Shown: piece after piece, positions 1 through 43,523 of the stretch
How positions within the stretch are numbered: position 1 is the first letter of the stretch
How the letters are laid out: each line of letters opens with the position of its first letter
Origin: Alistipes sp.
GTDB taxonomy: Bacteria; Bacteroidota; Bacteroidia; Bacteroidales; Rikenellaceae
Assembly (NCBI GenBank): GCA_017505725.1
Contig: JAFVOR010000065.1
Coordinates: 1 to 43,523, forward strand
Direction of reading: 5' to 3'
Length of the DNA stretch: 43,523 bases
Notes under the pieces: model-generated
Databases searched by the model: none
Told to the model about the DNA's origin: nothing
What the model saw: only the letters and a program-made list of their open reading frames with translations
Position numbers and translations under genes: made by a program

Positions 1-13
1 AATTTTAATACCC

Positions 14-528
14 GTCAAGAAATAACGTGGCAGCAAGACTGAATTACCTGGCCTGGGTATTATTTTTAATACCCGTCAAACATTGAGGCTGTAGTAGAGG
101 ATAACTTTCTCTCGGATAGGTAGCATCTTAATACCCTAGAGGGCAGCGAAGCTCCATCAGTCGTGGGGTAGGTTTGCGCTCAGATAAAGATGTCAAGACT
201 TTGACTAACCCTTAATCACGGGTATGATTTTTAATACCCAGCAATCGGTGGTGTGTGGTATGAATGTTTAACCTCGTCCAGATGGGTATGAATTTTAATA
301 CCCGTCAAGAAATAACGTGGCAGCAAGACTGAATTACCTGGCCTGGGTATTATTTTTAATACCCGTCAAACATTGAGGCTGTAGTAGAGGATAACTTTCT
401 CTCGGATAGGTAACATCTTAATACCCTAGAGGGCAGCGAAACTCTATCAGTCGTGGGCAGGTTTGCGCACAGATAAAGATGTCAAGACTCTGACTAACTC
501 TTAAACACGGGTATGATTTTTAATACCC
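14..528. repeat. 290-bp tandem duplication inside the array
   Basis: The segment holding spacers A, B and C with their palindromes (14-303) is followed by a second copy of A and B (304-528). The two differ at only a few positions, for example near 412 and 442. The second copy continues into spacer D rather than C. Growth by duplication of multi-module blocks, with exchange at palindromes, would explain this. Confidence 0.85.
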
Positions 529-590
529 GTCAGACGAAGGGAATATATTGGGTAAGCCTTTCTCGCGAGTGGGTTTTAATTTTAATACCC

Positions 591-816
591 ACACCAAGGG
601 GAAAGAGCAATAACCAAACTGCGAGGGATCTCTTGCAAGCAGATGACTGCATAAGGAATACTCAAATGGCAGCAATGGTGTACGGGTGTGATTTTTAATA
701 CCCACGCTAAGGGGAGAGAGCAATAGCCAAACTGCGAGGGATCTCTTGCAAGCAGATGACTGCATAAGGAATACTCAAATGGCAGCAATGGTGTACGGGT
801 ATGATTTTTAATACCC
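591..816. repeat. Tandem pair of 93-bp spacer module E
   Basis: Two adjacent copies of the 93-bp spacer (591-683 and 704-796), each followed by its palindrome, differ mainly in the first 20 bp. This is the longest undivided spacer type in the array. The short open frames across it are chance frames kept alive by the duplication. Confidence 0.85.
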
Positions 817-1251
817 ACCCTACAAGCGGACGAATGGTTGCACAGAACGCCACACTATGACTCGGGTATTATTTTTAATACCCGTCAGACGAAGGGGATA
901 TATTGGGTAGGCTTTTCTCGCGAGTGGGTATGAATTTTAATACCCAGCAATCGGTGGTGTGTGGTATGAATGTTTAACCTCGTCCAGATGGGTATGAATT
1001 TTAATACCCGTCAGACGAAGGGGAGATATTGGGTAAGCCTTTCTCGCGAGTGGGTATGAATTTTAATACCCAGCAGTCGGTGGTGTGTGGTATGAATGTT
1101 TAACCTCGTCCAGATGGGTATGAATTTTAATACCTGTCAAACAGTAGTACGTGTATGGACACTCAAGAGCCCTGGGTATTAAAGATAATAGACATCGTAT
1201 TTATGACAGTGTAACGCCTCGGGATGGAAGCGGTGACATTGCCCCAATCTG

Positions 1252-1977
1252 TTAGAATACCTCCTGCAGAATCTCGATCGAGCGGACCGAGCGGATGGCT
1301 TCGAGGTGGAGGGAGTAGTAGTCGACAAGGCGTGAGAGCATCGCAACACGCTGTTCGCGGTTGAGCGGAATCTCGCCCAGGCACTCGAGGTCGGTTTCGG
1401 TGAGGTCGCGCAGCAGTTCCGCCTCCTCGACATTCATCGTGTGGTTGTGCATAGGCATCTCGCGCACATAGAGTCCCTCACGCATATCGAACCAGCACCC
1501 CTTGCTATGTTCGTTGCCAGGGAAATAGCCGAGATAGCGGCTCAGATTTGCCAAAAACCAGAGGTGGAAGTTTGCCACACCCTCATCAATCTCGTCCAAC
1601 GCCTTGACCGAGTGGTAGACAAAGTCGAACAAGGGCTCATTTGCCTCGCTCTCGCCTACCAAGCGATAGAGCACCTCCGCCATAAAGAGCGCCATAGTTG
1701 ACTTGCGGATATCGTAGGGTAACGACTTGAATACCACATCGTTCTGCACCTCGCGCATCTTGTGGAGATCGCTATGCGAGGACTCCAATCCCTCGAACTG
1801 CAACAAAAATAGTGGCTGAAAGAGTGCCATCTTCGAGCCTCGACCACGCCCCGAGCGCACACCCTGCACCATATAGCTCTGGCGACCATAGCGATCGGTG
1901 AGCATCTGCACGACCATACCGCTGTCGCCATACTTCACGGTCGACAGCACCACTCCTCGTGCCTTGTAGCTCTTCAT
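1252..1977 (-). CDS. recO: DNA repair protein RecO
   Basis: RecO works with RecF and RecR to load RecA onto SSB-coated single-stranded DNA during gap repair. The protein is 241 aa from the chosen start. The N-terminal OB-fold region opens with the family-like KSYKARGVVL stretch followed by KYGDSG, and the helical C-terminal part ends in a Leu-rich segment, close to the usual RecO length. The frame extends seven codons further to 1998, but that stretch is written in the A/T-rich AATGCAAAATT repeat and is probably not translated. It is the last gene of a minus-strand run behind the XerD-like recombinase, and the palindrome array begins just beyond its stop. Recognition is from overall sequence character only. 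Confidence 0.85.
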   Translation of the reverse strand: MKSYKARGVVLSTVKYGDSGMVVQMLTDRYGRQSYMVQGVRSGRGRGSKMALFQPLFLLQFEGLESSHSDLHKMREVQNDVVFKSLPYDIRKSTMALFMAEVLYRLVGESEANEPLFDFVYHSVKALDEIDEGVANFHLWFLANLSRYLGYFPGNEHSKGCWFDMREGLYVREMPMHNHTMNVEEAELLRDLTETDLECLGEIPLNREQRVAMLSRLVDYYSLHLEAIRSVRSIEILQEVF

Positions 1978-1989
1978 CGCCTGCGCCAT

Positions 1990-2023
1990 AAAATGCAAAA
2001 TTCAAAATGCAGAATGCAAAATT
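1990..2023. repeat. Short AATGCAAAATT-type repeat at the recO start
   Basis: Three degenerate copies of AATGCAAAATT/AATGCAGAATG lie back to back between the XerD-like gene and recO. It is a low-complexity intergenic tract. It supplies the spurious upstream ATG that extends the recO frame. Confidence 0.6.
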
Positions 2024-2033
2024 AGTATTCAGT

Positions 2034-2933
2034 TTATAATGATATTTTTTCGACGGTTTCGCGCAGTCGCGAGGTGTCGAGGTGGGTATAAATCTCGGTT
2101 GTCTCGATACTCTCGTGACCGAGCATCTCCTGCACCTGACGGATGCTCGCCCCACCTGCCAAAAGGTGAGTGGCAAAGGAGTGTCGGAAGGTATGAGGGC
2201 TGACTGTCTTGTCGATGCCGGCACGCTCCACCGCCTCGCGGATGATGGTGAAGATCATCACACGGGTGAGAGCCTTGCCTCGGTTGTTCAGAAAGAGGAT
2301 ATCCTTATCCTTCGCCTTCTTGCTCTCGCGACAATCCATATACATCATTACTCGCTCGCGTGCCACATTGCCAATAGGGACAAGGCGTTGCTTGCTACCC
2401 TTGCCCAAGACACGGATATAACCCTCGCCAAAGAAGAGGTCGGATAGTCGCAATGCCGTAAGTTCCGAGACACGCAGACCACAGGAGTAGAGCAGTTCCA
2501 ACATCGCCCTGTCGCGTATACCCTTCGGCGTATCGAGCGGTATCGAATTTATAATCTGCTCGATCTCCTCCACCGAAAGGACATCGGGCAGAGGTCGTGA
2601 ACGCTTAGGTGTGGTGATGAGTTCGGTGGGCGACTGCTCGATTTTGTCGTTGAGCAGCAGATAGTTGTAGAAGGCCTTCACGCCACTCAGCTCGCGAGCC
2701 TGTGACGCTTTGGCGTGGCGACACTCCTCGAAGAGAAATGCCAGATAGCGCTCGACCATATACTGCTCGACCTTGGTGGGTGGCACATCGTATTGGCGCA
2801 GAATGAAGGCGGCGAAGGAGGTGTAGTCGCGCATATAGGCCTCGACCGTATTCCTCGACAAACCCTTCTCCAGACGGATATACTGCTCGAAACCTCGGGC
2901 AGCCCTATTCCACTTTTCACTATTATCGGCCAT
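2034..2933 (-). CDS. xerD: Tyrosine recombinase, XerD/XerC family
   Basis: This site-specific recombinase is presumably one of the Xer pair that resolves chromosome dimers at dif in the cytoplasm. It is 299 aa, the normal XerD length. The N-terminal SAM-like DNA-binding domain covers about residues 10-100 ([14 protein letters not shown]). The C-terminal catalytic domain carries the full set: Arg154 (CGLRVSEL), Lys178/181 (GKGSKQR), His247 and Arg250 ([12 protein letters not shown]), His273 (MLGH) and the nucleophile Tyr282 (EIYTH). It starts 10 bp after the amidohydrolase stop, so it is likely co-transcribed. The sequence is typical of housekeeping Xer rather than of a mobile-element integrase, although it lies only about 0.9 kb from the palindrome array. 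I cannot decide XerC versus XerD with certainty. Confidence 0.9.
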
Positions 2934-2943
2934 ACTCTGTTCT

Positions 2944-4110
2944 CTAAATTATTCGCACCGCACGCGACGACTCCGTAAGCGCAAAATCGTCGAGATTGAC
3001 ACCCGTGATATTGATGATACCGCTTCGTTTGCCCACCTCAATCGTACCGTAGAGGTGCTCCACGCCAAGAGCCCTCGCACCATTGATGGTTGCCCACTGC
3101 AGCATCTCGGCAAGGGGTATATTGCGGAACATCTTCAGCTCCTCCACAATCGACAACGACCAATTCGAGGCGAGTGAATCGGTACCTATACATATATTTA
3201 TATTATAACCCGCAGAGCGCAACAGCTCCACCGACTGCGGCTCTATGCCCGAGATGTAGCTATTGGAGCGAGGAGACAACACCCACGACACAGGTGTCGA
3301 GAAGTGGCGCATCACAACCTCGATATCGCGCTCCGAAATGGCACAGTTATGCACCAGCAGCACTCGCCTCTCGCTCGGTACACACGCCACGATGCGCTCC
3401 GACGGAGAGCCATAGTGCAAGAAGTCGCACTCGAAACCCACCCTCTTGTACCAATCGTGCAGAGAGCCCTCGCCACGATAGAGCAGCGCCTCGTCGGGTG
3501 TCTCCATAAAGTGGATGGAGAGTGGCCTATCGCAATCGGCTTGGCACACCTCTCTAAATGGCGCATCCTGCACCGAATATATCGAATGGGGCGTAAGCGA
3601 GGTATTCGGATAGTTGAGAAGTTCGCGCTGACGCTCGAGGTTGCACTCACGCAGGCCAAAGACCTCGGCAAAGGTGTGGTAGTGGATACGGCTTGCGGCC
3701 TTTGTTGGGAACGATGTTGCTCCATTGGCTATATCGCCAACCACATCGATACCCTCCTGCCACATCACTCTATCGGCCTCCCCGATGGCAGCAAGTCGCT
3801 CCTCGGCAGAGAATGTGCCACGCACCCTGCCCATACTCTCGGCAAAGGAGGCAAAACCTCCGTGCTCGGCTATAGCACCCTTGAGGTAGGCGAGTTCGAG
3901 ATGGGAGTGGGCATTGACAAAGCCTGCACACAGCACCCCCGAGTAGAACTCCACACCCGCCATCGAGTCGAGCGAGTCGCCATACTGCTCCACCTTCACT
4001 ATCTCGTGCGAGCCATCCTCCGCAACGCTAATCGTTACGAGGGGTCGGGGTTGAAACCCTTGTGGTGTCAGCAGATAGTGCGAGGCTATCTTTCTTGAAT
4101 GGGAAGCCAT
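2944..4110 (-). CDS. Amidohydrolase superfamily protein (deaminase/chlorohydrolase-like)
   Basis: Metal-dependent hydrolase of the TIM-barrel amidohydrolase superfamily, 388 aa, predicted cytoplasmic. The metal-binding HxH is seen in [16 protein letters not shown] (about residues 63-78). Further candidate ligands are the His in SIHFMETP, the His in LLVHNCAIS and the Asp in [10 protein letters not shown]. The N-terminal [14 protein letters not shown] and the C-terminal [11 protein letters not shown] segments form the small beta-sandwich typical of cytosine-deaminase, chlorohydrolase and aminodeoxyfutalosine-deaminase relatives. The substrate cannot be read from the sequence. It overlaps the preceding DUF4296 gene by 83 bp, yet the N-terminus looks family-like, so I keep the long start. 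Confidence 0.8.
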
Positions 4111-4936
4111 CAGCGAAAATTTTAATATCTACATACTTCTTGAAGAGGCTGTCTATAGCATCCTTCTCACCCAGCTTGCTTGTGATGGAGAGGTTGCGGA
4201 TGATAATGCTCTGGTCCTTAGGGTATCTATTGCTCTTTTTCTTCTTGCCTTTGCCCTTCTCCGACTCCTTGTACTCCAGATCACCGAGCTTGACCACAAG
4301 ACGCAGACCGTTGTCGCGAGCTATCACGGTGCGATTGACACCACCCGCCTCACGCAACGAGACCGATGAATAACCGCTGCGGAAGCCATTCTCGTCCACA
4401 AAGTAGAACTCGGCGCGACGAGGATACTTATCGATATTACCCTTGCATCGGTAGCTGTACTTGATGGTGTATTCGCCCTTGCCGACAGGGAAAAACTCGA
4501 GCTTCATAGCGGTGGAGTCTGCTCGCTTCGATGCCTTGATGAGCGTGTCACAATATATCTCTCGCGTGAAGGTACGCAGTGCCACCTGCTTGATGGTGTC
4601 GAGGATAACTACCTTGCCTGCGTAGTATTTATTCTCCTGGTCGAGTCGTGAAATGGCACGCTCAACCACCTCGCCGAGTCGCGCACTCTTGCGACGCGAG
4701 AAGTTACCCACCGTATAGACCACATCCTCGGCAGTGTAGCCATAGCGGTTAAATACGGGCTCGTAGATACGCAAGGAGTCGAGATCGACACGCTCCTCGC
4801 CTATGTAAGCATTGACCAAAAAGGCATCGTGGAATATCTCAGCAAGGGTGTCGTCGGGAATCACCTTGTTGCTTCGGCAACCAGTCAAGGCCAACACGAC
4901 CGCCGCCAAGACTGCATATATCACTCTTCTGTTCAT
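4028..4936 (-). CDS. DUF4296-like lipoprotein
   Basis: Predicted exported lipoprotein of 302 aa. A short signal peptide ends in the lipobox LALTGC, with Cys at about residue 20. The N-terminal part (VIPDDTLAEIFHDAFLVNAYI, then an RY-G-Y-T-D region) resembles the DUF4296 family found almost only in Bacteroidetes; its role is unknown. The C-terminal half is beta-rich and ends in a Lys-rich loop plus a low-complexity Ser/Thr/Pro tail. Its start overlaps the permease stop by 4 bp (ATGA), so translation is probably coupled. Its last 83 bp are shared, in another frame, with the start of the amidohydrolase. Confidence 0.75.
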   Translation of the reverse strand: MNRRVIYAVLAAVVLALTGCRSNKVIPDDTLAEIFHDAFLVNAYIGEERVDLDSLRIYEPVFNRYGYTAEDVVYTVGNFSRRKSARLGEVVERAISRLDQENKYYAGKVVILDTIKQVALRTFTREIYCDTLIKASKRADSTAMKLEFFPVGKGEYTIKYSYRCKGNIDKYPRRAEFYFVDENGFRSGYSSVSLREAGGVNRTVIARDNGLRLVVKLGDLEYKESEKGKGKKKKSNRYPKDQSIIIRNLSITSKLGEKDAIDSLFKKYVDIKIFADGFPFKKDSLALSADTTRVSTPTPRND

Positions 4937-6132
4937 CTCTTTTCTCTCTTTATCATTGTTGATGTAGCGAGTGTCGACACAGCCAACGCCACCGCCACAA
5001 ACACCACAAAAATCACAACCAAATCACCCGTCTGCAACTCTACGGGGTAGTTCTCGACGAGGAAGTTGCCGTTAGGCATCTTCACAAAGCCGAAGTGCTG
5101 CTGCGCCAATGTCACAGCTACACCCAAGAGCAAACCTATTGCACCTCCAACGCCCGAGAGGAGCAATCCCTCGCGGACAAAGATACCTCGGATAAAGCCC
5201 TTGTCGGCACCTATTGCCAGGAGAGTTCTCTCCTCGTCGCGCTTCTCGAGAATGAGCATTATCACCGTGCCAATAATCGATAACGAGGCGATAATCAGCA
5301 CGAGGAGCGAGACGAAGAATATCGCCCACTTCTCGTAGCGCATTATGGCATAGAAACCTTCGTTCTTATCCTCGCGCAGAGTCACCTCGTAACCCTCGTC
5401 CAGGCAGTTCGAGAGCGAAGAGGCAACATTGCGATGCGAAGCACCCTCTGCTACCTTGACCAGCACCTTGTCGGCTCGTTCACGGTTGAATATTCGCTGA
5501 GCCGCACGCAACGAGGTGAGAGCAAACGAGGAGGCGTGTTGCTGATCGATAACGAACGATCCACATACATCCATCCGCTCACGATTCATTGCCACAACGG
5601 GCAACAACGAGCCTATCGAGCCACCGCCCAGCGAGAATACCTCGACATCGCCCGCCACCATCGAGTAGAGGCCAAGTTCGTAGGTCACCCCCTCGCCCAC
5701 AAGCAGACGATCGAAGTCGCCCCACTCCACATCAGCATTGCCGATGGCGATATGCTCATCGATAGGCACTACCTTGCGATAGTTGGTATCAACTCCTCGC
5801 AGCGTCACCGCCACACGATTGTCACGGTAAGAGAGCATCGCCTGACGCTCTACCACGAAGGAGAGAGCCTCGACACCCTCAACCGCTGCAATGTCGCTTT
5901 GCAACTTGGCATCCTCGAGCGGTATGCCCCGCTCTGCAGTAATCTCGATGTCGGCATCGACCACCTTGTAGAGGTCGCGTACCAAGGCCTCAAAGCCATT
6001 AAATACGGAGAGGAGTATCACCATAGCAGCCACAGGCACCACCACCGCTACGAGCGATACCGTAGCGATAATGTTAATCACCGAATGCGACTTGCGCGAA
6101 GTGAGGTACCTGAGGGCGAATCTCCACTCCAT
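4933..6132 (-). CDS. FtsX/LolC-LolE-type ABC transporter permease
   Basis: Inner-membrane permease of the MacB/FtsX superfamily, 399 aa. One membrane segment lies at about residues 20-45 after the MEWRFALRYLTSRKSHSVINIIA start typical of LolC/E proteins. A large periplasmic domain follows (about 50-265), and three more segments come at about 275-300, 325-350 and 365-390. In other bacteria such permeases pair with a LolD ATPase to release lipoproteins from the inner membrane; no ATPase is in this operon. It lies 21 bp behind rbfA, which fixes the start. Confidence 0.85.
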   Translation of the reverse strand: MEWRFALRYLTSRKSHSVINIIATVSLVAVVVPVAAMVILLSVFNGFEALVRDLYKVVDADIEITAERGIPLEDAKLQSDIAAVEGVEALSFVVERQAMLSYRDNRVAVTLRGVDTNYRKVVPIDEHIAIGNADVEWGDFDRLLVGEGVTYELGLYSMVAGDVEVFSLGGGSIGSLLPVVAMNRERMDVCGSFVIDQQHASSFALTSLRAAQRIFNRERADKVLVKVAEGASHRNVASSLSNCLDEGYEVTLREDKNEGFYAIMRYEKWAIFFVSLLVLIIASLSIIGTVIMLILEKRDEERTLLAIGADKGFIRGIFVREGLLLSGVGGAIGLLLGVAVTLAQQHFGFVKMPNGNFLVENYPVELQTGDLVVIFVVFVAVALAVSTLATSTMIKREKR

Positions 6133-6153
6133 AACCTTGTGCTAAAGTCCCCG

Positions 6154-6492
6154 TTACTTTTTGAGCAGCGAGTCGATGTTCTCGATATACTCCAACGAGT
6201 CATCGATAAAGAACTGCAACTCGGGAATCGACTTCACCTGATTACGCATACGGCGACCGAGCGCACCACGAATGGCACGATTCTGCTGCTCGATAACCTC
6301 GAGTGTAGCCTGTGCCTTGTCGAATGGGAATACGCTGACATAAATCTTGGCATAACCCAAGTCAGGCGATACACGCACCGCAGTTACGGTGACGAGTGTA
6401 CCACGCAACGACTCTGCTATGTCACGCTGAAAAATCTCAGCTATGTCGCGCTGAATCTGCTTTGCAATCTTCTCTTGTCTTGTATTTTCCAT
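6154..6492 (-). CDS. rbfA: Ribosome-binding factor A
   Basis: Small KH-like protein (112 aa) that helps mature the 30S subunit by binding near the 5' end of 16S rRNA. The sequence runs RQEKIAKQIQRDIAEIF, then VTAVRVSPDLGYAKIYVSVF, then IRGALGRRMRNQVKSIPELQFFIDDS, which matches the order and length of RbfA throughout. It appears to be the first gene of the run ending at recO, since a 292-bp non-coding stretch lies upstream. I could not find a convincing TAnnTTTG box directly in front of it. Confidence 0.93.
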   Translation of the reverse strand: MENTRQEKIAKQIQRDIAEIFQRDIAESLRGTLVTVTAVRVSPDLGYAKIYVSVFPFDKAQATLEVIEQQNRAIRGALGRRMRNQVKSIPELQFFIDDSLEYIENIDSLLKK

Positions 6493-6500
6493 AGTTTTCT

Positions 6501-6532
6501 TAGCTATTAGCTATTGGCCATTAACCATTAGC
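6501..6532. repeat. TTAGCTATT/GGCCATTAACCATTAGC low-complexity repeat
   Basis: Directly upstream of rbfA lies a tract of near-repeats of TAGCTATT and its inverted partner AACCATTAGCT around a central TGGCCA. It can fold back on itself imperfectly. Such ATTAGCTATT strings are simple intergenic repeats, and no gene is visible in them. Confidence 0.55.
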
Positions 6533-6616
6533 TTTTATTATTTTTGTTGTTTTTGAAACTTTCCAAAATCTTTCCAACCACGCCCCAAAAAGAGGAATTT
6601 GGAGTCCGACGCGCTC

Positions 6617-6781
6617 GTGCAAAAAGAACTTATCAGAACGACTCTTTTATTTTCATCCACCCAAAAATCGTCAATGATGAGATTATTTTTGTGCCAAGCA
6701 AGGAGGCGAACCCGCAGCATAGTAAGCTATGTGAGGAGTTCGACTGCCGAAGTGCGGTGCAAAAAGAACTCATCAGAACGA
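6617..6781. repeat. 25-bp direct repeats flanking a hairpin in the rbfA upstream gap
   Basis: A 25-bp sequence (GTGCAAAAAGAACT, Y, ATCAGAACGA) occurs at 6617-6641 and again at 6757-6781, identical apart from one base. Between them, 6707-6742 forms an imperfect 36-bp hairpin with the perfect core CATAG-TAAG-CTATG. The second copy reaches the stop region of the beta-barrel gene (ending at 6785), so the hairpin may end that operon's transcript. The short open frames across it are not convincing genes. Confidence 0.65.
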
Positions 6782-6784
6782 TTT

Positions 6785-7639
6785 TTATAGTGCGTATTTG
6801 AACACCTCTTTATTCTTCGGGAACGGAGGTCGCTTCCAATTCCACTCTGCAAAACCATCTTTACCTATGCGGAATCCCAACTTGACAGAGATGGTAAGGT
6901 TGTCGAGAGGGGAGCGCAATGGGGTGAGCATAAAGGGATTTTCGCCCGGTCGCTCTACGCCATCGAGGTTGTTGGAGTAGTATTTGTTGCGGTTGCGTAG
7001 GATGTCGGAGTAACCGAAGTCGTACATCGCACGCACACCGAACTCAATCTGTCCGAAGAGAAGGTCGAAACCTGCTCCACCGCGCAAGCCATACATAAAG
7101 CGGTTGTCTCGCTCGCGACGGAAGTGGTACTTGCCCTCCTTGATAGCCTCGTGAGGTTGTGCGGGTTCACTATCCGAGACATAGGCGTAGATATACTCCT
7201 CCTCGTTGTAGAACTTCGATGATAAGTTGAACGAGAAGGTCGGTGCCGCCTCGAGGTAGACTCGCAAGTGCTTCTTGAAGAGGTAGAAGTGGGGTTGCCA
7301 CACTATAGGTATCACAATGGAGTTAATCTTGCGGGTGTAGTACTTGTAATCCTTCTTCTTCTCATAGAGATAGGAGTATGGCGCAAACGAGTAGCCACGC
7401 TGCAACAACTCCACATCGATACCGAAGCAGGCCACAAAGCGCGGCATCGAGTAGTAACGCCACGAGAATCCCGCCTGATATGTTCCCCAAATAAACCTCA
7501 TCTCCTGCGATGGGTAGGGGCGTGCAGTGGCAAAGCCTGTACCTCCCGTCACCGCTATGGTGTGCTGCGCCGCGCTCTCGGCAATATATGCCACCGCAAG
7601 CACCACCGCCAATGCCAATATCTTGATAAGTCGCTTCAT
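6785..7639 (-). CDS. Outer-membrane beta-barrel protein (PorT-like)
   Basis: Predicted outer-membrane barrel of 284 aa. The signal peptide (MKRLIKILALAVVLAVAYIAESAAQ) is cut after the Ala-Gln region at about residue 25. Alternating hydrophobic strands with many aromatic residues follow (FSWRYYSMPRF, INSIVIPIVWQPHFYLF, GLRGGAGFDLLFGQIEFGVRAMYDFGYSDI), ending in a strand near LTISVKLGFRIG. The pattern suits the OMP_b-brl_2/PorT class; PorT in Porphyromonas gingivalis is needed for type IX secretion. Assignment as true PorT is unproven. It is the last gene of the operon, 4 bp after the Ig-like lipoprotein. Confidence 0.75.
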   Translation of the reverse strand: MKRLIKILALAVVLAVAYIAESAAQHTIAVTGGTGFATARPYPSQEMRFIWGTYQAGFSWRYYSMPRFVACFGIDVELLQRGYSFAPYSYLYEKKKDYKYYTRKINSIVIPIVWQPHFYLFKKHLRVYLEAAPTFSFNLSSKFYNEEEYIYAYVSDSEPAQPHEAIKEGKYHFRRERDNRFMYGLRGGAGFDLLFGQIEFGVRAMYDFGYSDILRNRNKYYSNNLDGVERPGENPFMLTPLRSPLDNLTISVKLGFRIGKDGFAEWNWKRPPFPKNKEVFKYAL

Positions 7640-7643
7640 CTCT

Positions 7644-9701
7644 CTATCTGTTAAATGTACTTGCAGCGTTCTTCAAGCCACCCGCCATTCCGCCGATGTT
7701 CATTCCGCCGCCCATTCCGCCCATTGCGCCGCCGCTCTGTTGGGTATGGTTATCCTTATCCTTCGCCTCACGCTGCTTCTTCTCCCACTCCTCGGCAAGT
7801 TTCTGCAAGCGCGAAGCCTCCTTGTCGTCGAGCATCTTCACCAGATTCTCCATCGTCATCGGCACAAAGATCTTCGACATATCGAGCTTGATCTCGAAGT
7901 CCCAATTCATCTTGGTAGTAAAGACATCCTCGCCTCGCTCGTTGAAGTAGGACTCGGCACGCTCGGGTTGCAATCCCGCAATCACATCACCCGCATCCCA
8001 CCGTCCGTTGCCATTCTTATCCTCGATTATACGGAGACGGATATCGCCTGGCGCAACATAGTTGAAGCGGTACTTGCCACTCTTGACACCCTTGAGCTCC
8101 TGCAAGGTCTTGCCCGAGTTGTCGGTGAGCAGGACAATGTAGCTGTTTCGGCCCACACCTGCAACATCGAGCGACACGGTAGCAAACTTCTCGGGGTCGA
8201 AGGTGGCAAACTCCATCACCGTAGAGTCGTTCTCGTAGCCCATCACATCGGAGACGCTCCTCTTTGGGATATAGAGGCTGTAGTTGCTTTTCTCCTTCCA
8301 GTCGGCAACCACCCGCCAGCGACACATATTCAACGAGTCGCGCTCGAGATGCCACTTGATAGGAGTTTTCTTCTTCTGCTCGTCGACCATTGCAATCTCC
8401 ATTGCAGTGGTATCGAACTTGATGGCTGGCGATCCGAAGGTGATGTCGAAGCCCTTCTCGGGGTTGATCTCCTTGCCGGCAGATATCTTGAGCGAGAAGA
8501 GATTCTTGGCATTAGGGTTCTTGTACTCGCGCCCCTCGGCAAGGGCTCGCTCCTTCTCCTTCTCGATGCGCTCACGCTCCTTCTGCTCCTCCTTAGTCTC
8601 GACAAGTTTCCACGCCAACTTCAGAGGCTCTCGCGTCTTGGAGAGCTGACGCAACGAGTCGTGACGGTAGTAGACAATCTTGCCCTTGATGGTGTCGGGC
8701 AACTCCTTCGCATCGACATTGAACCACAACGCCACTGTATCGCGTCCGTTGGTCTGCGGATCGATCAAGACCTTGTCGCTCGGAATATTGTCAAAGATTA
8801 GCGAGTCGATACGCGGATAGTCGGCATTGAAGTAGAGCAACGCCTTCTTCTGCTCGGGGCGCTGTGCATCGACAAGACGCTGATTGACGAAGGCCTTGTC
8901 GGTAAACATTCGGAAGTAGAGTTGCGGCTCGGCACTCGGATACATACGCAACGAGTCGAACCATATTCCAAACTCGGGTAGATTGACAGGGTTGTAGATG
9001 GTATCGAGCAATCCCACCATATCGGTACCCGGCTCGTAGAGCTGATTGTCGTTCTTGTCGCCGATGGCGTAGATGCGATAGTTTACAGGCTTGAGGTTTT
9101 GCGCTATGAATATACCGTTGTTCTGCGCTCGTGCAATCACATCGGGCTTGCGGTTGAATATGGTGGAGTCGTAGCCCGGTGTCTTTGGCAACGAGTCGGC
9201 AATGTAGAACCATATGAAGGTACGGCTCACCGAATCGGCCTTGTAGGAGTCGGCGGTATAGCCCGAACACATTATCGAATCGACCTTGTCGCCCGTCGAG
9301 AATACAAAGCGCATAGCGTTGAGCGGGTTGCCCTCGTTGTTGTCGCGGATGGCCGAGCCGAGGTCGATGGCGTAGGTGGTGTTCTCCTTAAGGGTGTCAC
9401 GAATGGTGATGACGATACCCTTGCCGCGCGTGGTGAGCAGAGGCTGCTTCTTCATCGCAGGCGAGGTAAACATCTCCTTGTTCTGATCCTTGATCTGCAC
9501 AAACTCGTTGAACTCGATATAGATCTTCTTCTCCTTGAAGTTGGTGGCGAAGTTATCGGGCAAGAGTTTTATGATTACGGGTGGTAGCGTATCCTTTGGG
9601 CCACCATCGGGGGTCATAATATTGGCACAACGCGTGAAGAGTGCTCCTGCAAAGAGCAGCACCGTGAAGAGGCGAAGTACTATTTTGCAATTCTTTGTCA
9701 T
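7644..9701 (-). CDS. Ig-like-domain lipoprotein
   Basis: Large exported lipoprotein (685 aa). The hydrophobic signal ends in LFTRCANIMTPDGGPKDTLPP, with the candidate lipid-bearing Cys at about 25. A bacterial Ig-like domain of the SbsA/Big_5 type follows (PPVIIKLLPDNFATNFKEKKIYIEFNE through FVFSTGD, about 40-137). After that come several beta-rich modules, including IRLRIIEDKNGNGRWDAGD, which reads like a calcium-binding loop. The tail is a charged helix followed by a Gly/Met-rich low-complexity end (AMGGMGGGMNIGG). The overall plan is common in Bacteroidetes surface proteins; the function is unknown. Gaps of 3-4 bp on both sides place it in one operon with a small lipoprotein and the beta-barrel. 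Confidence 0.75.
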   Translation of the reverse strand: MTKNCKIVLRLFTVLLFAGALFTRCANIMTPDGGPKDTLPPVIIKLLPDNFATNFKEKKIYIEFNEFVQIKDQNKEMFTSPAMKKQPLLTTRGKGIVITIRDTLKENTTYAIDLGSAIRDNNEGNPLNAMRFVFSTGDKVDSIMCSGYTADSYKADSVSRTFIWFYIADSLPKTPGYDSTIFNRKPDVIARAQNNGIFIAQNLKPVNYRIYAIGDKNDNQLYEPGTDMVGLLDTIYNPVNLPEFGIWFDSLRMYPSAEPQLYFRMFTDKAFVNQRLVDAQRPEQKKALLYFNADYPRIDSLIFDNIPSDKVLIDPQTNGRDTVALWFNVDAKELPDTIKGKIVYYRHDSLRQLSKTREPLKLAWKLVETKEEQKERERIEKEKERALAEGREYKNPNAKNLFSLKISAGKEINPEKGFDITFGSPAIKFDTTAMEIAMVDEQKKKTPIKWHLERDSLNMCRWRVVADWKEKSNYSLYIPKRSVSDVMGYENDSTVMEFATFDPEKFATVSLDVAGVGRNSYIVLLTDNSGKTLQELKGVKSGKYRFNYVAPGDIRLRIIEDKNGNGRWDAGDVIAGLQPERAESYFNERGEDVFTTKMNWDFEIKLDMSKIFVPMTMENLVKMLDDKEASRLQKLAEEWEKKQREAKDKDNHTQQSGGAMGGMGGGMNIGGMAGGLKNAASTFNR

Positions 9702-9704
9702 CTC

Positions 9705-10235
9705 TTATTCGTTTTCGGTTGTTGGCGTAGGCACTACGGTCCACTTGTAGCCATCCTTCGACCCCTCGGTGTAGATCTCCGTCTTCCACTTGTGGAAGAT
9801 GAGGGTGAGGTAGGTGTAGTGGAGGTTTATAGCCTCCGCCTTACGATAGTTGTAGGCAAACATCTGCGCCTCGGGATAGACCACCACGACCAATGCCGGT
9901 GAGCCACCCTGAAAGAGCGAGAGGTAGGTTACATCCGAGCCTTCGGCCTGATAGAGTTCACTCTCGCCATCGGGCACGCTTCGAGTCTCACCCGTCTCGG
10001 GATGGGTGATAATCTTTGCCGCAGCATCCTCATACGAGGCGATTACCCAATCCTCCTTCTCGGTGTAGTAGAGATAGGCATAGCAACCCTCGGCAGCCAC
10101 CGTTCCTCCGCCCGAGGTCTCCTCCGAGAGCACCTTGATACGCAGAGTTGTGTCGGTGGTCACCTTCTTGAAGCAACCTGTGGCGAAAAATGCCACAACC
10201 ATCACAATGGTTATATTTCGCAGAATCTTACCCAT
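9705..10235 (-). CDS. Small lipoprotein of unknown function
   Basis: Predicted lipoprotein of 176 aa with signal and lipobox FFATGC (Cys about residue 21). The mature part is probably beta-rich and has no motif I recognise. A proline- and threonine-rich tail ends the protein. Its first codons overlap the end of folK by 8 bp, and the Ig-like lipoprotein starts 3 bp after its stop, so it is embedded in the six-gene operon and may act with the two envelope proteins that follow. Confidence 0.65.
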   Translation of the reverse strand: MGKILRNITIVMVVAFFATGCFKKVTTDTTLRIKVLSEETSGGGTVAAEGCYAYLYYTEKEDWVIASYEDAAAKIITHPETGETRSVPDGESELYQAEGSDVTYLSLFQGGSPALVVVVYPEAQMFAYNYRKAEAINLHYTYLTLIFHKWKTEIYTEGSKDGYKWTVVPTPTTENE

Positions 10236-10704
10236 AAATATTCTCTATCTTTGCGGCCAACTCTGCCCTACTGCACTGCAACAGTTCGCAAGTCGGCACA
10301 ATCACAAAATCGCGCTCCATAATCAGCGGATGAGGCACCTTCAAACGCTCGGTCGAGATATGCTCATCGTCGTAGAAGAGGATATCCAAATCCAATGTTC
10401 GCGAGCAGTATCTTGCCCCCTCTCGAGCCTTCTCCTCACGCTCCGCCTCACGATCACGCCCCAGCAGAGCCTCGGTCGCCTGCAACACATCGAGCAACGC
10501 CTCCGCCTCCAATGCAGTCTCGACCTCCCAAGCCACATTCACAAAGAGCATCTCGCACTCGAAGCCCCACGCCCTACTCTCGTAGTTCTGCGACCTCGCC
10601 ACAACGCTCACACCTCGCTCGGCCAAGCACTGCTCCGCCTCGACAAAGCGTGCTGCCACATCGCCGATGTTACCCCCTGCAAGAATTATGGCACGATGCA
10701 TCAC
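10228..10704 (-). CDS. folK: HPPK, 2-amino-4-hydroxy-6-hydroxymethyldihydropteridine diphosphokinase
   Basis: This cytoplasmic folate-pathway enzyme transfers pyrophosphate from ATP to the pterin alcohol before dihydropteroate synthesis. At 158 aa it has the normal HPPK length. The glycine-rich start (AIILAGGNIGDVAARF), the SQNYESRAWGFECEMLFVNVAW segment and the signature RTLDLDILFYDDEHI followed by LKVPHPLIMERDFVIVP are all present, with the two Asp of DLDI as magnesium ligands. It overlaps holB by 4 bp and the next lipoprotein by 8 bp. Confidence 0.92.
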   Translation of the reverse strand: MMHRAIILAGGNIGDVAARFVEAEQCLAERGVSVVARSQNYESRAWGFECEMLFVNVAWEVETALEAEALLDVLQATEALLGRDREAEREEKAREGARYCSRTLDLDILFYDDEHISTERLKVPHPLIMERDFVIVPTCELLQCSRAELAAKIENIYG

Positions 10705-11849
10705 TTTCCAAAGTTTATATAGCGACTCGTAGCCAGCGCAAAGTAGGACAAGACGATGCGGGGATCGCCATTCTGTCTCAGTCGGCGCAAAGCCTCCTCG
10801 AGCAACTCGATTATCTGTTCGATATTCTCCGAACCGATGTAAGGCGAGAACTTCGAGCAGAAGTCAGCCTCCTCGCCCCAAAGATACGAAGCCTCGGCAA
10901 CACCTGCGTGGGTGATGTAGGCCTCACGCAGCAGTCGTGCAAAGTCCGCCATAAGACCCATCTGTCGCTCACGCGAGAGCGATGCAACCTCGTCGGCCCA
11001 AGCCAGCAGCTCGAGGTGTTTGTTGAGGTAGCAGTGGCGCATCATTGTGCGGAAGAGGTTGAAGTTCTCGTTTTTGATCTCATCCTCCTCGCCCGAGAGC
11101 ATCTGTCGCAACTGCAACAGGTCGCCACTCGCAAGGCGTGCCATATTTCGCACCTCCGCCTCGTCGGCAATACCACCTTTGCGAATCTCTGCCACCATCT
11201 CCTCCTGCGCAATGCGAGGCACGGTGACCTCTTGTGTACGCGAAAGGATGGTGCCGAGAATCTTGTCGGGCTGCTCGGTGACGAGGATAAATATCGTATC
11301 CTCCCAAGGCTCCTCCAAGATTTTGAGTATCATATTCGAAGCCCTCTCGTTCATCGTCTCGGGCAACCATATAAGCATCGTCTTATACCTCGAAGCGAAG
11401 GACTTGAACGAGAGTTTGCGAATCATCTCCTCCGCCTCGCGCACCGCAATAGCACCCTTGAGTGTCTTGCCCAGGTCGAGCATATCGTACCACTGCTGTG
11501 GCGAGAAGTAGCCACCCGTACTCTCGAACAACGAGCGGAACTCGTCGATAAAGTCGGTTGCCACCAAGCCTCTCTCGGGTTTCTTGCCCTGCTTGTTCAC
11601 TGGGAAGACGATGTGGAGGTCGGGGTGCGCCAACTTCTCTATCTGTCGACACGAAGGGCACTCGCCACACGAATCGCCATCGTGACGGTTGGTGCAGTGG
11701 AGATATTGGGTGTATGCCAATGCCAAAGGGAGCGTACCCGAGCCCGCCGCACCTACAAAGAGTTGTGCGTGGCTGATACGACCGCCATCAATACCCGCTG
11801 CCAATCGTCGCTTCAGATCGGTGTGTCCTATAATATCGCAAAATCTCAT
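10701..11849 (-). CDS. holB: DNA polymerase III subunit delta'
   Basis: Clamp-loader subunit of 382 aa with an AAA+ fold. The N-terminal RFCDIIGHTDLKRRL is standard for the family. The phosphate loop reads GAAGSGT at residues 33-39 and lacks the lysine, as expected for a stator subunit that does not hydrolyse ATP. A zinc site is formed by Cys52, Cys61, Cys64 and Cys67. The SRC-type segment appears as GTILSRTQEVTVPRI, so the usual Arg-Cys pair is Arg-Thr. A loop not usual in E. coli HolB (IVFPVNKQGKKPERGLVATDF) follows the zinc module. Both ends overlap neighbouring genes by 4 bp, so expression is coupled. Confidence 0.88.
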   Translation of the reverse strand: MRFCDIIGHTDLKRRLAAGIDGGRISHAQLFVGAAGSGTLPLALAYTQYLHCTNRHDGDSCGECPSCRQIEKLAHPDLHIVFPVNKQGKKPERGLVATDFIDEFRSLFESTGGYFSPQQWYDMLDLGKTLKGAIAVREAEEMIRKLSFKSFASRYKTMLIWLPETMNERASNMILKILEEPWEDTIFILVTEQPDKILGTILSRTQEVTVPRIAQEEMVAEIRKGGIADEAEVRNMARLASGDLLQLRQMLSGEEDEIKNENFNLFRTMMRHCYLNKHLELLAWADEVASLSRERQMGLMADFARLLREAYITHAGVAEASYLWGEEADFCSKFSPYIGSENIEQIIELLEEALRRLRQNGDPRIVLSYFALATSRYINFGK

Positions 11850-13315
11850 CGTTTACCCCTCCTCAAAAAATGGTTTATCAGACCCTCTACATCAATCTTC
11901 TCACGCCACACTGCGTAGCACAGATAGATAACGATAAATAGGGTCGAAACGGTATATCGCACCACATCGTTCGGCAAAGAGAGTCTCTCCGCCACAAAGA
12001 ATATGGCAAGAGCCAATGCCACATACTCGGCCATTCGACCAAACTGATATGGCGTAGGATAGTACAATCGGTTGAGCACAATGCTCACCACCACCATCAC
12101 CACCTCGGCAGCAAAGCGACTCCAGGCCGCTCCGTAGTAGCCCATACGAGGTATCAGCAGCGCACCGAAACCCACCGAGCAGACCAGGCCCGTGAGGGTG
12201 ATCCACAACGCATATCGGGTCTTCTCCTCCCTCTTGTACCAGAACGAGAGGTTGAGCCACACGCCACTCAGAATGTTTGCACCAAGCACCACGGGCAGGA
12301 TGTGGATACCCTCGCGGAAGTCGCGTCCCACAATCAGCGCAAAGATGTCACGATAGAGGGCAATGGCGAGGAATATAAACATCGAGACCATCACAAAGTA
12401 TTTCAACGCCGCAGCATTCATCTCCACGAACTCCTCCTTGCGGAAGTTCGAGAGGAAGAATGGCTCGGCAGCGAGGCGGTACATCTGCGTAAAGAGGGTC
12501 ATCACCACCGCAATCTTGGTGATTGCGCCATAGATGCCGAGTTGCGCCATAGCTGCATCGGGCACAAGGTACTTGATGAGTTGGCGGTCGATAAACTCGT
12601 TGGCTGTACCCGCAATGCCCGAGAGGAGCAGCGGCAACGAGTAGCCGAATATCAGGAGCAGCAATGCCCCATCAATCTTGAGACTCACACGCCCCGAGAC
12701 AACAAGCACCGCCACAAAGGTTGTAACACTTGCTATAAGGTTGGCAACAAATGCCCAGCCCACGCCAAACTCGCTATCGAAGAGCCCCATAGCCCAGAAC
12801 AGCACAGCAAAGCCCACCTGCAAGACAATATTAAAGAGCTTGAGCAAGACATAGTGCAGAGCCTTGCCCTGCTCACGCAATCGTGCAAACGGGATGCACG
12901 ACGCCACATCCATCATCACAATGGCGGCCACGGTCACCACATAGAGCGGATGGGCGGCATAGACCTCGCCCATAAGCGCCGAAGCCTCGTTGCGAAGGAG
13001 GAGCACCACCGCAAAGAATAGCAACGCAGCCAGCGATGTGACACCCCACGTGGTGGCAAAGAGCTTGCGCTTGCCCTGCTCGATGTCGCCACCCTCGGCC
13101 TCGGCCTTGGCGGCAAAGCGGAAGTAGCTCGACTCCATACCCATAGTGAGCACCACCAGCGCAAACGGAATCAGGGCGTAGACATCGGTGATGATGCCAT
13201 ACGACTCCACTCCGAAAATGCGGGTGTAGAATGGCGTCAGCAGGTAGCTCAGCATTCTGCCGAGTATGGTGCTGATGCCATAGATAGCGGTCTGTTTTGC
13301 GAGTTTTTCGATCAT
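11846..13315 (-). CDS. Oligosaccharide flippase (Wzx-like, MATE/MurJ superfamily)
   Basis: Polytopic inner-membrane protein of 489 aa with about 12-14 hydrophobic helices. It begins with the typical KLAKQTAIYGISTILGRMLSYLLTPFYTRIF stretch of polysaccharide transporters. It is expected to flip lipid-linked sugar repeats for capsule, O-antigen or S-layer glycan across the membrane. It is the first gene of the six-gene minus operon, with a TATCTTTG promoter box 43 bp upstream of the start. The window also holds two GT2 enzymes and a Stealth transferase, but those lie 6 kb away on separate units, so the physiological link is only inferred. Confidence 0.85.
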   Translation of the reverse strand: MIEKLAKQTAIYGISTILGRMLSYLLTPFYTRIFGVESYGIITDVYALIPFALVVLTMGMESSYFRFAAKAEAEGGDIEQGKRKLFATTWGVTSLAALLFFAVVLLLRNEASALMGEVYAAHPLYVVTVAAIVMMDVASCIPFARLREQGKALHYVLLKLFNIVLQVGFAVLFWAMGLFDSEFGVGWAFVANLIASVTTFVAVLVVSGRVSLKIDGALLLLIFGYSLPLLLSGIAGTANEFIDRQLIKYLVPDAAMAQLGIYGAITKIAVVMTLFTQMYRLAAEPFFLSNFRKEEFVEMNAAALKYFVMVSMFIFLAIALYRDIFALIVGRDFREGIHILPVVLGANILSGVWLNLSFWYKREEKTRYALWITLTGLVCSVGFGALLIPRMGYYGAAWSRFAAEVVMVVVSIVLNRLYYPTPYQFGRMAEYVALALAIFFVAERLSLPNDVVRYTVSTLFIVIYLCYAVWREKIDVEGLINHFLRRGKR

Positions 13316-13319
13316 AAAT

Positions 13320-13350
13320 CACACGCATATGTGCGTATGCGCACACATAC
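13320..13350. other. 31-bp perfect alternating purine-pyrimidine tract
   Basis: Every base from 13320 to 13350 alternates pyrimidine and purine (CACACGCATATGTGCG, then TATGCGCACACATAC), and the tract also contains short inverted repeats such as GTGCG/CGCAC. Sequences of this kind can adopt left-handed Z-DNA or a cruciform under negative supercoiling. It sits between the flippase start and the divergent promoter boxes, inside the flippase 5' leader. Confidence 0.75.
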
Positions 13351-13357
13351 CAAGGTG

Positions 13358-13365
13358 CAAAGATA
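13358..13365 (-). promoter_or_regulatory. -7 box for the flippase operon
   Basis: On the minus strand the sequence reads TATCTTTG, a perfect match to the Bacteroidetes -7 consensus TAnnTTTG. It lies 43 bp upstream of the flippase start. No clear TTTG is seen at the expected -33 distance, so support rests on the -7 box and position. Confidence 0.55.
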
Positions 13366-13426
13366 GAAAAAACTTTTAGTTTTTATGTTAAATTTTGAAA
13401 ATTAAGGTTCGTAAACGATTTTTTTG

Positions 13427-13434
13427 TACCTTTG
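13427..13434 (+). promoter_or_regulatory. -7 box for the GH3 gene
   Basis: TACCTTTG matches TAnnTTTG and lies 35 bp upstream of the GH3 ATG at 13470, divergent from the flippase box. A TTTG at 13394-13397 is further away than the usual 19-21 bp. The A-rich stretch just before the ATG is typical of Bacteroidetes translation starts. Confidence 0.6.
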
Positions 13435-13469
13435 TCGTGCATAAGAGAATTATAAAAATGTAAAACTAT

Positions 13470-15812
13470 ATGAGAAAATTAATCACTTGTTGCGTTGCAA
13501 CAATTTTGGCATTTTCAGCAGTAGCTCAACCGCAACTTACCCCGAAAAACATCGACAAGGTCATCAAAGCGATGACTCTCGAGGAGAAGGCTCACCTTGT
13601 AATCGGAGCGCGATATCTCGAAAAGAACAAGGATATGGCTGGTGAGGTGGGCTACACAGGTCGCATAATTCCTGGCGCTGCGGGCACAACCTACCCTATT
13701 CCTCGCTTGGGTATTCCTGCCATTGTTTTGGCTGATGGCCCTGCAGGATTACGCATTGCGCCAACTCGCAAAGGCGACTCGCAGACCTACTACTGCACAG
13801 GCTTCCCTGTGGGTATTCACCTCGCTTCGACTTGGAACGACGAAATCATCTACAATGTAGGTGCCACAATCGGACAGGAGGTTAAAGAGTATGGTGTTGA
13901 TATTTTGCTTTCACCAGGCGTAAATATTATGCGAAATCCTCTCTGCGGTCGCAACTTCGAGTACTACTCCGAAGATCCGCTCTTGGCGGGCAAAACTGCC
14001 GCCGCAATGATCAACGGAGTGGAGAGTCACGGCGTGGGTACATCGCTCAAACATTTTGCGGTTAACAATCAGGAAATCAATCGTTTGGCAAACGATTCAC
14101 GATTGTCGATGCGTGCCTTGCGCGAGATCTATCTGCGCAACTTCGAGATTGCCGTAAAGGAGTCTCAGCCTTGGACAATTATGACCTCGTACAACTACAT
14201 CAATGGTCGCCACGCATCGGAGGATCCGGGCTTGCTGGAGACCATTTTGCGTGACGAGTGGGGCTTCGAGGGTCTGGTGATGACCGACTGGAGCGGTGGC
14301 TACGATGTGGACAAGCAGATTGCCGCCGGCAACGACCTGATGATGCCCGGAAAGATGTTCCAATACGAGGATCTCGTAAAGGCAGTCAAGGATGGCAAAC
14401 TTGCCGAGAGCGACCTCGACATCTGCGTGAAACGAGTGCTCGAATTGGTAGTTCGCACACCCCGTTTCCAGGGCTACAAGTTCTCGAACAAGCCCGATAT
14501 GGAGGCACACGCAAAACTCACTCGCGAGGTTGCTTCGGAGGGTTTTGTGTTGCTAAAAAACAACAATTTGTCGCTCCCTCTCAAAGAGAAGAAGGTGGCT
14601 CTTTTTGGTGCTACATCCTACAACTTTATCGCAGGAGGCAAGGGTTCGGGTGATGTAAATCGTCCTTATGTTGTCGATTTGCGTGATGGCTTGGTCAACA
14701 ATGGTTTCGAACTTAACGCTCCGCTCGATGCGAAATACACCAAACATATCGAGGAGGAGAAGAAGCGCCTTGCACCGATAAAGGCGTTGCGTCGAACCCT
14801 TATTTACGATTTAGTACCTAACGAGATACAGTATCTCCACGCCGATATCGAGAACGCTGCCAAGTCAGATAGCGAGGTCGCAGTCATAACTATCGGACGC
14901 GACTCGTCCGAGGGCTTAGAGCGTCACGTCGAGCGAGACTTCTTGCTCCGTCCCGACGAGGAGGCTCTGCTCACCGCTGTATCGCGTGCGTTCCACAAGG
15001 TTGGCAAAAAGGTTGTCGTCATCTTGAACATCTGCTCGCCTGTGGAGATCGCTTCGTGGCGCGATAAGGCAGATGCTATTCTCGTATGTTGGATGCCTGG
15101 TCAGGAGGGCGGAAATTCGGTGGCAGATGTGTTGCTCGGCAAGGTGTCGCCAAGCGGAAAGCTCCCAACAACATTCCCTATCAGCTACGAGGATGTCCGC
15201 TCGGCAAAGAACTTCCCTCGCAATGTGCCTGAGACGGGCTACAACCAATCTCGTTTCAACATCTCGAAGTTGGGCAAGATATACGACGTTAAGAACATCG
15301 ACTACACCAACTACGAGGAGGATATCTATGTCGGTTACCGTGACTATGCAACCCGCAAAGTGGAGGTGGCATATCCTTTTGGATATGGTTTGACCTATTC
15401 GCAGTTCGAAATGGGCAATATGCAGGTTGTGGAGAGCAACAACGGCTACACCATAAAATGCGAGGTTAAAAACATCGGTTCGTTCCCTGCAAAGCAGGTT
15501 GTCCAACTCTACTCTTCGGAGCTCGCGCCAGAGGTTGACCGCCCCGCAATCGAGTTGCGAGGTTACAAGAAAACCCCTCTTTTGAAGGCTGGCGAGAAGT
15601 GTGTGGTTGAGATAGTTATCAAGAAGGAGGATTTGATGACCTACAACGAGAAGGTAGCCGCTTGGAAGCTCACAAAGGGAGAGTACGATCTCCTGCTCGG
15701 CTTCGACTCGCAGACCCTGCCACTCAAGCATCGCATCACCATCACGAAGGAGATTCTCAAGCCCGTTTCGACCGCTATGGCACCTGAGAAGGGGGATATA
15801 TTTATCAGATAG
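13470..15812 (+). CDS. Glycoside hydrolase family 3 beta-glucosidase-like enzyme
   Basis: Exported beta-glycosidase of 780 aa. The signal peptide ends at about residue 19 (AFSAVAQ). The N-terminal TIM barrel carries the GH3 marks: LADGPAGLR (88-95), GRNFEYYSEDP (160-170), LKHFAVNNQE (193-202) and the nucleophile Asp273 in VMTDWSGG. The alpha/beta sandwich domain follows (EGFVLLKNNNLSLPL and PGQEGGNSVADVLLGKVSPSGKLPTTFP). A C-terminal fibronectin III-like domain starts near FGYGLTYSQFEMGNM. It probably cleaves beta-linked oligosaccharides in the periplasm; the exact sugar cannot be told. It is a single-gene unit with its own promoter box and a strong hairpin after the stop. Confidence 0.92.
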   Translation: MRKLITCCVATILAFSAVAQPQLTPKNIDKVIKAMTLEEKAHLVIGARYLEKNKDMAGEVGYTGRIIPGAAGTTYPIPRLGIPAIVLADGPAGLRIAPTRKGDSQTYYCTGFPVGIHLASTWNDEIIYNVGATIGQEVKEYGVDILLSPGVNIMRNPLCGRNFEYYSEDPLLAGKTAAAMINGVESHGVGTSLKHFAVNNQEINRLANDSRLSMRALREIYLRNFEIAVKESQPWTIMTSYNYINGRHASEDPGLLETILRDEWGFEGLVMTDWSGGYDVDKQIAAGNDLMMPGKMFQYEDLVKAVKDGKLAESDLDICVKRVLELVVRTPRFQGYKFSNKPDMEAHAKLTREVASEGFVLLKNNNLSLPLKEKKVALFGATSYNFIAGGKGSGDVNRPYVVDLRDGLVNNGFELNAPLDAKYTKHIEEEKKRLAPIKALRRTLIYDLVPNEIQYLHADIENAAKSDSEVAVITIGRDSSEGLERHVERDFLLRPDEEALLTAVSRAFHKVGKKVVVILNICSPVEIASWRDKADAILVCWMPGQEGGNSVADVLLGKVSPSGKLPTTFPISYEDVRSAKNFPRNVPETGYNQSRFNISKLGKIYDVKNIDYTNYEEDIYVGYRDYATRKVEVAYPFGYGLTYSQFEMGNMQVVESNNGYTIKCEVKNIGSFPAKQVVQLYSSELAPEVDRPAIELRGYKKTPLLKAGEKCVVEIVIKKEDLMTYNEKVAAWKLTKGEYDLLLGFDSQTLPLKHRITITKEILKPVSTAMAPEKGDIFIR

Positions 15813-15837
15813 TAGGGCTATTATAGAGAGACAAAAG

Positions 15838-15876
15838 ATGAGTGTGTCCAACAAGTTTTTTTTTGGACACACTCAT
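15838..15876. terminator. Hairpin terminator between convergent genes
   Basis: A perfect 13-bp inverted repeat (ATGAGTGTGTCCA at 15838-15850 and its complement at 15864-15876) encloses a T-rich 13-nt loop. It lies 25 bp after the GH3 stop and can end transcription from either direction. The 3' T-run is weak, so it resembles other Bacteroidetes terminators more than a canonical E. coli one. Confidence 0.75.
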
Positions 15877-15883
15877 TCTTTCA

Positions 15884-16003
15884 GAAGTTGTATAACAAGA
15901 GGGATTTCAAGGCTTGCGTAGCCCGAAAAAGCGAAGTTTACTAGGCGTAAATGAGCATTTTGAGGGCAAGCGTAACGAAGAAATCACCTTGTTAGACAGC
16001 TTC
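15884..16003. repeat. 120-bp element with imperfect terminal inverted repeats
   Basis: The left end (15884-15908, GAAGTTGTATAACAAG then AGGGATTTC) and the right end (15980-16003) are inverted copies of each other; reversed, the right end reads GAAGCTGTCTAACAAG then GTGATTTC. The 71-bp middle holds no gene and contains partly complementary GGCTTGCGTAGCCC and GGGCAAGCGT segments. It looks like a small MITE or structured intergenic repeat. It sits between the terminator and the convergent glycosidase gene. Confidence 0.7.
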
Positions 16004-16025
16004 ATCTTTTTTCGGATATAGGAGA

Positions 16026-16901
16026 CTACCTCTTCTGCTTCGCAACGAGTGTACTCGACACCTTTCGTTCGCCTTCGTGGTCAAATTTGCGGTTGTCGCA
16101 AGGGTGGTTCAGCACACCATATTTTTTGCTCCACAGAGCCGACGATCCGCCTCCGTCGAGGTTCATTGCCTCGACCATTCCGAGCCACGAACAGAGCTGC
16201 GTAAGTTCGCCGATGGACATACCCTCGGCATTGCCCTTCGAGCGACCATCGACAACCACCATATAGATATTGCCCTCGGCATCGCAACCCACTGCACTGC
16301 GAGGGTGTCGACGGATGTAGAAGAGCTTCTTGCGCTTCATATCCTCGGCTGTCGACTCGGTGATATCGCGATACGAAATCACCTTGCCATCATCGATAAG
16401 CACAGGGCCGCACGCGATAATATTTTCGCAGGCATTGCACTTATCCTCCAACGATGGGTAGTCGGGTATATCTGTGCTACGCACAATCTCTATCCCCTTG
16501 TCGTACATAAACATCAATCCATTAACACGCGGTAGTGATGCAGGGTGTGTTTCGGAGAGGTTTGCTCCATAGCTCTTGACATAGGTTGTAGGCTTGCTGA
16601 TGGAGACGGCCCAGTAGCAGGCATTGATGGCAAAGTGAGCCCTTGCTGTTTCGCCCACCTCACTCACTTTTGTCACCGCCTCGGGCTGAATAACTCCCAG
16701 CGAGTAGTGTTTGGGCGAGAACTTCACCACCGAGATGGTCTGCGGTGCGCCAAAGAGCTTCACCGAGAGGGTGTAGCCCTCAGCATTCTTGAGTCGCAGA
16801 GTATTTCTCTTAGCCTCTCTAAAAGCCACTTCGTCAGCACTTTGGGCTGATACGGAGAGCGCAAGGCAGAGGATTGCTATGAGACCGAAAAGTCGTTTCA
16901 T
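16026..16901 (-). CDS. Phosphodiester glycosidase family protein (copy 2)
   Basis: Exported protein of 291 aa with a signal peptide ending in LSVSAQ at about residue 20. The NAGPA/DUF2233 domain shows the family marks HFAINACYW, IACGPVLIDDGK, RRHPRSAVGCDAEG, VVVDGRSKGNAEGMSIGEL and EAMNLDGGGSSALW. The human relative (uncovering enzyme) removes GlcNAc from phosphodiester-linked mannose; a bacterial substrate could be a phosphodiester-linked sugar of wall or surface polymers. It follows a paralogue of the same size after 6 bp and is probably co-transcribed from the promoter at 17820. Pro-Arg-Val in place of the paralogue's charged loop and two extra Cys (CNACEN) suggest divergence after duplication. 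Confidence 0.85.
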   Translation of the reverse strand: MKRLFGLIAILCLALSVSAQSADEVAFREAKRNTLRLKNAEGYTLSVKLFGAPQTISVVKFSPKHYSLGVIQPEAVTKVSEVGETARAHFAINACYWAVSISKPTTYVKSYGANLSETHPASLPRVNGLMFMYDKGIEIVRSTDIPDYPSLEDKCNACENIIACGPVLIDDGKVISYRDITESTAEDMKRKKLFYIRRHPRSAVGCDAEGNIYMVVVDGRSKGNAEGMSIGELTQLCSWLGMVEAMNLDGGGSSALWSKKYGVLNHPCDNRKFDHEGERKVSSTLVAKQKR

Positions 16902-16907
16902 TCTTTA

Positions 16908-17789
16908 CTACTTCTTGAGGGTTACAAGCAGACAGCTCGACACCTTGCGGTCGCCTGCGTGGTCATACTTCTTGTTGCGGCAAGGGTAGCTCACTACGCC
17001 CCAATCGCTGCACCACATTGTCGACGAGCCACCTCCGTCGAGGTTGATGGCATCACGCATACCGAGCCAAGCGCAGATCTTGGTAAACTCCTCGATGGTC
17101 ACACCCTCGGCATTGCCCGCCGAGCGACCATCCACCACCACGAGGTAGACATTGCCAGCCTTGTCTGTGCCGACTGCGGTGCGAGGGTGACGCTGTGTGT
17201 AGGTGTAGAAAGCACCCACAGGCTTACCCCCTGCATTGTCGACCATACCCTTGGTGTAGACTGCGTGATCTACGCATACTCCCTCGTCGATAAGCACCGG
17301 ACCCGATGCGAGGATATTCTTGTACTTCTTGGCATAACGAGCCTCCTCGCCAGCCTTGCAGTGGTCAATCACCACACCCTTCTTGCCGATGCACACCACG
17401 CCATCCACGCGCTCCTTCTCGAAATCGGCGGTTACGGCAATCTGCTTGCCATCGAGGCGAAGGAAGGTCGAAGGTTTGTCAATGCGTACATCCCAATAAC
17501 CTGCGTTCACACCAAAGTGAGCACCCGCCTGCTTGGCTGTTACGGCGAGTTTCTGCAACTTGTCAGGCTGCACAACTGTTGTGTTGTAGTGCTTTGGCGA
17601 GTAGCGAATCACCGAGACGGTCTGAGTCGAGTTGAAGAGGTTGACACGCTTGATGACATATCCCGTAGCGTCACCTTTGAGACTGAAGCCATTGCGATTG
17701 GCTGTGACCAAGCGGATAGAGTCTGCGTTTTGTGCAAAAGCCGATATAGCAATCACCGAAGCAGCAATAAGGAGAACAAATTTTTTCAT
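16908..17789 (-). CDS. Phosphodiester glycosidase family protein (copy 1)
   Basis: Exported protein of 293 aa, paralogous to the next gene along its whole length. The signal peptide ends at SAFAQ (about residue 20). Matching motifs are HFGVNAGYWDVRIDKPSTFLR, ILASGPVLIDEGVCVD, QRHPRTAVGTDKAGN, VVVDGRSAGNAEGVTIEEF and DAINLDGGGSSTMW. The Gly-rich LDGGGSS loop and the VVVDGR strand belong to the conserved core of the NAGPA fold. It is the first gene of a two-gene unit with a complete Bacteroidetes promoter (-7 at 17820-17827, -33 at 17848-17851). Confidence 0.87.
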   Translation of the reverse strand: MKKFVLLIAASVIAISAFAQNADSIRLVTANRNGFSLKGDATGYVIKRVNLFNSTQTVSVIRYSPKHYNTTVVQPDKLQKLAVTAKQAGAHFGVNAGYWDVRIDKPSTFLRLDGKQIAVTADFEKERVDGVVCIGKKGVVIDHCKAGEEARYAKKYKNILASGPVLIDEGVCVDHAVYTKGMVDNAGGKPVGAFYTYTQRHPRTAVGTDKAGNVYLVVVDGRSAGNAEGVTIEEFTKICAWLGMRDAINLDGGGSSTMWCSDWGVVSYPCRNKKYDHAGDRKVSSCLLVTLKK

Positions 17790-17819
17790 ATACGGAGTTA
17801 AATTTAGGTTTTATCTTTA

Positions 17820-17851
17820 CAAAGTTATGCTATTTGTGTGAGATTGCCAAA
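17820..17851 (-). promoter_or_regulatory. Promoter of the phosphodiester glycosidase pair
   Basis: Read on the minus strand, TTTG (17848-17851) is followed after exactly 20 bp by TAACTTTG (17820-17827), matching both boxes of the Bacteroidetes consensus. The start codon at 17789 is 30 bp downstream of the -7 box. Confidence 0.75.
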
Positions 17852-17923
17852 TTTTTAGCGTGACACATCGTATTCATTATACCAATTTACACAAAGAAAG
17901 CTGTTGCGATATCTCCGATTCAA

Positions 17924-17955
17924 TTTGGGATTCTCGCCCTTTTATCCTATATTTG
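17924..17955 (+). promoter_or_regulatory. Promoter of ybaK
   Basis: TTTG at 17924-17927 is followed after exactly 20 bp by TATATTTG at 17948-17955, matching both boxes of the Bacteroidetes consensus. The ybaK ATG is 70 bp further on. This promoter is divergent from that of the glycosidase pair. Confidence 0.75.
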
Positions 17956-18025
17956 CGCTAGAATCGACTATGTGAAGAAGATTCGATAACCCATAACCCA
18001 CCTTACCAATTGTAGAGATAGTAAA

Positions 18026-18508
18026 ATGGCAAAGCAAAACATCAATAAGACCAATGCAGCACGACTGCTCGACCGTGCCAAGATAGCCTACGAACTCATC
18101 CCCTATGAGGTCGATGAGAGCCTCGCTGCAACCCACGTTGCCGAGGAGTTGGGCGAGCCTATCGAGCAAGTTTTCAAGACCTTAGTCTTGAAGGGAGATC
18201 GGGCAGGCCACTTCGTCTGCGTCATTCCGGGCGACAAGGAGGTCGACCTGAAGGTGGCAGCGCGAGTCTCGGGCAACAAGAAGTGCGACCTTATCCCTAT
18301 GAAGGAGCTTCTGCCGACTACGGGTTATATTCGTGGTGGCTGCACCCCTATCGGTATGAAGAAGCCCTTCCCGACCTTCATCGATGAGTCGTGCCTTGCC
18401 TTCGACTATATCTATATAAGTGCAGGTCAGCGAGGTCTTCAGCTGCGCCTCTCGCCCACCGATCTTATAGCCTACACTCAAGCCAAAACCGACAAACTGA
18501 CACTCTAA
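18026..18508 (+). CDS. ybaK: Cys-tRNA(Pro)/Cys-tRNA(Cys) deacylase YbaK/EbsC
   Basis: Cytoplasmic editing enzyme that removes cysteine from mischarged tRNA(Pro). It is 160 aa, the usual YbaK length. The fold core is seen in NAARLLDRAKIAYELIPYEVDE, VFKTLVLKGDRAGHFVCVIPGDKEVDLKVAAR and GGCTPIGMKKPFPTFIDES, which carry the conserved Lys and the GxxxP-type loop of the family. The closing SAGQRGLQLRLSPTDLI segment is also typical. A complete promoter precedes it, and the glycosyltransferase starts 4 bp after its stop. Confidence 0.9.
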   Translation: MAKQNINKTNAARLLDRAKIAYELIPYEVDESLAATHVAEELGEPIEQVFKTLVLKGDRAGHFVCVIPGDKEVDLKVAARVSGNKKCDLIPMKELLPTTGYIRGGCTPIGMKKPFPTFIDESCLAFDYIYISAGQRGLQLRLSPTDLIAYTQAKTDKLTL

Positions 18509-18512
18509 AGCT

Positions 18513-19439
18513 ATGCCCAAAGTTTCCGTTATAGTTCCCGTTCACAACACTGAGCCATATCTTCGCGCTTGTGTCAATTCGATAATCAGGCAGACCCTCT
18601 CCGATATAGAGATTATCTTGATTGAGAATTGCTCTACAGATAACTCGTTGGCTCTATGTCACGAGTTGGCTGCCTCGGACAGTCGTATCAAGGTGTTGAG
18701 CATCACCAAAGCCGACCTCTCGACCGCACGAAATGAGGGCGTAAAGGTGGCAACAGGCGACTATGTGGGCTTTGTGGATAGCGACGACACCATACTGCCC
18801 GAGATGTTCGAAGATATGTACAAGCTGGCCGCAGAGCACGATTTGGGGCTGGTATGCATCAATCTGCACAAGATATTCGACGATCGCCCTGAGAAGTACC
18901 TCTACCCCGAGAATGGCAAAATACGCCTCCTCTCGGCAAAGGAGATGACCACTCTCAACCTCACCGACAAGAGTCCGGCCTATGTCTGCACCCACCTATT
19001 CCGTCGCACCCTCTTCGATAGTCTCGCCTTCCCCGAGAATATCTACTACGAGGATCGCGCCTCGACATTCCGCTTCACCGCCTCGTGTGGTCGAGGAGCC
19101 ATCATCAACCGCTCCTACTATCGCTACTATTGTCGCAAGGGTAGCATAAGTCGTTCCTACAGCTGGAAGCACTATCGTGACTTTGCCTATGCCAACCTCT
19201 GTCGCCTCGAGTTTATCAACCACTCGGGACTATATGGCGACGACGAGAAGGCCTCGGTGGCATCCGCCTCGGCCGATTCGTTCCTACGCAAGTTGCGCCA
19301 TATGCTCACGAAAGCAAAAACCCCCGAAGAGCGTTCGGAGGCTATGGAGTGGTGCAAACATATCGATCTGATACCCAAGGGTACACGCCTGCCATTGAAG
19401 GCACGATTGATTCGTCTCTACATTCGACACCTATTGTAG
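18513..19439 (+). CDS. Glycosyltransferase family 2
   Basis: Cytoplasmic or membrane-associated sugar transferase of 308 aa with the GT-A fold. The nucleotide-binding start KVSVIVPVHNTEPYLRACVNSIIRQTLSDIEIILIENCSTDNS and the metal-binding acidic motif VGFVDSDDTILPEMFE are clear. A YYEDRASTFRF segment suits the catalytic region. The last 120 residues are basic, with no membrane helix seen. It is coupled to ybaK by a 4-bp gap. Its 3' end overlaps the convergent glycosyltransferase by 22 bp. The product is likely a surface glycan; donor and acceptor cannot be read. Confidence 0.87.
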   Translation: MPKVSVIVPVHNTEPYLRACVNSIIRQTLSDIEIILIENCSTDNSLALCHELAASDSRIKVLSITKADLSTARNEGVKVATGDYVGFVDSDDTILPEMFEDMYKLAAEHDLGLVCINLHKIFDDRPEKYLYPENGKIRLLSAKEMTTLNLTDKSPAYVCTHLFRRTLFDSLAFPENIYYEDRASTFRFTASCGRGAIINRSYYRYYCRKGSISRSYSWKHYRDFAYANLCRLEFINHSGLYGDDEKASVASASADSFLRKLRHMLTKAKTPEERSEAMEWCKHIDLIPKGTRLPLKARLIRLYIRHLL

Positions 19440-20359
19440 ATCTTCACAAATATCTGGAATAGAAGCGGAGTGCGGTAGTGCGTGCTCAGCTTCGCCTTGC
19501 TTATAGCCTCACTCAACCACGGGAACTCCTCGAATAGGTTGCCCTTGTGGATTATGGAGTGCCATCCTGCACGCAACACTATGCCATCGACCACACCCTC
19601 GACAGGGCTACCCTCGAGCCGATCCTTGTAGTCGATATAGAGTCCCAAAAGGTTGCGCGACGAGGCCATATGGCGCACGCTGCGCTTCTGGGCACACATC
19701 GATGCCGAGTTGGTCTTGCGGTAGTGGTAGAGAGTCTCGGGCAGATGGGCAATGCTCTCGGCATAGAATATAATCTGCGACATCAGGTAGATATCCTCGT
19801 GCATACCGAGTTTAGGGAACGAGACGAAGTTATCGGTGTAGAGTCGGCGACGGAAACACTTGGTTACGGTGTAACCATAGGAGTTGTAGTTGAGGATGTT
19901 GCGTACCCACAACCGCTTTGTCTCGGCGGTGTAGGTGCGTTCGTATTTCACGCTCTGCTTGCCCCCGCCATACTCCTTCACGAGGTGGAAATAGATCAAA
20001 TCGGCATCGGTACGCTCCGCTTCGGCCATCACTCGCTCTACGGCGTTGAGCTCAAGCCAATCGTCCGAGTCGGCAAAGAGTATATACTCGCCCTCGGCAC
20101 GATCCAAACCCGCCTTGCGAGCCGATGGAAGACCGCCGTTCTCTTTGTTGATGATGACTATGCGCTCCTTCAGATGCGAGAATCGCTCCTCGATGAGAGC
20201 CTCCAGAAGCTCCATCGAGCGATCCTTTGTGCCATCGTTCACGAATATAAACTGGATGTCGTCGAAAGTCTGCCCCAACACGCTCTCGGCACATTGGCAG
20301 ATATACTGCTCAACACCATAGATGGGTACAATGAGCGATATTTTGTAGCGATTCACCAT
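19418..20359 (-). CDS. Glycosyltransferase family 2
   Basis: GT-A fold sugar transferase, 313 aa from the ATG that opens VNRYKISLIVPIYGVEQYI. The open frame runs 114 bp further upstream, but that part lies inside the Stealth gene and has no family character, so the shorter start is used. Motifs are SVLGQTFDDIQFIFVNDGTKDRS, NKENGGLPSARKAGLDRAEGEYILFADSDDWLELNAVE and a KLGMHEDIYLMSQI catalytic region. It lies 5 bp behind the Stealth transferase, which suggests a joint role in capsule or surface polysaccharide assembly. Its tail overlaps the convergent GT2 by 22 bp. Confidence 0.87.
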   Translation of the reverse strand: MVNRYKISLIVPIYGVEQYICQCAESVLGQTFDDIQFIFVNDGTKDRSMELLEALIEERFSHLKERIVIINKENGGLPSARKAGLDRAEGEYILFADSDDWLELNAVERVMAEAERTDADLIYFHLVKEYGGGKQSVKYERTYTAETKRLWVRNILNYNSYGYTVTKCFRRRLYTDNFVSFPKLGMHEDIYLMSQIIFYAESIAHLPETLYHYRKTNSASMCAQKRSVRHMASSRNLLGLYIDYKDRLEGSPVEGVVDGIVLRAGWHSIIHKGNLFEEFPWLSEAISKAKLSTHYRTPLLFQIFVKIYNRCRM

Positions 20360-20364
20360 CCCTG

Positions 20365-21246
20365 TTAGAGCTCGAATTTCGACTTCTGCGGGAAGCGCAA
20401 CTCGAATGCCTCGAGAAGAGCCGAGCGCAACTCGTTGTAACGCTCCTCCGAGAGCTGTACATCGTTCACACACAAGAGCTTGTGCTTAGGGCTTGTAATG
20501 CTGTCGTGCAGCACCTTTGCAGAGGTTACACCCACCGAGATGTGCCTCTTCGAGAGTCTACGGCGCACCAACTTGCCCTTCAGATACATATAGTCGAGAT
20601 AGAGATATTGGTTGAGATTCGACTCGCTGCGGAGCTTTGTGCAGGTGTACTTTGTGATCTCGACAGGAGCCTTCGAGTAGGCCTCCATACACTCGCTCTT
20701 GAACATAGGGGTGCAGACGTGCTGAGGTCGAAGGAAGAAGAGGCACTTTCTGCGGCTCAGCAGCTTGCGTGCAAAGCGATCGGAGTTGCGACATATCTTC
20801 TTGAACATATCGAACGCACAGAGGTGGCGAGACATACCGAGGTAACACTTACCATCGCTGAAGAAGTCGCTCTTCTTGCAAGGCAACATCGGGAATATAT
20901 CGTCATTGAAGTAGAGGTACTCCTCGTCGAGGTCGGCAATGCGGTGGAGGAACATCTCTATCGGGTTGCAGTTGAAGACCGGCAAGAACTCGGCAGGGAT
21001 GATATCCTTGTGGAGTACGATGTGCACCTCCTCACGATTGACCCACTCGGGAACCTGACTCTCGTGCGACACCACAAGGTGCACCTTGCGCACAAAAGGC
21101 ATATTCTCGGCTATACCACGAAAGAGATATTGCAAAGTGCCCCAATCGCGAAAACGCTTCTCCTCTATAGGTTTGTCGGTGTGCTGCTCGTAGTCGCGCT
21201 GCCACACAGGATCCAAACCATTTACATAGGTGATAACTATATCCAT
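20365..21246 (-). CDS. Stealth-family polysaccharide phosphotransferase
   Basis: Enzyme of 293 aa of the Stealth family, which transfers sugar-1-phosphate to build phosphodiester-linked capsule chains. The conserved blocks appear in order: CR1 at the very start (DIVITYVNGLDPVWQ), CR2 around FRDWGTLQYLFRGIAENMPFVRKVHLVVSHESQVPEWVN and NCNPIEMFLHRIADLDEEYLYFNDDIFP, CR3 around the RPQHVCTPMFKS stretch, and a short CR4-like C-terminus. It is followed by a GT2 after 5 bp and has its own promoter (-7 at 21289). Interestingly, this genome segment also encodes phosphodiester glycosidases, the opposite chemistry. Confidence 0.87.
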   Translation of the reverse strand: MDIVITYVNGLDPVWQRDYEQHTDKPIEEKRFRDWGTLQYLFRGIAENMPFVRKVHLVVSHESQVPEWVNREEVHIVLHKDIIPAEFLPVFNCNPIEMFLHRIADLDEEYLYFNDDIFPMLPCKKSDFFSDGKCYLGMSRHLCAFDMFKKICRNSDRFARKLLSRRKCLFFLRPQHVCTPMFKSECMEAYSKAPVEITKYTCTKLRSESNLNQYLYLDYMYLKGKLVRRRLSKRHISVGVTSAKVLHDSITSPKHKLLCVNDVQLSEERYNELRSALLEAFELRFPQKSKFEL

Positions 21247-21288
21247 CTATATCTCGATTTTGCAACTTTTGGTTGACTGTTTCATCCA

Positions 21289-21319
21289 CAAAGTTATACT
21301 ATAAAATTCTTTTTTCAAA
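21289..21319 (-). promoter_or_regulatory. Promoter of the Stealth/GT2 unit
   Basis: On the minus strand, TTTG (21316-21319) is followed after 19 bp by TAACTTTG (21289-21296), a full match to the Bacteroidetes -33/-7 pattern. It lies 42 bp upstream of the Stealth start. Confidence 0.72.
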
Positions 21320-21350
21320 TTTTTTTCGACTATTCCGACTCGCGGAGCAT

Positions 21351-21725
21351 CTATTTTTCGACCTTACCACTCCACGAAAGTATGCCTCCGTCGAGCTCGG
21401 TTATCTGCCTAAAGCCAAGCGCAGATATCCTCTCGGCAGCTATTTTGCTGCGTCGACCACTGCGACAATAGACCGCCACAGGGCGACTTTTGTCGAGTTT
21501 GGCAACCTCGGCATCGAACTCTGTGCCATTCACGTCGATATTAATTGCACCCACGATGTGTCCCGAGGCATATTCGTTTGCGGTGCGGGCATCGACAATC
21601 TGCACGCCCTCCACCTCGATAGCCTTGGCAAACTCCGCCTCGCCGACCGAGATAAACCCTCTGTTCTCTGCCCTGCAACCCAATGCCGAGCAGAGGGCAA
21701 GCACTCCCAACAAAAACTTTTTCAT
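21351..21725 (-). CDS. Exported rhodanese-like protein
   Basis: Single-domain rhodanese of 124 aa. A hydrophobic signal of about 17 residues ends in ALGC, which may be a lipobox, so the protein could be periplasmic or membrane-anchored. The domain shows VQIVDARTANEYASGHIVGAINID and the active-site loop AVYCRSGRRSK with Cys87. Family members bind or transfer sulfane sulfur; the partner here is unknown. It follows the 188-aa protein by 12 bp. Confidence 0.85.
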   Translation of the reverse strand: MKKFLLGVLALCSALGCRAENRGFISVGEAEFAKAIEVEGVQIVDARTANEYASGHIVGAINIDVNGTEFDAEVAKLDKSRPVAVYCRSGRRSKIAAERISALGFRQITELDGGILSWSGKVEK

Positions 21726-21737
21726 AGTGATAAATCT

Positions 21738-22304
21738 TTAATTTACACGCTCCTCGCCGAGGTTGACCTTCTCGAACTTGTAGCCCAAACGGTGCAACTC
21801 CATAGCAGCACCAATGCGGAACATCACCTGCGTAGTGCGAGCGAAGATGTAGAATGCCTTGGTGCTCTGCGCCTCGGTATCCTCGCGGCGGATGTAGGTG
21901 ATGGCGGTATTGGCTGCGCGGCGCATCATATCCTCAATCTTCTGTGCCTCCTCGCTCTCGAGCGACAAACCGAGGATGTTCTGCATAATATGCTCGTCCA
22001 TATCGTCGAAACCCTCCTTGCCGTGCAACTTCTCGTATGGCTCGGTGGAGTAGCGCTCCCAATCCTCGTCCCAGCGGTGCGCTACAGCCATTCCCACATA
22101 TCCAGCCCACGCAATGGCGGCAGCAGGGTAGGCATTCACCTGTGGCACAGCATCGGCCATATACTCCGGTGCGTAAGCCTTCCAGCGCTCATCTATATCC
22201 TCCGACGCAAGAAGAGTGCCCTCCAACATCTTGTGCGAGGTGCACGACTTGAGTATCGCCTGCAAGAGGTTGTTCTCAAAGGTGTCGTAATATTCTTGTT
22301 CCAT
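21738..22304 (-). CDS. Conserved protein of unknown function
   Basis: Predicted soluble protein of 188 aa, mostly helical and acidic, with no signal peptide. It contains a Gly/Ala-rich segment (YPAAAIAWAGYVGMAVAHRWDEDW) that could form one amphipathic or re-entrant helix. A second helical block (MRRAANTAITYIRREDTEAQSTKAFYIFARTTQVMFRIGAAMELHRLGY) follows. I recognise no family. It sits 26 bp behind the PA14-GH3 gene and 12 bp before the rhodanese, so it is probably co-transcribed with them. Confidence 0.65.
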   Translation of the reverse strand: MEQEYYDTFENNLLQAILKSCTSHKMLEGTLLASEDIDERWKAYAPEYMADAVPQVNAYPAAAIAWAGYVGMAVAHRWDEDWERYSTEPYEKLHGKEGFDDMDEHIMQNILGLSLESEEAQKIEDMMRRAANTAITYIRREDTEAQSTKAFYIFARTTQVMFRIGAAMELHRLGYKFEKVNLGEERVN

Positions 22305-22330
22305 CTGTTCTAAATCTGTTCTGTTTCAAA

Positions 22331-24790
22331 TTAGTGCTTCACAATCTTGGTGAAGTGAATCTCCTGCGATGATGAACCGACATAGATGGTCACATCCTTC
22401 GAGGCATCAGCCCAATTGTGCGAGAAGATGTCGTAATATGCCAACTCCTTGTAAGGCAATGTGATAGAGAAGTGGCGAGTTGCACCCTTCTTGATTACTG
22501 CCTTGTCGTAGCCCTTCAACGCCTTGACAGGGTGCGGAACCGTCTTGTCATTGTAACCCACATAGACCTGAGCAACCTCGGCACCATCCATCTTGCCAGT
22601 GTTGGTTACATCGAACTCCACGAGGTAACCCTCAGCCGATGGAGTAACTTTCAAATTGCTATACTCGAAGGTGGTGTAGCTCAAACCATAGCCGAATGGG
22701 AAGAGAGGCTTCACCTCCTTGCGGTCGTAGCCACGATAGCCGAGGAATACGCCCTCCTTGTAGTTTACGCGCTTATAAGGGCTCTTGCGGGTATCTACAT
22801 CGAGGTTGTGGTAGTAGCTGCCCCAGGTTGGGTTATCCTCCAATCGACGCTCGATAGAGATTGGAAGGTGGCCACTTGGCGAGAGCTTGCCCGAGATAAT
22901 CTCGGCGATGGCCTGACCGCCCTTCTGACCTGGATACCAAGCCAGCAACACCGCCTTTGCCGAGTTTAACCAGCTCTCCATCTCAAAACCGCCACCAGCA
23001 TTCACTACCACGATAACATTAGGGTTGATTGCGGCAACATCGCTGATGAACTTGCCTTGCTCGTATGGCAACTCGAATGTTCGGTCACGATTCTCCTTCT
23101 CAGTCGAAGAGTCGAAGCCTACGCATACAACAACTGCATCTGCCGACTTGAAGGTCTTGGCATTCTGCTTGAGGTAGCCCTTATTGTAGATTTGGAATGC
23201 CACTCTCGCATCGCTCGAGTTGTCAAAGTACTCGATGCGGATGTTATACTTCTTGTTTGCCTTCGCCTTGAAGAGGTAGGAGTGCTTTGTGACACTGTGG
23301 TTGCGCCAGTCGGAGATAACCTCCTCGTCATCAATATACATACGGTAGCCATCGTCGCCCGAAAGCTCGAACAAAAGCTCCTCGTTCTCCTTGCTATAGA
23401 ATACTCCACTCCAACGAATCGAGAAGCCATCCTTCTTCACGATGCCACCCTTTGGCGAGGCCTTCTTCCAGTTGTGCTTGATGTATTTTGCGGTGTAGCT
23501 CCACACAGCCTCGCCCGAGCAGTTCTTTGTGTTGAAGTACTCGGCCTTCAAACCCGCACTCTTGAGGTTCGACTCGGTGTAAAAGTGGTTTTCTAACGAA
23601 TGGGTGAAGAGATCTTCGGTAGAGATTGTTTTGTAGCTCTCCACCTGCGAAAGTCCCTCGGTCACCGAGCAGGTCTCGAATGGGTGAACAAAGCCACTAC
23701 CACCGCCTGTAGGGATGGTCTTCGATTGAATGCCTGTTACAGCTACCTTACCACTCTTGAGTGGGAGAATACCATCGTTCTTGAGCATCACGATACCATT
23801 GCGAGCAAGCTCGAGCGAAGCGTTATCCGAGAATGGGTTGCGCTCACTAAACTCCTCGCTCTTCTGTGGACGGTCGAAGAATCCGAAGGCGATAAGTGTC
23901 TGGAGGATATTCTGAACCTTGGTGTCGATGGTGCGAACATCCACAACACCATTTGCGATAGCCTCGGCGAGGTGCTTGTGGTTCATCACACGACCTTCAG
24001 GCATCTCGAGGTCGAGACCTCCATTTGCGGCATTGATTGCCGAGTAGGTTGCAGTCCAATCCGACATCAATATACCCTCGAAGCCCCACATTTTACGCAA
24101 AATGTCGATGTTGAGGTAGGTATTCTCTGTTGCGTGCACCGAGTTGATAAGGTTGTACGATGCCATCAAAGAGCCAACTTGAGCCTCCTCAACTGCTGCG
24201 CGGAATGCTGGGAGATAGATCTCGTGCAAAGTGCGCTCGTCAATATCCGACGATACATGGTGACGATTCCACTCTTGGTTGTTGGCTGCATAGTGCTTGA
24301 TGCAAGCCATAACCCCCTGACTCTGCACACCTTTAATATATTGCACTGCGGTCTGCGCTGCGAGGTAAGGATCCTCGCCAAAGTACTCGAAGTTGCGACC
24401 ACATAGTGGTGAACGATAGATATTCACGCCTGGTCCGAGCAAGATATGCACACCGCGTGCGCGACAATCCTGACCAAGTCCTACACCCATATTGCGAACA
24501 GCCTCCTTGTTCCAAGTGGCTGCTACAGCAACACCCGAAGCAAACATTGTACTCTTGGTGTTGTTACGAACACCTTGAGGACCGTCGGCCATACGAATTT
24601 CGGGGATGCCAAGTCGCTCGATAGGGCGAATGTAGAAGCGTTTGTAACCACCGATATACTCGAGCTTCTCCTCGAGAGTCATCTTTGATACGAGCTCTGC
24701 CGCACGACGCTTTGCATCGTCGGTAATCTGCTGGGCTGAGGTTGTTGCAACTACCAACAAACCGCACAATAAAAGGGCTAATCTTCTCAC
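22331..24790 (-). CDS. Glycoside hydrolase family 3 enzyme with PA14 domain
   Basis: Exported beta-glycosidase of 819 aa with a signal peptide ending at ATTSAQ (about residue 20). The TIM barrel has MADGPQGVR (67-75), GRNFEYFGEDP (131-141), IKHYAANNQEWNRH (164-177) and the nucleophile Asp244 in LMSDWTATY. A PA14 domain (about 410-538, GLKAEYFNTKN through ELSGDDGYRMYIDDEEVI) is inserted in the alpha/beta sandwich domain; in related enzymes it shapes the active site for oligosaccharides. The C-terminal fibronectin III-like domain begins near FGYGLSYTTFEYSN. It starts 18 bp behind the symporter and is probably in one operon with it. Confidence 0.92.
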   Translation of the reverse strand: MRRLALLLCGLLVVATTSAQQITDDAKRRAAELVSKMTLEEKLEYIGGYKRFYIRPIERLGIPEIRMADGPQGVRNNTKSTMFASGVAVAATWNKEAVRNMGVGLGQDCRARGVHILLGPGVNIYRSPLCGRNFEYFGEDPYLAAQTAVQYIKGVQSQGVMACIKHYAANNQEWNRHHVSSDIDERTLHEIYLPAFRAAVEEAQVGSLMASYNLINSVHATENTYLNIDILRKMWGFEGILMSDWTATYSAINAANGGLDLEMPEGRVMNHKHLAEAIANGVVDVRTIDTKVQNILQTLIAFGFFDRPQKSEEFSERNPFSDNASLELARNGIVMLKNDGILPLKSGKVAVTGIQSKTIPTGGGSGFVHPFETCSVTEGLSQVESYKTISTEDLFTHSLENHFYTESNLKSAGLKAEYFNTKNCSGEAVWSYTAKYIKHNWKKASPKGGIVKKDGFSIRWSGVFYSKENEELLFELSGDDGYRMYIDDEEVISDWRNHSVTKHSYLFKAKANKKYNIRIEYFDNSSDARVAFQIYNKGYLKQNAKTFKSADAVVVCVGFDSSTEKENRDRTFELPYEQGKFISDVAAINPNVIVVVNAGGGFEMESWLNSAKAVLLAWYPGQKGGQAIAEIISGKLSPSGHLPISIERRLEDNPTWGSYYHNLDVDTRKSPYKRVNYKEGVFLGYRGYDRKEVKPLFPFGYGLSYTTFEYSNLKVTPSAEGYLVEFDVTNTGKMDGAEVAQVYVGYNDKTVPHPVKALKGYDKAVIKKGATRHFSITLPYKELAYYDIFSHNWADASKDVTIYVGSSSQEIHFTKIVKH

Positions 24791-24808
24791 GATTTTATTT
24801 TTTAGGGT

Positions 24809-26029
24809 TTATTTCTCTTTTCTAATTGCCAATCTGTCGGTTACTGCCGCGCACGCCGCATCGCCCGTGATATTCAGCACCGTGCGAATCATATCGAAAA
24901 GTCTGTCAAGTGCGTAGAGGAGTGGCAGACCCTCGATAGGGATGCCTGCTGCCGCCAATACCGCCACAACCATCAAGGTAGGTCCCGGTACACCCGCCTG
25001 ACCGATGCTACCGAGCGAGGCGGTAACTGCGATGGCTACATATTGCGCCATACCGAGCTCAATACCATATATCTGTGCAAAGAAGAGTGCCACCAGCGTG
25101 TAGTAGATGGCGTTACCGGTCATATTGATGGTTGCACCAAGCGGCACAACAAAACCCGTAACGCTCTTTGAGATTCCCATCTTGTCACACGCATCCATCG
25201 TTACGGGCAGTGTAGCCATTGATGACGATGTCGAAAAGGCCACAATCTGCGGACGGAGCATTGTCGAGAAGAACTCCTTAAGGCTGACTCTCGATAGGAA
25301 TATTATGGTCACCGGATAGATGGCAAAGCCCATAATTGCCACCGCCACAAGGTCTACCCACAAGAGGTTTACCACCTTGAGCAGGATGTCGAAGCCGAAT
25401 GTACCCATCGCATCGGCCATCAAGCCGAATACACCAATCGGAGCCACCCACATCACCTTGCCGATGCACCAGATGAGGGCCTCGAGCAGATAGTTCAGAC
25501 CATTGATGACCTTCGTGCGCTTATCCTCGTTGAGGGCTGCTACACCAAAGCCCAAGAAGAGTCCGAATACTATGATTTGCAAGATGTTGCCTTTGGCAAA
25601 TGCCTCGATAGGGTTGGCAGGAATCATACCTATGACGGTCTCCCAGAACGAGAGGTCGGTGGGTTGTCCCGAGTCGACACCCTTTGGTGTGAGTGCCGAA
25701 ATACTCTCCACGCTCAGTCCTGCTCCGGGCTGAAATATCACACCTGCCGCGATAGCAATCACAATCGAGATTACTGTGGTTAGGGCGATGTAGGCGATGC
25801 TTATACCGCCAATCTTGCCTGCCGAACTACTGCTACCGAGCGAGGCTGCACCCGAGATAATGGACACTGCCACCAATGGCACCACCAACATCTTGATAAG
25901 TTGGATGAAGAGTGTTCCAAACGGAGCAAACATTGCACCCTGCTCACCCATCAACAATCCTGCTGCGATACCGGCGATCATTGCCACCAGAATCCAAAAG
26001 CCTAAATTAGTGAGTAACTTTTTCATCAT
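24809..26029 (-). CDS. Dicarboxylate/amino acid:cation symporter (DAACS family)
   Basis: Inner-membrane transporter of 406 aa related to GltP/DctA. Hydrophobic segments run through the whole protein. The first hairpin is marked by SLGSSSSAGKIGG, while HP1 carries IVAFSTSSSMATLPVTMDACDKMGI. TM7 reads PLGATINMTGNAIYYTLVALFFAQ, so the usual NMDGT is NMTGN. HP2 reads SLGSIGQAGVPGPTLMVVAVLAAAGIP and TM8 LDRLFDMIRTVLNITGDAACAAV. It probably imports an acidic or neutral amino acid or dicarboxylate with sodium or protons. I start at the ATG before MKKLLTN; an in-frame ATG at 26044 overlaps a promoter-like box. Confidence 0.87.
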   Translation of the reverse strand: MMKKLLTNLGFWILVAMIAGIAAGLLMGEQGAMFAPFGTLFIQLIKMLVVPLVAVSIISGAASLGSSSSAGKIGGISIAYIALTTVISIVIAIAAGVIFQPGAGLSVESISALTPKGVDSGQPTDLSFWETVIGMIPANPIEAFAKGNILQIIVFGLFLGFGVAALNEDKRTKVINGLNYLLEALIWCIGKVMWVAPIGVFGLMADAMGTFGFDILLKVVNLLWVDLVAVAIMGFAIYPVTIIFLSRVSLKEFFSTMLRPQIVAFSTSSSMATLPVTMDACDKMGISKSVTGFVVPLGATINMTGNAIYYTLVALFFAQIYGIELGMAQYVAIAVTASLGSIGQAGVPGPTLMVVAVLAAAGIPIEGLPLLYALDRLFDMIRTVLNITGDAACAAVTDRLAIRKEK

Positions 26030-26033
26030 AGCG

Positions 26034-26041
26034 CAAAGGTA
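26034..26041 (-). promoter_or_regulatory. -7 box abutting the symporter start
   Basis: On the minus strand TACCTTTG lies only 4 bp upstream of the chosen ATG at 26029. If used, the transcript would be almost or fully leaderless. No good -33 TTTG is seen, so this remains a candidate. Confidence 0.45.
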
Positions 26042-26112
26042 CAAAAAAAATCAGTGAATGGTTAATATTTAGAAAAATATTACTACCTTTACATTCGGAA
26101 AAGTAGCAACAG

Positions 26113-26931
26113 ATGAAGAGCTTAGCAACAAAATATCTGCCATACATAGTATTGGCACTCCTTGTGTTGGCACTTTTTGTGGTGCAGTGGCTCTGCGGAG
26201 ATTTTCCGCTATGGCTCTTTGCCGCACCGATGAATCTTTTGGTCGGTGCCTTGTGGCTCTTTGCCATTTGGGAGGGCTATCGTCATCGCGCCACCCTACC
26301 CTTTGTGCAATATCTCCTCTCGGCAGAGGCCTCATATATCGCTTTGGCGGTGTCGGCTGTCGTTTCGTTGGTGCTGGGCTTGCAGAGTGAGCCTGCCACC
26401 ACATCGTGGCCCGTTGTGGGTGGTCTGCTCTATGTGTTGACGGTGCTTTCACTCGTCATCTTGCGTGGATGGCGCAACACAAACGGTGTGCGCTGGCGCT
26501 TCCTTGTCACCCACTGCGGATTGTGGCTTGCGGTGGTTTCGCTCCTCTTTGGTGCTCCCGACAAGCAGGTGTTGCGTATGCAGGTGGGCGAAGAGCCATC
26601 GCGCGAAGCGGTCAACGAGCGGGGCGAAAAGAGCTATCTCGCATACGAACTACGCCTCGAGAAGTTCGATATGAAGGAGTCGGCAAGTGGCACTCCCGAG
26701 CAGTTTCGTGCTACGGTTTCCATCGACGATGAGTTGGTCGATATCGAGGTCAACAGCCCCTATTCGCACCACTATGGCGAGGATATCTACCTGGTCAGCT
26801 ATGGGCACGAGGGCTGTGTGTTGCAGATTGTGCGTGAACCTTGGCGTGCACTCACCGCTTTGGGTGTCGGATTGTTGCTGCTCGGAGCCTTTATGCTATT
26901 TATGCAGGGATTTCAAACAAGGGTAAGATGA
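26113..26931 (+). CDS. ResB-like cytochrome c biogenesis protein
   Basis: Inner-membrane protein of 272 aa. Four hydrophobic helices in the first 160 residues (about 10-30, 35-55, 75-95 and 100-120) are followed by a soluble domain (about 155-245) and a last helix at 245-265, as in ResB/Ccs1. ResB works with CcsA/ResC to move haem and attach it to CxxCH motifs outside the membrane. Its stop overlaps the start of ccsA by 4 bp, and the haem protein encoded next needs this function. It is shorter than many ResB proteins and matches the compact form seen next to CcsA in Bacteroidetes. Confidence 0.75.
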   Translation: MKSLATKYLPYIVLALLVLALFVVQWLCGDFPLWLFAAPMNLLVGALWLFAIWEGYRHRATLPFVQYLLSAEASYIALAVSAVVSLVLGLQSEPATTSWPVVGGLLYVLTVLSLVILRGWRNTNGVRWRFLVTHCGLWLAVVSLLFGAPDKQVLRMQVGEEPSREAVNERGEKSYLAYELRLEKFDMKESASGTPEQFRATVSIDDELVDIEVNSPYSHHYGEDIYLVSYGHEGCVLQIVREPWRALTALGVGLLLLGAFMLFMQGFQTRVR

Positions 26932-27704
26932 TGCTGGGTTGGAACATATTTCCTTGGGTTACCGTCGCTACCGTCGCATTGGCTGTGGTGGCTTCGGTGG
27001 TTGCACTCTGCAATCGTCGTGTGGGGGCACTTGTCACCTCGTCACTCGCTGTGGTGGTGCTTTCGGCCTTTGTTGCGGTGTTGTGGCTTTCGCTCGAGCG
27101 ACCTCCTATGCGTACTATGGGAGAGACTCGACTCTGGTATTCGCTATTCCTTCTTGTGGCGGGTGTGGCGACATACGCAAGGTGGCGTTTTAAGTGGGTA
27201 CTCAGCTTCTCGACTATGATGGCTACGGTCTTTATGGTTATCAACTGCTTGCGCCCCGAACTCCACGACAAGGGGCTTATGCCGGCACTGCAGAGTGCGT
27301 GGTTTATGCCTCACGTGGCGGTCTATATGTTCTCATACGCCCTGCTTGGTGTTGCAACCCTCTTGTCGCTCTACTACCTTGTCAAACGCAACGACACGAT
27401 CCTACCCGCCATCGACAACCTTCTTGGCGGAGGCTTGGCTCTGTTCACCGTAGGTATGCTTACGGGTGCGTTGTGGGCAAAACAGGCGTGGGGCGAGTAT
27501 TGGAGCTGGGATGCCAAGGAGGCGTGGGCTGCAGCCACTTGGTTTATCTACCTCGGTGCCATCCATCTGCGATTGCTACGACCAAAGGCGACAAGGGCAT
27601 TCTGCCTACTGCTTATCGTAGGCTTCCTCTCGCTTCAGATGTGCTGGTATGGAGTGAATTACCTCCCATCAGCTGCCAAAAGTGTTCATTCATATAATCA
27701 ATAA
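26928..27704 (+). CDS. ccsA: Cytochrome c biogenesis protein CcsA/ResC
   Basis: Haem-handling membrane protein of 258 aa with about eight helices. The tryptophan-rich WWD-type motif is seen in WGEYWSWDAKEAWAAATWF, and candidate haem-ligand His residues lie in MPHVAVYM and GAIHLRLL. A longer open frame begins at 26841, but the ATG at 26928 overlaps the ResB stop (ATGA) and opens with hydrophobic GWNIFPWVTVATVALAVVASVVAL, so it is preferred. It forms system II cytochrome c maturation together with the ResB-like protein. Confidence 0.88.
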   Translation: MMLGWNIFPWVTVATVALAVVASVVALCNRRVGALVTSSLAVVVLSAFVAVLWLSLERPPMRTMGETRLWYSLFLLVAGVATYARWRFKWVLSFSTMMATVFMVINCLRPELHDKGLMPALQSAWFMPHVAVYMFSYALLGVATLLSLYYLVKRNDTILPAIDNLLGGGLALFTVGMLTGALWAKQAWGEYWSWDAKEAWAAATWFIYLGAIHLRLLRPKATRAFCLLLIVGFLSLQMCWYGVNYLPSAAKSVHSYNQ

Positions 27705-27728
27705 CAAACCATCAAAACAATTATCACT

Positions 27729-29099
27729 ATGAAGAAAAAACTACTCTATTTGGTTGTGGTGCTTGTGGTTGTTGCTTTGGCAATATTCCGTATTTCGGAC
27801 CGAGTACCATCGGCTGATTATCCGCTCAACAAGCGTGTGGCTGCCATCTTCGTCAAGGGCGGTTGCCTCGATTGCCACTCGGCAAATCCTGAGTTGCCGG
27901 CCTACTTCAAGCTCCCGATAGTGGGCAAGATTATGCAGAAGGATGTCGACGAGGGTTATCGTGCCTTCGATATGGAGCCTATGTGGAAGGCTCTCGAGAC
28001 TGGCGGCTGCTGCATCAGCCCTGTGGATGTTGCCAAGGTCGAGAAGGTTGCTCTCGACAAGCGTATGCCTATGGCGAAGTACTACCTCGTACATTGGGGT
28101 AGCCGTATGACCAACGCCAAGCGCGACATCATCCTCGAGTGGGCTGCTGCCTATCGCACCGCTCACTACGACGATGGAGTGTGTGGTTGTGAGCCTGTGC
28201 GCCCTATCGACCTTACCTTGCCTTACGACGAGGAGAAGGCTGCCTTGGGCTTCAAACTCTATCACGACACACGACTCTCGGTCGACAACACCATCTCGTG
28301 TGCATCGTGCCACGGTCTCAACACCGCCGGTGTCGACAACAAACAGTACTCCGAGGGTGTCGAGGGTAAGCTCGGTGGCGTGAATGCTCCTACCGTCTAC
28401 AACGCTGTCTACAACTTCGTACAGTTCTGGGATGGCCGTGCTACAACTCTTGCTGACCAGGCCGCAGGCCCTCCGGTAAACCCTGTCGAGATGGCTTCGC
28501 CAAACTTCGATGCTATTGTGGCTAAACTCAACAAGGATAAGGCCTTCGTGCGTGAGTTCAAGGCGGTATATCCGGAGGGTATCTCGCAAGCAACCATCAC
28601 CGACGCTATCGAGCATTTCGAGCGCACACTCATCACTCCTAACTCTCGCTTCGACAAATACCTTCGTGGCGACAAGGAGGCCATCACAGCCGAGGAGTTG
28701 GAGGGTTACGAGCTCTTCAAGAAGTACAACTGTGCAACCTGTCACGTAGGCAAGAACCTCGGTGGTGAGTCGTACGAGCTTATGGGCTTGCGTAAGCACT
28801 ACTTTGCAGATCGCGGCCTGGAGCTTACCGAGGAGGACAATGGCCGCTTCAAGCAGACAGGCGTGGAGCGCGACCGTCACCGCTTCAAGGTGCCAGGCTT
28901 GCGTAATGTCGCCCTCACTTGGCCTTACTACCACGATGGCACTCGCACCTCGCTCAAGGAGGCAGTTTGCGATATGGGAACATATCAGTCGGGCGTTACC
29001 CTCACAGACGAGGAGGAGGATAAGATTGTGGCATTCCTCAACACTCTCACCGGCGAGTACAAGGGAAAACTTCTCACCAACGACAATGTGCAGAAGTAG
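27729..29099 (+). CDS. Tri-haem cytochrome c peroxidase (MauG/CcpA family)
   Basis: Periplasmic or membrane-anchored haem protein of 456 aa with an uncleaved-looking N-terminal helix (about 4-20). Three haem sites are visible: CLDCH (46-50), CASCH (191-195) and CATCH (335-339). The last two, with GGVNAPTVYNAVYNFVQFWDGRATTLADQA and RFKVPGLRNVALTWPYYHDGTRTSL, match di-haem cytochrome c peroxidases that reduce hydrogen peroxide. The first belongs to an extra N-terminal haem-binding domain, which may pass electrons in. A Cys-Cys pair (94-95) and CGC (152-154) could form disulfides. It starts 24 bp after ccsA, so the maturation genes and a client lie together. Confidence 0.9.
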   Translation: MKKKLLYLVVVLVVVALAIFRISDRVPSADYPLNKRVAAIFVKGGCLDCHSANPELPAYFKLPIVGKIMQKDVDEGYRAFDMEPMWKALETGGCCISPVDVAKVEKVALDKRMPMAKYYLVHWGSRMTNAKRDIILEWAAAYRTAHYDDGVCGCEPVRPIDLTLPYDEEKAALGFKLYHDTRLSVDNTISCASCHGLNTAGVDNKQYSEGVEGKLGGVNAPTVYNAVYNFVQFWDGRATTLADQAAGPPVNPVEMASPNFDAIVAKLNKDKAFVREFKAVYPEGISQATITDAIEHFERTLITPNSRFDKYLRGDKEAITAEELEGYELFKKYNCATCHVGKNLGGESYELMGLRKHYFADRGLELTEEDNGRFKQTGVERDRHRFKVPGLRNVALTWPYYHDGTRTSLKEAVCDMGTYQSGVTLTDEEEDKIVAFLNTLTGEYKGKLLTNDNVQK

Positions 29100-29124
29100 T
29101 CCTCTGCAAATGAGATAAAACAAA

Positions 29125-29155
29125 AGAGTTGGGTGTCATTTCGATACCCAACTCT
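29125..29155. terminator. Bidirectional hairpin terminator
   Basis: AGAGTTGGGTGTC (29125-29137) pairs with GATACCCAACTCT (29143-29155) over 13 positions with one G-U pair and a 5-nt loop. It lies between the convergent peroxidase and desulfoferrodoxin genes, followed by CATTTTG on the plus strand and preceded by an A-rich run (CAAAA) that gives a T-tract for the minus strand. Confidence 0.8.
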
Positions 29156-29177
29156 CATTTTGTCCATCTCGTCACTG

Positions 29178-29552
29178 CTACAACTCGGTCTTCCACAAGC
29201 CGTGCAAGTTGCAGTACTCGTAGACTGCGATTGGCTTCGAGTCGCAAACGCATACAACAGCCTCAGGCTTATCCTTGAGGTCGATGCGGATGCCGCCATC
29301 CTCGGTCTCGACATAGATAAATGCGATGTGGTGCTCAGGCAACATTGGGTGTGCCACGCTACCCACCTCAACCTTGATATGGTGCTCGTCGACCTTAGTC
29401 ACTACGGGAACGTGCTTCTCGTTGCTTGCATCCACCGTATTTGGTACCAGCTCCTTCATAGGTGCGCCACAACATACTACAGGGACATTCGAGTCCACCA
29501 CCTTCTGAATAACATTGCCACAATGAGGGCAAACATAAAATTTAACAGCCAT
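29178..29552 (-). CDS. dfx: Desulfoferrodoxin (superoxide reductase)
   Basis: Cytoplasmic superoxide reductase of 124 aa, typical of anaerobes. The N-terminal desulforedoxin domain has the four-Cys iron site C8, C11, C27 and C28. The catalytic iron site is given by Glu45-Lys46-His47, His68, His74, Cys114 and His117 (CNLHG), so both centres of the two-iron class are intact. I start at MAVKFYVCPHCG; an upstream in-frame ATG at 29594 adds 14 residues without family character. It follows the DUF4405 gene by 54 bp without an obvious promoter, so the two are probably co-transcribed. Confidence 0.95.
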   Translation of the reverse strand: MAVKFYVCPHCGNVIQKVVDSNVPVVCCGAPMKELVPNTVDASNEKHVPVVTKVDEHHIKVEVGSVAHPMLPEHHIAFIYVETEDGGIRIDLKDKPEAVVCVCDSKPIAVYEYCNLHGLWKTEL

Positions 29553-29606
29553 AGTTTTATAAGTTTTAAAGTTTATTAGTTCATCTTCTATCAAAACAGG
29601 ACTCTT

Positions 29607-29972
29607 CTATAAAGCGAATACCCAAGGTACCACCGACACCACAAGTAGCAAGAACAATACCAAAGTTATCGCCACGCGCGCACCTTTGCTTGCGATGTGC
29701 TTACTCATATAGCCCGTAATCGTGTTCCAATGCAGAATGAGGTGCACCGCCAGGAGCAACATCATCACAATGCCAGCCCAGAGGTGTATCTTGAACCACA
29801 CTCCTCGACCGCACGACATCACCCACGCAGCAGCCTCGCGTACCCACTCCTCCTGAGCGTGTCTGACCAAAGGTCGCACCACACGAAGCACAATGCCCGC
29901 GATGCTCATCAGTGCCATCGAGACAAAGAGCAAGAGGTCGATCAAAAGGTTGGTCTTGAGTGATACTTTCAT
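29607..29972 (-). CDS. DUF4405-like membrane protein
   Basis: Small inner-membrane protein of 121 aa with three hydrophobic helices (about 8-30, 60-82 and 97-120). The second carries WFKIHLWAGIVMMLLLAVHLILHWNTI, in which three His at helix-compatible spacing look like a b-type haem site, as in DUF4405 and small cytochrome b-like proteins. It may supply electrons to a redox partner; its position before desulfoferrodoxin suggests a link with oxygen defence, which is inference. A complete promoter lies just upstream. Confidence 0.75.
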   Translation of the reverse strand: MKVSLKTNLLIDLLLFVSMALMSIAGIVLRVVRPLVRHAQEEWVREAAAWVMSCGRGVWFKIHLWAGIVMMLLLAVHLILHWNTITGYMSKHIASKGARVAITLVLFLLLVVSVVPWVFAL

Positions 29973-29994
29973 AGTTTCGTTCTGTTTGTTACTG

Positions 29995-30026
29995 CAAATT
30001 TAGGGGATATTTTCCAAAAGTGCAAA
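29995..30026 (-). promoter_or_regulatory. Promoter of the DUF4405/desulfoferrodoxin unit
   Basis: On the minus strand, TTTG (30023-30026) is followed after 20 bp by TAAATTTG (29995-30002), a perfect Bacteroidetes promoter pattern. It lies 22 bp upstream of the DUF4405 start. Confidence 0.75.
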
Positions 30027-30102
30027 TCATATTTTCCTATCCCACCATCAGCAAAAGCTATAATTGTACGCAAAAGCCGAATCCTATGTTGTAAAAAAAT
30101 AT

Positions 30103-30110
30103 TAACTTTG
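30103..30110 (+). promoter_or_regulatory. -7 box abutting the acetyltransferase start
   Basis: TAACTTTG lies 4 bp before the only plausible ATG (30115). Transcription would begin at or inside the start codon region, giving a leaderless mRNA. No clear -33 TTTG is present. Confidence 0.5.
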
Positions 30111-30114
30111 TGGT

Positions 30115-30681
30115 ATGAACAATTCCAAAATCACACTTCGAGCGGCGACAAGAGAGGATGCCTCAATTGTCGCACAGGCGGTAGCCATAGCCATCGGTGT
30201 CGAGGAGACTCTGCACGACTATTGTGGCGAGTACTACCTCGATGTCCTGACCGATGTAGCCCAGGCAGACGACACACAGTATAGTTGGCGTTTCGCCATT
30301 GTTGCCGAGACGGAGGGTAGGGCAGTGGGTGCTGTTGTTGGTTACGATGGCGCACGCCTGCACCAACTGCGCGAAGGCACCTTCCGAGTGATAAGCGCGA
30401 GGACGGGACGCACGCCACATATCGACGACGAAACCGAGGCTGGCGAGTACTACCTCGATTCGGTGGCGGTACTGCCCGAGTACCGAGGCCTGGGTGTGGG
30501 CTCGGCCCTTGTCGAAGCCTTCTGCGAGAGGGCCTTTGCCGAGGGTGCCGAACGTGTAGGGTTGATTGTCGAGGAGGAGAACCTGACGGCCGAAAATCTC
30601 TACCTCCGCCAGGGCTTCGAGTGTGTGGGCGAACGACTCTTCTTTGGCCACAAAATGCACCATTTGCAGCGATGTAGATAG
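30115..30681 (+). CDS. GNAT-family N-acetyltransferase
   Basis: Cytoplasmic acetyl-CoA-dependent transferase of 188 aa. The GNAT fold is seen from the N-terminal ITLRAATREDASIVAQAV to the acetyl-CoA loop in LDSVAVLPEYRGLGVGSALVEAFCERAF (RGLGVG, about residues 125-130) and the closing GLIVEEENLTAENLYLRQGFECVGERLFFGHKMH. The substrate is unknown. It lies 48 bp upstream of the ADP-ribosyltransferase-like gene in the same direction and may share its transcript. Confidence 0.88.
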   Translation: MNNSKITLRAATREDASIVAQAVAIAIGVEETLHDYCGEYYLDVLTDVAQADDTQYSWRFAIVAETEGRAVGAVVGYDGARLHQLREGTFRVISARTGRTPHIDDETEAGEYYLDSVAVLPEYRGLGVGSALVEAFCERAFAEGAERVGLIVEEENLTAENLYLRQGFECVGERLFFGHKMHHLQRCR

Positions 30682-30729
30682 AAAACCATCTAGTTACACC
30701 TCTTTTCAACGCAACAAAACAGAGTAAAT

Positions 30730-31326
30730 ATGGAGATATTCTATCACGGAACACACCGACTATTCGACCACTTTTCGCTCGACCATCAGGGCGAAGGCGA
30801 GGGCAAGGCCAAGTATGGTAGCGGCATCTACATCACCTCGAGCTTCGCTACTGCAGCTCGCTATGCTGCCAAAGCCGGCAAGCGTCAGGGGGTCGACACC
30901 TACTATGTCTACACCATTGAGGTGCCCGACATCACACCCACCAACCACCTCTTCTCGTGCCGCCCCGTTGCCGAGGATGTAGCCTCGCATATAGAGTCGG
31001 TGCTCGGCGAGAGAGTCCCCGACGAAGCGAAGCTCAAGGGGAAGTTCTTTCGCAAGTATGTGGCAAATCTGATTACGGGGCAACGCACCACAGTCAAGAA
31101 GATGACGAGCCGAGCCGAGAGCGAGGCAGAGAGGGCGGCAGCAAGGTTTTTCGACGAGAATGGCCTTGTCTACTTCGCCTGGCCACAAGCGCAGACCAAG
31201 CCCGATGGCATCACCAATCGCACGGTGTTCAATGTGGACAATATCCGCATTCTCAAGGTAGAGCAGGTGCAGGTCGATGACGAAAACGACCTCATTGAGG
31301 GTTCACAAGTAGATGTAAAACGCTAA
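30730..31326 (+). CDS. ADP-ribosyltransferase-like protein (candidate toxin)
   Basis: Predicted soluble protein of 198 aa with no signal peptide. The N-terminus reads EIFYHGTHRLFDHFSL, then KAKYGSGIYITSSFATAARYAAKAG, then YVYTIEVPD. This order (Tyr-His-Gly-Thr, then Gly-x-Gly-Ile-Tyr followed by a Ser/Thr-rich loop and an Ala-rich helix) is that of ADP-ribosyltransferase folds of the polyvalent-protein/DUF3990 sort, where His and Tyr bind NAD. The usual catalytic Glu or Gln is not obvious to me; Glu150 region or TVFNVDN near 178 are possible sites. The next gene, 6 bp downstream, encodes a NADAR protein, a family that removes ADP-ribose, so a toxin/antitoxin pair is the natural reading. It is not DarT-like in sequence. 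Confidence 0.65.
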   Translation: MEIFYHGTHRLFDHFSLDHQGEGEGKAKYGSGIYITSSFATAARYAAKAGKRQGVDTYYVYTIEVPDITPTNHLFSCRPVAEDVASHIESVLGERVPDEAKLKGKFFRKYVANLITGQRTTVKKMTSRAESEAERAAARFFDENGLVYFAWPQAQTKPDGITNRTVFNVDNIRILKVEQVQVDDENDLIEGSQVDVKR

Positions 31327-31332
31327 TGTACA

Positions 31333-31941
31333 ATGAGTTTTTATAGTATAGATCAATTCATCCGCGAAAACTACCCCCAATATTGGGGCTACGAGAGCTA
31401 TCCGCAAGATCGATGCATCTGCATCCGCAAGGTGAGCGACGAGTGGGGCATATTCAGCAACTTTGCCCTCACACCGCTTGTGGTCGATGGCGTAGAGTTC
31501 AAGAGTAGCGAGGAGCTGTTTCAGCTGATGAAGTTCAAGGACGGAGAGATTCTCGACCGCATTCGCCACAACATCACTCGCGAGGGAAAGGTTTGCTACC
31601 AGATCAAGAAGACGGTGAAGAGCTACGAAAAGGAGCATCGCCGCACCGATTGGGGCACGATGGTTATCGATGCTATGAAGTTCTGCTTGCAGACCAAGTA
31701 TGAGCAGAGCGAGGAGTTCCGACGCAAGCTGGAAGCGTCGCGTGGTCACTATATAGTCGAGGATCAAACCTCGCTACCCAAACGCAACCCCGACGCGTGG
31801 GGTGTAAAACCGTGTGGCACAGAGTTTTCGGGCCCAAATCTACTCGGTCGTCTGCTGATGGAGCTACGCGATAATGGCTCACTCACCTACACCCTACCAC
31901 CCGACGCGCTCGACCTCCTCGATACCCTAAAGCAGAGGTAA
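31333..31941 (+). CDS. NADAR-family protein (candidate antitoxin)
   Basis: Soluble protein of 202 aa. The NADAR/YbiA core is seen in EWGIFSNFALTPLVVDGVEFKSSEELFQLMKFKDGEILDRI (about residues 35-75) and YEKEHRRTDWGTMVIDAMKFCLQTKYEQSEEFRRKL (about 95-130). NADAR proteins act as N-glycosidases, on riboflavin intermediates in YbiA and on ADP-ribosylated guanosine in DNA in DarT1-NADAR pairs. The usual core is followed by about 70 residues with a proline-rich end. It starts 6 bp after the ADP-ribosyltransferase-like gene and converges with the WXG/FtsK cluster, whose last stop is only 32 bp away. Confidence 0.8.
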   Translation: MSFYSIDQFIRENYPQYWGYESYPQDRCICIRKVSDEWGIFSNFALTPLVVDGVEFKSSEELFQLMKFKDGEILDRIRHNITREGKVCYQIKKTVKSYEKEHRRTDWGTMVIDAMKFCLQTKYEQSEEFRRKLEASRGHYIVEDQTSLPKRNPDAWGVKPCGTEFSGPNLLGRLLMELRDNGSLTYTLPPDALDLLDTLKQR

Positions 31942-31973
31942 ATAACGCTTTGAAATGTAATATCGTTGAGGAT

Positions 31974-32216
31974 TTATCTCCTTTTGCACTGCTCGAGGCA
32001 ATCATATATCTCCTGCTCATACTTTTTCATATCGAGCAGGTATGGAGTGATATACTCAACGCAATGCTTCCATTCGCGCGATATCGCATCTATACAACCA
32101 TCTGAAAAGTGTTTGGCCATACCATCTTGCCACGACTCAAATAGCTTTTCGCTCATCCTGGACAATTTGTCGAAATCCTCTTTGATCATCTGCAACTTTT
32201 CATCTTCCATATCCAA
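31974..32216 (-). CDS. WXG-like small helical protein
   Basis: All-helical protein of 80 aa, with no signal peptide. Two helices flank a turn with W29-x-D31-x5-F37 (SWQDGMAKHF), the same spacing as in the 93-aa WXG100-like protein of this cluster. A Y-x-x-x-E (YDCLE, 71-75) near the C-terminus resembles the YxxxD/E export signal of type VII substrates. Three Cys (40, 52 and 73) and a basic end are also present. It is the last gene of the five-gene unit, 9 bp after the 178-aa gene. The family assignment is inference from pattern and context. Confidence 0.65.
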   Translation of the reverse strand: MDMEDEKLQMIKEDFDKLSRMSEKLFESWQDGMAKHFSDGCIDAISREWKHCVEYITPYLLDMKKYEQEIYDCLEQCKRR

Positions 32217-32225
32217 GACTATATT

Positions 32226-32762
32226 TTAGTTAATACTCCTCTCCTTATATTCGTTTATAGCTTGCTCCACATTGCTTAAGTATATGCCACCACGCTCTAC
32301 ATAGGTTTGTATCAGGTGTTGAGCTGAAGCTATTCGTTGTTCTATAAGGTTGACATATGTATGCGATTGCATTAACTTGCTATGTGCAAGGCCTTCGCAC
32401 GATTGAGCCTGATGGTAAAGGTTACCCGACAAATGCTCATACTCTCTGCGGCATTCGGCTATGTAGGAGTAATCGGGTATGAACTCACTATGTGATGAGC
32501 CATCGGGGTTGTAATATGTCTGGTATGAGCCGTAGTTGTAAGAATCTCGGTAAACATTATAGGCGTTGCTAATTTCGTCGTCGAGTTGCTCGCGCTCACG
32601 CCTAATCTGTTGCTTTACATCTTCCAACTTCTCGATATGTTGGCGCAAGGCCACCGTGAACTGATGAATATGCTCCTCAAAAGATTGGTAGAAATCTCCA
32701 AACTTCTGTTTAAACTCAGCGATGGCCTCAACATCTTTTATATAAACATCTTGATCTTTCAT
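32226..32762 (-). CDS. Helical protein of the WXG/FtsK cluster (LXG-like?)
   Basis: Protein of 178 aa with no signal peptide and strongly helical, coiled-coil-like ends (EAIAEFKQKFGDFYQSFEEHIHQFTVALRQHIEKLEDVKQQIRRE and SKLMQSHTYVNLIEQRIASAQHLI). A Tyr/Asn-rich middle (about 75-105, NVYRDSYNYGSYQTYYNPDG) breaks the helices. The length and the two long helices with a central break recall LXG or WXG-like type VII substrates or their chaperones, but no LXG motif is seen and I do not assign a family. It lies 12 bp behind the WXG100-like gene. Confidence 0.55.
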   Translation of the reverse strand: MKDQDVYIKDVEAIAEFKQKFGDFYQSFEEHIHQFTVALRQHIEKLEDVKQQIRREREQLDDEISNAYNVYRDSYNYGSYQTYYNPDGSSHSEFIPDYSYIAECRREYEHLSGNLYHQAQSCEGLAHSKLMQSHTYVNLIEQRIASAQHLIQTYVERGGIYLSNVEQAINEYKERSIN

Positions 32763-32774
32763 TACAGATCACAT

Positions 32775-33056
32775 TTATATACGAGTTGACTTATACTGCT
32801 CGAGAATCTCACACTGACGCTGCAGATATTGGTTATATTCAGAAAACTCTTCGGACATTCGCTTAATCATCTGCACACTCTCTTCAAAACGCACCTTAAA
32901 CTCTTCGTTTTTGTCATCTCGCCAACCCTCGCTAACATAGTTCATACGTCGCTGCGCCTGGGTCATAACATTGTACATCTGCTCTCCCATCTGTTGGAGA
33001 TTATTGCCAAATTCTCTTAAATCGTCAGTACTTCTAACGCCAGCATCTATTGCCAT
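32775..33056 (-). CDS. WXG100/ESAT-6-like protein
   Basis: Helical hairpin protein of 93 aa, the length of EsxA/YukE-type proteins. The first helix (DDLREFGNNLQQMGEQMYNVMTQAQRRMNYV) leads to the turn W45-x-D47-x5-F53 (GWRDDKNEEFKVRFE), and the second helix follows (ESVQMIKRMSEEFSEYNQYLQRQCEILEQY). WXG100 proteins are dimeric substrates of FtsK/EccC-type ATPases in type VII secretion. Here the Gly of WxG is Asp, and no clear YxxxD signal is seen in the tail. It starts 28 bp after the ATPase gene. Assignment rests on length, motif spacing and the ATPase next to it. Confidence 0.75.
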   Translation of the reverse strand: MAIDAGVRSTDDLREFGNNLQQMGEQMYNVMTQAQRRMNYVSEGWRDDKNEEFKVRFEESVQMIKRMSEEFSEYNQYLQRQCEILEQYKSTRI

Positions 33057-33084
33057 AATTCTTTAATTTTTATAGGTTGATATT

Positions 33085-35832
33085 TTATTTGATAACATAT
33101 GGAGTGAACATCTGATACTCATCATCCATTGGTTGATAGTAGATTGCCCTGAGACGCTCAACTACTGAAGGAAGTTGCTCTAAATGAATATCACCATTCA
33201 GACCAAGCTGTAGTGCAGCCTTTTCGTCAGCGCGAAGCATTACCAAGTGGTTAAACTTATTATACACATATTTCGCATTAGCAAAATCCGCGAATATGAG
33301 TTTTGATGGAACATCAATTTGAAGCAGTGTATTTATTCCCACACGCGGACCATTATCCAGGATGTAGGCCAAAGCTTTACGATAAGTTGATATGTCGCTT
33401 GCAGGCCCCTTTTCTACCGAACTATTGCCAAAACCAAATTTGTTGTAATTATTATTGAAGTCCGCCCCCGTTGGTTCAGGCTCCGCAGTAGAAGTTGATG
33501 CAGCAAGTTTTGCGCCCTCAATAGGTCGGTCTAACTTCAAACCACGCATTCGCTCCTGTCCTAATATAACCAATAACGAAGGTTCGATGTCTCCATCCTG
33601 AATACCTTTCGCCATTCGATGTAAGCACTTGCCCGCATCTCTACTGTCGATGAGCGAAATCACCCCTTCGCCCTCAAGTTTATCTAACACATCAAGATAT
33701 TTTCCATCATCTTTGCCTAAACAATCAATGACATAGGTATGGAGCATTCTGCCACTATTCTTGGCTGTATAGACAAGCGAGGTTAGGGCATTCATCACCG
33801 TGCGAGTTACCTGCTCTTGGTCGTTGATGCCGAAGAAGAGAATATTCTCTCCATCGTCGACCTTCAACGGTGTTTGCACAATTTCGCGCTTTAGGTCGAC
33901 AGAGCAACCTAGAGCTGCTACATTATGGCGTTTCGACGGTAGTTTCTCTATAACTTTGTCGTCCAAGGCAAATATCTGCGAGCCATTGAAATAGAACTGA
34001 CCATTGCTATTGTTATCTGCCGCCTTGGTTGTGATTCTTTTTGCCAAAGTCGGCACTGCGGCATTATCAGTAAAGTACGATTGGAACAAAAATTCCTGTT
34101 CTCCTCTGAAACGATAGTAAACCTGACCAGGCGATAAAGTTGCGGTTTTTTTAGAAGAGTTCGGAATCATCTTCTCTGAATCAGATGGTTCGCACCAAAG
34201 CAAATATCGATCTGTCATTTGACCTAGAATATCCGATGAGATATCACTATTTGCCAATGTTTGAGTAGCAAATATGATGTGGATACCTTGGTTACGACCC
34301 TCCTTTGCTATAAGTTCAATAATCTCCGACATCTCTCTAAAGACCTTACGGTTGTCATTCGTCGACGGACTGAACATTGCGTGGCACTCATCAACAACAA
34401 ATAAAATTTGTGGCATACGATTGCCCGGATTGGCACGATTGTAATCTGTAATATTATTTACTCCTGATGCACTAAGTTGCTTGCCTCGATTTTTCATCTG
34501 TTCTTGCAAATCGTGCAAAATTTCCAATGTGACCTGCATATCACTATTGTCCACAAGCAGAGCCCTCACGTGCTTTGACTCTCTGTATCGATTGAACTCG
34601 ACACCGCCCATCTTAAAGTCGAGAAGATAGAACTGCAAAACCTCGGGGCTATACTTGAGCATCGCTCCGGCAATAATGTTATGCACAAATACCGACTTAC
34701 CAGAACCCGAGCGTCCCATTATGAAAGAGTGGATGTGGTCAATCGTATTCAAAAGGAAGTTTATCTTATTTCCCGATGCATCCTCACCAATAGGAATCTC
34801 AATAGCTGTATCGATCTCTGCATAAGGCTGCTTGAACATTCCCTCGTGGTCCGGCTTTATGATTTTTGCCTCTGGTTTTGCCTTTGCCTCCTCATTGATA
34901 TATTTGAATATCGATGGTGTCACCGATTTGTTATCGAAGTAGGAGACAATCTTATCCTCCTTGGCATCCAATGCGGTGTAGTGGTCCTTCATATCGATGA
35001 GCGACTTTCCAGAGTTAGTAAGTTTTTCCTCGGTGTTATGTAGTACCACAAAATAGATTCCGCCCTTATGGCCATTTTCAAACAAGGGCGCTAATTGTTG
35101 TGCTACATAGTCATACATCTTAGGGTAGTCGAGCAAAACCACAACCTCGTAATAGGGATAATGGTAGCACTTGTTCTCCTCGTTGTACTCTACGAGACTA
35201 CCACAATCCTGAAGTGCAGATACCATACGCTGCTGCATCTCCTTGCAAAAGTCATTCAATGATTGTGTGTCTACAATGAGATTGCTGAATAGAGACTCAT
35301 TAAGTTGTTTGGTAAAAAACTGTCCTCCACCACTATAGTTGAGGTCAACAAAGTTAAGGTGCACACGCTTGATTGGCAACGACAAGAGCATATTGCCCAC
35401 CAAATTATTCATCAACTTAATGGCCTTGTCTGCACTCGACTTGTCGTATTGGATAACATAGTTTGCCTCCTTACTTGTTGCACCCTGCCACGCCGTAAAT
35501 GTAGGAGTGGTGAATTTTGTGCCATATATTGTATCGGTCAACATCTTTCCCGAAGGGAGAAGTGGTGCCGAATACTTGTTCTTTACGCGCTGTTTGATTT
35601 GTGTAATCAGGGCGTCTATCTCGTCTGCTGTCAATTTGCCATTGTCGTTGGGTATTAAATCGGGAAACAACAAACTCAGTTTCGACAACTTCTCGTTTGT
35701 CTCCTCCTTTGCCTTCTCGACTTGTTCGTTGTAGTTCGCTTCTGTACCCGCAACGATGTTGTCGATGTGCTGCTTATACTCTTCCAGCAATAATTTGATG
35801 GCTTGTAATGTCTTCATATCTGATTCCTTCAT
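33085..35832 (-). CDS. FtsK/SpoIIIE (EccC-like) ATPase with three RecA-like units
   Basis: Large ATPase of 915 aa without any membrane helix or FHA domain. An N-terminal coiled coil (about 1-85) replaces the membrane anchor of FtsK and EccC. Unit 1 (about 115-310) lacks a P-loop but keeps the ADKAIKLMNNLVGNMLLSLPIKRVHLNFVDLNYSG fold pattern. Unit 2 (about 335-600) is canonical: Walker A GRSGSGKS (373-380), Walker B ILFVVDE (476-482) and sensor FATQTLANSDI (521-531). Unit 3 (about 635-910) is degenerate (NILFFGINDQEQVTRT), with a LLVILGQ strand and an insert. Its role is probably to drive small helical substrates or move a polymer. It sits between the WG-repeat protein and the WXG-like genes. 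Confidence 0.88.
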   Translation of the reverse strand: MKESDMKTLQAIKLLLEEYKQHIDNIVAGTEANYNEQVEKAKEETNEKLSKLSLLFPDLIPNDNGKLTADEIDALITQIKQRVKNKYSAPLLPSGKMLTDTIYGTKFTTPTFTAWQGATSKEANYVIQYDKSSADKAIKLMNNLVGNMLLSLPIKRVHLNFVDLNYSGGGQFFTKQLNESLFSNLIVDTQSLNDFCKEMQQRMVSALQDCGSLVEYNEENKCYHYPYYEVVVLLDYPKMYDYVAQQLAPLFENGHKGGIYFVVLHNTEEKLTNSGKSLIDMKDHYTALDAKEDKIVSYFDNKSVTPSIFKYINEEAKAKPEAKIIKPDHEGMFKQPYAEIDTAIEIPIGEDASGNKINFLLNTIDHIHSFIMGRSGSGKSVFVHNIIAGAMLKYSPEVLQFYLLDFKMGGVEFNRYRESKHVRALLVDNSDMQVTLEILHDLQEQMKNRGKQLSASGVNNITDYNRANPGNRMPQILFVVDECHAMFSPSTNDNRKVFREMSEIIELIAKEGRNQGIHIIFATQTLANSDISSDILGQMTDRYLLWCEPSDSEKMIPNSSKKTATLSPGQVYYRFRGEQEFLFQSYFTDNAAVPTLAKRITTKAADNNSNGQFYFNGSQIFALDDKVIEKLPSKRHNVAALGCSVDLKREIVQTPLKVDDGENILFFGINDQEQVTRTVMNALTSLVYTAKNSGRMLHTYVIDCLGKDDGKYLDVLDKLEGEGVISLIDSRDAGKCLHRMAKGIQDGDIEPSLLVILGQERMRGLKLDRPIEGAKLAASTSTAEPEPTGADFNNNYNKFGFGNSSVEKGPASDISTYRKALAYILDNGPRVGINTLLQIDVPSKLIFADFANAKYVYNKFNHLVMLRADEKAALQLGLNGDIHLEQLPSVVERLRAIYYQPMDDEYQMFTPYVIK

Positions 35833-35838
35833 TTTCTT

Positions 35839-35861
35839 GAGTCCCTAGCGTGAGGAGACTC
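35839..35861. other. Small hairpin between WG-repeat gene and ATPase gene
   Basis: GAGTCCCT (35839-35846) can pair with AGG-A-GACTC (35853-35861) with one bulged base and a 6-nt loop. It lies in the 66-bp gap of the operon and could act as an RNA processing or attenuation element; it is weak on its own. Confidence 0.35.
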
Positions 35862-35898
35862 GAAGAGTAAGTTTTTACTAAAGTTTTCTTGATTTCAA

Positions 35899-38721
35899 TT
35901 ATTCAAGTGGCTGGACAAGCTTTCCACTACGATTGATATAGCCGGTCTTATTGCCCTTTTCAACCCTTGCAAGGCCTCCACTCCAATCATATATATAATC
36001 GTAGACAGGTGCCACAATTTCGGCTCCGCTATCATTTATAAAGCCATACTTGCTTTTTACTTCCACCTTTCTCCAGCCCTTTTCGTCTTTATTGTAGATG
36101 TAGCTGTATTTAGGGGTAACGATTTCTGTTCCGGAAGAGTTGACAAAACCATACTTACTATTTAACTCTACTTTTCTCCATCCGTTATCTTCAGGACCAT
36201 AAATATAGTCATATTTAGCCTTGATGATCTCTTTTCCGTCGCCATCTATGAAACCATATTTATCGCCAACCTGTACCTTTCTCCAACCATTGCCTTCTGC
36301 ACCATAGATATAATCATACTTAACAGGTACGACAAGTTTTCCCGATTTATTTATGAAACCATACTTGTTGTCATTTTGTACCTTCCTCCAGCCATTGCCT
36401 TCTGCACTATAGATGTATTCATAGTCCAATGATACGGTTTCCGTCTGTGCAGCTTCCACCTCCTTTATAGCTTTATTAACTGCATCGTGGGCTGCCTGCT
36501 GTGCCGCAGCCATATCCTCCTCTATAGTGCCATTCTTTGTCACCTCAACAACTTCACGATGAGCCTCGTTTGCATATGAGGAAGAGTCTGTGTTATCTGG
36601 TTTAATAAACAGCCATATTACAGCAGCCGTTATTGCGACTCCAGATCCCATAGCAAAGCCTTTGAAAATAGTTCCAAAAGAGAGATTCTGCGCAGCATAT
36701 AAAGAGCAGCCAATCACACCGCAACTGATAGTCCAAGAGCACCACCACTTAAAGTTATTCGTAATTAGCGATAGGATAAGGCTTACAATTGCCCATAGAA
36801 GTGAGAGCACGAATATTGTTTTATAGCCATTAAATTCGTATTCGAACTCGCTTGCAGAGATATCATTTTTCAAATACTTGATATGCTTTTTAATATCCGC
36901 GACCTGCTTCTTGCCATTGTTCTTTGCGTCGATCAGCTCGCTAGCCAGCTTCTTTAGTTTTGTGACATAGGTTTTCAACGCGGTCGAACTCTTGTCGCGA
37001 TAGTCGGAGGTGATGGTTGATTCGAATTTAGAATAGGATTTATTTGCTCTATCTATCGAAGCCTCAAGTTCACGCAACAATGTTGCGCAAGTAGCCTCCT
37101 CCGAGCTAACGTAATCATCCGCGCTCTTATAAGGGGCACTACAGAATAGATAATGGTGTAATTTGGGCTTAGCTACATTGAGCTTTGTTTTTAGAGAGTT
37201 CTTTGCGGCATTGAGATTATTCTTCAGATCATCAAACTTCTCTTCACAGTTTGATCTCATCTCGCTAATGGCCTCCTCTACCTCTTCTTTCAATGACTCA
37301 ACCTCATTAATCAGCTTTTGATGTGCTTTTTCAGCATCGAGAGCCTTTTTGTGCTCTTCCTCTGCTTGACGCTCCTTCTCTTCGGCCTTGCGACGCTTTG
37401 CCTCTTCGGCCTTGCGCTCCTCTTCAGCTTTTTTGCGTGCCTCTTCCTCCAATCGTTTGCGATATAAAGTCCTCTCCTTTTTTACAGCCGCCGCCCACGC
37501 CCTATGATTCTCCTTATCATACGCACTCTCCTCTTCTGACATAGCGCTAAAAGATTTAGGTGAGTCGGAGATGTTATCCTTATTTAATACGGATTTGCCA
37601 TTTTGGGGGGCAAGCTGATTTTTCTCGATGCGATCCAACGCCGAGTGATCTCCTCGTAGTGCACCTTCAATCAGCCAACCTATGCTGTTTTGAGGATTAT
37701 TTACGCTGCGGGTTAGCAGTGTTTGGCACTCCTCAATGGTGCCCTCCTCTCTACTTTCAACTATTCGATAGTGAGCTTGACCCTTTAATCTCTCAAGCGC
37801 AATTTTGGCTGCCTGATTCTCTTTCTGTGCCAACCCATACCAATATGCGGCACTTTTTGGTTCGAGATTATTGTCGTTATACTCGTACCACAGACCAACA
37901 CGATATTGCCATAACGCACACTCATCGTGACCTGCCATATTCAGTAAACCACTAATAATATAGTCGTTGTCGCTGTCATCGTCGTCATCAATCAGGCAGC
38001 GTCCGAGGGCATTGTTAAAATATCTGTCCGTATCAAAGGTGTTAAGATCGCAACTCTTGAGATGATTTTCAAAAAGATCACGAGCCACTAATGCCTTGAG
38101 TATCTCGAGAGGCATTAGAAGCGTGTCCTGATATCGGAACTCCCAAAGGCCTTGGCTCTCCTCCTTCAAGTTGGAGATAGCAACATTGTGTAATGAACCA
38201 AATTGAGCTATTTTATCGCTTAGTTTAGGCAATAATTTGTCCAACGAACTACGGGTATCGTCGCTCCACTCAAAAACAAATGATTTATTCTTAAAACGGC
38301 ATAAATTATTGGTAGCAACAACTTTGGCAATCTCTTTTGTCAACTTCACATAGCTTGCCTCCATCTCTTTTAACGATTCGGCAGCATCCAAGTCTCTTTT
38401 GCTACTCAACGGCTTAATATCGTGAATAATATCGTAGGCTTGAGCATAATACTCAAGCGCCTTGGTATAACTCTTTTTCACACCTATGGAGTGTTCATAG
38501 ATGTATCCCATCAGCAAAAGAGCATTTTTGTTCTTTTGATCAACCAAAGGCTTTAGATATTTAACGATATCCCCCGTGGTATGCTCTTCGGCTTGTCCAT
38601 ATAGGATGGACATTGCCATTTTCCATTGCGCTACGCTATCTCCGCTTTGAGAACTCTCTTCTAAAAGACGCAACTCATCTGCGGATAATCCCAATAACTC
38701 ATCTTTGGTAAATATGTACAT
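35899..38721 (-). CDS. Sel1/coiled-coil/transmembrane/WG-repeat protein
   Basis: Multi-domain protein of 940 aa, first gene of the WXG/FtsK cluster. It opens with Sel1-like TPR repeats (about 15-95, NALLLMGYIYEHSIGVKKSYTKALEYY, and again 250-310). A highly charged coiled coil follows (about 405-520, KKAEEERKAEEAKRRKAEE region), then a helical stretch to 630. Two or three membrane helices lie at about 633-654, 660-680 and 686-706. The C-terminal 175 residues are five WG repeats of about 35 aa (766-940), each with Y-x-Y-I-Y, GWRKV and KYGFI. The WG part and the coiled coil lie on sides of the membrane that I cannot assign. It may be the membrane anchor that the ATPase lacks. Confidence 0.85.
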   Translation of the reverse strand: MYIFTKDELLGLSADELRLLEESSQSGDSVAQWKMAMSILYGQAEEHTTGDIVKYLKPLVDQKNKNALLLMGYIYEHSIGVKKSYTKALEYYAQAYDIIHDIKPLSSKRDLDAAESLKEMEASYVKLTKEIAKVVATNNLCRFKNKSFVFEWSDDTRSSLDKLLPKLSDKIAQFGSLHNVAISNLKEESQGLWEFRYQDTLLMPLEILKALVARDLFENHLKSCDLNTFDTDRYFNNALGRCLIDDDDDSDNDYIISGLLNMAGHDECALWQYRVGLWYEYNDNNLEPKSAAYWYGLAQKENQAAKIALERLKGQAHYRIVESREEGTIEECQTLLTRSVNNPQNSIGWLIEGALRGDHSALDRIEKNQLAPQNGKSVLNKDNISDSPKSFSAMSEEESAYDKENHRAWAAAVKKERTLYRKRLEEEARKKAEEERKAEEAKRRKAEEKERQAEEEHKKALDAEKAHQKLINEVESLKEEVEEAISEMRSNCEEKFDDLKNNLNAAKNSLKTKLNVAKPKLHHYLFCSAPYKSADDYVSSEEATCATLLRELEASIDRANKSYSKFESTITSDYRDKSSTALKTYVTKLKKLASELIDAKNNGKKQVADIKKHIKYLKNDISASEFEYEFNGYKTIFVLSLLWAIVSLILSLITNNFKWWCSWTISCGVIGCSLYAAQNLSFGTIFKGFAMGSGVAITAAVIWLFIKPDNTDSSSYANEAHREVVEVTKNGTIEEDMAAAQQAAHDAVNKAIKEVEAAQTETVSLDYEYIYSAEGNGWRKVQNDNKYGFINKSGKLVVPVKYDYIYGAEGNGWRKVQVGDKYGFIDGDGKEIIKAKYDYIYGPEDNGWRKVELNSKYGFVNSSGTEIVTPKYSYIYNKDEKGWRKVEVKSKYGFINDSGAEIVAPVYDYIYDWSGGLARVEKGNKTGYINRSGKLVQPLE

Positions 38722-38869
38722 AACACACTCTTTTATGAGGTTTCTTAATATGTTTTTTCGGTAATGTAAAAGTATACAAATTATCTTTACAATACAAATA
38801 ATGTTCTAAAATATTACATTTAATCAACAGGTTGTTTCGATGAACCCAACAAAAAAGTTCCGGGCTGAG
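38722..38869. other. A+T-rich gap between mnmA and the WXG/FtsK cluster
   Basis: This 148-bp stretch is very A+T-rich and holds no gene. It must contain the promoter of the five-gene cluster unless mnmA transcription reads through. I see AT-rich -7-like strings (for example around 38775-38800) but none that exactly matches TAnnTTTG, so no promoter is called. Confidence 0.5.
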
Positions 38870-39985
38870 TTACTCCTCCACGATGATTCCGCCACCGAGC
38901 ACCACATCTCCGCGATAGAATGCTGCTGCTTGACCGGGTGCTATGGCGGTCAGTGGTTCGTGAAGGCGAACGAGCAGAGTGTTGTCGGCAAGGAGCGTTA
39001 CGATACAACGATTCTCCTGCTTGCGGTATCGAATCTTCACGATTACATCATCCCTCTCCAAGAGGAGCGACGGATTGACTATGTTCCAATCCTTCAGTCG
39101 CATCTCGGTGCGCTCAAGCGACTTTAGGTCACCGAGCACAACCCTATTCTCGGCAGGGATAATCTCTTTGACAAAGACCGCCTGATTGAGGTCGATGCCT
39201 AAGCCACGCCTTTGACCAATCGTGTAGAAGGGGTAACCCTCGTGCCAGGCTATGAAGTTGCCCTCGACATCTACGAATTTACCCCTCTGAATAGCCTTGT
39301 CAGCAACCCTTTCGCGAAGGAATGAACGGTAATCCATCGGGCAGAAGCAGACTCCGAGGCTATCTTTCTTGTGCGCCACCTTCGCAAAACCTCGTTGCTC
39401 TGCTATCTCGCGAACTCGCTGCTTGGTCAGCCCTCCCAGCGGCAGCACCATTCGCTCCAAGATATCCTGCGACAAGCCCCAAAGGAAGAACGATTGGTTT
39501 TTATCCTCGTCGACGCCATTGGTGATGTGCCACAGATTATCAATTTTGCGTCTCTGCACATAGTGCCCAGTTGCGATGTGGTAGATGCCCATCTCGTCAG
39601 CGAGCTGGCGAAGCAGAGGCCACTTCAAGTCGTTGTTGCAGAGGGTGCAAGGCACAGGAGTATGGCCACCCATATATTCGCTGACGAAGTAGTCGATAAT
39701 GGTCGATTTGAAACGCTCGCGCTGGTCGGATACGATGTGCTCGATGCCCAAGCGACGACACAAATCGCGTGCATCGTCGAGATAGTCGGTCGAGCCATCC
39801 TTCTCGTAGAAACGGAAGGTCACCCCCACAACCTCGTAGCCGGCATCCTGCAGCAGCAACGCCGCCACCGAACTATCAGTACCGCCACTCATCCCGAGCA
39901 AAACCCTCTTGTCGCCCGAAAAGATGTCCGAGCTCTCGATCAACCTCTCCTGGCGTGTGTACTGACCCTCTTTATACTTGCTCAT
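38870..39985 (-). CDS. mnmA: tRNA-specific 2-thiouridylase MnmA
   Basis: Thiolates U34 of tRNA for Lys, Glu and Gln in the cytoplasm. It is 371 aa from the ATG opening [13 protein letters not shown]; the longer frame to 40045 overlaps the small upstream gene and is not used. The PP-loop reads [18 protein letters not shown], where Thr replaces the usual Val. Cysteine sites are C113 and C116 in [13 protein letters not shown] and C213 and C215 in [13 protein letters not shown], and the ATGHYVQ segment is present. The C-terminal barrel covers [11 protein letters not shown] to [13 protein letters not shown]. It follows the small winged-helix gene after 2 bp. Confidence 0.92.
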
Positions 39986-39987
39986 AA

Positions 39988-40197
39988 TTATATCATCAAC
40001 ATAATTCGACCCTCGGCCTTGACAAACATATCGGGATAGCGACAAACCACAGCATAGACCTGGTTGGTCGTTACGGGCTTGCCATCCTTGCGGATATGTA
40101 GCCGCTGACGGTTGATCATCTCGGCAATCTGCTCGGTCCGCATCCCTCTGTTCTGACTCGCAAGGCAGTAGAGTATGGCCTCCTCAATTTTCATCAC
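39988..40197 (-). CDS. Small winged-helix protein (HARE-HTH-like)
   Basis: Protein of 69 aa. The sequence [65 protein letters not shown] reads as a complete small helix-turn-helix with a wing, similar in layout to the HARE-HTH domain of restriction and chromatin factors (helix, second helix RTEQIAEMI, third helix [15 protein letters not shown], then the EGRIML beta-hairpin). It may bind DNA and regulate, but the function is not established. It lies 40 bp behind the helicase gene and 2 bp before mnmA. Confidence 0.7.
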
Positions 40198-40237
40198 TCG
40201 CTCTGTTTTTATTCCGAATCGTTCAAGACGTATGCCA

Positions 40238-43200
40238 CTATTCTGTCATATAGGCTGATACCACTTTAAGAATCTCATCGCCCCAAACCTCCCATTTGCG
40301 AATACCAAAACCGCTGATACCCATTAGCTCCTCTCGTGTTGTCGGTTTGTCTGTTGCGATGAGTACAAGGATATTGTTATGCAGAAGGTAGTACGACGGC
40401 AACTCCTTCTCCATTGCCACACGGGTACGCATAGTACGCAACAAACCAAGCAATTCCATATCGGTTAGTGTGTTGCCTTCGGAGTCCACCACAATTCTGA
40501 ATACCTCGTTCTCAATAATTACCTCTTTGTATGCGGTTGTATTGATAGCTGCTCCACCATTGCGTCCACTTGTGGTCTTACTTTTCTGCATTTTTGGTGC
40601 TGCACTCTTGTTTTTAGGAACAAAGTATGATGGTTTATGTTCCGATGCATCTTCGATACCAAACGAGTTGTTCAGCCAAAACTCATACTGCCCTGCGCTC
40701 AACATACGACCGCACCCCGTTCTATCGGGTTTATAGTTTGTACAACCCAAGAAATAACCATCAGAACCCTTCTTGACTACCAAATAGCCATCTCGACACC
40801 AGTCACATTTGTGGATAGACAACTCGCCACCGCTTTTGTTATTAGTCATAAATCCGCAAATCTCTTGATCGTTGGTGCAAATCCACAACTTCAAACCATA
40901 GTTCTTATTCCACTTAAATTGTAGCGGATAGCCACATATAGGGCAACAATCTTTCACCTTTTTAGGGGCTTTGAGATCCACTTTTAACTCTCCATGCAGG
41001 GTTACATTCGGATAGTTATGAGGCTCACTCAACAACTCTTTGATAAACTCCGATGGGCGCATATCGGGCGTAACGATAAATACTCGATTCTTTGTACGAG
41101 TCAATGCCACATAGAATAAGCGACGCTCCTCGGCATAGTTATACGAGTTGTCAAACGACACTACCAAATTCAAAACGGGGTCGTCATCAACCTTTGACGG
41201 GAAGCCGTAGGTTTCATCTTTTGCATTGATGATAATCACATTCTCGGCGGTCAGACCCTTTGAACTATGAGCAGTCATAAAATTAAGTTTGACCTTATTG
41301 CCGTACTTAACCGAATAAACCCTACCGTTCTCCTCGTTGTAGTTGAATTGCTCTGCCTTACACATATTGCGTGCATCGAAACCATAGCGACCAATCAGCA
41401 AAATTGATGGCACCTTTGTTTTACCCTCTACTGCACTATACTCCAGAATCTCGCCAATGGCATTTTCAATCGCCACGCCAAGATTATAGTACAGACCGCC
41501 TTTGTGCGATTCTCCCTTTGCTCCCTTTTCATCGCCATAAGTCGAGATAATTACGGGGTTGTCTATGCGTTTGGGTGAAATTAGTTCCTTTTTAATCTGT
41601 TGGGAGTTCTTTTGCACGAATGTTCCTGCAATGTCGATTATCTCTTGGGCATTGCGATATGTGCGGGTAATCTTCAACTCTTGACCATAACCCACCTCCT
41701 CGCAGAATTTTGTAAACAGAGGGAGGATAGAGCCGCTGAACGCATAGATAGATTGCCAATCATCGCCAACAGCCATAATCTTTGCTTCACACAACTTCGA
41801 CAACTCCTTGATAAGGTTGTATCTCTGTCGAGAAATGTCCTGATACTCATCCACGATGATGTATTTGTAGGCGAGCTGTTCTTTCTCTATCTGCTTTTTG
41901 CGGATTAACTCTGCCGACTCGTTAATCATATCCTCAAAGTCGATGCAGTGCTGCTCTTTGAGTGCTTGCTGATACTCCAAGTAACAAACCTCGCAAATAT
42001 CGAGGAATAGTTTGGTGCGGACATTCTTCGTGTTGCTTCTAAAATCGGCAAACTTTCCACCCTTAAAACCTTGTGTCTTGAAGTTGCCGATAAAGGTGCA
42101 TATTAACTGCGTAAGGCGAGTTATGTATTTATTCTCCTCGGTATCAACAAGGCGTTTATACACCTCTGCCGTAGGCCTCTCTTTAAGTTCGTAACCGTGA
42201 GCCAACAGCATCTCTCGAAGGTGTTCCAACATCTCCCTGCCATCTCTGTATTGCGAGAATGTGTAGATAAGGTCGGTCTTGTGCTTGCGGTGCAAAGAGA
42301 CCTTATCATTGATAACATATTTGTATTTTTTGAGTTGCTCTTGGGTGTATCGGCTACTGCGACCGTCTTCCGTAATGCCGAAATGTTCGATATAACTGAC
42401 CTTATTCCCTTGCACTATACGGAAGTCTGGCGTATATGGTTTGTTCGCACTCAAAATGCGATACTGATACATTGGCTCGTATTCGTACTCGATCTGATTA
42501 AGGTAGAGAAAGTTTGCAATCTGCACCTCCTCCATCGAACGCAGCACCTCATTGTTGAGGGTTTGAGTACGACGGGTGCGCCTATCAACAACCTGCTGTA
42601 CATAATCTTGCAAATCGCTTTTAAGAGTCGAATAATCGGCATCAGCAACAAATTGGAAATACTCGCCTAAATCCTCACCCTCGTATGGAGCCGAGAAATA
42701 GGAGCCAAAGAACAAAATAAGTTTATCAACGAGTTGAGGATTACGCAACACCTTCGTTTTGAGGTACTCGTTGATAACATTATACATAAAGCCGTTATCC
42801 ACAATCTTGCGTTGCTCCTCTTCGCCTTGTCGAAGAATAGAGTAACCTATGGAGTGGAATGTGGTGATGATACTTGGAATTTTAAGGTTATGGTTGATGC
42901 GCTCTCGCAACTCCTCAACAGCCTTGTTAGTAAAAGAGATAACCAAAATTTGTTCTGGCTTCACTCCTCGCTTTTCGACCAAATATCGCACCTTTGCAGC
43001 CACCGTTGTAGTTTTACCAGCTCCTGCGCCCGCAATAACGAGGGTGTTATCTTCTTCCGACAATACGACCTCTCTCTGCTCATTGTCAAGCAATATGGCA
43101 GGGTCGCACGCTTTGAGGATATTGTTAAGATACTCTTTTTCAGATTCTATGTGGTTAGTAACAAATTGGTCGTTATGTTTCTTGATAGTTGCCGACTCTT

Positions 43201-43522
43201 GGGTTAGGTCTTGAATCTCCTCGTAATGATTTATGAAAGCCTCAATTTGTGCGAGGTCGAGATTGTTTTTGCTAACATAATCTTCCAATATATTAGCCTC
43301 AACAATAGAGCAGAAGAATTTGTACCCCTCTTGGTATTCCGAGATAAAATGTTTGTAATCGCTACGGGCAATAAACGAGTCGCCACCCAATAATTCTGCA
43401 AATTCGGTGTTGAATTGTAATGCTCTTTGATATTGCGTTGGCTGTTGAGCAGTATGTTTTTGAGGCTTAATGTTACTATCTGCCTCCTTTTTACGCTTAC
43501 GGAATAGATCAAGTATGCCCAT
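40238..43522 (-). CDS. UvrD/Rep-type helicase with nuclease-like insert, zinc fingers and HRDC
   Basis: SF1A helicase of 1094 aa that begins one base before the window edge, so an earlier start cannot be excluded. The Q-motif LDNEQR (145-150), Walker A AGAGAGKTT (164-172), SFTNKAVEELRERI (Ia), the TFHSIG segment, YIIVDEYQD (II), GDDWQSIYAF (III), FMTAHSSKGLTAENVI (V) and EERRLFYVALTRT (VI) are all present. An insert at about 330-430 (E332, then TPDF with D366 and YIEHFGI with E379) resembles a PD-(D/E)XK nuclease core. Two Cys-rich zinc modules (CPICGYP and CDWCRDGY...GC) precede a C-terminal HRDC-like domain (about 1020-1094). It likely acts in DNA repair or defence. It is followed by the winged-helix gene after 40 bp. 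Confidence 0.85.
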   Translation of the reverse strand: MGILDLFRKRKKEADSNIKPQKHTAQQPTQYQRALQFNTEFAELLGGDSFIARSDYKHFISEYQEGYKFFCSIVEANILEDYVSKNNLDLAQIEAFINHYEEIQDLTQESATIKKHNDQFVTNHIESEKEYLNNILKACDPAILLDNEQREVVLSEEDNTLVIAGAGAGKTTTVAAKVRYLVEKRGVKPEQILVISFTNKAVEELRERINHNLKIPSIITTFHSIGYSILRQGEEEQRKIVDNGFMYNVINEYLKTKVLRNPQLVDKLILFFGSYFSAPYEGEDLGEYFQFVADADYSTLKSDLQDYVQQVVDRRTRRTQTLNNEVLRSMEEVQIANFLYLNQIEYEYEPMYQYRILSANKPYTPDFRIVQGNKVSYIEHFGITEDGRSSRYTQEQLKKYKYVINDKVSLHRKHKTDLIYTFSQYRDGREMLEHLREMLLAHGYELKERPTAEVYKRLVDTEENKYITRLTQLICTFIGNFKTQGFKGGKFADFRSNTKNVRTKLFLDICEVCYLEYQQALKEQHCIDFEDMINESAELIRKKQIEKEQLAYKYIIVDEYQDISRQRYNLIKELSKLCEAKIMAVGDDWQSIYAFSGSILPLFTKFCEEVGYGQELKITRTYRNAQEIIDIAGTFVQKNSQQIKKELISPKRIDNPVIISTYGDEKGAKGESHKGGLYYNLGVAIENAIGEILEYSAVEGKTKVPSILLIGRYGFDARNMCKAEQFNYNEENGRVYSVKYGNKVKLNFMTAHSSKGLTAENVIIINAKDETYGFPSKVDDDPVLNLVVSFDNSYNYAEERRLFYVALTRTKNRVFIVTPDMRPSEFIKELLSEPHNYPNVTLHGELKVDLKAPKKVKDCCPICGYPLQFKWNKNYGLKLWICTNDQEICGFMTNNKSGGELSIHKCDWCRDGYLVVKKGSDGYFLGCTNYKPDRTGCGRMLSAGQYEFWLNNSFGIEDASEHKPSYFVPKNKSAAPKMQKSKTTSGRNGGAAINTTAYKEVIIENEVFRIVVDSEGNTLTDMELLGLLRTMRTRVAMEKELPSYYLLHNNILVLIATDKPTTREELMGISGFGIRKWEVWGDEILKVVSAYMTE

Positions 43523-43523
43523 A

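Follow-up and report, generated by a model that had tools for sequence, protein, structure and literature searches.

The analysed window is the whole 43,523-nucleotide stretch of Alistipes sp. DNA, and a cassette of five ORFs lies on its minus strand at positions 38721–31974, all five being present and intact. The initial annotation had described five co-directional genes separated by 9–66 bp, which agrees with the intergenic gaps of 66, 28, 12, and 9 bp. The cassette comprises the following genes:

35899–38721, minus strand, anchor protein (Sel1/coiled coil/TM/WG), 940 aa
33085–35832, minus strand, soluble EccC/EssC-like ATPase, 915 aa
32775–33056, minus strand, WXG-A, WXG100/ESAT-6 homologue, 93 aa
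32226–32762, minus strand, helical-hairpin protein, 178 aa
31974–32216, minus strand, WXG-B, with a W-x-D-x5-F motif, 80 aa

The GC content of the cassette is 0.423; that of the 32 kb on its left is 0.520, and that of the 4.8 kb on its right is 0.455. Neither a nuclease, kinase, or sensor gene nor an immunity family was detected among the cassette genes by Pfam, and no outer-membrane component was seen. Among the ten window genes scanned (positions 30115 to 43522), integrase is absent, as is the VWA (TerY)/kinase/PP2C triad, which distinguishes the window from the TerY-P stress system. An ART-like/NADAR pair adjoins the cassette.

The ATPase matches FtsK_SpoIIIE (3e-26), and the EccCa model matches its residues 341–531 (1.6e-27), far under the whole-protein cut-off of that model. 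It consists of N-terminal helices followed by three FtsK-type domains, D1, D2, and D3. D1 is homologous to D2 (94.4%, E 8.6e-8) and D3 weakly so (E 0.0038). Walker A is confined to D2 (GRSGSGKS, 373–380), which also carries VVDECH (479–484), and is missing from D1 and D3; D2 should be the sole domain that hydrolyses ATP. The predicted structure contains three alpha/beta domains (mean pLDDT 69), and its fold matches rank EccC, EssC, and FtsK structures above HerA, with DndH structures also among the matches. Defence models (SspH, Mad8, HerA) match the ATPase domain; PADLOC models match the FtsK domain only. The ATPase is an EccC/EssC-family protein with tandem FtsK domains, as in a canonical type VII secretion system (T7SS); the initial annotation had called it FtsK/EccC-like. 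Its view that the ATPase lacks a membrane anchor also holds, since the highest Kyte-Doolittle window is 0.96–1.46 in all ten subfamily ATPases (the L017 copy being partial), below the TM threshold of 1.6. The more distant ATPase of L009 has one segment over this threshold.

WXG-A scores 25.6 bits against Pfam WXG100 (1.5e-5), under the cut-off of 27.3, which its homologue at L015 exceeds (33.0). A ten-row WXG-A profile matches solved WXG100 proteins over positions 11–88 (SAG1039, 1e-5; EsxA, 1.3e-4) and recovers HP0062 at E 0.03; a designed protein was also matched, over 32 residues (1.4e-5). Judged from these profiles, WXG-A is a WXG100 homologue encoded beside the ATPase. The WXG100-like assignment of the initial annotation is retained, but not the literal motif: WRD stands where WXG is expected in the window, all ten rows carry WxD, and WXG is found in none. 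The YxxxD/E export signal is absent from the last 35 residues of all ten WXG-A rows. The second protein annotated as WXG-like, WXG-B, may start at an ATG lying 6 bases inside the TTG ORF. Its relation to the WXG family is drawn from the shared W-x-D-x5-F motif, with WxD in nine of nine rows; no Pfam match comes near the cut-off (the L015 copy scores 0.03 against WXG100), and the profile comparison of WXG-A with WXG-B is not significant. YxxxD/E occurs within the last 35 residues of one of the nine WXG-B rows, namely that of the window.

The hairpin protein is composed of two helices (5–74 and 98–177) joined at the tip by strands 78–84 and 90–96. Homology links it to the N-terminal domain of an HNH toxin-like protein that another Bacteroidales genome encodes beside a SUKH-like gene. 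The window protein itself has no C-terminal toxin domain, its 178 residues ending with helix 98–177, and such a domain is lacking from the hairpin protein at all ten loci (154–178 aa each). The L012, L015, and L016 hairpins show no significant match to the toxin N-termini (z 0.8–2.9), and for the L020 hairpin z is 4.1 against these N-termini and 4.4 against a control. The window hairpin is matched neither by the N-terminus from Helicobacter (z 0.03) nor by that from Caballeronia (z 2.2), and no Pfam LXG match was found in the cassette.

The anchor protein has a Sel1-type region at its N-terminus (3.1e-5, 24.8 bits, under the cut-off of 30.7), a charged coiled coil at about 395–600 (judged by eye), then two or three hydrophobic segments predicted as TM (635–654, 659–677, and 688–706), and C-terminal WG repeats (E 2.5e-28). 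The initial annotation rightly put it in the place of the known membrane core, which is missing. The N-region of this protein is homologous to that of the L012 anchor (z 36), which is in turn homologous to five Prevotella-type anchors (z 4.4–13). A TM protein lies upstream in eight of nine testable loci; the TM anchor is absent from L020.

The ATPase, WXG-A, and hairpin genes occur together in ten of ten distinct loci, and WXG-B in nine of nine testable ones. Identity to the window across the nine other loci is 28–63% for WXG-A and 30–49% for the ATPase. The initial annotation had stated that its proposal would fail if ATPase homologues consistently lacked a WXG-like neighbour; the opposite is seen in this subfamily, with WXG-A at every one of the ten loci. 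Beside a remoter FtsK relative from the same genus (L011, G080), no WXG neighbour could be seen. Gene order, gene content, and the Walker and WxD motifs are kept across the ten loci with a bare hairpin, and this recurrence of the toxin-less form speaks for selection on it. The cassette is rare and patchily spread in Bacteroidales. Of 395 genomes drawn from the phylum, 2 had it, and the window's genes beside mnmA are shared by none of five relatives. In Bacteroidales bacterium SW299 (L007/L019), which is not labelled a MAG, the L007 cassette sits amid integrase-like and relaxase-like genes (by eye). In five Prevotella-type loci, a SprT-like peptidase gene follows WXG-B. Related WXG-FtsK loci were also observed on a Caballeronia plasmid, with kinase, PP2C, VWA, and CARF genes alongside, and at L027, with a Ser/Thr kinase gene alongside.

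The T7SSb of Bacillota consists of EssC/YukB, EsxA, EssA, EssB, EsaA, and YukD. The window shares with it the EssC-type motor fold and an EsxA-type hairpin homologue, but the window motor lacks TM segments, has 915 aa and one Walker A, and is accompanied by no YukC/EssB, EsaA, or YukD over cut-off. YukC/EssB was over cut-off in none of four genomes (with two weak matches in G000, which is 85% complete), the EsaA N-terminus in neither of two, and YukD not in the one searched; B. subtilis was among the controls detected in each of these searches. The reported lack of core proteins holds, over cut-off, for YukC/EssB and EsaA; EccB gave no match in four genomes, nor in any control genome. With the T7SSa/ESX of Actinomycetota, the window shares an EccC-type ATPase and a WXG100 homologue, but WXG-A differs from the substrates of those systems in lacking YxxxD/E. 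LXG polymorphic toxins of Bacillota come with small helical partners. The window resembles them in that the gene for its helical domain, which corresponds to the N-terminal domain of those toxins, has a gene for a small WXG-like protein on either side, but it has no C-terminal toxin and no Pfam LXG match. Zhang et al. (2012; PMC3482391), in Table 1, footnote 6, list 'mobile versions of T7SS' in lineages including Bacteroidetes, composed of a solo WXG and a YueA-like ATPase with three HerA/FtsK domains, the middle alone active. The window likewise has a WXG protein and three FtsK-type domains with the middle one active-looking; the footnote itself does not mention a Sel1/TM/WG anchor, long hairpin, or WXG-B. 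A 2016 H. pylori paper terms WxG plus FtsK the 'minimal set' of T7SS and places them inside a TerY-P island tied to stress/phage response. The H. pylori WXG100 cluster contains HP0062, HP0066, and an HNH/EndoVII nuclease (PMC4978471, PMC3397514); WRD (in HP0062), the hairpin dimer, and a linked FtsK gene are common to both, but nuclease and DnaK-like genes distinguish that cluster, and the accessible text mentions no Sel1/TM/WG anchor. The cassette fits both descriptions, as a variant of this known kind of putative system, and is not a canonical T7SSa/b. In the light of these papers, the idea of T7SS-like sets outside Gram-positives is not new.

The best explanation, with a probability of about 0.5, is a minimal T7SS-like export cassette of Bacteroidales or a toxin carrier, a role favoured because the hairpin is homologous to the HNH toxin-like N-terminal domain. 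The module claimed for this Gram-negative keeps its EccC-like ATPase, WXG100 homologue, and TM partner; against it, WXG-A has neither the literal WXG motif nor YxxxD/E. The Sel1/coiled-coil/TM protein would tether the soluble three-domain motor to the inner membrane. The motor would recognise three small helical proteins (WXG-A, WXG-B, and the long hairpin) and carry them, or a cargo borne by the long hairpin, from the cytoplasm; hydrolysis of ATP, recruitment to the membrane, recognition, export, and whatever route crosses the outer membrane are inferred. In related loci, the long hairpin bears a C-terminal toxin-like domain with an immunity-like gene adjoining; the window hairpin would be a bare carrier, so that the cargo would be either the set of hairpins or an effector whose gene lies elsewhere. 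Points against this explanation are the toxin-less hairpins at all ten loci, the T7SSb core proteins not found over cut-off, the lack of YxxxD/E in WXG-A and in all but the window's WXG-B, the non-significant hairpin and N-terminus scores, the missing TM anchor at L020, and the lack of a visible outer-membrane component. A tentative further reading is a genuine, minimal diderm T7SS, in which a soluble EccC-like motor, recruited by a Sel1/coiled-coil/TM anchor of its own that in some family members has WG repeats past the TM, would export a three-part hairpin complex, and sister systems mount nuclease toxins on the long hairpin.

It is rather unlikely that the cassette encodes an intracellular stress or anti-phage complex, whose FtsK/HerA-type motor would act on DNA or trapped protein with WXG-like hairpins regulating its assembly. 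The SspH, Mad8, HerA, and DndH matches, the kinase, PP2C, VWA, and CARF genes at the Caballeronia locus and the kinase at L027, the H. pylori TerY-P island, the SprT-like genes, and the ART-like/NADAR pair are consistent with it. However, EccC, EssC, and FtsK structures outrank HerA, PADLOC matches are limited to the FtsK domain, the cassette has no Pfam nuclease, kinase, or sensor gene, and the partner is a homologue of WXG100, to our knowledge a family otherwise known from export. The cassette could also be what is left of a toxin-delivering WXG-FtsK system after loss of its effector, either in decay or retained for some other use. This would explain a toxin-less hairpin homologous to toxin N-termini, but is improbable given five intact ORFs and the recurrence of this form, with conserved motifs, in ten loci. 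That unrelated helical proteins lie near an FtsK paralogue by chance, a reading with which the many coiled-coil matches of small helical proteins would agree, is hardly credible given the conserved order and content and WXG100 matches spanning most of WXG-A.

No test of a working type VII-like exporter in Gram-negatives was found in the literature searched. The cassette provides a small conserved gene set that includes a candidate membrane anchor in place of the missing one, and homology ties its hairpin to a toxin-like nuclease encoded next to an immunity-like gene.

The layout proposed in the initial annotation, five co-directional genes separated by 9–66 bp, was borne out in the window, where the cassette encodes, in order, an anchor protein (Sel1/coiled coil/TM/WG), an FtsK/EccC-like ATPase, the small protein WXG-A, a 178-aa hairpin protein, and the small protein WXG-B. 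The cassette and its surroundings comprise the following:

38721 down to 31974, minus strand: five-gene cassette, intergenic gaps of 66, 28, 12, and 9 bp
upstream of the cassette, minus strand: mnmA, between the helicase gene and the cassette
40238–43522, minus strand, AT-rich: UvrD-type helicase gene, whose product has a Zn ribbon-like and an HRDC domain
30730–31941, plus strand: ART-like gene and NADAR gene, downstream of and convergent with the cassette

The GC content of the cassette stretch is 0.423, lower than on either flank (left 0.520, right 0.455). The ART-PolyVal match of the ART-like gene is slightly below the Pfam cut-off (30.0 vs. 31.2 bits), the NADAR gene is above its own (56.7 vs. 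35.1 bits), and the pair resembles an ADP-ribosylation toxin-antitoxin or defence pair.

One scan of genome contigs with a two-row ATPase alignment yielded nine loci, a lower bound since two short patterns were used. One of them, L019, belongs to Bacteroidales bacterium SW299, the genome of L005/L007, and the window brings the set to ten distinct loci. The WXG-like neighbour of the ATPase, on which the initial annotation relied, was present in every subfamily locus, WXG-A and the hairpin gene lying downstream of the ATPase in 10/10; in L018, a 504-aa gene (11710–13224, no Pfam match) intervenes between the ATPase and WXG-A. WXG-B follows in 9/9 loci (L018, at a contig end, excluded). A protein with a predicted TM is encoded directly upstream of the ATPase in eight of nine testable loci (L017, cut, excluded), the exception being L020 with a 244-aa Lcl_C-type protein (match below cut-off) without a TM. 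The N-region of the window anchor is homologous to that of L012 (z 36), which in turn scored z 4.4 to 13 against five Prevotella-type anchors; the window anchor scored z 1.5 to 5.9 against the same five, and L007 is linked only weakly (z 3.65). Among the four anchors scanned with Pfam, WG repeats were present in the window and L012 and not found in L007 and L013. Anchor paralogues stand in tandem in L012 (234–5032), the first (628 aa) without a predicted TM. In each of the five Prevotella-type loci whose downstream sequence is visible (L013–L017), WXG-B is directly followed by a SprT-like metallopeptidase gene; each product contains HExxH, and the family match comes from Pfam on L013.

WXG-A matches WXG100 below the Pfam cut-off (1.5e-5, 25.6 vs. 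27.3 bits), and its L015 copy exceeds it (33.0 bits). Its profile matched SAG1039 (1e-5) and EsxA (1.3e-4) over positions 11–88 and Helicobacter pylori HP0062 at 0.03; the same search also returned a designed protein (1.4e-5) and, starting at 0.01, ferritins and further helical proteins. Invariant residues are W45, D47, and F53 in WXG-A (ten rows) and W29, D31, and F37 in WXG-B (nine rows), and comparison of the two profiles was not significant. The hairpin protein is predicted (mean pLDDT 89) to form two helices, 70 and 80 residues long, that are separated by two short strands, and fold searches with it returned only generic long-helix proteins.

At the order level, the ATPase was detected at E ≤ 1e-30 in 3/393 genomes (the window's genome G000, G348, and G396), and the WXG-A profile at E ≤ 1e-5, in an equal-sized draw with the same handles, in these three and G160 (4/393). 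In G160, a 287-aa fragment at the end of a contig lies next to two WXG genes; the fragment has no Pfam match and resembles the C-terminal ATPase domains of L010 (z 12.2) and of L009 (z 10.0), the latter a locus with a more distant ATPase, and weakly the third FtsK-type domain of the window ATPase (z 3.4). At the phylum level, the ATPase (E ≤ 1e-40) and a wider WXG profile (E ≤ 1e-5) were each found in 2/395 genomes, the same two. One full ATPase copy was found in G000 (2.36 Mb, 105 contigs, 85% complete), the sole further match having 31% identity over residues 346–531. Among 150 relatives, the query also matched G022, where WXG-like genes lie alongside (one of them under the cut-off at 16.1 bits), and G080, whose 588-aa FtsK protein showed no WXG neighbour in the inspected locus L011; both were counted against co-occurrence. 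By eye, the stretch of L011 with this protein holds regular repeat units in translation (~1200–2860), probably a CRISPR array. In L009, a 304-aa gene (2337–3251) preceding the WXG gene duplicates the C-terminal domain of the adjacent 1145-aa ATPase (z 34.9). L010 (2327–12942; G022, same genus) is a different WXG-FtsK locus of a Bacteroidales genome with adjoining ubiquitin-type genes; it encodes a 1205-aa protein with a GYF2-like start by eye, two WXG-like proteins, a JAB peptidase (PF14464, 34.9 vs. cut-off 25), and a ThiF/E1-like enzyme (85.9 vs. 28.1).

The related loci connect the hairpin protein with toxin-like proteins. In L027 (G160), the ATPase end is followed by two WXG genes, a 309-aa protein ending in HNH, an SMI1/KNR4-like gene, a 73-aa WxD protein, and a Ser/Thr kinase; in L009, a 470-aa protein takes the place of the 309-aa one, its C-terminal part yielding nothing beyond a weak, sub-threshold match to GNAT (20.1 vs. 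20.7 bits). The window hairpin protein scored z 10.2, 6.7, and 4.2 against the N-termini from L027, L009, and L010, versus at most 2.1 for five control segments; BLASTP with L009 gave 3e-6 (single comparison), and profile comparison gave 87.6% (3.5e-6, 68 columns). Against these N-termini, the L007 hairpin protein scored z 3.0–3.4, that of L020 z 1.3–4.1 with one control reaching 4.4; the L012, L015, and L016 proteins fell short of significance. Outside Bacteroidota, a Helicobacter plasmid encodes a WXG protein, a 340-aa protein with a WHH nuclease at its end, an SMI1/KNR4 protein, a further small protein, and FtsK. On a Caballeronia plasmid, WXG100 is accompanied by a 436-aa protein that matched nothing in Pfam, by two small genes, and by FtsK, with CARF, VWA, PP2C, and kinase genes adjoining.

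The pairing of an EccC-like motor with a WXG100 homologue argues for transport of hairpin-tagged protein. As the motor itself lacks a TM, the TM protein encoded with it would be its natural anchor, and the hairpin's kinship to toxin N-termini argues for cargo delivery. We infer each of these steps from gene content. An intracellular role for the motor and small proteins instead of export is the less probable alternative; it still stands because FtsK/HerA motors serve defence as well and related loci contain kinase, phosphatase, and CARF genes.

As for known export systems, the cassette differs from T7SSb: of the core proteins searched for (YukC/EssB, EsaA, and YukD), none scored above cut-off in the genomes examined. 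To that extent the earlier statement that EsaA and EssB are not visible holds, and EccB (T7SSa) gave no match in these genomes, with control genomes silent too. According to a footnote of PMC3482391 (Zhang et al., 2012), lineages including bacteroidetes have solo WXG domains accompanied by a YueA-like ATPase of three domains, of which the middle one alone is active; the footnote terms them mobile versions of T7SS. In PMC4978471, FtsK and an HNH/EndoVII nuclease are among the members of an H. pylori cluster listed as a "WXG100 secretion system", and PMC3397514 points out that HP0062 has WRD. The cassette of the window is of the same kind as these mobile T7SS and H. pylori WXG-FtsK sets. As far as literature searches show, its conserved five-gene form with a TM anchor is new, as is the homology of a hairpin protein without toxin domain to toxin-like N-termini in Bacteroidales.
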